A DNA stretch of 40,633 bases from a virus, in IMG/VR virus record IMGVR_UViG_3300042309_000334, positions 1-40,633 of that record. One strand, given 5' to 3'. Positions 1-40,633 of the stretch are shown piece by piece; the first letter of the stretch is position 1, and each line of letters opens with the position of its first letter. Under the pieces are notes generated by a model, which was not told where the DNA came from, ran no database searches, and saw nothing but the letters and a program-made list of their open reading frames with translations. The translations under genes and the position numbers were made by a program.

Positions 1-3000
1 TGCTTCTTGTGGGAAGGTATGCTCTGATCTGCCCTCTGTTAGCCGCATCAACAAGCTCAGGGCTGAAATCCATGTAAAAACCTTCGTCCGTATCGATGTA
101 GTCAATATTCCCCTTCTGAACTTCGCCTATTGCTTTCTCAAGGCTATTAAATTCTCCAGCTTCTTCATCAGGGCGCGTTGGATCTGTAGGATCTTTTGGA
201 TCTTTATAGCCGCGATACATAGGCGTTCCGTCTAGCCGTTGTGTTCTATCCAACCTGTGAGGACTAGGAACAGACAGGGGAAACAGCTTCATCTTGTATT
301 TCTTCAACCAAGCGCTGACTTCATTTTTCAAAATCTTGTCATAGTACGGCTTGTATTTAGTTCCTCCGTACCAGACTGAACCCAACTTCGGATTATATGT
401 CTGAACCTGTGGATTTGCCGTGTTGACCATTCTTTCAACCAAGTCTTTTGGAAGAATATCTGTCAGAGACTTATCGATAAAATCCATCCTCAACGCGCCC
501 GGCGCATACGCTTGATCTATTACCTTCAAGGTCTGTGGATCAACCCGCAAGTTCATATACGTTGACGAACTTGGATAGATTCTTACTTGTAGCGTGTCTT
601 TAATGTCTGGGCTATCGGCTGTTCCTAAATCTACGGGCATTTGCTCCCACTGAATTTTGTGGGCTGGGGCCATGTTACGCCAGCGCCTTGACTGAGTTTC
701 TCCTCCTGACCAGAACAAACCCGTTTGTCCGTTACGAACGGCTTCAATGATCGCTGATTTTATAAGAGCCAATCCCCACTCTCTGCTTTCGGGAAACGGA
801 GTTTCTGGAGGAGCGTCATAGTCCTCAATCTTGCCTTCGCCTCGTTTAATTTTCAGCGTATAATTTGGCTCACCAGTAGGCTCAACTAATCCTTCGGAAT
901 AATAGCCCTTGCTCCAATTGCGATTGTACCTATCTATGTAATCTTGCGCTTCTGCCTCAGTCGAAAATCCTTGGCGCAGCATAATGGGATATGTGATGCC
1001 ATCTTGAGTCATCTCAACGTCATAACTAGGAGCCTGCTTCCTGAAACCGCGAGGAACCCCGCCTCTTTTATCTTGGCCTTCAAGAGGCTCGCGAGTTACG
1101 GGATCAACCATTACCCTAGCAGCCTGCATCCGATCACTTTGAAGTTCATGGACGTGCGAAATATCCTTCAAATGACTCATGCCAGTGCCGCCCCATGATT
1201 TAGGAATTTCAGGGGTTGTATAAGTCCATCCACGATAAGCTGCATAAAAATCTGCTTCTTTCGGGCTAATCAGTCCTTTTTTGACTGCTACTTGCAAAGC
1301 TCCTGTGCCGTACTTATCCATAGAAGGAAGCGGCCCATAAGATTCTGGAGACAAACTTCCCTCCGTGCGTTGTTTTATAAGAACAGGCTCAACTGCTTGA
1401 ACTATCGATGCTTCAATGTCAGGAAGTTTCCTGAGCGTAGGATCAAGTATATAACGATCACCAAGCCTCATATGGGCTATGTAATATGGATAATCTGAAT
1501 AGTGAGTAGCGGTATATTTAAGATCACTATATCTGCGATAGTCGGAATCTGAAAGTGTGCCTTCGGCATATTCACCAATTTGTTTTCTGGCATTAAGCTC
1601 TTTGACTACTTTATTGGCCGCTGCCTTAGTCTTGTGCCACCCGGGTACGCTCGCTGCTCCATAACCACGATGGTCTTGCCATTGCTGTTTGGGCCTAACG
1701 GCATATTGACCAGTTACAGGAGATCGATTTTCGTCACGAAAAACCTCGTATTCAATTATGTCTATAGGGGGACGAACTTGCAGGACTTTTTCGCGATAGT
1801 TCCTATCGCCTGTGGTTCTGTACTCAGCATGACGAGTATCAGACGTATCTCCATATGCTCCAATCTCTGGATACCAAAGAGGAGCCAAGTCTCCATACAT
1901 GACTGTATTGCTCAGGCGCTCTGGATCATTGATCAAAGTGTTTATTTGTCTGTACAAAGATTCCCTTGATGCTTCGTCTTCGGCCTTATCTCCTAAATCC
2001 TGAATATCTTCTCTTTCTTCAATTCTGTCTTTTTTGACATCTCTTATCTCCACCGCATCGTCTAAAAGTTCCTGAGCAACAACTGTGGCCCTGTCAACAT
2101 TGGCTGTTCCGCCTTCGACATGATCTTTCTGTTGCGCTTCTGACATTATTCGATTTGCGCGTTCTCGCTCTTGCTGATATTTAGCGTCAACTTCCTCATA
2201 AGCGTAATCGATTAGATTTCTATATCGCTCGCCAACACTGTTGGAAATATTTTCTGCGGCGTCCGCTGTGTTTCTAGTAAATCTTTCGGCCTCAACTAAA
2301 CCCATTTCATCAATCATCCGAATAGCTTCTAAGGCCGCAAATTTTTCGTAATCCCATCCAGCAGCCTTTGCTGCCTCAACTGCCCTATCTCGCGCTTGTC
2401 TATGATCCTGCCTGCGGACATACGGGTTTTCAGTAACTGTTTTCGGGTTGTCTTTATAGATCTGCTGAACCTCTTTGCGAGCAAGTGCATATCTGTTCAA
2501 ATAAAGATCGGCCTGTTCTTTCAGCGTTTTGTAAATCCTCTTTCCTTTCGGATCCATCTGCTTCCAAGAAATGCGATTGCCTAAGGAACCAAGTGTGCTG
2601 ATTGAAAACTTTGTGGAGTTTTGCCTGAGATACTCCATCAGATCAGCCTTATCGATATTCTTGCCTCCCTTACCAAGGATATCTATGCCCTCCATGATCT
2701 TGCTCCAGCGAACCTCTGCCGCTTTGATGCCGTTGCCCGGGTTAAGGATAATGGCCTTGAGTTGTTCTGCAGGCACTGACTTCCCTTGAATCTTCTGCTG
2801 AAGAACATCCTCTAGTTGGCTCATAAAGCCGGGGAAGACTCGCTCATCTAGTGTCAACTCACGTTTCGGAAGGAATTGGCGAGCAATCTCTGATTCGATT
2901 TCTCGCCTTGGGAGGAAATTCTTTTTGGCTAGATCGTAAGATATAGGCAACGGATCGAATCCGCTTTCAGCAAGTTCAGCAATGTGGTCAATCCGCACTG

Positions 3001-6000
3001 ACATGATAGTGCGGTCAAAATCAAGACCCTTCGGATCGCCCTTCCTGCGCGGGGTTCGCGTTCTATCGGGATTAAATCCTTCGGTTTCCTTGTCAAAAAG
3101 ATTGAGGAAATCGTCAAAGATATTTCGCTTTTGAGCAGCGACCTTTGGATCAGCGTCCAGCACTGTTGCCTTTATAGTATTGCCGTCAGCATCAACTTTT
3201 GTGGCAATAGTTCCAGCGTCAGTATAGCCACTGCCCGGTAACCCCTTCGTCCAGTTGTCTAGATAAGCCTGTGTAAACTCTGTCCAGAATGCCTGTTTGC
3301 TTCCCTGCCAAAACTGTAACCGCAACGGCATTCTTTCCGCCCATGCGTCCAGTTTCCCAAACATTCTTCCTACAGAAATAGTAGTAGCCAAAAGATTGCC
3401 GTCCTTTGACAGCATCAATCCAATCGGCACTAGATCATAAATTTTAGGCGAAAATGCAACGTATTCGCCCTTGTCGTTCATCATAGGAGCGTAGTCGATC
3501 ATCATTCTTTCGCCGTTTCCGCGACGAATCATGTCATTGATCTGTAGGAAATAATCTTTGAGGCGCTTCGGTATGATTGACTCAGGCAAGTTTCTAATTG
3601 CCTCAATCTGCATATCGCTCAGCGTTCCGCGATACGTCTCGCCTCCCTTTTTTGTCGGATCAAACCTGTTTGGAGCGCCATAGTCAGGTGTATCCAGCGC
3701 CTCGTTGATGTACTTTTTGCGTAGTTTCGCCAGCTTTCTTGCCTCAAGTGGGCCTGTCCATTTAGGGCTTCCATCAGGGTTTGTCGCAATGCGCCCCCGA
3801 ATGGTGATTTTAGATCCTACTGGAAGTCCCGCCGTATTAACTTCAGAAGCAATAGGCCCATAAGTCTGTCCAATGGACGCAATTCCTTGATCAGATACGT
3901 TCCATTCACCCTCATATACCATCAAATCTTTGATGATTTGCGGCTCACCAATAACTTTGCCGTCTGGCCCCTCAATAACTGCGACAACCTCGCGTTTGAC
4001 TACGGGCTGCATCCATCCAAATCGCTCAAGAATGCCTCTGTTTTTGGCTTTGGATAACTCAAGTTTAGTGATTTTCGGAGGAGCCTCTCCCTGAATGGGG
4101 CTGCTTATTTGGCCTTGCAAGTCTTCTAGCTCTCGTAGCGCTTTATCAGCCATTGCAGAAATCTCTGGAGAGAACGTAACCCTACTTGCAGTCCCGTATC
4201 CCGCAAGACCGCTACGGAGAGTCCGCACCATGTTGCGGAATTCTCCCATTTTGAAGAACGTCAAAGCATTCTGAACAACCTGTCTCCGAATGTCGCTCTT
4301 TGAGTATCCGAAAAGCCTAGATATGGAGCCTCCAGCAAGATCCGACATGATCTCGTCCTGCATATACTTCGCTACACGGGCCTCATCTAATCCGTACTTG
4401 TTGGTTCCCGGCTGTTCAGCCGCAAATCTCATCATCATGCTCGCCTTAAATTCAGGTGTGGCTCCCGCCAAGTACCTGTTAACGAACATATCGGTTAGAT
4501 CAGCGTCTGAATAAACTCCATCAGTAGTAGCAATAACATTGCCCTGAGCGTCTTTGAAATCTTGCCTGAAAAGTTTCCTTCTTGCTGGCTCTGTAAGCTC
4601 TCGGAATTCAGGAACGTCACCAAGCAAGTGTCCAGCCTCATGTGCAAACTCTTCAATTGGGGTTCTTCCCAAGCTGTTCGCTCTTTTAACTACCTCGTCT
4701 GCATTGATAACAACTGAAGGTTTAAGATCGTCCATCCTTACTTGGACTCTTGACCCATCTTGTGGAGCCATGCCCGGCTTGTATTCTTTAGCCGTTGGAG
4801 CATCGTAAAAACCAGTTTGAGTCGCAGCCTCATTAATAGAGGCCATTATCTGAGGATTTCTTACAGCATCTGGATACTTTTTAAGCAGAAGGTTTCTAAT
4901 TTGCTCAGTTGTAAGGATGCGTAGATTGACGTTGTTTTGTCCTGTGCCAAAACCTCCGTTCACCAGTTCGTTGAATCTGGCAACTGTCGCCAAAAATTGC
5001 CTTCCGTATTCATTTTGAGTCTGAACGCCTGCTCGACGCATCCGTTTTGCAGCAATTTCATTCGCCCTAGCTGCCTTGGCAGCATCGTTCATCTCTTCCT
5101 TTAGGCGGCTGCGCTTCTCGGCCCGTGTTTCAGGGCCAAAATCGCGCCTCAAATATTTTTTCCCGTCAGCGCCAGTGAATTCAATGACCTTGAAGTCAGC
5201 TTTTCCAGCAGGAGCAGCCTCGGCAGGCTCTTTATCTAGAGCATCCAATTCTGTTTTTTTCTCCTGATACTTACGCTTTGCCGCTTCAGCGCTTTGCTGT
5301 TGTGCTCTGACGGCTGTTTCCCAACTGGTCAGTTTACCATCTAGGGTAGCCCTGTCTTCCACAGGGAGCGTTTGTCTAAATTTGAGGATATCGACATCCT
5401 GTTGCGCCCTGCGACGAGACTCCAAGATAGGATCGCTAGTGCCTAAAAGTTTATTTTTAACCCTGTTTTGACCTAGTCCAAAAGCCGTCCAAAGAAGACC
5501 TTCTCCGATAACTTGAGCCATCTGATCCCCATCCTGCGAGTCAACAACTCCTGTTGCTATGCCAACAAGTGTTGGCTCGACTCCAGCCTTTATAAGCTCT
5601 CCAGCATTATTGACGATGTTGTCTGCTCTTCGTCCACCAAACTGTAGAATTTTTTCTGCAGCACTTCCCTTTGCGATATTCGCTGCAGCCGTAGCTTCTC
5701 CAGCAGCGCCAGCTTTGGCGGCAGCAGCCTCTCTTGCCAATTTGGACATTGTCTCAAAGCGACCAACAGTGCCTCCTGCAGATACTCTTCCAGCCTCTAG
5801 GTAAGCCCTTAGAGAGCCGGGCGCTGAGCGCAACATTCTTCCTCCTAAAGCTCCTGCTATAGTTCCAGTAAGACTTTGATCATCGCCTGCAGCTAAATAC
5901 CCAACTCCCGCGCCAGCAGCATACGGGGCAACCCCTTGAAGAGCCTTAACAAACTTAATTTCTTTGTATGCCGCCTCAGCGTCTGAAATTTTCTTGTCGA

Positions 6001-7804
6001 TATACGCTGCTGCCTTTTCGGTTTTAGAAACTTTTTGTTTTGCATCAAGAGCGGCTCTTGCTTTTTTGCTTTGGGCCATGCGCTCGGCCCTTTGAAGAAC
6101 AGCAAGTTGTTTATCTGTCAGTCCCGCCGTCTGCATGGCGCGAACAAGTTTAGGAGTAAGCTGACTTCCAGCACTGACCAAGGCGCTTCCATAGCCAAAT
6201 GGCCCCATAGCCATAGCCTGTGGAAGGAACAGGTCGCCAGTAGCAGTAATGTTTGGGTTAAGTTCCCAAAGTGTTTGTTTTTGCTCTTCAAGATACTCGG
6301 AAGCACCTTGTTTCCTTGCTTCAATGTCTAGATTCCTTTGTTTTTCGGCCTGTTCTTTGGTCATGCCAAAGTCTTCCATGTAGTCCTCAACAGTCCCTAT
6401 GTCTTGCTGTGCAAGAGAAGAAATCAATGGGGCAACAGCGTCTAAATATCTATGATACGGAGTAGGGTTCTTGTTCTCGTACCACATTTTAGCGCCAGTG
6501 AACAAACTTCTGGCTCGGAAATTCTGGAAACTTTTCTCTCTACTTCCCCAAGGCATTGTCTCGTTCAGAAGATCGAATGCCTCAATTCCTCCTGCGCCAA
6601 CTTTCTGCCCAACTGCTGCAAGTTGGTATGGCTGATCTACGGCTGAAGCCAAATAGGAGGGAACAATGGCCTTTGCCTTGTTAACAATATCTTCGCGTTT
6701 CTTTAGAAGCTCTTCTCTTTGTTCAGGAGAGTATTCTTGTAGAACTATTTCCAACAATTGTGCTGAAGAATAATTCGGATCTAGTTCCGCTGCTCTGACT
6801 TTTTCCTGAACTACTTTCTTACGATCCTCTGGAAGTTGAAAAATAAGCTGATTCGCCATGCCCTCGTCACTTCCAGATGCAAGAGCATCCATAGATCCCA
6901 CAGCCGCTTCAACTCCTCCAGTTGCAGCACTTAATCCAAATGTTGCAAATCCAGAAGCGGCCTTTCCAGCAAGATCTATTGTTTTAGGGAAAATATTGAG
7001 CCAGCTTGCTTCATCTGTCGGGACGGCAGCTTTTAATGGACGTTGGTAGTCATATACCTTCCGATCCAACTCTTCGGTGAAGACAATATCTTCTCGTTGT
7101 TGCTTGACCGCAGAAAGCTCTGCTGGAGACAAGGAATTAAGCATCTCCTGTTCTTGCGGAGACAGGTCGAATCCCTGCTTTCCCCTGACTAAATACAGGA
7201 AAATCTCTGGTTGTTTTGTGGGAATCTTTTCGGGTTCAGTAGGCTCTTCTTTTGGAGCCTCGCCAATAAGTTTAGGGGCTTTTTGAGGCTCTTTCTTTTC
7301 TCCAAGAAGCCATGCCATTGCACCCTGATCAAGCGGACGCAATTCAGCGCCCTTAAATATTTCATCCGCTGTTACCTCTGGTTTTTTGGGAGCCATTCCA
7401 GCGTACTCCATGTACGCAGCGTCTCCCTTGACCTCTTCTTTTGGCTCTTTGGGTTCAGGTTTTGCGGCAGGAGTAACCGATTTTGGAGGAACATATGCTC
7501 CAGTTAATCCTCCAAGTTGCGACATTGGCTTTGGAGCCTGACCAACTTTAGGAAGCGGGGGAGGATTTACGCCTCTTGCTGCCTCAGTAAGAGGCTTTGG
7601 CACTTCAATTACTGGAAGAGGCTTTGCGGCTGGAACAGGTTGCCCCTGAGCAACCGCAGCGCGTTCACGATCTACTGTGTCTCTAGCAAGACCTAAAATA
7701 TAATCAGCAGAGTTTTGCGGATCGGTAAAAGCCTGTTTCTTTTTGGCCTCTTCCTCTTCAACTTGCCTTCTGGCCTCGGCTAAAATTTCATCTGCCTCAG
7801 TCAT
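1..7804 (-). CDS. Giant polyvalent-type virion (ejection) protein, partial at left edge
   Basis: The frame starting with ATG at 7804 stays open to the left edge, giving at least 2601 residues with no stop seen when I read it through. The N-terminal 200 residues are Pro/Lys/Glu-rich and look disordered. Gly/Ala-rich hydrophobic stretches occur near residues 620-650. A zincin-type motif HEAGH lies at residues 1055-1059, preceded by a helical EEFA and followed by an acidic segment. Near residue 2219 the sequence HELQSD occurs, with WSGGETQSRRW about 145 residues later (from 2365); this resembles an EIQSDWHQ-type domain known from phage and plasmid polyvalent proteins. Position at the end of the internal-protein cluster suggests a protein carried in the virion and injected with DNA. 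That role is inferred. The C terminus lies outside the window. Confidence 0.85.
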   Translation of the reverse strand, partial: MTEADEILAEARRQVEEEEAKKKQAFTDPQNSADYILGLARDTVDRERAAVAQGQPVPAAKPLPVIEVPKPLTEAARGVNPPPLPKVGQAPKPMSQLGGLTGAYVPPKSVTPAAKPEPKEPKEEVKGDAAYMEYAGMAPKKPEVTADEIFKGAELRPLDQGAMAWLLGEKKEPQKAPKLIGEAPKEEPTEPEKIPTKQPEIFLYLVRGKQGFDLSPQEQEMLNSLSPAELSAVKQQREDIVFTEELDRKVYDYQRPLKAAVPTDEASWLNIFPKTIDLAGKAASGFATFGLSAATGGVEAAVGSMDALASGSDEGMANQLIFQLPEDRKKVVQEKVRAAELDPNYSSAQLLEIVLQEYSPEQREELLKKREDIVNKAKAIVPSYLASAVDQPYQLAAVGQKVGAGGIEAFDLLNETMPWGSREKSFQNFRARSLFTGAKMWYENKNPTPYHRYLDAVAPLISSLAQQDIGTVEDYMEDFGMTKEQAEKQRNLDIEARKQGASEYLEEQKQTLWELNPNITATGDLFLPQAMAMGPFGYGSALVSAGSQLTPKLVRAMQTAGLTDKQLAVLQRAERMAQSKKARAALDAKQKVSKTEKAAAYIDKKISDAEAAYKEIKFVKALQGVAPYAAGAGVGYLAAGDDQSLTGTIAGALGGRMLRSAPGSLRAYLEAGRVSAGGTVGRFETMSKLAREAAAAKAGAAGEATAAANIAKGSAAEKILQFGGRRADNIVNNAGELIKAGVEPTLVGIATGVVDSQDGDQMAQVIGEGLLWTAFGLGQNRVKNKLLGTSDPILESRRRAQQDVDILKFRQTLPVEDRATLDGKLTSWETAVRAQQQSAEAAKRKYQEKKTELDALDKEPAEAAPAGKADFKVIEFTGADGKKYLRRDFGPETRAEKRSRLKEEMNDAAKAARANEIAAKRMRRAGVQTQNEYGRQFLATVARFNELVNGGFGTGQNNVNLRILTTEQIRNLLLKKYPDAVRNPQIMASINEAATQTGFYDAPTAKEYKPGMAPQDGSRVQVRMDDLKPSVVINADEVVKRANSLGRTPIEEFAHEAGHLLGDVPEFRELTEPARRKLFRQDFKDAQGNVIATTDGVYSDADLTDMFVNRYLAGATPEFKASMMMRFAAEQPGTNKYGLDEARVAKYMQDEIMSDLAGGSISRLFGYSKSDIRRQVVQNALTFFKMGEFRNMVRTLRSGLAGYGTASRVTFSPEISAMADKALRELEDLQGQISSPIQGEAPPKITKLELSKAKNRGILERFGWMQPVVKREVVAVIEGPDGKVIGEPQIIKDLMVYEGEWNVSDQGIASIGQTYGPIASEVNTAGLPVGSKITIRGRIATNPDGSPKWTGPLEARKLAKLRKKYINEALDTPDYGAPNRFDPTKKGGETYRGTLSDMQIEAIRNLPESIIPKRLKDYFLQINDMIRRGNGERMMIDYAPMMNDKGEYVAFSPKIYDLVPIGLMLSKDGNLLATTISVGRMFGKLDAWAERMPLRLQFWQGSKQAFWTEFTQAYLDNWTKGLPGSGYTDAGTIATKVDADGNTIKATVLDADPKVAAQKRNIFDDFLNLFDKETEGFNPDRTRTPRRKGDPKGLDFDRTIMSVRIDHIAELAESGFDPLPISYDLAKKNFLPRREIESEIARQFLPKRELTLDERVFPGFMSQLEDVLQQKIQGKSVPAEQLKAIILNPGNGIKAAEVRWSKIMEGIDILGKGGKNIDKADLMEYLRQNSTKFSISTLGSLGNRISWKQMDPKGKRIYKTLKEQADLYLNRYALARKEVQQIYKDNPKTVTENPYVRRQDHRQARDRAVEAAKAAGWDYEKFAALEAIRMIDEMGLVEAERFTRNTADAAENISNSVGERYRNLIDYAYEEVDAKYQQERERANRIMSEAQQKDHVEGGTANVDRATVVAQELLDDAVEIRDVKKDRIEEREDIQDLGDKAEDEASRESLYRQINTLINDPERLSNTVMYGDLAPLWYPEIGAYGDTSDTRHAEYRTTGDRNYREKVLQVRPPIDIIEYEVFRDENRSPVTGQYAVRPKQQWQDHRGYGAASVPGWHKTKAAANKVVKELNARKQIGEYAEGTLSDSDYRRYSDLKYTATHYSDYPYYIAHMRLGDRYILDPTLRKLPDIEASIVQAVEPVLIKQRTEGSLSPESYGPLPSMDKYGTGALQVAVKKGLISPKEADFYAAYRGWTYTTPEIPKSWGGTGMSHLKDISHVHELQSDRMQAARVMVDPVTREPLEGQDKRGGVPRGFRKQAPSYDVEMTQDGITYPIMLRQGFSTEAEAQDYIDRYNRNWSKGYYSEGLVEPTGEPNYTLKIKRGEGKIEDYDAPPETPFPESREWGLALIKSAIIEAVRNGQTGLFWSGGETQSRRWRNMAPAHKIQWEQMPVDLGTADSPDIKDTLQVRIYPSSSTYMNLRVDPQTLKVIDQAYAPGALRMDFIDKSLTDILPKDLVERMVNTANPQVQTYNPKLGSVWYGGTKYKPYYDKILKNEVSAWLKKYKMKLFPLSVPSPHRLDRTQRLDGTPMYRGYKDPKDPTDPTRPDEEAGEFNSLEKAIGEVQKGNIDYIDTDEGFYMDFSPELVDAANRGQIRAYLPTRS

Positions 7805-7805
7805 T

Positions 7806-9686
7806 TTAATCTACAGCAATTTCTTGTTCGTACTGAAGTTCTAGATCCCGTTGCTGTTTGATTAAATCTTGTAGTTCTGTAAATGCGCGTTGCCTTTCTT
7901 CGGGGTTATCTTGGAATCCCTGAACCTCTTGGACTTTTTGTTTGATCTTGAAATTAAGATTAGCCAGAGGATCAGGGGTTTTTAGATCAACTACAACCAT
8001 TTCTGGGCGTACGTTGTCTCGTTTTGCAAGTTCTGAGTAAATTGAAGACAGTTGGTTTTGTGCTCGTTGCCTTTGCACGTAGAGACTTTTAGCCACTCGC
8101 ACAAATTCTTTACGCTGATCGTCGCCAAGTCTTCCGCCAGTGATTAATCTGTTATATTCGGCCTGAATTCTTTGTGGAACGCCTGCTGCATTTTGGGCAT
8201 TTGCAAATTCGCCCTCTCGGACAGTCGAGCCCGGATCTAGCAGCTTCATATAACTGAAAATAAGCGCTAAATCCGCCGCGCCTTGGCTTGCGGGATTCTT
8301 TGCTGCCAGTTCAGCAGCCCTATTGATGTTCCCGAAAGCGTCCTGAACGATTAGATAGTTCTTTGAGCCATCTAAATATTCTTTACGTAGCTTGGCCTCC
8401 CTATCGCTATCAGGGCCAGCGGCCTGTTCGGACTTGGCTATTGCTGCTTTTTCGGCCTGAGTCATAGGCTCAGGCATAGAAACTTCCCAATAGTCAACGC
8501 CTGCAACATCATCGAATTGCTTTTTCACCTGTGGCTTGTTGTAGCCTTCGGGAACAGGCAATTGCTGCATAGCGAATGCATCTTCCTGATTTGCAAAAGA
8601 GCCTGATTGAAAGTCAGGATGTAGTCCCTTCAGAGGAGCCTCTTGTGCTGCTTTTCCAGCAACTGCAGCAGGCATAGCGGCCAAAGTAGGCTGAGCAGCA
8701 TTGATTCTTGCGGCTTGTTGTACAGCACTACCAACAGCGGCTGAGCGCACGTCTGCTCGCAACTGTTGTTCTTGTCTATTAGGAGGCAGCACAGCCATGT
8801 TTACAGGGCCAGCAAGAGAAAGCTCTGAAAGAACGCTGCTTATTGCTTCGCTAGGTAGCGTTGCGGCGGGAGCATTCTTATCAGCACTTGCAACTGCACT
8901 GCTAAGCGCCTTCATCGGATCAATATTCAGCTTATAGGCAGGATCACTAAGATCGATGTAGTAATTTTTATCCTCAGAAGCGCTGGATATAGGAGCAATA
9001 GGCGCAATGTCCTCAGTTCCCTGTGCGCCCGGCACAAACGGCGCAGGCATTGTATCCAAACGAAACGGCTGCTCTAAAGGAGTCCGTTTCGGCATATTTT
9101 CTTGGTATGGATTGTCAACTGGAAGCAACTCAGGCAATGGTTCTTCAGGAGGAAGATCTTCAGGAAGAATATCAAGGTTAGGATCGGGAGGCATTCCGCC
9201 TTCATTCTCATCTTCAGCATAGCCAGAAGCATTTTTCTTCTCTGGAATGGCAGTTCCACCAATTAGCTGTCTTGGCTTTTTCTTATTTCCTCCAACCTCT
9301 TCAAGGCGCTTTGCAGCAGCCTCACGCATATAATCAATGCGCTTCTGCAGAGCCTCTGAACTTCTGGCTGATTTAATGCCTTCGATCTCTAGGTTACGCA
9401 AATGCTTGCGCTCTTCTGATTTTAAAGCCTCACCCGCCTCATAGTTAGCCATGTATCCCTTAATGGCTCCTCCAGCAATATCTGCAAGTGCTCCAGCGCC
9501 AGCAGTCATGGGCGCATATCTCTTGTCATCCGCCAAAGCGTATGAGGAAAGAGGATCGGCCCTGAATGTTGCAGGGGCAAAAGAAAGAGATACTGGCCCA
9601 AGCCCTTCTAAGGCTGAGGTAATTTTAGCCTGTCGAGGGGTAAACGCATATCCCGCAGTTTCCGCCGACATCGGGATCGCTGCCAT
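7806..9686 (-). CDS. 626-residue internal virion / ejection protein
   Basis: ATG at 9686 follows a GGTGGGG sequence contributed by the end of the preceding gene. The N-terminal 85 residues contain LADDKRYAP at 51-59, a motif repeated near the C terminus of the small protein at 10821-11342. Residues about 85-140 are charged and helical. A long Pro/Glu/Ala-rich linker follows. The C-terminal third has a helical block around residues 465-560 with LIFSYMKLLDPGSTVREGEF at its core, a signature I recognise from internal or structural proteins of many podoviruses and siphoviruses. The gene ends one base before the giant ORF begins, so the two are probably translated from one message. A role in the internal core or in DNA ejection is inferred. 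Confidence 0.85.
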   Translation of the reverse strand: MAAIPMSAETAGYAFTPRQAKITSALEGLGPVSLSFAPATFRADPLSSYALADDKRYAPMTAGAGALADIAGGAIKGYMANYEAGEALKSEERKHLRNLEIEGIKSARSSEALQKRIDYMREAAAKRLEEVGGNKKKPRQLIGGTAIPEKKNASGYAEDENEGGMPPDPNLDILPEDLPPEEPLPELLPVDNPYQENMPKRTPLEQPFRLDTMPAPFVPGAQGTEDIAPIAPISSASEDKNYYIDLSDPAYKLNIDPMKALSSAVASADKNAPAATLPSEAISSVLSELSLAGPVNMAVLPPNRQEQQLRADVRSAAVGSAVQQAARINAAQPTLAAMPAAVAGKAAQEAPLKGLHPDFQSGSFANQEDAFAMQQLPVPEGYNKPQVKKQFDDVAGVDYWEVSMPEPMTQAEKAAIAKSEQAAGPDSDREAKLRKEYLDGSKNYLIVQDAFGNINRAAELAAKNPASQGAADLALIFSYMKLLDPGSTVREGEFANAQNAAGVPQRIQAEYNRLITGGRLGDDQRKEFVRVAKSLYVQRQRAQNQLSSIYSELAKRDNVRPEMVVVDLKTPDPLANLNFKIKQKVQEVQGFQDNPEERQRAFTELQDLIKQQRDLELQYEQEIAVD

Positions 9687-9691
9687 AGGAA

Positions 9692-10225
9692 TTAAGCCCC
9701 ACCAAACGTTAAGTTATTGGTAGTTGGAATAGTAAACTGATTTTGGCGTGAAGGCGTTCCACCAGTTTGCTGATTCACAGCAGCAGCAACAGCAGGATTA
9801 ACCCCTGTTGCCGTAGCATTATTGGTAGCAGCAGGGCCAGCAGCGTACGGAGTAATTCCAGCAACTGCTCCTGCTCCAGCTACGTTACCAAGAGCCTGCA
9901 TCCTTGCGGCATTGATATCGAATCCAGCGCCTCCGCCAAGATTGGCATTTGCCATAGCTTGTTGGTTTTTAGCTGTCGCATCAATTGCCTGCTGAGAAGC
10001 CTGCATTCCAGTGAGAGATTGCTGAGCTTGCTTTTGTGATTGCTGTTGTAGCGTTTGGGCCTGTGCGTTTTCAGCAGCAATGTTTTCTTGGCGAATCCTT
10101 TCGGCCTCAGCAGCGGCTGCAGCAGCAGCTTGCGCGGCCATTGCAGTTTGCATGGCCTGCATGGCCGCATATTGATTGCTTGAAGAAGAACTACTGCCCC
10201 TATTACTAGATTTTCTTCCGCCCAT
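9692..10225 (-). CDS. Small Ala/Gln-rich virion-cluster protein, paralogue 2
   Basis: A 177-residue protein beginning MGG, then a Ser-rich stretch, an Ala/Gln-rich helical segment (about 20-95), the conserved patch GGGAGFDINAAR (about 97-108), an Ala-rich linker and the C-terminal block NQFTIPTTNNLTFGGA. The same architecture and both conserved blocks occur in the next gene upstream (10227-10751), so the two are a tandem duplication. The upstream paralogue's final FGGA codons supply GGAGGAGC about 7 bases before this ATG and act as the ribosome binding site. I do not recognise a named family. Location next to the large internal proteins suggests a minor virion or ejection role. Confidence 0.85.
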   Translation of the reverse strand: MGGRKSSNRGSSSSSSNQYAAMQAMQTAMAAQAAAAAAAEAERIRQENIAAENAQAQTLQQQSQKQAQQSLTGMQASQQAIDATAKNQQAMANANLGGGAGFDINAARMQALGNVAGAGAVAGITPYAAGPAATNNATATGVNPAVAAAVNQQTGGTPSRQNQFTIPTTNNLTFGGA

Positions 10226-10226
10226 A

Positions 10227-10751
10227 TTATGCTCCTCCGAATACTAAGTTTTTTGTATTTGGCAACGTAAACAAATTGCTTCGTTGCGACGATCCTCCAC
10301 TTCCCTGATTCAGGGATCCAGCAGTTGTCATCGCTGGATTTGTGAGTTGGGGATTCGCAGCAAGATTGGCTGCAGTCGCAGGGAGAGTTGTAGACGCAGC
10401 GCCAAGATTTGCCAAAGCAGCGTTTCTTGCAGCATTAATGTCATATCCTCCTCCTGTCGCGGAAAGTCCTGCAGCTTCTTGTTCTTTTTGATATGAAGTC
10501 TTCTTTGAAGCGTCTTCAAGACTCTGCATGGATTCCATGCGTTTCAACGTATCCACAGCGGCTTGCTGCGATTGAGTCATGCGCTGTTCAGCAGCTTGAT
10601 TTTCCGCAGCAAGTGCAGCTTCGCGTTGAGCGCGAGCAGCTTCAGCAGCAGCTTGCTGTGCCGCCTGCTGCTGAGCTTGCATCATAGCCATCATCATAGC
10701 CATGCTATTATCTTGTTTTGGGGGCTTACCCCCGCCTTTTGATCCGCCCAT
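10227..10751 (-). CDS. Small Ala/Gln-rich virion-cluster protein, paralogue 1
   Basis: A 174-residue protein starting MGGSKGGGK, followed by a Met-rich patch, an Ala/Gln-rich predicted helix (about 22-75), the patch GGGYDINAAR with a following ALANL, a low-complexity linker and a C-terminal NLFTLPNTKNLVFGGA. It is clearly paralogous to the 177-residue neighbour at 9692-10225. A strong Shine-Dalgarno AGGAGG lies 9 bases before the ATG. No enzyme motif is visible. Length, composition and position between small and large internal proteins fit a structural or ejected protein, but the function is unknown. Confidence 0.85.
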   Translation of the reverse strand: MGGSKGGGKPPKQDNSMAMMMAMMQAQQQAAQQAAAEAARAQREAALAAENQAAEQRMTQSQQAAVDTLKRMESMQSLEDASKKTSYQKEQEAAGLSATGGGYDINAARNAALANLGAASTTLPATAANLAANPQLTNPAMTTAGSLNQGSGGSSQRSNLFTLPNTKNLVFGGA

Positions 10752-10791
10752 AATAGTTTTCCTCCTATTGGTTTAAGTTATTCTTAGATTC

Positions 10792-10811
10792 CCTTGGACA
10801 AAAACCCAAGG
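10792..10811. other. Small intergenic hairpin
   Basis: In the 69-base gap between two small virion genes, ccttgg pairs with ccaagg across an 8-base loop. No T-run follows on the minus strand, so it is not a typical intrinsic terminator. It may tune or protect the message upstream of the strong AGGAGG ribosome binding site of the next gene. Confidence 0.35.
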
Positions 10812-10820
10812 AAAATATTG

Positions 10821-11342
10821 TCAAGTTTTTGGTTGTCCATACGCTGAAATTCCAGTTGTGACAATATCAGTCAAAGCCTTAACCCAAGCAGCATTTGGAG
10901 CATACCTGTTGTCATCGGCTAGTTGAAAAGAAGCTGGATTGTCTGGTTGGAATGTAAATCCGTTCTTTCCCTGACTTTGTTGCTGCATACTAGCCCATTG
11001 CGCTGCTCCAGTTGCTTGTTTTTGGGATTCAATTGCCCGTGAGAAGGCATCAGAAACGCCTGATGCTGCATTTTGAGCTAATTGGGCCATTAATTGCTTA
11101 TTTCTTTCCTTTTCAGGCTCCCCAAAAAGCTGATTTTCGGCCATGAGTTTTTGGGCATAGTTCTGGCGAGCCTCGCGCATTGTTCCCATTTGAGGCATAG
11201 CCATCTTATTTGCTGCATAATCGGAAGCAGTTGGAAGCGTTGCCTGCATTGTTGTGGCTTTTGCGCTCGGAAGAGTCGCTTTTGGAGCAAAAATCTGTCC
11301 GCTCATTGCTCCTGTTGAAGTTGGTGTTTTAGATCCGCCCAT
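10821..11342 (-). CDS. Small virion-cluster protein with LADDxRYAP module
   Basis: A 173-residue protein with the MGG start seen in four genes of this cluster (MGGSKTPTS). The N-terminal third is Thr/Ala/Met-rich, the middle (about 55-122) is helical and Gln-rich. The C-terminal block contains LADDNRYAP at residues 141-149, preceded by FQPDNPASF and followed by a helix rich in Ala, Val and Ile. The same module sits near the N terminus of the 626-residue protein at 7806-9686. No clear Shine-Dalgarno precedes the ATG; the leader is A-rich. Function unknown; a virion or ejection role is inferred from context and the shared module. Confidence 0.8.
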   Translation of the reverse strand: MGGSKTPTSTGAMSGQIFAPKATLPSAKATTMQATLPTASDYAANKMAMPQMGTMREARQNYAQKLMAENQLFGEPEKERNKQLMAQLAQNAASGVSDAFSRAIESQKQATGAAQWASMQQQSQGKNGFTFQPDNPASFQLADDNRYAPNAAWVKALTDIVTTGISAYGQPKT

Positions 11343-11364
11343 ATTATTGATTCATTATTGGGTT

Positions 11365-11643
11365 TTATAGTCCAGCAGCGCTTCTTGCCTCTAGGCACAG
11401 AGCGCTTCCCGGCTCAAATTTTTGACACGCAAGTGGCCTGCAATCATAGATTTTACAGGAGACGCATTTCCCAACACGTCCGCTCAGCGCAATGCACCTG
11501 TTATTCGTCGTTTTCATCAATGGATAGTCGCTCCTGACCATCGATTTTGGAATTCTGATAGCATCCGCAAGGTCTTTTTTAAGCACAGGCCATGACCACT
11601 TATACGAACAACAGGCTCCACATTGCTGGCAGTCATATTTCAC
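11365..11643 (-). CDS. YkgJ-type Cys-rich (Zn/Fe-chelating) protein
   Basis: The N terminus carries the CxxCxxCC arrangement (CQQCGACC, residues 5-12 from the GTG start), followed later by CVSC, C in a KIYDC context, RPLAC and QKFEPG. This matches the YkgJ / CxxCxxCC domain, a putative zinc or iron-cluster chelating family of unclear reaction. I chose the GTG at 11643 because it overlaps the previous stop as GTGA and has AGAGAAAGAG in front; an in-frame ATG at 11664 would add seven residues. It directly follows the PAPS-reductase-like gene, so the two probably act together. The pair sits among virion genes without any obvious structural role. Confidence 0.8.
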   Translation of the reverse strand: MKYDCQQCGACCSYKWSWPVLKKDLADAIRIPKSMVRSDYPLMKTTNNRCIALSGRVGKCVSCKIYDCRPLACQKFEPGSALCLEARSAAGL

Positions 11644-12500
11644 TTCTCTTTCTCTGTGTCCCATTCAACTGGCCTAAATCCAAGGTCAGGAATAACAACA
11701 TCTTCGTATGGCGCTGAGCCTGAAATGTTAGAAATTGTCGCGTTCAGCTTTGGACAGTAGACATATTTGTCTTTGTGGCGATCAACACAGTTGAAACACA
11801 CAGGATAAAAGTCTGCATTCAAAGACTTGTCAGGATTGTTGATCCATTCGCCTTCAACTTTGATATAACGTGTTGGATCAGGCTCGACGTTATTGTCTTC
11901 CAGATATTGGAAAATATCTTTGTCAGTCCAATCGCGCATTGGATAAAGCGAAACTGGAGATCCTTCATTGTAACGGATATCCAAAGCCAAAGGAACATGG
12001 CCCTTAATTAGATCCGTATCACAATATTTCGTTCCGATATAAACAGCGCCCCAAATCCAGTTAAAAGAGCCAGTGGGCCTGTATAGAAAATCGTCAACTC
12101 CGCAAAGATACTTGCTAGAATCAAGAAGTTCATCAAAAGTTGGGCGTTCTGTTCCCAAAGACAGTCCAACGCACTTGGAACCCCATTGGTAATATTTCAG
12201 CATATCAAAACGAGGCTCACCCGTTTCGACATCAGGCCCGTCAGTTATGGAAACCTTTAGAGGGGCATAGTCATAAACTTCAAGATTCCAATCTTTGATG
12301 AGTTTATCAGAGTACGCATAACGCCAGCGGAATTTTGGCTCTCTGAATTGAATCACTGGAATGTTGATATTGCATTTGAAGCGAATCAAATGGAGCAGTG
12401 CCGTTGAGTCTTTTCCTCCAGACCAAAGCACAACTGCGCGAGGCCAGCGTTTATGCCAGCTTTGAATCTTATCAACTGTGATATCTATTAGTTCTTTCAT
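11640..12500 (-). CDS. PAPS-reductase-fold (PP-loop) protein
   Basis: The 286-residue product has a PP-loop SGGKDS at residues 27-32 behind a hydrophobic strand, and further on YPMRDWTDKDIFQYLEDN, typical of the phosphoadenosine phosphosulfate reductase / ATP sulfurylase CysD fold. The terminal ECGLH motif that supplies the catalytic Cys in true PAPS reductases is not seen. Instead there are Cys residues at CFNC and YCPK near residues 230-250. It is therefore better called a PAPS-reductase-like adenylating protein; roles could include sulfur transfer to nucleic acid, as in DndC-like enzymes, or sulfur metabolism. It overlaps the YkgJ-type gene by 4 bases. Confidence 0.88.
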   Translation of the reverse strand: MKELIDITVDKIQSWHKRWPRAVVLWSGGKDSTALLHLIRFKCNINIPVIQFREPKFRWRYAYSDKLIKDWNLEVYDYAPLKVSITDGPDVETGEPRFDMLKYYQWGSKCVGLSLGTERPTFDELLDSSKYLCGVDDFLYRPTGSFNWIWGAVYIGTKYCDTDLIKGHVPLALDIRYNEGSPVSLYPMRDWTDKDIFQYLEDNNVEPDPTRYIKVEGEWINNPDKSLNADFYPVCFNCVDRHKDKYVYCPKLNATISNISGSAPYEDVVIPDLGFRPVEWDTEKEK

Positions 12501-12501
12501 T

Positions 12502-13323
12502 TTAAATGATAACAGCGCCTAGCGCGGCTCCTGCAATTGCCCCTCCAGCGCCAATGTAAGCGCCCGTCATAGCATTTTTTCCAGCAGCATTTGCCGCAGC
12601 CCCCTGATAAAGCATCTGCTGATATGCTTGCTGATTTTGCCTATTTGCTTGTGCAAGACTTAGCAGATCATTTGACCCAGAACTGATGAAATCAGCAGCG
12701 GATTGATTCAATCCTTGCGCTGCCCCAAGAAGTCCCTTCTGCCAGTTTCCAATAGCCTCCATGTTCGCAACCTCTGCAGCTTGTTTTCCCTCCATTAGCT
12801 TCCCCGGGTCGATTCCTCCCGTGGGAGCGCCATACGTATTGAGATATCCTTGCTGTGCTGCCAGATTTCCAAGTTCAAAATCACGTCCAGCCTGCACAGC
12901 CATATCATACAGCGCCGATCTTCCAATCGTGCTGTCAGGATCAATTCCAGTAGCAGACAAAGCAGTAATTCCTTTTGTCTTTGCCCATTCTTCCATCTGT
13001 TTCTTCCAAGCATCACGGGATGTCGCTTGCTTCAGTCTTTCTGGAACATCTCGACGCATTTCTGCTGCCGCAGGACTTGCCATCTCTTCGTACTTTCTAG
13101 AACGAGCGAGATTAGCCATTCCAAGTTCTGCAGCTTCTTGAGAAACTTGCATCGGACTAAACTCCTGCTGCATCGGCTTAATGTTTGATGCCAGCTTTAA
13201 AAATTCAGCTTGGTTTTTAAGAACCATCAAGCCCTGTTGGTTTTTCTGGCCCAAAAGCATGGCTTCCATCTCCATGCTTGGCCGCTTAATGTAGTCGCCA
13301 GCGTTTACGCTTTGTCCTCCCAT
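12502..13323 (-). CDS. Probable ejection protein with hydrophobic Gly/Ala tail
   Basis: ATG at 13323 follows AAGGAG at a spacing of 7 bases, giving a 273-residue protein beginning MGGQSVNAG. Most of it is helical and Gln/Ala-rich, with segments such as SQEAAELGMANLARSRKYEE. The last 25 residues are a Gly/Ala-rich hydrophobic stretch (GAYIGAGGAIAGAALGAVII) that could insert in a membrane. Such helical proteins with a membrane-active end are common among podovirus internal proteins that form the injection conduit. No enzyme motif is visible. It opens the left-hand internal-protein module, just after the small tail-linked genes. Confidence 0.8.
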   Translation of the reverse strand: MGGQSVNAGDYIKRPSMEMEAMLLGQKNQQGLMVLKNQAEFLKLASNIKPMQQEFSPMQVSQEAAELGMANLARSRKYEEMASPAAAEMRRDVPERLKQATSRDAWKKQMEEWAKTKGITALSATGIDPDSTIGRSALYDMAVQAGRDFELGNLAAQQGYLNTYGAPTGGIDPGKLMEGKQAAEVANMEAIGNWQKGLLGAAQGLNQSAADFISSGSNDLLSLAQANRQNQQAYQQMLYQGAAANAAGKNAMTGAYIGAGGAIAGAALGAVII

Positions 13324-13327
13324 AAAT

Positions 13328-13720
13328 TTACTCCTTCGGTATTTTGATTTCGTAGATTTCTCTGTTTGTCGGAGTAAGACCAATTTTGGTCATTACATCG
13401 TCTGGAAAATTTGGTCTATCGCCCTTCATCGGAACTCCAATATATGCAAGTGATCCTGACATCTGAACGAATGTTACATAGTCATTAATCACCCTATAAA
13501 CGTCTCTTGGCCTCGTATGTTTAGGATGAAATGCTGGATAAACTGTTGGGACATAAACCCAATCAGAATATCCGATTAATTGATTATCTCTGTAATGTCC
13601 AACCACATTGATTGCGGGGTGTTCATTGATTTCATGGTCAAACTCTTTTGCAAAATCAACAGCCTCCAAGAACTCGTTAGTTCCGTGTCTAAGTATTTTG
13701 TAATTTATGCGTTTATTCAT
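13328..13720 (-). CDS. Small protein, possibly GNAT-like
   Basis: A 130-residue protein with GGAAGG about 8 bases before its ATG. The pattern of N-terminal helix, then strands around VVGHYRDNQLIGYSDW, a VYPAFHPKHTRP segment and LAYIGVPMKG, is reminiscent of the GNAT acetyltransferase fold, and a GNAT-like small protein sits near internal proteins in T7-type phages (gp13). I do not see a clear acetyl-CoA binding R/QxxGxG/A motif, so enzymatic activity is doubtful. It lies between the nozzle-like gene cluster and the ejection cluster. The safe call is a conserved-looking hypothetical protein. Confidence 0.75.
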   Translation of the reverse strand: MNKRINYKILRHGTNEFLEAVDFAKEFDHEINEHPAINVVGHYRDNQLIGYSDWVYVPTVYPAFHPKHTRPRDVYRVINDYVTFVQMSGSLAYIGVPMKGDRPNFPDDVMTKIGLTPTNREIYEIKIPKE

Positions 13721-13721
13721 G

Positions 13722-13967
13722 CTATGACCTTCCTACAGAAACCTCAGTCTTCGTTGTATATCCAGCAAATCTAGCGGCTTCTTCCTGAATAACTTTTACC
13801 CTGTCTTTAAAAGTTCCACAGACAACACACGGCAAACAGTCTCCATCTTTGTATCCGCTAAATGGTATTGATGAATACAGCGGAATGCTTGAGGTATCAG
13901 AAAACGGACTAATGAACTTATTGGGGAAATAAGTCACTGGAACAGAGGCATCTGATATATTCGGCAT
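13722..13967 (-). CDS. Small hypothetical protein after nozzle gene
   Basis: The frame is open further upstream, but the ATG at 13967 starts immediately after the TAG of the nozzle-like gene and gives an 81-residue product, which fits the tight packing of this genome better than a 148-base overlap. The product is Ser/Pro-rich at the N terminus, has CLPCVVC in the middle (a possible metal or disulfide site), and ends with a charged helix (VKVIQEEAARFAG). No family is recognised. It ends one base before the next gene. Confidence 0.65.
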   Translation of the reverse strand: MPNISDASVPVTYFPNKFISPFSDTSSIPLYSSIPFSGYKDGDCLPCVVCGTFKDRVKVIQEEAARFAGYTTKTEVSVGRS

Positions 13968-13968
13968 A

Positions 13969-16095
13969 CTAGCAGGGATTTGAAATCTTGTATTGATAGG
14001 CAGCGGCGTTTGCGGCCTGCTGCGCCAAAATTCCAGCTTGTTCTTCAGCGTCTGTGAAGGAAATAAATGACAAATAAGAGGCTGTGGCTGTGGCAGAAAT
14101 TGATGGATATCCGACACATGGCAGAGTCACTGTGCGATATACCTTGGCAAAAAACGTCTTGTTCTCACCTTCAACTCCAGTTTCTGGACTAGGTTTAATA
14201 TCAATGCTTATTGACTCTCCGCTTTCGCCAACAACGCAGGATTCGACCTCATTGGTATTTGGAATACCGACAGACCTTTCGCTCCAAGGGTCTTCAAATA
14301 CTCTGACAATCTCGACGCCAAGTTCTCCGCACCATTCAATTAACAAAGAAAATGCCTTGTCTATGTCAGCCGTTAAGGGACTCTCGCACGTCTCGTATTG
14401 AGCATTTCTTACAGCGCTTTCTGTTACTAACCTTCGATACTGGCTGCTGAGAAATCCCAAATTATTAATTTCATCTTCAAATGGTGTATTTTCGTACTGG
14501 TATGGATCGGTTACAGCTAAAAGTCTGCGCTCAAGAACTTTTTGATAAGATCCCTTGCTACCCCTAAAACTGGCTCGTACATCAACTGTTCCGCCGATCT
14601 CTTTGCATTCAATTTCTGCATACGCAAACTGCTTGAGATCCATGCCGTCACCCATTTGGGCAGTCTCAATCTGGCTATAAATCCTATTATAGAATCTAGT
14701 GGTTGTTCCATCTTGATTAATCCTTAGATAGGAGTCAGCCCGATACGGCATAAATGACTCCCATAAGTGGTTATATGAGCCGTCATTCGTTGCCGTGTAA
14801 TCGATGGAGAAGTGAAAGCAGCGAGGTTGCCCATCTATAACGCCTGTAGTCCACTCTACAGGACGTGTTCCCTCCCAAGTGCCGCACCATGCTGGTGTTC
14901 TGGCCTGACCCCACTCAGAGGCTGCTGCGTAGTCTAAAACCATCGTAGAGGAATTGACAGGTTCCAAGTATGGAACGGAATACAGCAGATAGTTTTCAAA
15001 AGAGGCAGCACATATCTGACTTTGATTTCCAGCCATGTATCGCTTGGTTCGGGCCATCTCAATGTCTTTATACAAGACCTGAGATGACAAATATGAGGCA
15101 GCAGCAACGTCAGCCGCTACCAAGCCACCCTGTGAGTACCACCACATTTGTCCTGCTTGAAAAGCAATGCTTTTTCCAGCAACACATCCAACTGTTGGAT
15201 ATAGGGTGTTTTGGAAATTTGGAGTAGAAGCCCATTGGCCGCGATCCAAAATGCCTGAAGCCAGTGAAAAGGTCGCCCTATCAGTAAAAACAATCAGTCT
15301 TGTGTCCGTATTCTGTCCTACATAGCTGACCAATCCAGTTACAGGTCTTGAAAAGCTAAAATCTCCACGTCCTGTACCAGCAGTGCGCTCATTCCAGCTT
15401 GTAGGATCACCAAGATCGGATGCCAGAACAATATTTTTGTCAGCAACCCACAGGCGATTTCCAGAAAATGCCATCCATGTTCCGACAGGAATTTTGTCAC
15501 TTTGGACTCCAGTTGTGTTCGACCCATCCCAATAAGCAGGAGAAGAAACCCCATCCTGAATCATTACCACTCTGTGAGATGGGGTAACAGTTGTGTCTCC
15601 ACCGCTTGATGTATTCGCAGATCTTGTGGCTAGTGTAAAAATGCACTGACTAACATTCTCGTCTAATTTGATTCCTGTCAGCTTATAGTCTTCCCAATGA
15701 AGGGGTTGAACCAATGGAAACGGAGCATAGTAAACGCTCCCATTAACAGCGAAAAGCATATAGCTTAATTCATCAACGGCAACGCCTTTCCCGTTCACGT
15801 CAAAAATTTGACGAGGGATTGTTATAGTTTGTCCGTTTACTGTTTTCTTTTCGGCTGCTTGGGATTGCTTATTAGCAGCAAAAAAAATTCCTCCCTGAAG
15901 ATTGCCGGGCGGCAACGAAAGCCGCATTGCATAGCCGGGCCTCGTCTGTGCGATACCGCCGCGAACAGAAACATTAACGCCCCACTTCAGTTGATTCTCC
16001 GAAAGATTCCAAGAATTCCTGACACTATTAACGCCTTGAATCCAACCAGAAGTGATTTTAACAAGCCTTCCAGCCGTTATTTGATCAGACTTCAT
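13969..16095 (-). CDS. Tail nozzle-like (tail tubular protein B-like) protein
   Basis: A 708-residue beta-rich protein whose start overlaps the adaptor-like gene as ATGA. The N terminus (GRLVKITSGWIQGVNSVRN, then NQLKWGVNVSVRGGIAQTRPGY) has the layout of podovirus nozzle proteins that open with a statement of gene-product contacts followed by a beta-propeller. The middle contains WMAFSGNRLWVAD, ASDLGDPTSW and VSYVGQNTDTRLIVFTDRATFSL, typical of the propeller blades of such proteins. Length and order after the adaptor fit gp12 of T7 (about 790 residues) in role. Sequence identity with T7 gp12 is not obvious, so the assignment rests on layout and motif style. Confidence 0.7.
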   Translation of the reverse strand: MKSDQITAGRLVKITSGWIQGVNSVRNSWNLSENQLKWGVNVSVRGGIAQTRPGYAMRLSLPPGNLQGGIFFAANKQSQAAEKKTVNGQTITIPRQIFDVNGKGVAVDELSYMLFAVNGSVYYAPFPLVQPLHWEDYKLTGIKLDENVSQCIFTLATRSANTSSGGDTTVTPSHRVVMIQDGVSSPAYWDGSNTTGVQSDKIPVGTWMAFSGNRLWVADKNIVLASDLGDPTSWNERTAGTGRGDFSFSRPVTGLVSYVGQNTDTRLIVFTDRATFSLASGILDRGQWASTPNFQNTLYPTVGCVAGKSIAFQAGQMWWYSQGGLVAADVAAASYLSSQVLYKDIEMARTKRYMAGNQSQICAASFENYLLYSVPYLEPVNSSTMVLDYAAASEWGQARTPAWCGTWEGTRPVEWTTGVIDGQPRCFHFSIDYTATNDGSYNHLWESFMPYRADSYLRINQDGTTTRFYNRIYSQIETAQMGDGMDLKQFAYAEIECKEIGGTVDVRASFRGSKGSYQKVLERRLLAVTDPYQYENTPFEDEINNLGFLSSQYRRLVTESAVRNAQYETCESPLTADIDKAFSLLIEWCGELGVEIVRVFEDPWSERSVGIPNTNEVESCVVGESGESISIDIKPSPETGVEGENKTFFAKVYRTVTLPCVGYPSISATATASYLSFISFTDAEEQAGILAQQAANAAAYQYKISNPC

Positions 16096-19000
16096 GTCAT
16101 TATTGGATCAGTGCCATCACCATAAGTGATATTATTAATCTGAGGCGCTGCCATCGCGTGTCCATCAATGCTGTCCTGCTGATTTTTCAGATATGCCATT
16201 GCAATCGTCCAATATCGCTCGGCCTGATCCGCAAAATCCTTGTCTTCAAGGTCTACAGCATGAAGCGCAGCAATAATTGCACGTTCATTTTCTATCGGAA
16301 GGAAGTCATAAATCGACTCAACAGTCGGACTTTTGATCCTATAAATAATTCTTGCCCACGCGCATGGTGTACCCAATCGAATCCTCCTGTACTGAGGATT
16401 TACTTCTGCTGGATGGTATCGGCCTATAAGCGTCATGTCATTTGAGCGCCCATAGTCCCAAGCATACAGAGAAACAAACCCATCAGTTTGAGGTTTCTCA
16501 ATTTGTTGGATTGTTTTAACAAGAGTCGGAGGCTCAACTGAATCAATAATGAAACTGCTTTCCGCCGAATCTCCTGAAGTTAGGTACGATATTCTACCAA
16601 AAGTAGATATTGTATTTCTGGCCTGAACTTCAGTCGCATATAACTCAAACTCGTCAGCATCCAACTTTCTGACATAGTAGTTTGTCCCCGCAACCAGAGG
16701 ATTTGGCAGAGAATCCCCGTCTCTCGGACGAGCAGTAATTGCCTGTCCTGTATTATACAGAGAAGCGCTTTCAACTATTCTGGTTGAAGCGTCTGCTGTT
16801 ACTAGCCTTTCCAAGTCTAGAGTTAGTTGGCCTGTGCCCGGTGTGGTAATGTTAACGAGAACATTTCCTAAATACACCCTAACATCATCTCCAAACAGCT
16901 TGATCGTATAGTCAGTGTTTGCGAGAAGCGGGTTAGGAAGAACTCCTGACGTGGAAAATCTTACAACCTCATCGTCCTGCAAATATTGGACGCTATTCGG
17001 GTTGATTAAGTTGTCATATGGTTCTGGTGTAGCAGTTAGCCGCAAGGCGTAATAAGCCTGACCAGTTCCAAATGCGGTAATATTGATAAGTCCAGTAGTT
17101 CCTCCAGCAATAGCGTTTGATGCTGAATTGTACACTCTGGCTAATCCATTCCCCGCATCGATGTTCAGATAAAACTGCGTGACTCCCTTATCAATAGCTG
17201 GAGTTGTACTAGGAAGGTTGTAATCAGATGCAAAATAAATTCCCTGAGGAGTAGATAGGCCATCGTAATCTGCTACCCATTTGCCAGTAAATCCAACAGA
17301 AAATGGCCTTGAAATAAGAACATAAAATTGTCCAGTTCCAGAACTTGTAATGTTAACAGGACTATAATCCACATTAACAATTGTGAATGTCGTTGAAGAA
17401 AACGGCTGTTCTGCTCGGTATGATGCACCCTGCGTAATGGGGCTTGGGAAAGTTCCTGTAGTGGTAAATGAAACAAATACGCCCGTTGATGGGGTGAATG
17501 TTACTGTAGGTGTTCCAGTGTATCCGCTACCCTTTGTGACTACATTCACTTTTACAACCTCACCACCAGAAACAACGGCAGTTGCTGTTGCTCCATTGCC
17601 TCCTCCGCCAGAAATAGTTACCGCTGGAGCCTGAGAATAACTTGCACCGGGTGCGGTTATTTCAATGTACTCAAGGAATGATGTTGTAATTGTAGATGTA
17701 GCGGCTGCGTTTATTCCGCTTCCACCAGTAAACGTCAGACGAGGAGGAACAACATATCCAGAGCCCGGACTGTTGATGATTAGTCCGTTAACTACGTTTG
17801 CAGCGTTGATCGTTGCAGTTATTGCCGCGCCAGATCCAACCTCCTGAATGGTGATTCCAGTTATTCCGCCATTTATATCAAGACCATCGATTGTTGCTCT
17901 TGCTCCCCTTCCTGTTTTTCCACTGCTCAAATCAAGAATGGTAACAGTTGCGTTTGGCTGATAGCCAGATCCGGGTGTGTTGACTGAAATTAAAGAAACA
18001 CGTCCACCACTTACAGTTATTGTAAACGTAGCCTCTGTAGTGAATGTGCTGTCAATATCTATCCCAACCTGACCAGAAACATATCCAGCGCCTCCAGCAT
18101 CACTCAACGTCACAGTAGGTGCTGACGTGTATCCAGAACCTCCTGCTGTAATTGTCGTTGAGGTAACAATTCCTGATGGAACAGCTTTGGCTTGAGCGCC
18201 AGATCCTGATGGATTCGGGAGATTTAATCCTTCCGCAACAATATTACTCTGTGTTCCGATTGCAACTGTTGCTGGAATTAGTTTAACAAGAGAATTCGTT
18301 CCGCTTCCAGATGTAATCAAGTTGATTTGATTTGTATCATTAATTGCATCTGAAGATGTAGGATGGATTGTTACTGTATTTGCATCAATTGCTCTTACGT
18401 AATAGCTGGCCCCTGACACAAGAGGCTGAGGCAAAATTCCTCCGTTAGTTGTGGCTTGAACGGCATCTCCAGTGCTGAACCCGTGCGGAATTGCAAATGA
18501 CATCTTTGTCTGAGGACTAATCGTCTTTTGAACATCTACACTGATTGGAGCAATTGATCCTGTAGTGTAAATCGGATTGGTATTGTCCGTAGCGTCAGCA
18601 ATTGATCCAAAAATTTGAAGATGCGTTGGATCTATAAGATTAGCAAAATAAGTAGCCTTAGAAACCAATGGTGATGGGAGAATGTTGCCGGGGAAATTGA
18701 TCGGATTTGCCGTATCGATTGCAATAGGAGGTGTCGCACTTAAATTTAATGCCGTAACCACCATGCTAGGTTTTCTATCCGAAAATTTGATTGTTCCAGC
18801 GCCTACAATGCTTTGAAGATTGATTGGATAGTTTCCAGCCTGTGCATTCAGAGGATCTGAATATAATTGCATTTGAGTAGGGCTAACCACTCCAATGTAG
18901 TAAATTTGCCCCGCTCTTAATGGTGAAGGCAATGTTCCAGATACTGCTGTAACAACCACGGGTTGCCCCGAATTCATAGTGTGAGGAACTATGGTCGAAA

Positions 19001-19574
19001 ATGTTCCTAACGGATAAATCGCTGCATCGCGAGTACGTATCGTTGCATCTGGAGGCAAAATTGTCCCAACAGGAAAATCAGTGGGGCTATAAATAGGAAG
19101 ATACATCCCATCAACCCCTATTCCTGCTGCCGTTTGTCCGCGCAGAGGAACATTGTATTCATTAGTTCCAATGATTCTAAGCAGTTTTCCAGCATCATTT
19201 ACAACCTCAGCAACAGCAATAAGCTGTGAAGGCTGAATAATATCCATCGTTGTAGCAACGTACCCGCGATCATCCCATGCCCAAGCCACAGAATTGTACA
19301 TCCCGCCTTTATTTACATGATATTGAAACAGTCTATTTCTGAAATAAAGGGGGCTTCCATCGGCATTTACGGCCAATGGAACATCAATTCCCCTTGGAAG
19401 TGTAACTGTACAGCGATCCCACCCCGTGCAAACGTCAACTTCAGCCGTTGAATGCGTCCAGTGACCAGACTCCATTAGAGTCTGGATTGCCTGAGTCAGT
19501 TTCCGAAAAACCTTGGTTTTATCAGTCGTTCCAAGGATTTCTGCTGCCTCGTCAAAAATTTGCGAGACAAACAT
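16092..19574 (-). CDS. Head-tail adaptor-like protein with large repeat insert
   Basis: The 1160-residue product has an N-terminal helical and beta segment (residues 1-115: QIFDEAAEILG, VFRKLTQAIQTLMESGHW, then CTVTLPRGIDVPLAVNADG and YFRNRLFQYH) that resembles podovirus adaptor proteins of the tail tubular protein A type. The last 130 residues (RIRLGTPCAWARIIYRIKSP, FLPIENERAIIAALHAVDLE) look like the other half of the same fold. Between them lie roughly 750 residues of beta repeats of two kinds (see the repeat entry). T7 gp11 is only about 196 residues, so this would be an adaptor carrying a huge surface insertion. A long minor tail protein with adaptor-like ends is the alternative. Confidence 0.7.
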   Translation of the reverse strand: MFVSQIFDEAAEILGTTDKTKVFRKLTQAIQTLMESGHWTHSTAEVDVCTGWDRCTVTLPRGIDVPLAVNADGSPLYFRNRLFQYHVNKGGMYNSVAWAWDDRGYVATTMDIIQPSQLIAVAEVVNDAGKLLRIIGTNEYNVPLRGQTAAGIGVDGMYLPIYSPTDFPVGTILPPDATIRTRDAAIYPLGTFSTIVPHTMNSGQPVVVTAVSGTLPSPLRAGQIYYIGVVSPTQMQLYSDPLNAQAGNYPINLQSIVGAGTIKFSDRKPSMVVTALNLSATPPIAIDTANPINFPGNILPSPLVSKATYFANLIDPTHLQIFGSIADATDNTNPIYTTGSIAPISVDVQKTISPQTKMSFAIPHGFSTGDAVQATTNGGILPQPLVSGASYYVRAIDANTVTIHPTSSDAINDTNQINLITSGSGTNSLVKLIPATVAIGTQSNIVAEGLNLPNPSGSGAQAKAVPSGIVTSTTITAGGSGYTSAPTVTLSDAGGAGYVSGQVGIDIDSTFTTEATFTITVSGGRVSLISVNTPGSGYQPNATVTILDLSSGKTGRGARATIDGLDINGGITGITIQEVGSGAAITATINAANVVNGLIINSPGSGYVVPPRLTFTGGSGINAAATSTITTSFLEYIEITAPGASYSQAPAVTISGGGGNGATATAVVSGGEVVKVNVVTKGSGYTGTPTVTFTPSTGVFVSFTTTGTFPSPITQGASYRAEQPFSSTTFTIVNVDYSPVNITSSGTGQFYVLISRPFSVGFTGKWVADYDGLSTPQGIYFASDYNLPSTTPAIDKGVTQFYLNIDAGNGLARVYNSASNAIAGGTTGLINITAFGTGQAYYALRLTATPEPYDNLINPNSVQYLQDDEVVRFSTSGVLPNPLLANTDYTIKLFGDDVRVYLGNVLVNITTPGTGQLTLDLERLVTADASTRIVESASLYNTGQAITARPRDGDSLPNPLVAGTNYYVRKLDADEFELYATEVQARNTISTFGRISYLTSGDSAESSFIIDSVEPPTLVKTIQQIEKPQTDGFVSLYAWDYGRSNDMTLIGRYHPAEVNPQYRRIRLGTPCAWARIIYRIKSPTVESIYDFLPIENERAIIAALHAVDLEDKDFADQAERYWTIAMAYLKNQQDSIDGHAMAAPQINNITYGDGTDPIMT
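16640..18965 (-). repeat. Two families of protein repeats inside the adaptor-like gene
   Basis: Family A has the core LPxPLxxGxxYYV with a following beta strand pair and a GTGQ-like end; copies fall near residues 210, 295, 380, 710, 880 and 957, with weaker ones between. Family B has the core GSGYxxxPxVTxxGGGGxGA; five copies fall in a row near residues 480, 533, 603, 643 and 683. Family B is embedded within the run of family A. The repeats have diverged at the DNA level. They look like stacked beta modules of the kind found in phage surface and tail proteins. Confidence 0.8.
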
Positions 19575-19579
19575 GGGTG

Positions 19580-19894
19580 CTACATAGCTCCTCGTTGATT
19601 TAGTTCGGCAGCAAAAGCCTCAAGATCAGCATCGCTAGGCATTCCAGCAGGAGCCGTTGGAGCCTGCGCTCCTTTTCCTCCAGTGGTTGCTTCAACTTCT
19701 AAAGCGAGCGCATCAATTGTTTGAGCCAACTGAACAATCATGCTGTGAACATCCATAAAAACGCTCTTTGGAACTTGAACCATGACGCTTCCTTCACCAG
19801 ACGGGCCAGAAGGCATCGGCGGCATGGAGGGCATAGGAACTTTATTATCCATCGGCGGCATTGGAGCCATTTCAGGGGTATTTGGTTTAGCCAT
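19580..19894 (-). CDS. Pro/Met-rich small protein
   Basis: ATG at 19894 follows GAGGATTAAAATT and lies just after the stop of the acidic protein; the 104-residue product is preferred to an extension reading into that gene. Residues 1-35 are Pro/Met-rich (MAPMPPMDNKVPMPSM style) and probably disordered. Residues 37-70 form a hydrophobic helix (VPKSVFMDVHSMIVQLAQTI), then an Ala/Pro linker and a short acidic C-terminal helix. No family recognised. It lies between a capsid-associated candidate and the adaptor-like gene, so a small virion or assembly role is possible. Confidence 0.7.
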   Translation of the reverse strand: MAKPNTPEMAPMPPMDNKVPMPSMPPMPSGPSGEGSVMVQVPKSVFMDVHSMIVQLAQTIDALALEVEATTGGKGAQAPTAPAGMPSDADLEAFAAELNQRGAM

Positions 19895-19898
19895 AATT

Positions 19899-20315
19899 TT
19901 AATCCTCTTCTTTCTCTTCTCCATCCTCGTCTTCCATTTCGCCTTCGGCTTCAGAAAGACCGCTTTCTATTGCGTCCTCATCGTCTTCTTCCATTTCAGA
20001 CTCTGAGGAAAGATCTTCTTCGGGCTTGATTCCGCAAATACACAGTTCAACGGAATAACGCTTGTCTGTTCCGCCATCAGTTTTCACTGATTCTGTTTTT
20101 TCCATTACTTTCTTGTAGCGAATCAAGGCAGTGCCTTCTGAGGCCATGTCTTTAAGACCCTTTACGTTTTCAAAGTAGAGAGATGGATAATAAATTTTGT
20201 CTTCTCCATCTTTGTTTGACCATGAAGACATGGCCTCATCCATTTTTTTGGAAAGGTTTTCCCCAAGGCTAACAAAACCTTCAGGTAGTGAAATTTCTGA
20301 TTTTTCGTATGGCAT
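19899..20315 (-). CDS. Acidic small protein, capsid-staple-like candidate
   Basis: A 138-residue protein. The central part, YYPSLYFENVKGLKDMASEGTALIRYKKV, resembles a pattern (PxLYL..VKGL....G.A.I.YKKV) that I associate with small phage head proteins annotated as capsid staple. That link is from memory and unverified. The last 40 residues are almost all Glu, Asp and Ser, a tail suited to binding basic partners or to electrostatic mimicry. The ATG follows an A/T-rich leader without a Shine-Dalgarno. It sits directly after the RCC1 fibre gene and before the Pro/Met-rich gene. Confidence 0.75.
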   Translation of the reverse strand: MPYEKSEISLPEGFVSLGENLSKKMDEAMSSWSNKDGEDKIYYPSLYFENVKGLKDMASEGTALIRYKKVMEKTESVKTDGGTDKRYSVELCICGIKPEEDLSSESEMEEDDEDAIESGLSEAEGEMEDEDGEEKEED

Positions 20316-20319
20316 AATT

Positions 20320-22713
20320 TTATTGGATTAGTGACCGCTGTGGGAGATTTGTGCCGCCACCACCAAGGTTTAAGCCTAGCTGTCCAGCAGAATTTTGTCC
20401 CCAAGTGTACAATTCATTCGCTGTTGTTTTTGCAGCAACATATAGCAATGCTGGAGATCCAAATGCACAAAAATCATCGATAATTGCTGATGATGGAAAT
20501 CTTGCTTTTGTTAGCGTGAGTTTATTCGTTCCGCTTCCGCCGTCTCCAAACGCTAAGGTTGTATATCCACAGGCATATAATGAGCTTGGATTGGTCGGGC
20601 TGTTCGCTCTTGTAAGGGCAAAAAGATTTGCCCCTCCAGTTCCGCTTCCTGCCATTTGAACCTTGGCGAATGTCAATCCAGCGACACTAGAAAGCGTTTG
20701 GGGAGAAGTTGCGCTGGCAACTCCGCCTGTTCCTAAAGCGCCCTCTGACCCGTTTCCCCAAGTCCTAAGCGTTCCGTCAGTCAATAACGCAACTACAGAA
20801 GGCGCTGTTGTGCTCTGGCTTGAACAAGCAGAAAGCGTAGCAACATTCGATATTCCTGATAGAGATTGGAACGTAGTTTGATCAGAAGTGGTTCCAATTC
20901 CTAGCTGCCCTCCAGTATTTTCTCCTGTTGCCCACAGGTTTCCATTTCTAAGCGCCCAAACGCAAGCTGCAGTATTCGATGCGGTATTTGATGATGCAAA
21001 AATAGCATCTGCTTTTAGTGTGGGGATTTTGAAGAAAGTATTTCTGGCTGTATTAGTTCCATCTCCTAAAAGCCCTCCTCCAGAAGCCGGGCCATTATAT
21101 CCCGTCGAATAAAAATCTCCCGTGTTATCGATCACATACGAAAATCCGAAAAGGCTTCCAAAAGTATAACATTTGGATATTGTTTTTCCGCTAATTGCAC
21201 CTCCCGTAACTTGTACTGGCGTTGTTTTGTCAGCATTGTCACCCAATCCAAGTTGTCCGCTGACATTGGCTCCCCATGCCCAAAGTTGTCCTGATGATGT
21301 AACTGCTAGACAACTACAAACAGCAGTAGTTCCTCCAGCAGATACAGCAAAATCAGAAACATTGGATACAAGACATTTTGTAAAAATTCCTCTGTTTGCA
21401 ACAGCCGTTCCATCACCCAACTGTCCAAACCCATTGTCTCCTGCTGCGTATACGTTTCCTGCACTGGTTAAAATAAAAATATTCTCTCTGCTAACAAACA
21501 ACTTGGTTACTTGCTCGTTTGCAATTCTTTCAAATGTGGCATTAAGAAATGATGATCCGCCTATTGTTGTTGCTGAATATGTTGCAGCGGTAAGATATCC
21601 AGCACCTAGTCGGCCACTCGTTGCCGAGCCAGCCGTGCGAACAAAGTTATTGGTATCAACAAATGCCAATGCTTCGGGAAAAATATGACCCCCTCCTTCA
21701 GCAAGTGTTGGAAAAAACGAAACGCCGGGACGAGTCAGCGTTCCAACTGTAGTTGCGGAGGTAATTCTTCCTGTAGCATCAACTGTGAGCACGGGCGTTT
21801 GTAGGTTGCTTCCGTAAACTCCAGCCGTAACTCCTGAGTTAGCCAAAGCGAGCGTAGCCGCCGTTGTTTCACTTGCAGGGGCAACAATCGTAAGGCCAGA
21901 AGCTCCTGTTTGCGCTCCAGATGTTCCAGCAGCAATTGTCGCAACGTAGTCTCCTGTTGTATCAGTCCCAAGCGCTACTGAATTCGGCTGAATGGTAGTG
22001 GTGATTGTGATTGCGGAAGATCCGTTAAACGAGTTTGTTCCAGCGACATCTCCAGCAAGCGTGATGCTTCGGGATGTTTGCAAAATGCTGGCAGATGCAG
22101 CATTTCCAGCAAAGTTAGTCTGCCAAGTTGGTGATCCTGTTCCAGCGCTAGTAAGAATTTGTCCAGCAATACCAGCAGCAGTGAATTGTGTATTATTTAG
22201 CCCCTGCTGCCACAAAACAGCACCAGCAGTTCCTCCCGCAATTGCTGTTGCCGTAACTGCTGCAGGAGCAGAAACCCAACCAAGCGCTGATCCGATCATT
22301 CCAAGAACCTGTCCATTTGCTCCAAAAGGAAGAAATGAAGTGACGTTTAGCGCGGATTGATAAGGCAGCGTGTTGGCTGCTCCTAGAAGGGATGTTGCCG
22401 TTGAAGCATTGCCTACAAGATTTCCTACGAAAGTTCCCGTATAGATAGCGCTTGAAGAATTAAGCGCCCTGACAAGATAACACATTAACCCTTCGCCAGC
22501 GTTGCGAGTAACTCCCAATACGCTAGTTGTTCCTGCGGGATCACACGGGATATCCCATACAACGCGACCACCCGTTACAGTTTTATTAATTTCTCCATAA
22601 AGAGCATAGACAAGATTGTCTATCAGTGATGGAACGCTTTCATGCCCAACACTAGGATACGGGGTGTCGGGGCAGCATGACTTATTGTAAATGTTAGAAT
22701 TGTCGCAAGACAT
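20320..22713 (-). CDS. Tail fibre with C-terminal RCC1 beta-propeller
   Basis: The 797-residue protein starts at an ATG with a strong AAAGGAG. The first 90 residues are Cys-rich and virion-anchor-like (SCCPDTPYPSVGHESVPSL, ending near GLMCYLVRALN). Residues 90-340 have the GNASTATSL, GNAASASIL and GTSGAQTGASGLTIV style common in phage fibres. From about residue 420 to the end come seven copies of an RCC1-type blade, each with a G-x-(L/V)-(Y/W)-x-(W/A)-G core and a later GQLG or GDG. Seven is the number that closes an RCC1 propeller. The gene lies after the lysis cassette. A receptor-binding role is inferred from the fibre-like N-terminal part. Confidence 0.85.
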   Translation of the reverse strand: MSCDNSNIYNKSCCPDTPYPSVGHESVPSLIDNLVYALYGEINKTVTGGRVVWDIPCDPAGTTSVLGVTRNAGEGLMCYLVRALNSSSAIYTGTFVGNLVGNASTATSLLGAANTLPYQSALNVTSFLPFGANGQVLGMIGSALGWVSAPAAVTATAIAGGTAGAVLWQQGLNNTQFTAAGIAGQILTSAGTGSPTWQTNFAGNAASASILQTSRSITLAGDVAGTNSFNGSSAITITTTIQPNSVALGTDTTGDYVATIAAGTSGAQTGASGLTIVAPASETTAATLALANSGVTAGVYGSNLQTPVLTVDATGRITSATTVGTLTRPGVSFFPTLAEGGGHIFPEALAFVDTNNFVRTAGSATSGRLGAGYLTAATYSATTIGGSSFLNATFERIANEQVTKLFVSRENIFILTSAGNVYAAGDNGFGQLGDGTAVANRGIFTKCLVSNVSDFAVSAGGTTAVCSCLAVTSSGQLWAWGANVSGQLGLGDNADKTTPVQVTGGAISGKTISKCYTFGSLFGFSYVIDNTGDFYSTGYNGPASGGGLLGDGTNTARNTFFKIPTLKADAIFASSNTASNTAACVWALRNGNLWATGENTGGQLGIGTTSDQTTFQSLSGISNVATLSACSSQSTTAPSVVALLTDGTLRTWGNGSEGALGTGGVASATSPQTLSSVAGLTFAKVQMAGSGTGGANLFALTRANSPTNPSSLYACGYTTLAFGDGGSGTNKLTLTKARFPSSAIIDDFCAFGSPALLYVAAKTTANELYTWGQNSAGQLGLNLGGGGTNLPQRSLIQ
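20330..21465 (-). repeat. Seven RCC1-type protein repeats
   Basis: The blades have these cores in order: VYAAGDNGFGQLGDG, LWAWGANVSGQLGLG, FYSTGYNGPASGGGLLGDG, LWATGENTGGQLGIG, LRTWGNGSEGALGTG, LYACGYTTLAFGDG and LYTWGQNSAGQLGL. Spacing is about 50-60 residues. Blades three and six are the most divergent. Confidence 0.85.
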
Positions 22714-22731
22714 GATTTTGTCTCCTTTGTG

Positions 22732-23292
22732 TTAGGCGTTTTCTACGAGTAAATATGGAATGGTTTTTTGCCCATAGCGATTCATTTCTCCGTAGACGAG
22801 ATTAATAAATGCATCGTACTGAGCAGGGTAAATCGTCTGACATCCGGCAGACGAGGTTGAGTTATAAGATCCTTTATGGATGTTTATGGCTACCCCAATG
22901 CCATCGTAGTATTTACCCGTCTTGGCGTTGTATCGCAGCACTGGCAAAGTTTCGCCCTGCGTTGCAGGGCGCAGAGCAGCATAGCCTCCACCTCTGGAGA
23001 TGCCATGTTTGCCCTTTTTATACCTGTGAACTCCTGCCTTTAGCGTAGCAATGGCAGGTTTCATCAGAGATGGGTCAGTATTGGCATTGAATGTCGCGTA
23101 GACCTGTGGACTGACCACAAAGATCCCGTCATCGTAGATGCCAATATCATTGACGTTCTTTTTCCCCATCGAATTCTTATAATATCCCCTTATTCCCACC
23201 AAAGCCACTTGGTCGGTTACGCCAGCTTTCTTCAGAAGCCTTTCGGTGTCCTTTCGGCGTTGCTGTGGCCTTGATGGAGGGACAATAGCCAT
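22732..23292 (-). CDS. Endolysin-like protein with L,D-transpeptidase-like motif
   Basis: A 186-residue protein whose ATG overlaps the holin-like stop (TAATG). Residues about 45-60 form strands (VNDIGIYDDGIFVVSP), and the C-terminal part has IHKGSYN followed by STSSAGCQTIYP; the His139 - Ser - Gly-Cys151 spacing resembles the HxG...SxGC active site of YkuD-type L,D-transpeptidase-fold enzymes. There is no signal peptide, so export would need the holin. Position directly after a holin-like gene and next to a fibre gene points to cell-wall degradation during lysis. Whether it cleaves or exchanges peptide crosslinks cannot be told from sequence. Confidence 0.75.
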   Translation of the reverse strand: MAIVPPSRPQQRRKDTERLLKKAGVTDQVALVGIRGYYKNSMGKKNVNDIGIYDDGIFVVSPQVYATFNANTDPSLMKPAIATLKAGVHRYKKGKHGISRGGGYAALRPATQGETLPVLRYNAKTGKYYDGIGVAINIHKGSYNSTSSAGCQTIYPAQYDAFINLVYGEMNRYGQKTIPYLLVENA

Positions 23293-23471
23293 TACTTGTT
23301 GCCCTTGCGGATCACGTTGATCAGGCCGACGAGAGCGAGTCCGCTGGCAATGATCTGGTTCTGCAATTCAGGCTCAAGGCGCAGGCCCAAGGCCGTAGCA
23401 AGAAGGATGAAGCCCCTCCAAGTGGAGTTTTCGGTCAAGCGTTCAATGATGACATTAATGATATTTTTCAT
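23292..23471 (-). CDS. Holin-like small membrane protein
   Basis: ATG at 23471 follows the lipoprotein stop by one base; an upstream in-frame start would overlap that gene. The 59-residue product begins MKNIINVIIERLTENSTWRG, then a hydrophobic stretch (FILLATALGLRL), a short polar turn with ELQNQ, and a second hydrophobic stretch (IIASGLALVGLINVI), ending in the basic IRKGNK. Two short membrane segments with a basic tail, immediately before an endolysin-like gene, fit a small holin. The role is inferred from topology and context. Confidence 0.75.
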   Translation of the reverse strand: MKNIINVIIERLTENSTWRGFILLATALGLRLEPELQNQIIASGLALVGLINVIRKGNK

Positions 23472-23472
23472 G

Positions 23473-23691
23473 CTATTTAGATGATGTTGGTTTTGGTTGT
23501 TGTCTGCTCCAGAGATAGTCAATAGCTCCAGAAACATTCGGCGTGAAGACAAGTTTCAGTTCAAGTCTTCCAAGTTTTCCTGAGTTCTCGCCACCGGGAG
23601 GGATAGGTACACTTACACATCCAGTAAGGAGCGCAAGCATTGCTATTGCAAGTGCAATTACGAAAACCAATGCAAGCTGTTTGGGCTTCAT
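23473..23691 (-). CDS. Small lipoprotein, outer-spanin candidate
   Basis: The 72-residue product has a basic start (MKPKQ), a hydrophobic h-region and the lipobox LLTGC with the lipidated Cys at residue 25. The mature part starts with VSVPIPPGG and is Pro-rich, then a short beta and helical region. This is the layout of Rz1-type outer spanins, which anchor in the outer membrane and bridge to an inner spanin. Its ATG overlaps the preceding stop (ATGA), and that preceding gene encodes an inner-membrane coiled-coil protein, as expected for a spanin pair. Confidence 0.75.
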   Translation of the reverse strand: MKPKQLALVFVIALAIAMLALLTGCVSVPIPPGGENSGKLGRLELKLVFTPNVSGAIDYLWSRQQPKPTSSK

Positions 23692-24005
23692 ATATCACCT
23701 ATTCTCCTACCGCCCTCGTTGAGTCTTCTCTCTACCCTGTCCATCAGCAGGGAGTTTTTTGAGATTGTCGATTGTGCAAGGCTGATGACTTCAAGCATCT
23801 CCTTGTTTGCCTTCTGTAGATGATTAATGAAGTCACCGCTTTGGATGTCCATGCGCGTTTGAAGTGCATCGATGCGTTGCGTGAAGAATCGGAACAAGTA
23901 TCCGATTGCAAGCATTCCAATTACCAACAACGCAACAAACATCCATCTGTCACTTTGTCCCGCTGCATGGTTTGTAGCCTCTATTACTGCTTGTGCTGTT
24001 TCCAT
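23688..24005 (-). CDS. Inner-membrane coiled-coil protein, inner-spanin candidate
   Basis: A 105-residue protein with a polar N terminus of about 20 residues, one transmembrane segment (about 22-41, MFVALLVIGMLAIGYLFRFF) and a long charged helix (about 45-95) that could form a coiled coil in the periplasm. This is the layout of Rz-type inner spanins. It lies directly upstream of the lipoprotein gene with a 4-base overlap. A mitochondrial-type or XhlA-like alternative is less likely because XhlA proteins have their membrane segment at the C terminus. Confidence 0.7.
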   Translation of the reverse strand: METAQAVIEATNHAAGQSDRWMFVALLVIGMLAIGYLFRFFTQRIDALQTRMDIQSGDFINHLQKANKEMLEVISLAQSTISKNSLLMDRVERRLNEGGRRIGDI

Positions 24006-24009
24006 AAGA

Positions 24010-25185
24010 TTAAAAATGTTGAATTACAACTACTGCCCCTGATGAACCAGAACCCCCTGCACCAGCAATTCCACCAACCATTGTGGAACCTCCACCTCCA
24101 CCACCCGCACCATATAAAGTGCCTGATGATCCAGATGTTGGATTTCCAAAAACTGAACCAGCACCTCCATTGCCTCCTGCGCCCCCATAAACATTATTTT
24201 CAGTCACAGAATTTGGCCCCCTAACACAAATCGGAGTTGTTCCTGAAAAACTTGGAAGCACTTGGTTTGCAGAATTAGCTCCACCCCCAGAACCTCCTCC
24301 ACCACCGCCAGCAGGAGAACCACTAATATTGCTTTGATAAAAAACACCGGAGCCTCCGACAAACATTCCATTACCACCAGACCCGCCATTGGTTGGAATT
24401 GCTGTCGATCCATTTATTCCCGGCCCACCGCCATTTCCAAAAATTTCAACTCCATTTGATGCTTTAAATGAAGAAGTTCCACCAAATGTTGCGTTTCCGC
24501 TTCCGATTATACCTCCACCGCCACCACTTCCAACTACAATTGTGCAACTTAAATTTGATGATGATGGCATTCTAAAAGAATACATTGACATTCCACCGCC
24601 ACCGCCTCCACTTGCTCCATATGACGCTGATGGGCCAGTTCCTGTTCTCAAGCCGCCACCGCCACCGCCACCGCCACCAATGCAAATGACATCGATAGAT
24701 TTTGTTCTGCTTTCAATTTGAAGCGAGAAAGTTCCAGCAGTTAAAAATTGTGATACGCTTGTGGTTTGCGTATTTGACCATCTGTTTCCGTTCCAAATTA
24801 ACGCATCTCCGATTTGTGGATTAGTAATTGTTGCGTCTGGAAGCGTTCCAACAGCAGACATCGGTATGTAAACCCAATCGCTGGCCGATCCGGTATCAGT
24901 TACCTTCATGTATACGCCAGCACTTCGATAGTTGATGTAATAAATTCCGCTGGAATATCGAACTAAATATGTTGTTCCAACAGCAGGCGATCCAAGAGTA
25001 GTAGGAAGTTGTGAGTAATAATCGACAGATCCAGAAATAACCTGACTAGCTGCATTTTTAAGCAGCGCGGCAATAAGCATATGCCGCCAAGTGGCGGTAT
25101 CGATGATCGGCGGTATGCTTTCTAGAGGAACTCCAGCAGCTATTAATGCCAGCTTCCTGTACTCTGCTGTATCCAGATCTGGCAT
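24010..25185 (-). CDS. Glycine-rich adhesin / tail fibre
   Basis: A 391-residue protein. The N-terminal 45 residues (DTAEYRKLALIAAG, PPIIDTATWRHMLIAALLKNAA) match the N-terminal module of the fibre at 25567-26835. Residues about 45-160 are beta-rich with GDALIWNGNRWSN. From about 170 to the end there is an extended Gly-rich domain with runs of up to nine Gly, ending GAVVVIQHF. This matches the phage glycine-rich tail domain, whose known relatives can form polyglycine II helical lattices with variable receptor-binding loops. Located between a small hypothetical gene and the lysis cassette. Confidence 0.82.
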   Translation of the reverse strand: MPDLDTAEYRKLALIAAGVPLESIPPIIDTATWRHMLIAALLKNAASQVISGSVDYYSQLPTTLGSPAVGTTYLVRYSSGIYYINYRSAGVYMKVTDTGSASDWVYIPMSAVGTLPDATITNPQIGDALIWNGNRWSNTQTTSVSQFLTAGTFSLQIESRTKSIDVICIGGGGGGGGGLRTGTGPSASYGASGGGGGGMSMYSFRMPSSSNLSCTIVVGSGGGGGIIGSGNATFGGTSSFKASNGVEIFGNGGGPGINGSTAIPTNGGSGGNGMFVGGSGVFYQSNISGSPAGGGGGGSGGGANSANQVLPSFSGTTPICVRGPNSVTENNVYGGAGGNGGAGSVFGNPTSGSSGTLYGAGGGGGGSTMVGGIAGAGGSGSSGAVVVIQHF

Positions 25186-25195
25186 TGTATTGGCA

Positions 25196-25567
25196 CTATG
25201 AATTCAAGATGCTCAAAGCCTCTTGCAGTGTTTCTTCAAACGTATACGGAGACTCATCCCAAGCAATTTTCGGACTAGGATCCATCGCAAATTCCATCAA
25301 GATTGCGTCAATCCAAGAACGAACAGAGTTTAATTTTGGAGATGTTTTTCCTGCATTCTGTAGCTTTCTTTCGATATCAAGAAGCGTTAAAAGCCGAATT
25401 GATGTATATCCTTTATATGAAAGCCACGCCTCTGCCGACATTCCGTAATATTCTTCTTCTTCTCCTGTTGGGTTTCCGCTCGCGTCCAAGTAAACCTTGG
25501 TATGACCATCTTGTTGCTGCTGCGTTACAGGATTAAAAAAGCTGTAGTCTGTGATGATAAAGCTCAT
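25196..25567 (-). CDS. Small protein between two fibre genes
   Basis: The 123-residue product has an N-terminal beta part (SFIITDYSFFNPVTQQQQDG, then KVYLDASGNPTGEEEEYYG) and a C-terminal helical part (AEAWLSYKGYTSIRLLTLLDIERKLQ, WIDAILMEFAMDP). Its ATG overlaps the stop of the upstream fibre by one base. I do not recognise a family. Because it is encoded between two proteins that share an N-terminal module, a fibre-assembly or attachment role is plausible but not shown. Confidence 0.75.
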   Translation of the reverse strand: MSFIITDYSFFNPVTQQQQDGHTKVYLDASGNPTGEEEEYYGMSAEAWLSYKGYTSIRLLTLLDIERKLQNAGKTSPKLNSVRSWIDAILMEFAMDPSPKIAWDESPYTFEETLQEALSILNS

Positions 25568-26835
25568 TAGCTGCTCCTTGTGTAATAAAGTGTCACATAA
25601 AATCGAAGAGCCGGGGCCGTTGTAAACGTGGGAGTTACAACTCGTATGGCATATTCTTTTGATGGGACAACATCGATAGAAAGTCCTGTTACGTTATAGC
25701 TTACCGATCTGTTGGAAGTTACGCCGAAAACAACTCCGGTAAACATGGCGGTATTTGTGTTGTCTGTGAAATTATGAAGATCAACAGTAGCACCGCCTGA
25801 TTGACCAACAGGACTTGTCGCGCCAGTAAATGCCGTCAGATTCGCTGCCACAATCCTCGCATTGAAGGGGATTTGAAAAATTCTGTTTGTGGCTGAAAGG
25901 TTTAGAGTCAGATCGTATGGAATTCCAAAGAAGTATGTCTGTCCGCCAGCAGCCACAGTCGTTGTAGCGGCGGCAAGAGTTAATGAAGAAGGAGATGCTT
26001 TTCTATTAACCCAAAGATTTGCATTGTTATAGATGAGAGCATCTCCATCTGCTGGACTTGTGATCAATACATCATGCAGTTCATCCAGTTCGTAGCCGTT
26101 TTGAATTTTGATGTAGGCAATGCCGTTTCCTGAATTCGCTCGCTCAACAACTCCCAAAAAAACGCCGTGAGCAGGAGCAACAGGCTTTGTACGTTGATAG
26201 CTGCCATTTGTTCCTAAATAAATTGGATCGCCGTCTACAAATGGTGATCCAAGGCTCAATTGATCCATTGAACCATAGAGCGTGATGGTTCCTTGAGCAT
26301 TCGGAGCCAAACTTGCGTCCCGAATAAATCCTATAGTGGTTGCTGACGTAGCATCGGAAGAATTGTCTGCTCGTTTTACGGAAAGTTTGTTTCCGACAGA
26401 GCCAAACGCATAAACAACAGTTCCTCGCGTTAGCGTCACCGAATCGGCGTTGACAACAGTCGCAATTAGATGGTCAGCATCTCCAGTTCCACCAGTAACA
26501 GCAGCCTGAACGAACTCCGTTGTTGCAATCTGTGGGGAGCTAGTTCCAAGAGCAGCAGTTGGCGCTGTTGGAATCCCTGTCAGGGCCACAGAACCCTTGA
26601 TTGTCGGATTCGGATAGGTTCCAGAAAGATCTCCGCCTGCCGTTCCACTTGGGATTGTTCCGTTGCTGGCAATATAGTTCAGAGCATATAGAACAAGATG
26701 CCGAAAATCGGAAGTGCTAAGAATGGGCGGCTGGATGTTGAGCATCCCCGTCCCACCGATTGTATTGAGCAATTCCAAGACCAACTGCTGATACTGAGAA
26801 GTGCTTAAATTAGGGGGTATAGGAGATATTGGCAT
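25567..26835 (-). CDS. Tail fibre-like protein
   Basis: A 422-residue protein. The N-terminal module (LSTSQYQQLVLELLNTIGG, PPILSTSDFRHLVLYALNYIA) recurs in the Gly-rich fibre at 24010-25185. It is followed by GGDLSGTYPNPTI and a segment with TAPTAALGTSSPQIATTEFV, both typical of tail fibres. The middle is beta-rich (GTVVYAFGSVGNKLSV, TLYGSMDQLSLG, PIYLGTNGSYQ), then GDALIYNNANLWVN, again shared with the other fibre, and a C-terminal beta domain. No hydrolase motif is seen. It is the first gene downstream of the major capsid gene. Confidence 0.82.
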   Translation of the reverse strand: MPISPIPPNLSTSQYQQLVLELLNTIGGTGMLNIQPPILSTSDFRHLVLYALNYIASNGTIPSGTAGGDLSGTYPNPTIKGSVALTGIPTAPTAALGTSSPQIATTEFVQAAVTGGTGDADHLIATVVNADSVTLTRGTVVYAFGSVGNKLSVKRADNSSDATSATTIGFIRDASLAPNAQGTITLYGSMDQLSLGSPFVDGDPIYLGTNGSYQRTKPVAPAHGVFLGVVERANSGNGIAYIKIQNGYELDELHDVLITSPADGDALIYNNANLWVNRKASPSSLTLAAATTTVAAGGQTYFFGIPYDLTLNLSATNRIFQIPFNARIVAANLTAFTGATSPVGQSGGATVDLHNFTDNTNTAMFTGVVFGVTSNRSVSYNVTGLSIDVVPSKEYAIRVVTPTFTTAPALRFYVTLYYTRSS

Positions 26836-26867
26836 GGCTTTATGTAGTCTTAGATTTCACCTGATAG

Positions 26868-26896
26868 GGCAGGGGAACGATTTCTCGCCCCCTGCC
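26868..26896 (-). terminator. GC-rich hairpin after the major capsid gene
   Basis: In the 81-base gap after the capsid stop, ggcagggg (26868-26875) pairs with cccctgcc (26889-26896) around a 13-base loop. There is no T-run on the minus strand, so full intrinsic termination is unlikely. It could be a partial terminator or an element that protects the capsid message. Confidence 0.4.
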
Positions 26897-26916
26897 GTGA
26901 TCAAGTGACTTCTAGA

Positions 26917-28125
26917 TTAGAGGCCAGTGGTGCTGGTCGAGCAGGGAAGCGGCAGGCCGTCATACGGGCAGCGCTTGTACACGATAGCACAGACGTTCTG
27001 CGGACGGATCGGCTGAATCGCACGGCTGATTTGGTAGATGTGCTGACCAAAATCGCCATACAGGTTACAGTCGTTGTCGCGGAAGTAAGTCCATTCCAGT
27101 TCGCCCATAGCAAGCTGCGGGGCAAAGCGGAAAGTGCCTTCACCAGTGTATTGCTCAGGAACCAAGCGCTTGAACGCTTCGCCGCCAATGACGAACATGA
27201 CTTCGTACGGAGCGCTAACCCATGCGGGGTTACGGCGCTGTGCAAAGCCGTTGGTCACTGCAGTGCTGACGATAGGGTTCACAAGCACCAGATTTCCGCT
27301 GCCGTCAAAGCCAGTAGCGCGGAGGGGCTGTTGGTCGATGCCAAAAGCGAAACCGCGATAGCCCATGAATTGGTAGCCAGAGATGCTCTCTTCACCCAAG
27401 CGGAAGGAACCCGCCGACAGGTAATTCAAGTCTTCTTTGACATCCGCATCGTTACGGAAGTTTTCGATCTGGTCAGCAGAAGCCAACACTTGGAAAAACT
27501 CGCCATCGCGTGTAGCAAAAGGCTCAGCAAGCATCTCCTCGCGGAGGAACGTACCGATCTTGTACAGCGTTTTGAAGTTCATCGGGCCATCAGGCAGGAC
27601 GGGCGCAAACAGGGTATTAATCTGCTGCATATCGCCAGTAAGGTTCTGCGTGAAGGATTGGGTGCTGTTGACAGTGAACTTGATGCCGCACTGCTGCAGA
27701 TACTGGTAGCGAATGTCGGCATTGATGATCTGAAGGATCGTCTTCTCAAGGGAGACTTGAGCCTGCAGATAACTGCCTTTAAACGCTGTACGGGCCTGCT
27801 TTACGCAGACACGGGGGCCAGCACCGCGCAAGGTCTGAAGCTGGAATTGGTATTCAGTGCTTCCGACTTGGTCAGGGGTTGCTCCAACACCACACAGGGT
27901 AGTGTCGTTCACAAAGGTTGGCGCAGCCAAAGAAGCTGCGGGAACCGCCATTTCTTCAACAACGGAGCGCACAACGTCAGAAACATTGGGAAGCGTACCG
28001 CCATCGATTGAGTTAATATAGGGTGATTTGCGCGCAAGAACGCGACCAATCTGCCCAATGATACGATTAACATCTTTGCTCGCGAAATTTTGAATCGTCG
28101 GCAAAGGGATACAGTCATTAGCCAT
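26917..28125 (-). CDS. Major capsid protein
   Basis: A 402-residue protein starting MANDCIPLPTIQNFASKDV. Position after the scaffold region, size, and alternation of strand-rich and helical parts fit an HK97-fold capsid subunit; a long N-terminal helical arm (residues 10-60) and regions such as YEVMFVIGGEAFKRLVPEQ and ELEWTYFRDNDCNLYG near the C terminus are typical of the P-domain. Codon choice is markedly more GC-rich than in its neighbours, and the opposite strand therefore shows a long open frame. That is the usual mark of a highly expressed gene. The leader is A-rich and has no obvious Shine-Dalgarno. Confidence 0.88.
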   Translation of the reverse strand: MANDCIPLPTIQNFASKDVNRIIGQIGRVLARKSPYINSIDGGTLPNVSDVVRSVVEEMAVPAASLAAPTFVNDTTLCGVGATPDQVGSTEYQFQLQTLRGAGPRVCVKQARTAFKGSYLQAQVSLEKTILQIINADIRYQYLQQCGIKFTVNSTQSFTQNLTGDMQQINTLFAPVLPDGPMNFKTLYKIGTFLREEMLAEPFATRDGEFFQVLASADQIENFRNDADVKEDLNYLSAGSFRLGEESISGYQFMGYRGFAFGIDQQPLRATGFDGSGNLVLVNPIVSTAVTNGFAQRRNPAWVSAPYEVMFVIGGEAFKRLVPEQYTGEGTFRFAPQLAMGELEWTYFRDNDCNLYGDFGQHIYQISRAIQPIRPQNVCAIVYKRCPYDGLPLPCSTSTTGL

Positions 28126-28129
28126 AGTT

Positions 28130-28342
28130 TTAGGATTTTTTAGGTTTTAAGGTTTTGCCCCTAATCCCGTCCCAAAACTCTTCGGGAGCGACATTAGAAG
28201 CTGTAATTCCCACGGGTGCGGGAAAGATTGCTTTTTCAGTCGCACCCGGCACGTTGGTGCATTGTTTTCGGCCTGTCTTGCAGTGCTGGTGACCACTGCT
28301 GGTCGCTGCTATAACGGAAGCAGTATTCCGATCTGTCGCCAC
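28130..28342 (-). CDS. Doubtful 70-residue ORF in the capsid leader
   Basis: A GTG-initiated frame of 70 residues fills the gap between the heptosyltransferase-like gene and the capsid gene. The product is polar with no recognised motif (GHQHCKTGRKQC, then PEEFWDGIRGK, ending in a basic tail). Its start lies in the -10 region of the candidate promoter, and a stable hairpin falls inside it, so the stretch may instead be an untranslated capsid leader. If real, it would be a small protein co-made with capsid. Confidence 0.35.
   Translation of the reverse strand: MATDRNTASVIAATSSGHQHCKTGRKQCTNVPGATEKAIFPAPVGITASNVAPEEFWDGIRGKTLKPKKS
28213..28248 (-). promoter_or_regulatory. Stem-loop in the capsid leader
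   Basis: cgggtgcg (28213-28220) pairs exactly with cgcacccg (28241-28248); the 20-base loop can pair further (gaaa with tttc). It lies about 90 bases upstream of the capsid start codon and has no T-run, so it is probably a leader structure that stabilises the message rather than a terminator. Confidence 0.45.
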
Positions 28343-28370
28343 AAGTAGTGACTTATCTAATTTTTGTCAA
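28342..28370 (-). promoter_or_regulatory. Candidate sigma70-type promoter ahead of capsid
   Basis: On the minus strand TTGACA (28370-28365), at the very end of the preceding gene, is followed after 17 bases by TACTTG (28347-28342). The -35 box is perfect and the spacing ideal, but the -10 box is poor. If used, it would start a capsid transcript with a leader of about 210 bases. Confidence 0.25.
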
Positions 28371-29085
28371 GCATCTTTTTTATTAGGGTATCTATTGGGA
28401 CAAAATCCCCATCTATAGAATGGTGCGTATTCTCGTATGAGACGATGGAATCTGGAAGTGGAGGATGCACCTCCTGAATAAGCGGATGATTCAATCCAGA
28501 CGCAATCCAGCATGGCGCTGACTGATTTCCGATAAATATAGCACTTCCATAAATAAGCTGAGCTAACTCAAGCAAGTTGTTAACCCATATACTTGGAACC
28601 TCTCCAAATCTGCTGACAAAATCTCCACGTTCATCATACAAACCGATAAAAATTATTTTGTTCCTGTATTTATCTACAATTTTTGACCAAGGAAAACTGT
28701 CATTCCTATACCTATGCGATCTGCAGCATACGATTCTTCCGTTTGTTCGCGTATCTGGAGAAACGTCGATCCATTGTGACGTGCTAGGATGCTCAATACC
28801 TAGCATTTTTGCCTGCATTCCAATGATCGGATACTGCCCCCAATATCTCCTGAATCCACAAGCATCGTGATCAATGTTTGTCGGATTCTTCTCGTATGAA
28901 ACGGAATCAATATACGGCTGGATTTCAAGCAGTGGCTTTAATGAGTCATACTTGAATCCCTCCATTAACAATTGCGGCTGACTATTGTGATCTGTAATGA
29001 CGAGATGCCCCCCGCCAAGCGCCCTCATGCATGGGAGAAACGCAATAATATCCCCAATATGACCCGAATGCAGGAACCTTTTCAT
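28357..29085 (-). CDS. Glycosyltransferase (GT9 / heptosyltransferase-like)
   Basis: The 242-residue protein opens MKRFLHSGHIGDIIAFLPCMRALGG, with HSGHIGDI at residues 6-13, the hallmark start of ADP-heptose:LPS heptosyltransferase-like GT-B enzymes. A C-terminal Rossmann-like part follows (IIFIGLYDERGDF, LAQLIYGSAIFIGNQSAPCWIASGLNHPLIQ), matching the donor-binding half of GT9 proteins. At 242 residues it is shorter than bacterial heptosyltransferases (about 320-350), like other phage-borne members. It is the third sugar-transfer gene in a row and lies just before the capsid leader. Confidence 0.8.
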   Translation of the reverse strand: MKRFLHSGHIGDIIAFLPCMRALGGGHLVITDHNSQPQLLMEGFKYDSLKPLLEIQPYIDSVSYEKNPTNIDHDACGFRRYWGQYPIIGMQAKMLGIEHPSTSQWIDVSPDTRTNGRIVCCRSHRYRNDSFPWSKIVDKYRNKIIFIGLYDERGDFVSRFGEVPSIWVNNLLELAQLIYGSAIFIGNQSAPCWIASGLNHPLIQEVHPPLPDSIVSYENTHHSIDGDFVPIDTLIKKMLDKN

Positions 29086-29100
29086 CTTGTGAATCCCTCA

Positions 29101-29688
29101 TTATTTAAGAAATTCCATCATTGCAGAAGATTTGCGTTTTTCTTTGGTCTTCTTGGCATGAAACAGTAGCGGAGCAATCGCGTCCAAATTACCCTGAATA
29201 TTTAGAACGTCTGCTTCATGCCTTGCAGCACCATCAAGATCTAAGTCTTCCGAAAGAAATTTGGTGAGAGCAGCGCTGCAGTGTTGCTGTGTAGCGTAAA
29301 ACAAGTAGGCAGGCTCTCCAGATACAATCAGAAGAGTCGCGTCTTTTTCATGCGAGTCAGCAATAGCAGATGGAAAATTGATGTTTGTTACATCGTAATC
29401 TGACATCCACCCTCCTCCAGCCGCATGAAGAGCGCACCACCTTTTATATCTAGCGCATATTTTTGATAGGTTGTCTCCGCTGCTAGGAGCAAATTTACCT
29501 GATAGCTCGACTAATTTCTTGGCTAGTTTGAAGTAAAAGTTGCTATTTTTTGCATGGGAATCGTTGAGCATCACGCATTCCCAACCATGTTTTTCCCAAG
29601 ATTGTTTCCATGCATTAGCGCAGGCGAACTCCTCATCTTGATGAAACCCCTGAAGAGATTCGTAGTACCCGTAAATTGTCTTTTTCAT
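29101..29688 (-). CDS. Glycosyltransferase-like protein with SDYDV motif
   Basis: A 195-residue protein. After an N-terminal Rossmann-like half (ACANAWKQSWEKHGWECVMLND), the region CARYKRWCALHAAGGGWMSDYDV (with SDYDV at 96-100) resembles the DxD donor and metal site of GT-A enzymes of the capsular or alpha-1,4-glycosyltransferase type, where RW.AL...GG...D.D is the usual layout. The C-terminal part is short and ends in a basic tail (HAKKTKEKRKSS). Its ATG overlaps the stop of the upstream glycosyltransferase (ATGA), so the two are translationally coupled. Confidence 0.75.
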   Translation of the reverse strand: MKKTIYGYYESLQGFHQDEEFACANAWKQSWEKHGWECVMLNDSHAKNSNFYFKLAKKLVELSGKFAPSSGDNLSKICARYKRWCALHAAGGGWMSDYDVTNINFPSAIADSHEKDATLLIVSGEPAYLFYATQQHCSAALTKFLSEDLDLDGAARHEADVLNIQGNLDAIAPLLFHAKKTKEKRKSSAMMEFLK

Positions 29689-30821
29689 CCGTAAATCTTG
29701 TATCCGACATGATACACAGGAAGACCAAGATCAACGTGCGGTTGATGCCCTGCGTCTTTTGCCCTAAGGCAAAATGAAACGTCTTCTCCCCTTTCGGCAT
29801 CAAACTCTCTGAAGTAATCGTAATCGTAATCACTAGAATTAATCTTCAGCGAATCGCCAAACTTTGCTCGGATGTCTTCAAAAACTTTCCTATGTATCAG
29901 AAGGCATCCTGTTGCTACCCAATCTACGGGGACAATAGCATCTTCGCTGATTTGCGCTCTTGAGGCCAAGTTCCTGTTTGAACACATAAGAAGTCCGTTT
30001 TCTTGCCTTCCAAAATATGCGCCTCCAACAAGGCTTTTCCCGCTACCAATAAGCCTATGTAGAACGTGACGCTGAAGCGCGATATCTGTCTTTGTTCTTG
30101 ATGGAGGAACCCAATAGCGCATCCAGTTCGGCCTTCCGATACAGGGAACGATATCGTCATCAATCATCAGGAGGTATTTGGCATCGGTTTCTAAAAACTT
30201 CGCTGCCATTCGGTTTCTAGAATGCCCTATTTTTGCGTCTCCAAGGCACATTTCAAAACGCAGCTTGTCTTTTCCGAAATCTAATGCCATAGCCATGCAA
30301 GCCTGCATGGTAAGCCCGTTGTGTGGCCCCTTGTAGAAGCAACACCCCAACATGATGTCTCTTCCGGTAAATTCGCACCTATAGGAAGGAGCGCCTTCTT
30401 GAGATCTAGATTCAATGATTGGATTAACAAACTCAGGCTCAGGAGGGGCTGGAGCAGGGTCTATTTCCTCCAACACTTGCGCTTGTTTCACTGGTTTCGG
30501 CTTCTGCTGCTTTGGCTGTTTTGGCTGTTTTGGCTGAGTTGTCGATTTTTTTATGGCAATCTGTCGAACAGGCTTTGATTCGGCATCCTGCTTGACCTGA
30601 GGTTCATCAAACCTAGAAAAATCCCTGTTTGTCGGAGGGATTTCTGGCTGTTTTAACGGCGGAGCCTGTGCGCCGGGACGGGAAAATGGATCGACTGAAT
30701 CCAATGCATTGAGGGTTATTTTTTCATCAGGGCTTACACGTAGTCCATTCATAATTTTATTAACAATTTTGTTCTGGATGAAGGATCGAACTCCATCCAT
30801 CGCGTTTTGTTCCTGTTTCAT
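29685..30821 (-). CDS. GT-A glycosyltransferase with long disordered N-terminal arm
   Basis: Of 378 residues the first about 145 are low-complexity, rich in Pro, Lys and Gln (repeats of PKQ near 95-110). The C-terminal part is a GT-A fold: MLGCCFYKGPHNGLTMQAC, SRNRMAAKFL (201-210), then YLLMIDDDIVP with the DDD metal and donor motif at 221-223, VATGCLLIHRKVF, GEDVSFCLRA (345-354, acceptor and base region) and a final His near 371. This layout matches family-2-like enzymes common in phages. The first residue overlaps the scaffold stop (TGATG). The arm could tether the enzyme to another protein. Confidence 0.82.
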   Translation of the reverse strand: MKQEQNAMDGVRSFIQNKIVNKIMNGLRVSPDEKITLNALDSVDPFSRPGAQAPPLKQPEIPPTNRDFSRFDEPQVKQDAESKPVRQIAIKKSTTQPKQPKQPKQQKPKPVKQAQVLEEIDPAPAPPEPEFVNPIIESRSQEGAPSYRCEFTGRDIMLGCCFYKGPHNGLTMQACMAMALDFGKDKLRFEMCLGDAKIGHSRNRMAAKFLETDAKYLLMIDDDIVPCIGRPNWMRYWVPPSRTKTDIALQRHVLHRLIGSGKSLVGGAYFGRQENGLLMCSNRNLASRAQISEDAIVPVDWVATGCLLIHRKVFEDIRAKFGDSLKINSSDYDYDYFREFDAERGEDVSFCLRAKDAGHQPHVDLGLPVYHVGYKIYG

Positions 30822-32068
30822 CAGGCTCCAGCCTCATCCAGACCGAAATCAATCGCATCGCTGGATGACATTTTAAGTTTGTCAGCAAGTGAGGTTCCTC
30901 GCGCTGAGTTTCCTCCGCTAACATTGCTGCGGGGCATACGTGAAGCCCCCTTTATTTTGCTGTTTTCATCACTCAACTTCTTGAGTTGAGCCTCTGCTTT
31001 TGCTCTTGCCTGCTGTTCTGCTTTTAGTTGTTCAACAAGAACGTGCGAGAATACGGCAGCAGCAGCTACATTGGCCCTTTCCTCTGATGTTGTAGGCCAC
31101 AGAGCAGACTCAAACTTTCCAGCAAGATCCTGAACGCGCTCGTTATGCCTCTGGATTTGTTGAATTTCTTCTGCAGTTGCCGTTTGGCTTGGCTCAAGAA
31201 ATCTAGCCCAAGGTACTTCTTTAGTCAGATTATCGACATAATCATAAATCTTGCTGTTTTCTGAATCGTACCATTGAACCTGAGCCTCTCCGCGCTTTGC
31301 CATGAACTCTTGCATATTGTCAGTGGCATATTTTATCTCGTTCTGCTGAGCAGTTGTAAGTTTATGGATTTCTTTCAATCCATCTTTCAGAACTTCAGCA
31401 TCAAGCATCGGAAGTTTGTCGATTGCGTTAACTTTCCACCATTGCTGATCGACTTTTTCAGGCCCACCCGCTTTTTCGATAGAAGCAATAACGTCTTCTG
31501 ACGCTCCATGCTTTTTAAGAATTCCGTAAATCGTTTCTTTTGCTGTGCTGATCGGATTCTCGTATCTAGCCCTAAACTCAGAGTCGTTCTGAAGATCAAA
31601 AATCTGTCTGAACTTCTTCAGATCTTCATAGTCATTTGGAATCTGAGGCTGATTTGTTTCCATCTGCTGAAGTCTTTGCTTCAGCGCTTCAGATTCTTGT
31701 GCCTGACGCTTATAAATTGATGCTGTTTCTTGTAGCTTTTTCCAGTTGTTCCGATTTGCCTCAGAAAGATTGCGGGGCTGTTCGATTGAAGCGATTTCTG
31801 GATCAATTTCAGTTTCCGTAGGCTGAGCAACAGGCTCTGCAGCTTGAGGCTCTGGCCGCTGAACAGGTTCGGGCGTTTGTAGGGCTTCTTCTTCAATCCC
31901 TTCGGTTTCCCGTATGGATTCGTCCAGCAGCGAATCAATCGCTGCATCGGTATCGTCATCAATCCTGTCGGCATCCAATGAGGGATTTCCGAAAGACGAT
32001 GCTGCTGTTGGTTCTGGAACAGTAGTGTCCTGATCCAATGACGTGTCTGTATCGATGTCTGTTGCCAT
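30821..32068 (-). CDS. Scaffolding protein
   Basis: A 415-residue, strongly acidic and helical protein. The first 100 residues are Asp/Glu/Pro-rich and disordered (DADRIDDDTDAAIDSLLDE). Residues about 100-145 and 335-375 form charged heptad-rich helices (YKRQAQESEALKQRLQQME, EQQARAKAEAQLKKLSDENSK). The C terminus is basic and Ser/Gly-rich with RMPRSNVSGGNSARG, as scaffold capsid-binding ends often are. It has no recognisable enzyme motif. Position between portal and capsid supports the call. Unusually, three glycosyltransferase-like genes separate it from the capsid gene. Confidence 0.8.
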   Translation of the reverse strand: MATDIDTDTSLDQDTTVPEPTAASSFGNPSLDADRIDDDTDAAIDSLLDESIRETEGIEEEALQTPEPVQRPEPQAAEPVAQPTETEIDPEIASIEQPRNLSEANRNNWKKLQETASIYKRQAQESEALKQRLQQMETNQPQIPNDYEDLKKFRQIFDLQNDSEFRARYENPISTAKETIYGILKKHGASEDVIASIEKAGGPEKVDQQWWKVNAIDKLPMLDAEVLKDGLKEIHKLTTAQQNEIKYATDNMQEFMAKRGEAQVQWYDSENSKIYDYVDNLTKEVPWARFLEPSQTATAEEIQQIQRHNERVQDLAGKFESALWPTTSEERANVAAAAVFSHVLVEQLKAEQQARAKAEAQLKKLSDENSKIKGASRMPRSNVSGGNSARGTSLADKLKMSSSDAIDFGLDEAGA

Positions 32069-32073
32069 AAATT

Positions 32074-32331
32074 TTATTTATTACGCATGGACTTTGCGCC
32101 CCTGCATTTCCACTTCTTACGAGATAGACTGTTCGGGGAGTTTGGATCTTTTTTCCAATCACCCTTGATCTTCAAAGACCTCGCGCAGTAAGCATCTCCC
32201 TTTTTAGTCCCCGGGCGGATGCGGTCTTTGCCGTCCTTCGCTTTCCCTGCCTGCCCATATTTGACAGTTCTGGTGCGTCCAGTTGCTTTGTTTGTAACAA
32301 TCTTGGTGAAGCGCTTTTTAATCGTCGCCAT
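32074..32331 (-). CDS. Basic 85-residue protein of the head region
   Basis: ATG at 32331 with GGAG 7 bases upstream. The product MATIKKRFTKIVTNK is followed by TGRTRTVKYGQAGKAKDGKDRI and ends near KWKCRGAKSMRNK. It is very Lys/Arg-rich with two Cys in the C-terminal half. I recall similar short basic proteins next to portal and scaffold genes in podoviruses, but I cannot name a family. A nucleic-acid-binding or head-assembly role is possible. Confidence 0.7.
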   Translation of the reverse strand: MATIKKRFTKIVTNKATGRTRTVKYGQAGKAKDGKDRIRPGTKKGDAYCARSLKIKGDWKKDPNSPNSLSRKKWKCRGAKSMRNK

Positions 32332-32332
32332 A

Positions 32333-32572
32333 TTACATCTCCGCAAATCGTCCGCTTGAAGGATCTATAATTTCGTTTGGATCAGACATCATTTCCTCAA
32401 TCTCTTTGATGACGCTTTCAAAGCCCTCTTTGAATTTCGCCTGAAGAGCCACTTGTTCGATGGTTGCGCCATCGCATCTCGGAATACGCGATTTTAGGTA
32501 TTGAAGAAGCCGTCCTGCGGACTTCTTTTGATACTCGCGCAACTGAACAATGTCTGAATCTTCCCACTTCAT
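32333..32572 (-). CDS. Small helical protein of the head region
   Basis: ATG at 32572 overlaps the preceding TGA (ATGA) and gives 79 residues: MKWEDSDIVQLREYQKKSAG, then ATIEQVALQAKFKEGFESVIKEIEEMM and an end with DPSSGRFAEM. It is mostly helical and charged. An earlier in-frame codon would add four residues but would break the overlap pattern. Function unknown. Confidence 0.7.
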   Translation of the reverse strand: MKWEDSDIVQLREYQKKSAGRLLQYLKSRIPRCDGATIEQVALQAKFKEGFESVIKEIEEMMSDPNEIIDPSSGRFAEM

Positions 32573-32691
32573 TTGCAGCCGCAAGATTTACCTTTGCCCT
32601 TAGAGGGTTTTTTGGTCGTTTTCTTTTTCACGGGTTTTGGCTTCTGCTGGTTGTTCAACAGTTTGATCAGTTTTTGGATAAGAGCCTTCAT
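32569..32691 (-). CDS. 40-residue Lys-rich protein
   Basis: This ORF reads MKALIQKLIKLLNNQQKPKP, then a Lys/Thr-rich stretch and a KSCGCK end. Both its ends use ATGA overlaps with the neighbouring genes, which strongly supports translation. The N-terminal 14 residues form an amphipathic helix, the rest is basic and probably disordered. No family recognised. Confidence 0.65.
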   Translation of the reverse strand: MKALIQKLIKLLNNQQKPKPVKKKTTKKPSKGKGKSCGCK

Positions 32692-33185
32692 TTTTTCATC
32701 CCTTTGGTTAGAACGGCGCGATCTGCTTTGTTTTGAGCAACATCTCGGAAGTTCTGCTTGCCCGTACTCATCTGATTGCGCGACTTCTTCTTACTCGGAA
32801 GATATTTATTGAATGCCTTTTCAAAATCATTCTCGTAGTCGATTTTTTTCAGAGGCTCCATTTTCATCATTTTTTTATTTTGCGACATCGCCATAGGTTC
32901 CATTTTTTTCATAACGGAATATGCGCCTCTGCCAGTGCGTCTTGAAGGAGGAGCGCCAGCGGATGCCTGTGGGGGTTTTCTATATACTTTACCATTGACT
33001 ATTTCGCCTTCGCGAACAGCCATCTTTGGATCAAGTCTACGCGCTTCTGAATAAGACATCATCGGCGCTTGTTTTTTTGTCATTGTGTCCACAAATTGTT
33101 TAACTGGCTTTACTGTTGCAGACATCGTGTCTGTGAAGCCTTTTTGGACACCTTTTGCGAATTCTCGCATCGTATTTTTTGGCAT
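32688..33185 (-). CDS. Basic Lys/Met-rich protein after portal
   Basis: A 165-residue protein, helical at the start (MREFAKGVQKGFTDTMSATV), with a central EARRLDPKMAVREGEIVNG strand region and a C-terminal half unusually rich in Lys and Met (KKMEPMAMSQNKKMMKMEP). The composition suggests nucleic acid or acidic-protein binding. It follows the portal gene by 13 bases and is translationally coupled to the next ORF. Function unknown. Confidence 0.75.
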   Translation of the reverse strand: MPKNTMREFAKGVQKGFTDTMSATVKPVKQFVDTMTKKQAPMMSYSEARRLDPKMAVREGEIVNGKVYRKPPQASAGAPPSRRTGRGAYSVMKKMEPMAMSQNKKMMKMEPLKKIDYENDFEKAFNKYLPSKKKSRNQMSTGKQNFRDVAQNKADRAVLTKGMKK

Positions 33186-33198
33186 ATTTTTAGTCTTT

Positions 33199-35622
33199 CT
33201 ATCCTGCTGTTGGAGGTTTAGGCGGGGTAGCGACTTGCGCCACAGCGCCGAATTGTGACGGCATCTCTTCAGAAGCTATTTTGTTAACCTCTTTGACTTG
33301 TGCCGTCGAAACTCGTTTTGGAGATGGGCCTGAACCCTGAGCAACAGCCGCTGCAGGCTGTAGTTCAGGAGGAGGAGGCACTGCCATTCCCTTGGTAAGA
33401 TGATCAAACGCCTGTTTAACTGCTTGTTTCATCTGAGCCAGAATCTGGCGATTCCCGCCCTTCACCTCAGCCTGCTGCAAGTGTGAAGTGAAGTGGCGCA
33501 ATGCGCTCATAAACGGAGCAACCATCTCAGGAGGCAACGATCCCTCTGGCGCTTGCGAAATTAGCGGGAAAAGTTTCTCCGCCATCGTCTGCAAGTGAAC
33601 CATATCGTTGTCGCGAGGTGAAACAGGAACATCCTGACCAGCAATCATGCTTTGTAACTCAATTACTTGCTGCCTAGTGGCTTCAATTGCCAGCGCTTCG
33701 ACCTGATCCTTTGGAAGAATAACAGAATTCGCAATGGATTCGCCAACCTTACGGCTCCAATCCAGTTTGATCAGTTCATCCTGATTAATTGCAGGGTTTC
33801 CAGTGTAGCGTTGAATCAAAAGATCCAAAATTGCCTCTTCTTGTGCGAGCGTATCAGGCAGAAGCTCTTCAGCAGCCGAATGCGCCATCAAAAGAATGTC
33901 ACTCGGAGGCAAATTGCGATCCATCATCGACAAACAGCAAGAAATTGCGTCTTCATCCAAGTGTTCTGGAACATCAAACGGCACAAGAAAGGATGGAAGT
34001 TCCATCGTTGACTTCTCAAATGCAGCAACAACCTCTTTTTTGGCCCAAACCGCATTTGGAGACTTTAATTTTGCCATGTCCAGCGCTGTTTTTAACTCAG
34101 CCGCCGCTTTGACGTGTTCAGGATGACAAATTCCGCGCTGCATACGCTCAACAGACTTGGAATATTGCTTAACAAAGCGCATCAGAATGCCTTCGCGGAT
34201 CTGTCCTTCAATTGCTGCAATACGATTTACTTCGCTTGCTGTCTTTGCCTGCATTGATCGGCCCAAAGCCTCTCCCGGCAAGAACGCACCAATCTGAATC
34301 TCCGCTAATCCCGAAATAAATTGGTCAAGTCTGATGAAATCTTCGATATCAGACTGCATATTTTGAGCAATCACGTCATATCCCTCAGCCACATATGCAA
34401 TCGGATGCATAACAGTCAGTGGGGGAACGCCCGATTTCACATTCGGCCCTTTTTTCAGCAACAAAAGTCCGCGCAAATACGTGTTATCGACCACAAGGTT
34501 ACGCGCTTTATCGACAGCAATGTGCGTGTTGTACAAATCACGCCCTGCTCCACGGGATGACATCAGAGATCCTGATCCAATTTCGATGGCAAACAGCGCC
34601 AAGCATTCGCTCATCTTGTTGTAACGATCAAGCTGTGTGCAAATTTCAGAGCCTGACTTGTCGGTCATTAGAAATCTGGAGATCTTTCCAGTTGGTTCTT
34701 TTACCAAAATCTCACCTAGCTCGACATATTTAGCGTCATTCTCGTAGGAAGCGCCATAAGATCCCTCGCGAATCCAATCTTCGTAACGCCTTGCGTCTTC
34801 GTCAGAATCAAGCGAGCGCCCAATCGGAGTAGCATTGTTGATTGCCTCGACAAGGTTGTCGATATGCCATCCAGCAAGCGCTGAAAGTTCGGGATCTTCC
34901 AACAATGGGAGCAGTTCAGATACTTGATATCGGCGCTTCCGCGCCCAAATCGGCGTTCCATCTGCCTCCTGTGGCGTTTCGATGCTGAAAAACGTGAAGT
35001 CCTGACGCAGAAACTCTGGCTTCCAATCGCGCAGATCGTCCCAACACATTGCCGTAAATCCAAAGGTTGTGTTCTCATGGACAATCTGAGCCACAAGATC
35101 ATCATGCCCCTTCCAAGATCTGATACACTTGGTGATTTCCTCTCTAAAAATCTTGGTTTTGTTTTCCGAATCAACGCCTTCACGGGGATACTTGGTATAA
35201 GTAAGCGTAGGAGTCTGTTCGATAACCTGACGAAACGGAGGCTGGATTCGGGAAACCATCGTTGACAGGAATCCTGTCGGCCTGTTGCTCCTCCAGCTTT
35301 GGCCCATGCTCTCCAGCTTCTTCTGCGAATACGGAGGCTCGTTGTTCAGTTTCTTTTGGATCAACTGGTTCTTACGATTGCGCTCCATGTTCTGCTGCTT
35401 CAGTCGCTTGTAGGCGCTGTATGCCTGCTGAACATCTCGGAAAACTCTGCGAACCTTCAGGTTCTTTGGATTAACAATGTCACTAGACGAATTCGGGCCT
35501 GCATCAGTAATCTGAAGTCCAATAACTTTCGGCTTGTCTGATGCATCAGCGATCCGCGCTGCCTCATTCGCGTAAACGTCTGTGATCTCTGGAGGAAGAG
35601 GTTTGGAAGTTTTAATTGCCAT
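33199..35622 (-). CDS. Portal protein
   Basis: An 807-residue protein in the position expected after the large terminase. The N-terminal 100 residues are extended and basic. The core (about 110-560) is helical and beta mixed with stretches such as STMVSRIQPPFRQVIEQTPTLTY, a wing with the AMCWDDLRDW and FFSIETPQEADG strands, and a long region ending in QAKTASEVNRIAAIEGQIREG, which resembles the stem-clip helix of portals. The C-terminal 150 residues are Gln/Ala/Pro-rich and helical, fitting a barrel. Its size matches the larger podovirus portals (P22 about 725 residues). The ATG overlaps the Cys-rich gene by 11 bases. Confidence 0.85.
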   Translation of the reverse strand: MAIKTSKPLPPEITDVYANEAARIADASDKPKVIGLQITDAGPNSSSDIVNPKNLKVRRVFRDVQQAYSAYKRLKQQNMERNRKNQLIQKKLNNEPPYSQKKLESMGQSWRSNRPTGFLSTMVSRIQPPFRQVIEQTPTLTYTKYPREGVDSENKTKIFREEITKCIRSWKGHDDLVAQIVHENTTFGFTAMCWDDLRDWKPEFLRQDFTFFSIETPQEADGTPIWARKRRYQVSELLPLLEDPELSALAGWHIDNLVEAINNATPIGRSLDSDEDARRYEDWIREGSYGASYENDAKYVELGEILVKEPTGKISRFLMTDKSGSEICTQLDRYNKMSECLALFAIEIGSGSLMSSRGAGRDLYNTHIAVDKARNLVVDNTYLRGLLLLKKGPNVKSGVPPLTVMHPIAYVAEGYDVIAQNMQSDIEDFIRLDQFISGLAEIQIGAFLPGEALGRSMQAKTASEVNRIAAIEGQIREGILMRFVKQYSKSVERMQRGICHPEHVKAAAELKTALDMAKLKSPNAVWAKKEVVAAFEKSTMELPSFLVPFDVPEHLDEDAISCCLSMMDRNLPPSDILLMAHSAAEELLPDTLAQEEAILDLLIQRYTGNPAINQDELIKLDWSRKVGESIANSVILPKDQVEALAIEATRQQVIELQSMIAGQDVPVSPRDNDMVHLQTMAEKLFPLISQAPEGSLPPEMVAPFMSALRHFTSHLQQAEVKGGNRQILAQMKQAVKQAFDHLTKGMAVPPPPELQPAAAVAQGSGPSPKRVSTAQVKEVNKIASEEMPSQFGAVAQVATPPKPPTAG

Positions 35623-36205
35623 TTTTGTATTCGTTTAGCCAGCAATGCGGATGGAGATCAGGAGGAGTAGTAAAATGACTCCTATCAAAAAATACCGCCG
35701 TTCTATTGTCATGCCTTAGTTGTCTGCATCCGCCAAGTGCTTTGGTTGTTTGTGTGTCGCGAGCCTGTCTTAGACTCGTTGAAATTCTTTCTGCTGCAAT
35801 AATGCACGATTTGCATCCTGATTTCCATGCTATATTATTTGGACAAGTTTTGCAGATTTTTGCGCGTTGTTCAGCTAAATCATCAGAAACTAGAAGATGT
35901 TGGTTTCTTGATGCCGCAAAGTTCCTCGCCCAAATTGTAATATCGTTGAGCAATTCGGTTGCGCGAGACTGAGCCACAACACTTGTAATGGCAACCATAT
36001 CAACTCCATGACAGTGGTTAGGATAATTGCTGCATATAAACGAATTAACGTCTCCCTCAACGTCTCCTGATGGAATATGGTTTTCTGCCCTGTAATTTCT
36101 GACCACTTCATAGAGATTATCCAAGGTAATACCATCAAGTTTGACATCTCCTTCGTAGCAGTGCCATCCGCCGGGCGGAGTAAATCCCCATATTGGCTTA
36201 GCCAT
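35612..36205 (-). CDS. Cys-rich zinc-binding-like protein
   Basis: A 197-residue protein starting MAKPIWGFTPPGGWHCYEG. It has Cys and His groups at FICSNYPNHCHG, then a zinc-ribbon-like ICKTCPN...KSGCKSC in the middle, and two further Cys near GGCRQL and HPHCWL. The RTAVFFDRSHF segment precedes the end. The pattern indicates a structural zinc site. I do not know its function. It lies between the methyltransferase and portal genes, overlapping the portal start by 11 bases. Confidence 0.75.
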   Translation of the reverse strand: MAKPIWGFTPPGGWHCYEGDVKLDGITLDNLYEVVRNYRAENHIPSGDVEGDVNSFICSNYPNHCHGVDMVAITSVVAQSRATELLNDITIWARNFAASRNQHLLVSDDLAEQRAKICKTCPNNIAWKSGCKSCIIAAERISTSLRQARDTQTTKALGGCRQLRHDNRTAVFFDRSHFTTPPDLHPHCWLNEYKNGN

Positions 36206-36208
36206 AAA

Positions 36209-36805
36209 TCACTTTACGTAAACCCTGACGTTCCCGTTAATGTGGTTTCCGATCTTAAACCCATGCTTCTGCATGAGAAAATCCAACCCCGCATGACTGA
36301 AGATCGTGCAGTGACCTACTGTAGGCGTGATATAAGTATCATGCTTCGTAAGCCAATCGCTGAAAGAAGTTTCCAGCATCAGGACTCCGCCATCTTTCAG
36401 GCCGCTGTAAATGTGATCCAGTTCCTCAAACGGAGCAGTCAAATGTTCTATAACCTCCGTTAATACAATGCAGTCGTTGTCAGTTGTGAACACAGTGCCT
36501 TTGACATACTTATCGTACGGAATACATTTGACTCCGCGCTCATTGAAATAACTAGCCATTATCCCGTGACCGCATCCGTAATCCAATACCACAGGAGACT
36601 CTTTCCCTGTCAGCATCCGCACTCTCTCCAGCCTTCCCTGATTCAGTTCGTCTGAATTTCTTTCGATCTCGTTGCCTCCGCCAACCATGTTCGATTGATC
36701 AATCGCCGCACAGAAAATGTTTCCAAGATCGTCGGTGTAATACTGGACATCATGTTTTATAAACGCTTTTACACAAGCGCCTCCAGTTACGGGGGATTTA
36801 TCCAT
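36209..36805 (-). CDS. Class I SAM-dependent methyltransferase
   Basis: In this 198-residue protein LDYGCGHG at 74-81 is motif I of the Rossmann-fold SAM site, followed by an acidic residue after the second strand (CIPYDKYV) and a motif IV-like TEVIEHLTAPFEELD, then DGGVLMLETSFS as motif VI-like. This matches the 3-demethylubiquinone / methyltransferase type 11-12 group. The N-terminal 50 residues include VKAFIKHDVQYYTDD. The substrate is not evident; DNA MTase motifs such as DPPY are absent, so small molecules or sugars are more likely. The gene follows the terminase by 13 bases. Confidence 0.82.
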   Translation of the reverse strand: MDKSPVTGGACVKAFIKHDVQYYTDDLGNIFCAAIDQSNMVGGGNEIERNSDELNQGRLERVRMLTGKESPVVLDYGCGHGIMASYFNERGVKCIPYDKYVKGTVFTTDNDCIVLTEVIEHLTAPFEELDHIYSGLKDGGVLMLETSFSDWLTKHDTYITPTVGHCTIFSHAGLDFLMQKHGFKIGNHINGNVRVYVK

Positions 36806-36818
36806 AGCTTTGTTTACC

Positions 36819-38690
36819 TCACTCGCTAAAATCTACAAACTCTAAATTGTCAACGATAGTCTCTATTTTTTTCTCAATCGTCTCAGGCTTTGGATCAGTC
36901 ATCGTAGGTACTGCCCCTCCACGCTGACGCATTAAATATACCAATAAAGACAATGAGTCCAATGAGTCAGGGCTACGCTGCCTTGTTCGCTTCACATAGT
37001 CGCCCTTGCTCTCGACCCGCACCAACCCCTTGCCAAGTTGCTTATATCGACGCGATATGGACTGCTTGATCAGTTCGTCGTTCCTAAAGCTCGGCGCAAT
37101 CTTCAGGAACTCAAACTCCAGATACTTCGCCAGACCAAAGATCAGTTCGGTCACCACTCCATTGTATAACTCATTGGCCTTCTGGCTATCGTCGCCAAGG
37201 ATATGCGTCTCTGATGCCGCCCAACTGTAATTGACCCCCATGACCTCCGATCCAAAAAGACTACATAAAGAATCGTGGATGCCTGCGCCATTCCCTGTCC
37301 TGTCCACGCAAAGCCAGTTCGGGCCTATACGCATCTGTTTGCAAAACTTAATGATCGCCCCCGTCTGCTCCAGTGTCGCCTTCTTAGGAAATAGAATCTG
37401 CCCGTCCAACTGAAGCACAACCTTTGGCTTCTTGAAGTCTATGAACTTGCCGTCCCTTGGAGTCCAGCCGTCTGCCAAGCCAAACCTTCCATGCGAGCAG
37501 ATCACCTGATCGTTGCCCTCCAGAGCCAAGTCAAATGCCGCCAATGGAACCACAGGCCCAATAAATCGGACTATGCCGATTGAATTGTCCATCATAGCAG
37601 GCGTTATAATCGCCATGCTGATGCCCTCCTGAGGAAAGAACCCTCGCGCCATCGTGTAGTACTCAGCCGTCTTCCCTCTAGCCTCGTAAGCCATGTAGCC
37701 CTCGTAGGTCTGGAAGCCGGGGAACACAATCCGCTTATGCGTCACATTCTCGCACCTCGCCGCATCCAACCTCAGCACCTTCCACCCCTCCCTGCTCTCC
37801 CACTCAAAGTCATCCTCACAGTCAATCGATATCCAACCATGCCTCGGCTCGCACCTCTTGCCAAACTCGCTCATCCGATCCTTCGGGTTCGACGCTCCAA
37901 AGATCTTAATACGTCCTTTTGCGCCATCCGTATCCGCTGCTGACAGAATATTCTGCAAGCCCTCCCAAACGCCTGCAGGCACTTCCTCAGCCTCATCCAG
38001 CACTACGTGCGTCCTACTCATCAATCCCCACTTCGGATGCGGTTTCCCTGCCCTCGGCGCTGGATGGAACCCCCTCAGCGTTCCCGTCCCGCTATCACCC
38101 TTCGGCACAGCAACAAGATGAATCCCGTTCTTGTCATCGTCGTTAGCCTGAATCGACTTAACCAAATCCTCTCCGCCTTCATACTCAGGCTTCACCAATG
38201 CTGTCCTATAAAAGGTCTTAATGGCAGCAAACACGTTCCGCTGTGCGTGAGCCTCAGTCAGCGATACCACCTTCACGCAAGTGTAGTACGGATCTCGCAT
38301 CCAATCTAAAAGAAACCATGCCGCCGCATTGAACGTCTTTCCCATTGCCCCTGCCCCTTGAATCAGCAGCTTATCGTAATCAAACAAACAGCGCCAAGTA
38401 TCCCTAGCTGACGATGGCCTCCAATCGTAAACTGTGCTGCCCCACAAGATCGTCGCCGCTGCCTCAAACTGATCCTTGTCCAATAGATCCTGAACGTACT
38501 GAAGCACAATCGCTTTGGCTTGCTTCTCGTCAATTGTCTTCGGCGTATTCGATCCACTCGCTGCGTTCTTCAATATGTGAGCAGCCGCATACAAAATGCC
38601 TCTCATCTCATCACGCTCAGCCTCAGCGCGAATCTCATGCGCCAAGTCCAATGTCCTCTTCAGGCTCTTGCTTATGCTAGTTGTTGCCAT
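36819..38690 (-). CDS. Large terminase subunit
   Basis: The 623-residue protein has a Walker A-like GAGAMGKT at 112-119, a Walker B VVLDEAEE at 229-236, and SLTEAHAQRNVF in between. A nuclease domain follows with acidic residues at AAFDLALEGND (Asp387), CVDRTGNGAG (Asp463) and a C-terminal PDSLDSLSLL, the usual RNase H-fold triad of terminases. It packages DNA into the prohead via the portal. No small terminase is obvious in the genes upstream. Codon use is GC-rich. The start overlaps the preceding gene by 14 bases. Confidence 0.9.
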   Translation of the reverse strand: MATTSISKSLKRTLDLAHEIRAEAERDEMRGILYAAAHILKNAASGSNTPKTIDEKQAKAIVLQYVQDLLDKDQFEAAATILWGSTVYDWRPSSARDTWRCLFDYDKLLIQGAGAMGKTFNAAAWFLLDWMRDPYYTCVKVVSLTEAHAQRNVFAAIKTFYRTALVKPEYEGGEDLVKSIQANDDDKNGIHLVAVPKGDSGTGTLRGFHPAPRAGKPHPKWGLMSRTHVVLDEAEEVPAGVWEGLQNILSAADTDGAKGRIKIFGASNPKDRMSEFGKRCEPRHGWISIDCEDDFEWESREGWKVLRLDAARCENVTHKRIVFPGFQTYEGYMAYEARGKTAEYYTMARGFFPQEGISMAIITPAMMDNSIGIVRFIGPVVPLAAFDLALEGNDQVICSHGRFGLADGWTPRDGKFIDFKKPKVVLQLDGQILFPKKATLEQTGAIIKFCKQMRIGPNWLCVDRTGNGAGIHDSLCSLFGSEVMGVNYSWAASETHILGDDSQKANELYNGVVTELIFGLAKYLEFEFLKIAPSFRNDELIKQSISRRYKQLGKGLVRVESKGDYVKRTRQRSPDSLDSLSLLVYLMRQRGGAVPTMTDPKPETIEKKIETIVDNLEFVDFSE

Positions 38691-38985
38691 GCAGCATCAC
38701 TGGTTCCAAGATCCAATCCAAGTAAGCAGGCGTTTGTTCTCCGTTCCAAGATCCCTCGACGTTGAAACTAAAGTATTCTTCGGCCTCATCTTCATCCATT
38801 CCGCTCCTCATCAGAACCTTGATGCACTTGTCGCGATGATAGATTGCAATTGGCTTTCCGAATTGCCTTGCGATCCCTACGAATGCCTCTTCAAAGCCGT
38901 CAGCCAACATGATCGGCTCGCCTTTGTGAACAATCTCCATCTCTCTCAGCTTCCTGAGCAGTTGCTTCTTTGTCTTGCAGTTCAT
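38677..38985 (-). CDS. Conserved small protein upstream of terminase
   Basis: I chose the ATG at 38985 (102 residues, MNCKTKKQLLRKLREMEIV); AAAGGA directly precedes it. A TTG at 39003 would add six residues. The product has GFEEAFVGIARQFGKPIAIYHRDKCI, then MDEDEAEEYFSFNVEGSW with a final WNGEQTPAYLDWI. I recognise this layout (Y.RDKC, a helix with DEDEA..YF..N, and GE.TPAY) from short phage proteins encoded just before or after terminases. Its function is unknown. It overlaps the terminase by 14 bases. Confidence 0.75.
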   Translation of the reverse strand: MNCKTKKQLLRKLREMEIVHKGEPIMLADGFEEAFVGIARQFGKPIAIYHRDKCIKVLMRSGMDEDEAEEYFSFNVEGSWNGEQTPAYLDWILEPVMLHGNN

Positions 38986-38989
38986 TCCT

Positions 38990-39109
38990 TTAATAAGACT
39001 CAACGCTATTAAAGATTGCGTCTACTTCGTTTAACATAAGTTCCGTTGCGTATACTAAAGCGCTATTCAGTTTACACAACGCTAGTACTTGATCGTTTGA
39101 CCAAGCCAA
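38990..39109 (-). CDS. Possible 39-residue ORF with TTG start
   Basis: An open frame with an amphipathic helix (WSNDQVLALCKLNSALVYAT, then MLNEVDAIFNSVESY) fills the gap between the tiny lipoprotein and the pre-terminase gene. It would start at TTG 39109 and end at TAA 38990-38992, four bases before the next ATG. Sequence quality looks protein-like, but no ATG or clear Shine-Dalgarno is available. Confidence 0.3.
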   Translation of the reverse strand: MAWSNDQVLALCKLNSALVYATELMLNEVDAIFNSVESY

Positions 39110-39210
39110 AGCATTCTTGCTTCATGGTCATACGCGACTTCTGGCAACGATGAGCAGCCAGACATAATCAGCGCGATGGCAACTGCACAGACTGATTGCA
39201 GAAAGGACAT
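39082..39210 (-). CDS. Tiny lipoprotein, overlapping the membrane-protein gene
   Basis: A 42-residue frame: MSFLQSVCAVAIALIMSGCS with a signal peptide and lipobox IMSGC (Cys at 19), then SLPEVAYDHEARMLWLGQTIKY. GGAG lies 10 bases before the ATG. It starts inside the gene for the 62-residue membrane protein in another frame, as Rz1 does relative to Rz. Mature length would be only 24 residues. It may be a second outer-spanin-like or another lipoprotein. Confidence 0.5.
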   Translation of the reverse strand: MSFLQSVCAVAIALIMSGCSSLPEVAYDHEARMLWLGQTIKY

Positions 39211-39356
39211 AGGCTCAAGTCTCCGTTGCTTTCGTTGTGCCATTTGTCTGCGAGCTTGGCCGAAACATAGATCATCAGACAGCAGATAACCATGACAACA
39301 AGGAACATAATAGGAGTTATTGTTGGGCCTCTCATTCTAATGAGCTTACTTCTCAT
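39168..39356 (-). CDS. Small inner-membrane protein with CxxC
   Basis: A 62-residue protein with a basic N terminus, one membrane segment (about 15-35, IMFLVVMVICCLMIYVSAKL) and a polar C-terminal part carrying CPFC. The 11-base overlap with the upstream gene supports the start. The C terminus would face the periplasm if the positive-inside rule holds. Together with the nested lipoprotein frame it resembles a very short spanin-type pair, although the CPFC is unusual for spanins and might instead mark a thiol or metal site. Confidence 0.65.
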   Translation of the reverse strand: MRSKLIRMRGPTITPIMFLVVMVICCLMIYVSAKLADKWHNESNGDLSLCPFCNQSVQLPSR

Positions 39357-39513
39357 ACGTCACAGCCTCCTTGAAGTTTCTAAGCAACGTGTCGAGCTTC
39401 TCAAGAGCGCCAGCCTCTGATGACGTGATCTGTATCGGCCAATCAGCGTTCTCGCCTGTGTTCGATCTTATAAAGTCATGCAGCGCAATTGCTGCTTTAA
39501 GCGCCTCTATCAT
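39346..39513 (-). CDS. 55-residue helical protein
   Basis: ATG at 39513 overlaps the preceding TGA (ATGA). The product MIEALKAAIALHDFIRSNTG is followed by ADWPIQITSSEAGALEKLDT and a helical end. It looks like a small two-helix protein with an extended middle. No family recognised. An earlier in-frame start would place 34 extra residues inside the zinc-ribbon gene and is less likely. Confidence 0.65.
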   Translation of the reverse strand: MIEALKAAIALHDFIRSNTGENADWPIQITSSEAGALEKLDTLLRNFKEAVTYEK

Positions 39514-39797
39514 TTGTCCTCCTTGTTTGCGCTGACCTTTCGCCACTTGCCCAATGGACATTCCTCGGTTGCCATGACTGTCTTGATCTCCATGTTGCAG
39601 CCACAGACGTTGCACTTGCCCATGCCGTTGTAGGCTTGATCGTCATACTCAATACAGTACCGACAGAAGTCTAGGCGCTTCTCAATGTCCTGAAGCGAGG
39701 CGCGAGGCATACCAGCAGCGACGAACACAGCAGCAGACTTGAAGAAGTTCTTCGCCATCTGTGCCATCGTCGGCCTTGCTGGTACTGGATCGCTCAT
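39510..39797 (-). CDS. Zinc-ribbon-like small protein
   Basis: A 95-residue protein with helical N-terminal half (MAQMAKNFFKSAAVFVAAGMPRAS) and a Cys-rich second half: RLDFCRYC, then KCNVCGCNMEIK and EECPLGKW. Two CxxC pairs plus a further C form a zinc-ribbon-like site. I recognise the pattern RL..CR.C....C..CGC.M..K...A...CP.GKW from many phage small proteins of unknown function. It is linked to its neighbours on both sides by ATGA overlaps. Confidence 0.75.
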   Translation of the reverse strand: MSDPVPARPTMAQMAKNFFKSAAVFVAAGMPRASLQDIEKRLDFCRYCIEYDDQAYNGMGKCNVCGCNMEIKTVMATEECPLGKWRKVSANKEDK

Positions 39798-40054
39798 GCC
39801 ATTGCATCATCGTATTGGGCATGGGCCTTTAATTCGTCTAGCTCTTTCTTCACAGCGATGAAGGCATCCACTGCGGCCTGAGTCTTGCGCGTGTGCCACT
39901 CCAGCAGGCGCTTGGCTTCTGCCAGATCGCGGAATACGTCATTGCGCTGCTGTTCCATGCGCTCAGCCTGTTCGGTCATGCGGATGATTTGGCGTCCCAC
40001 AGGCGAACCAACCAAGTTCTTCCGCACTGTGTCTGTCTCAGGCGTCATGCTCAT
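39794..40054 (-). CDS. Coiled-coil small protein B
   Basis: An 86-residue protein. Residues about 20-80 form one long charged helix (GRQIIRMTEQAERMEQQRND, then LAEAKRLLEWHTRKTQAAVD) compatible with a coiled coil. It is linked by ATGA overlaps to both neighbours. No enzyme motif is seen. It may pair with the coiled-coil protein encoded just upstream. Confidence 0.7.
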   Translation of the reverse strand: MSMTPETDTVRKNLVGSPVGRQIIRMTEQAERMEQQRNDVFRDLAEAKRLLEWHTRKTQAAVDAFIAVKKELDELKAHAQYDDAMA

Positions 40055-40371
40055 GGGCGCTCCTCCTTCTCCAGCAGGCGCTGATACATAGACGCTGCCT
40101 TCTCAAACTGTTGCCAGCTTTCCTCTGCGCGTTTGCCTGCAACGTGGAAGAACGTCCTGCAGCATTCCATTGCGTCCTTAAGCCTGAGCTTCAGGTCATA
40201 GACTTCCAGCGTTAGGGCCAGTTCTCTGTCGGCACAGCGCTCCAAAGCAGTCTGCAGCTTGGTTGTACTCAGGGGTGAGCCAGTGTTGGGACGCAAACCT
40301 TCCCCAAGGTTTTTGTTATGTCGATTTCCAACACTGGCTCGTTTCTTCTTGGTATTGATGGGTTTATGCAT
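40051..40371 (-). CDS. Coiled-coil small protein A
   Basis: A 106-residue protein. The first 35 residues are basic and disordered (MHKPINTKKKRASVGNRHNK). The rest is a long helix with KLQTALERCADRELALTLEV and a C-terminal QQFEKAASMYQRLLEKEE. It resembles the neighbour at 39794-40054 in layout, though the sequences do not match well. Upstream lies a 70-base gap with the imperfect palindrome tcagt...actga at 40402-40418, for which I see no clear role. Confidence 0.65.
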   Translation of the reverse strand: MHKPINTKKKRASVGNRHNKNLGEGLRPNTGSPLSTTKLQTALERCADRELALTLEVYDLKLRLKDAMECCRTFFHVAGKRAEESWQQFEKAASMYQRLLEKEERP

Positions 40372-40441
40372 ATGGGGTATTAATTGATAAGTGATTTGAA
40401 GTCAGTATACATGACTGATCTTGTATTGAGTTATAGCGAGG

Positions 40442-40570
40442 TTATCTGCGTAAAGCCCTGTCTTTGTGCTTGTTGCAAGCATCGATGTATTTGCTCAAGT
40501 TTCTCATATCATGCTCAGCAGCCTCCCTCCCCTCAGGGGTATCGGGGTAGGTCTGCTCGTAGCGGGGCAT
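40442..40570 (-). CDS. 42-residue protein at the right end
   Basis: An ATG frame reads MPRYEQTYPDTPEGREAAEH, then DMRNLSKYIDACNKHKDRALRR. It is polar and helical, with a protein-like composition. The frame stays open upstream to the window edge, so a longer form starting outside cannot be excluded. A GGGGGCTA sequence occurs twice just before the ATG (about 17 bases apart), the nearer copy in a ribosome-binding position. Confidence 0.5.
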   Translation of the reverse strand: MPRYEQTYPDTPEGREAAEHDMRNLSKYIDACNKHKDRALRR

Positions 40571-40633
40571 GGGTAGCCCCCTAGATAGCCTAGCCCCCAC
40601 TGGCCCAAATGGGGTGCATATCGTAAGGCGGAT

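Follow-up and report, generated by a model that had tools for sequence, protein, structure and literature searches.

Does the long open frame at the left edge of this viral DNA encode a real protein and, if so, what does that protein do for the phage? The window, i.e., the whole stretch of DNA that was analyzed, comprises the 40,633 bases of a linear virus record. The frame in question is:

2..7804, minus strand: giant gene, 2601 codons, with its 3′ end outside the window; the intact homologue in L001 encodes 3740 amino acids.

The frame starts with an ATG, contains zero internal stops, and is still open at the left edge. The base composition of the gene itself predicts about 148 stops, and the log10 probability of finding none is about −66. 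The remaining two frames of the minus strand have stops all along positions 2-7804, and a codon-position GC bias spans the entire frame. The start codon overlaps the stop codon of the preceding gene, which codes for a 626-amino acid protein, within the sequence TAAAATG, and therefore both genes are probably translated together. A whole copy of the giant gene (L001) is present in an independent IMG/VR contig, G001 (61.5 kb), from a sister phage, so the open frame is not an accident of assembly. The original prediction of a single minus-strand frame of at least 2601 residues that leaves the window was confirmed by the missing stops and the intact L001 copy; the gene is real and incomplete. An exact DNA scan with the sequence at the window edge retrieved no overlapping contig, and the 3′ end was not recovered. 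In L001, large open reading frames resume 1.1 kb and 2.5 kb past the giant gene. The remainder of G001 includes capsid, portal, terminase, and tail genes as in the window, plus replication genes. Its gene order suggests that the contig is nearly complete and, with respect to the window, circularly permuted.

The giant gene is preceded by the following neighbors:

7806..9686, minus strand: 626-amino acid protein in the second ejection-protein slot (phrog_13634, E 5e-26).
9692..10225, minus strand: 177-amino acid Ala/Gln-rich protein, putatively in the small ejection-protein slot; most loci with upstream sequence have a positional homologue.
10227..10751, minus strand: 174-amino acid Ala/Gln-rich protein, a paralogue-like neighbor of the 177-amino acid protein; both queries match the same homologues.
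13969..16095, minus strand: 708-amino acid putative tail protein, at the start of the conserved block (phrog_511, E 1.7e-5).

Residues ~412-566 of the 626-amino acid protein match P22-type DNA-transfer and Mx8 virion proteins. Its similarity to SEN22_13, the middle one of the three "DNA transfer" proteins of the P22-like Salmonella phage SEN22, is confined to this domain (34% identity over ~113 residues, E 1e-5). Homologues were detected immediately upstream of the giant gene in L001, L098, L105, and L108. Among relatives for which upstream sequence is available, most have an Ala-rich gene ~1.6-2.3 kb ahead of the giant one. The 708-amino acid tail protein is syntenic in L001, L172, L173, L174, L175, L177, and L178. 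The order of the block, namely this tail protein, two small genes, often a PAPS-reductase-like and a CxxCxxCC gene, the Ala-rich genes, and the giant gene, is kept in the relatives whose flanks extend that far. Judged by gene order, the giant gene occupies the position of the third ejection protein of P22-like phages, and the synteny bears out the earlier statement that it ends the ejection module. The window shares with the P22-type set (gp7, gp20, and gp16) the three-gene order and a domain in the neighbor at the gp20 slot. However, the third gene of that set codes for ~690 amino acids (SEN22_14) compared with more than 2600 here, with undetectable similarity; the giant protein matched no phage record in tblastn and no PHROG family.

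The PAPS-reductase-like and CxxCxxCC genes (window 11365-12500, minus strand) lie inside the virion/ejection block, an odd position for metabolic genes, and homologues of one or both are found at the same place in L133, L105, L126, L169, L136, L176, L177, and L178. The tail-region protein encoded at 20320-22713 (minus strand) matches three PHROG families of regulator of chromosome condensation (RCC1), with E values down to 2e-36, and also has weak tail-fibre matches. A 368-codon open frame at 26905-28011 (plus strand) is antisense to the putative 402-amino acid major capsid gene; the sister has a similar antisense frame (L004 8365-9477). Such a frame probably mirrors the codon bias. The putative capsid and scaffold genes are separated by three genes (28357-30821, minus strand) that are also kept in the sister, and the 378-amino acid protein among their products has a weak glycosyltransferase PHROG match.

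Searches of Pfam, PHROGs, NCBIfam, PDB sequences, and phage records with the whole window protein returned no clear relative, and a search for a transmembrane stretch in the window copy found none. Matches of the window copy to an M61 peptidase (E 0.15) and to NHLP (E 0.05) were judged to be due to chance. The L001 protein shares 80% identity with the window protein over window residues 31-1638. At the DNA level, the 78% identity ends where FLPRR is encoded (window residue 1630), and past this word no significant similarity was detected. The conserved N-terminal part is referred to as the head and the region that follows it as cargo. Relatives of the head were gathered by scans from the sister's ART module, the window's module, and the window's head. 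There are 22 of them, L001 included, all in other uncultured phages. A search of bacterial genomes found none and therefore pointed to no prophage or host. The features of the head are:

2900..5092, minus strand: head core, residues 905-1635, conserved in 22 relatives; modeled with AlphaFold2.
4628..4642, minus strand: HExxH motif (HEAGH), residues 1055-1059, putative zincin active site, invariant in 23/23.
4352..4354, minus strand: Glu1151, candidate for the third ligand of the zinc, in a helix farther downstream; invariant alignment column, model helix 237-254.

The HExxH motif is at the identical place in all 23 proteins (the window copy and its 22 relatives), and both the motif and Glu1151 are invariant across a 19-row alignment in which identity to the window ranges from 28 to 85%. 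The head ends at one shared position in 23/23, mostly at the word N-[FYWM]-[LM]-P; L125 has NWMA and L176 has NMMP. In the AlphaFold2 model of residues 905-1640, of moderate quality (mean pLDDT 69.9), HExxH and Glu1151 are on helices and the residues after FLP are disordered. A PDB fold search with this model gave no confident relative; YbeY metal hydrolases were among the best matches, with a Foldseek probability of only ~0.5 and E above 0.5. The HExxH motif together with the distal Glu suggests a putative zincin peptidase. The head is called zincin-like because of the motif and the predicted secondary structure, the PDB fold search being unconvincing.

The region behind the head has the following features:

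2903..2917, minus strand: linker 1, FLPRR, residues 1630-1634, the head end; L001 homology stops here and the model is disordered afterwards.
2861..2875, minus strand: linker 2, FLPKR, residues 1644-1648, start of cargo module 1.
20..2860, minus strand: cargo module 1 ("ELQSD" module), residues 1649-2595, with homology to L060, L028, and L024.
1475..2599, minus strand: stretch inside cargo module 1, residues 1736-2110 (~375 residues), matched in 0/22 related proteins.
5..19, minus strand: linker 3, YLPTR, residues 2596-2600, directly before the window edge.

Cargo module 1 lies between FLPKR (1644) and YLPTR (2596), is a member of a large family in phages whose signature is E[LVI]QSD, and is homologous to L060 1323-1843, L028 1736-2249, and L024 1413-1884. 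Relatives of this module are encoded in at least 543 stretches of IMG/VR. A pattern scan for viral relatives with the window cargo region alone found none, and cargo relatives were reached only through the sister's ART module. A match in the Dolichospermum phage Dfl-JY45 covers L060 1325-1843, the stretch between two L060 linkers. The L060 copy of the module was modeled with a pLDDT of 83. Comparison of this model with PDB folds produced nothing convincing, and only a 49-residue dsRBD-like match reached high probability. The model strongly matched predicted phage proteins, of which three have polyvalent or polyvalent-associated annotations; among the annotations are "ART-PolyVal-like" and "large polyvalent protein associated". 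ART-PolyVal was found above the Pfam cut-off in L001 (two matches in its C-terminal part), L060, and L028, with no Pfam match in the window copy. The C-terminal part of L001 also has weak GNAT matches, and Pfam GNAT domains occur among the relatives. A giant structural protein, e.g., a tape measure or tail component and not an injected effector carrier, would fit a gene located within the structural operon, but the C-terminal modules are exchangeable, those of relatives resemble enzymes (ART, GNAT), and the gene comes after the ejection proteins, so we regard this possibility as highly improbable. The probable alternative is a polyvalent-type carrier, with a zincin-like head and exchangeable modules joined by linkers, that would be packaged and ejected.

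The cargo regions of the relatives showed other arrangements. A C-terminal tail module is conserved at the end of ten relatives, including L060 (2231-2639) and L001 (3305-3742), and may also occur in the portion of the window gene that lies past the edge. Compared with L009 (6986-13987), L010 (6629-13963) has an extra module of more than 100 residues between FSVSS and FSISP, at a place where L009 has one FSISP joint, which indicates gain of a module at a linker of another type. In L014, head and cargo are in two overlapping frames (2838-8063 and 8030-13861), and its close relative L028 has one open reading frame; the difference may stem from an error in sequencing, programmed frameshifting, or a gene that is divided in two.

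The linkers are concentrated behind the head. There are nine F/Y-L-P-x-R/K words in L001, all from residue 1619 on, compared with 0.28 expected overall. Among 18 head-bearing proteins, [FYWM][LM]P was found 87 times in the cargo regions (13.2 expected) and 6 times in the heads (12.1 expected). Linkers also mark the module boundaries: the ELQ module starts 5-12 residues after a linker in 13/14 cases and the L028-type module 5 residues behind one in 6/6 cases, with 6% expected within 15 residues. The tail module starts 19-58 residues from a linker, partly since the tail-module reference was cut short. In each protein, the same module is followed by that protein's own word, the end word of the ELQSD module being YLPTR in the window, FLPSR in L060, FMPAV in L028, and FSPQI in L024. 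The similarity of linker words is 0.50 within a protein and 0.40 between proteins (permutation p 0.0002). Two wider sets were assembled, one via ART modules and one via ELQSD modules, with some proteins common to both. In these sets, counted without tree-based control for relatedness and with repeated ART modules included, the four-letter joint word recurs in its own protein 50 times vs. 7.2 in other proteins (ART-module set) and 27 times vs. 6.8 (ELQSD-module set). The match within proteins may be partly due to descent, the words being common to related phages. The residues that follow a linker are disordered in both models, that of the head and that of the L060 ELQSD module. Since the last six residues in the window are YLPTR and one more residue, at least one further module is expected beyond the edge.

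The linkers could be mere joints, i.e., flexible spacers at recombination boundaries that resemble each other through shuffling within a lineage and are not cut. This is quite possible, if short of probable. Module exchange at joints is evident, with L001 homology ending at the first linker and the extra module of L010 relative to L009 at an FSxSP joint, and a beads-on-a-string architecture connected by flexible linkers has been described for N4 vRNAP (PMC12633501). On the other hand, the codons of the nine L001 linkers differ, which indicates that the protein sequence is what is kept and weakens the notion that the linkers are merely copied DNA seams. The linkers of L014 and L028 are closer in codons, and copying may have occurred there. 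A pure spacer, moreover, does not need an aromatic residue, a Leu or Met, and a Pro at every joint.

A specific form of the carrier reading, which we put forward tentatively, is that the zincin-like head cuts its own chain at the lineage-specific linkers. Each joint would be cut, in the capsid or after entry, freeing independent effectors. A reader acting in trans would explain why there is one word per protein and why this word differs among lineages even after the same module, and the variable codons in L001 and the disorder of the linkers in the models are in agreement. In addition, autoproteolysis by such peptidases has been proposed, with the processing of P1 DdrB cited (PMC5512222). However, N4 vRNAP, which likewise has a peptidase domain, is packaged unprocessed, and L019 and L029 have recurrent linker words with no HExxH seen by eye, although their open reading frames may be incomplete. 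Linkers that act as docking motifs, by which a capsid, scaffold, or ejection protein holds each module during packaging, would likewise yield a single word per lineage and an exposed placement; with no partner seen, and with exact placement at every module boundary unexpected for docking, this explanation is unlikely.

Comparison with known systems bears on the preferred reading, that of a polyvalent-type carrier. Polyvalent proteins have been proposed to be co-injected with DNA and perhaps self-processed (Iyer et al. 2017, PMC5512222), and the zincin-like HExxH is their commonest domain type (PMC5512222). The window protein shares with them a very large multidomain architecture near late genes, the zincin-like HExxH and, in relatives, ART and GNAT domains. 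HEXXH is present in 23/23 and Glu1151 is invariant in the 19-row alignment, both in predicted helices and with weak fold support, and the gene stands beside late virion genes in a conserved block that extends from the tail protein to the giant gene. Disparate domains are combined in the complete L001 chain (zincin-like head, ART-PolyVal, and GNAT-like), and the window copy has the zincin-like head plus one module with no assigned activity. The peptidase-like head, the gene context, and the domains present in relatives support polyvalent membership, and the protein would work most like a polyvalent protein delivered with DNA. The earlier reading as a probably injected polyvalent protein is partly supported by comparison, through context, HExxH head, relatives' ART-PolyVal and GNAT domains, and cargo fold; sequence searches with the window's own copy alone recognized no known domain. 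The constant-head/variable-cargo plan and the linkers are features that this prediction did not mention. Polyvalent proteins are described as being without the constant N-terminus/variable C-terminus plan known from secreted toxins (PMC5512222), whereas the head family described here does follow it. The word "linker" is absent from the main text of PMC5512222, and no description of a repeated joint motif was found there.

The bacterial polymorphic toxins share a constant N-terminal part, exchangeable C-terminal modules, and a peptidase domain. They differ in depending on a secretion system and in having one toxin tip, whereas here there is a phage virion operon and several cargo modules per chain; Pfam, PHROG, and NCBIfam scans showed no N-terminal secretion-system domain in the window copy. 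The N4-type gp50-gp51-gp52 set (Schitoviridae) also has a giant last ejection protein beside smaller ejection genes. In the N4 operon, the neighbors of gp50 have 644 and 150 amino acids, and the domains of gp50 are on flexible linkers (PMC12633501); the Ala-rich, 626-amino acid, and giant genes of the window resemble the gp52-gp51-gp50 trio. Unlike gp50, the window copy lacks hydrophobic N-terminal segments, and there is no sequence match between them. No RNA polymerase domain was found in the window copy with Pfam, PHROGs, or NCBIfam, and there was no PDB sequence match.

We propose that the carrier would be packaged alongside the ejection proteins and enter the cell in the position of the third one. 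Its constant N-terminal head of ~1635 residues would hold the zincin-like metallopeptidase domain, and exchangeable effector modules would follow as beads separated by short exposed linkers, with one word per protein. The head may dock on, or follow, the channel-forming proteins, and the modules may traverse the channel singly and in turn. The linkers could serve as a flexible string for threading or as cut sites that free the modules. A bolder version, which we consider rather doubtful, is a widespread delivery polyprotein in which the zincin head travels with the ejection proteins and cuts the effector string at a linker word private to the lineage. If so, peptidase specificity and linker would co-evolve, and any effector with the right linker could join the string.

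The polyvalent kind of protein is known. Two features appear to be new: the plan in which a constant head carries exchangeable cargo, and a linker word specific to each protein. The available portion of the PMC5512222 text states no cut positions in polyvalent proteins, and the repeated linkers provide exact, testable positions for the cutting or jointing of such chains. They also provide a rule for module boundaries in giant phage proteins without recognizable domains, and this rule predicts another module of the window protein past the left edge. If the linkers are cut or docking sites, they would reveal a way for phages to load multiple effectors in the form of a single packaged protein.
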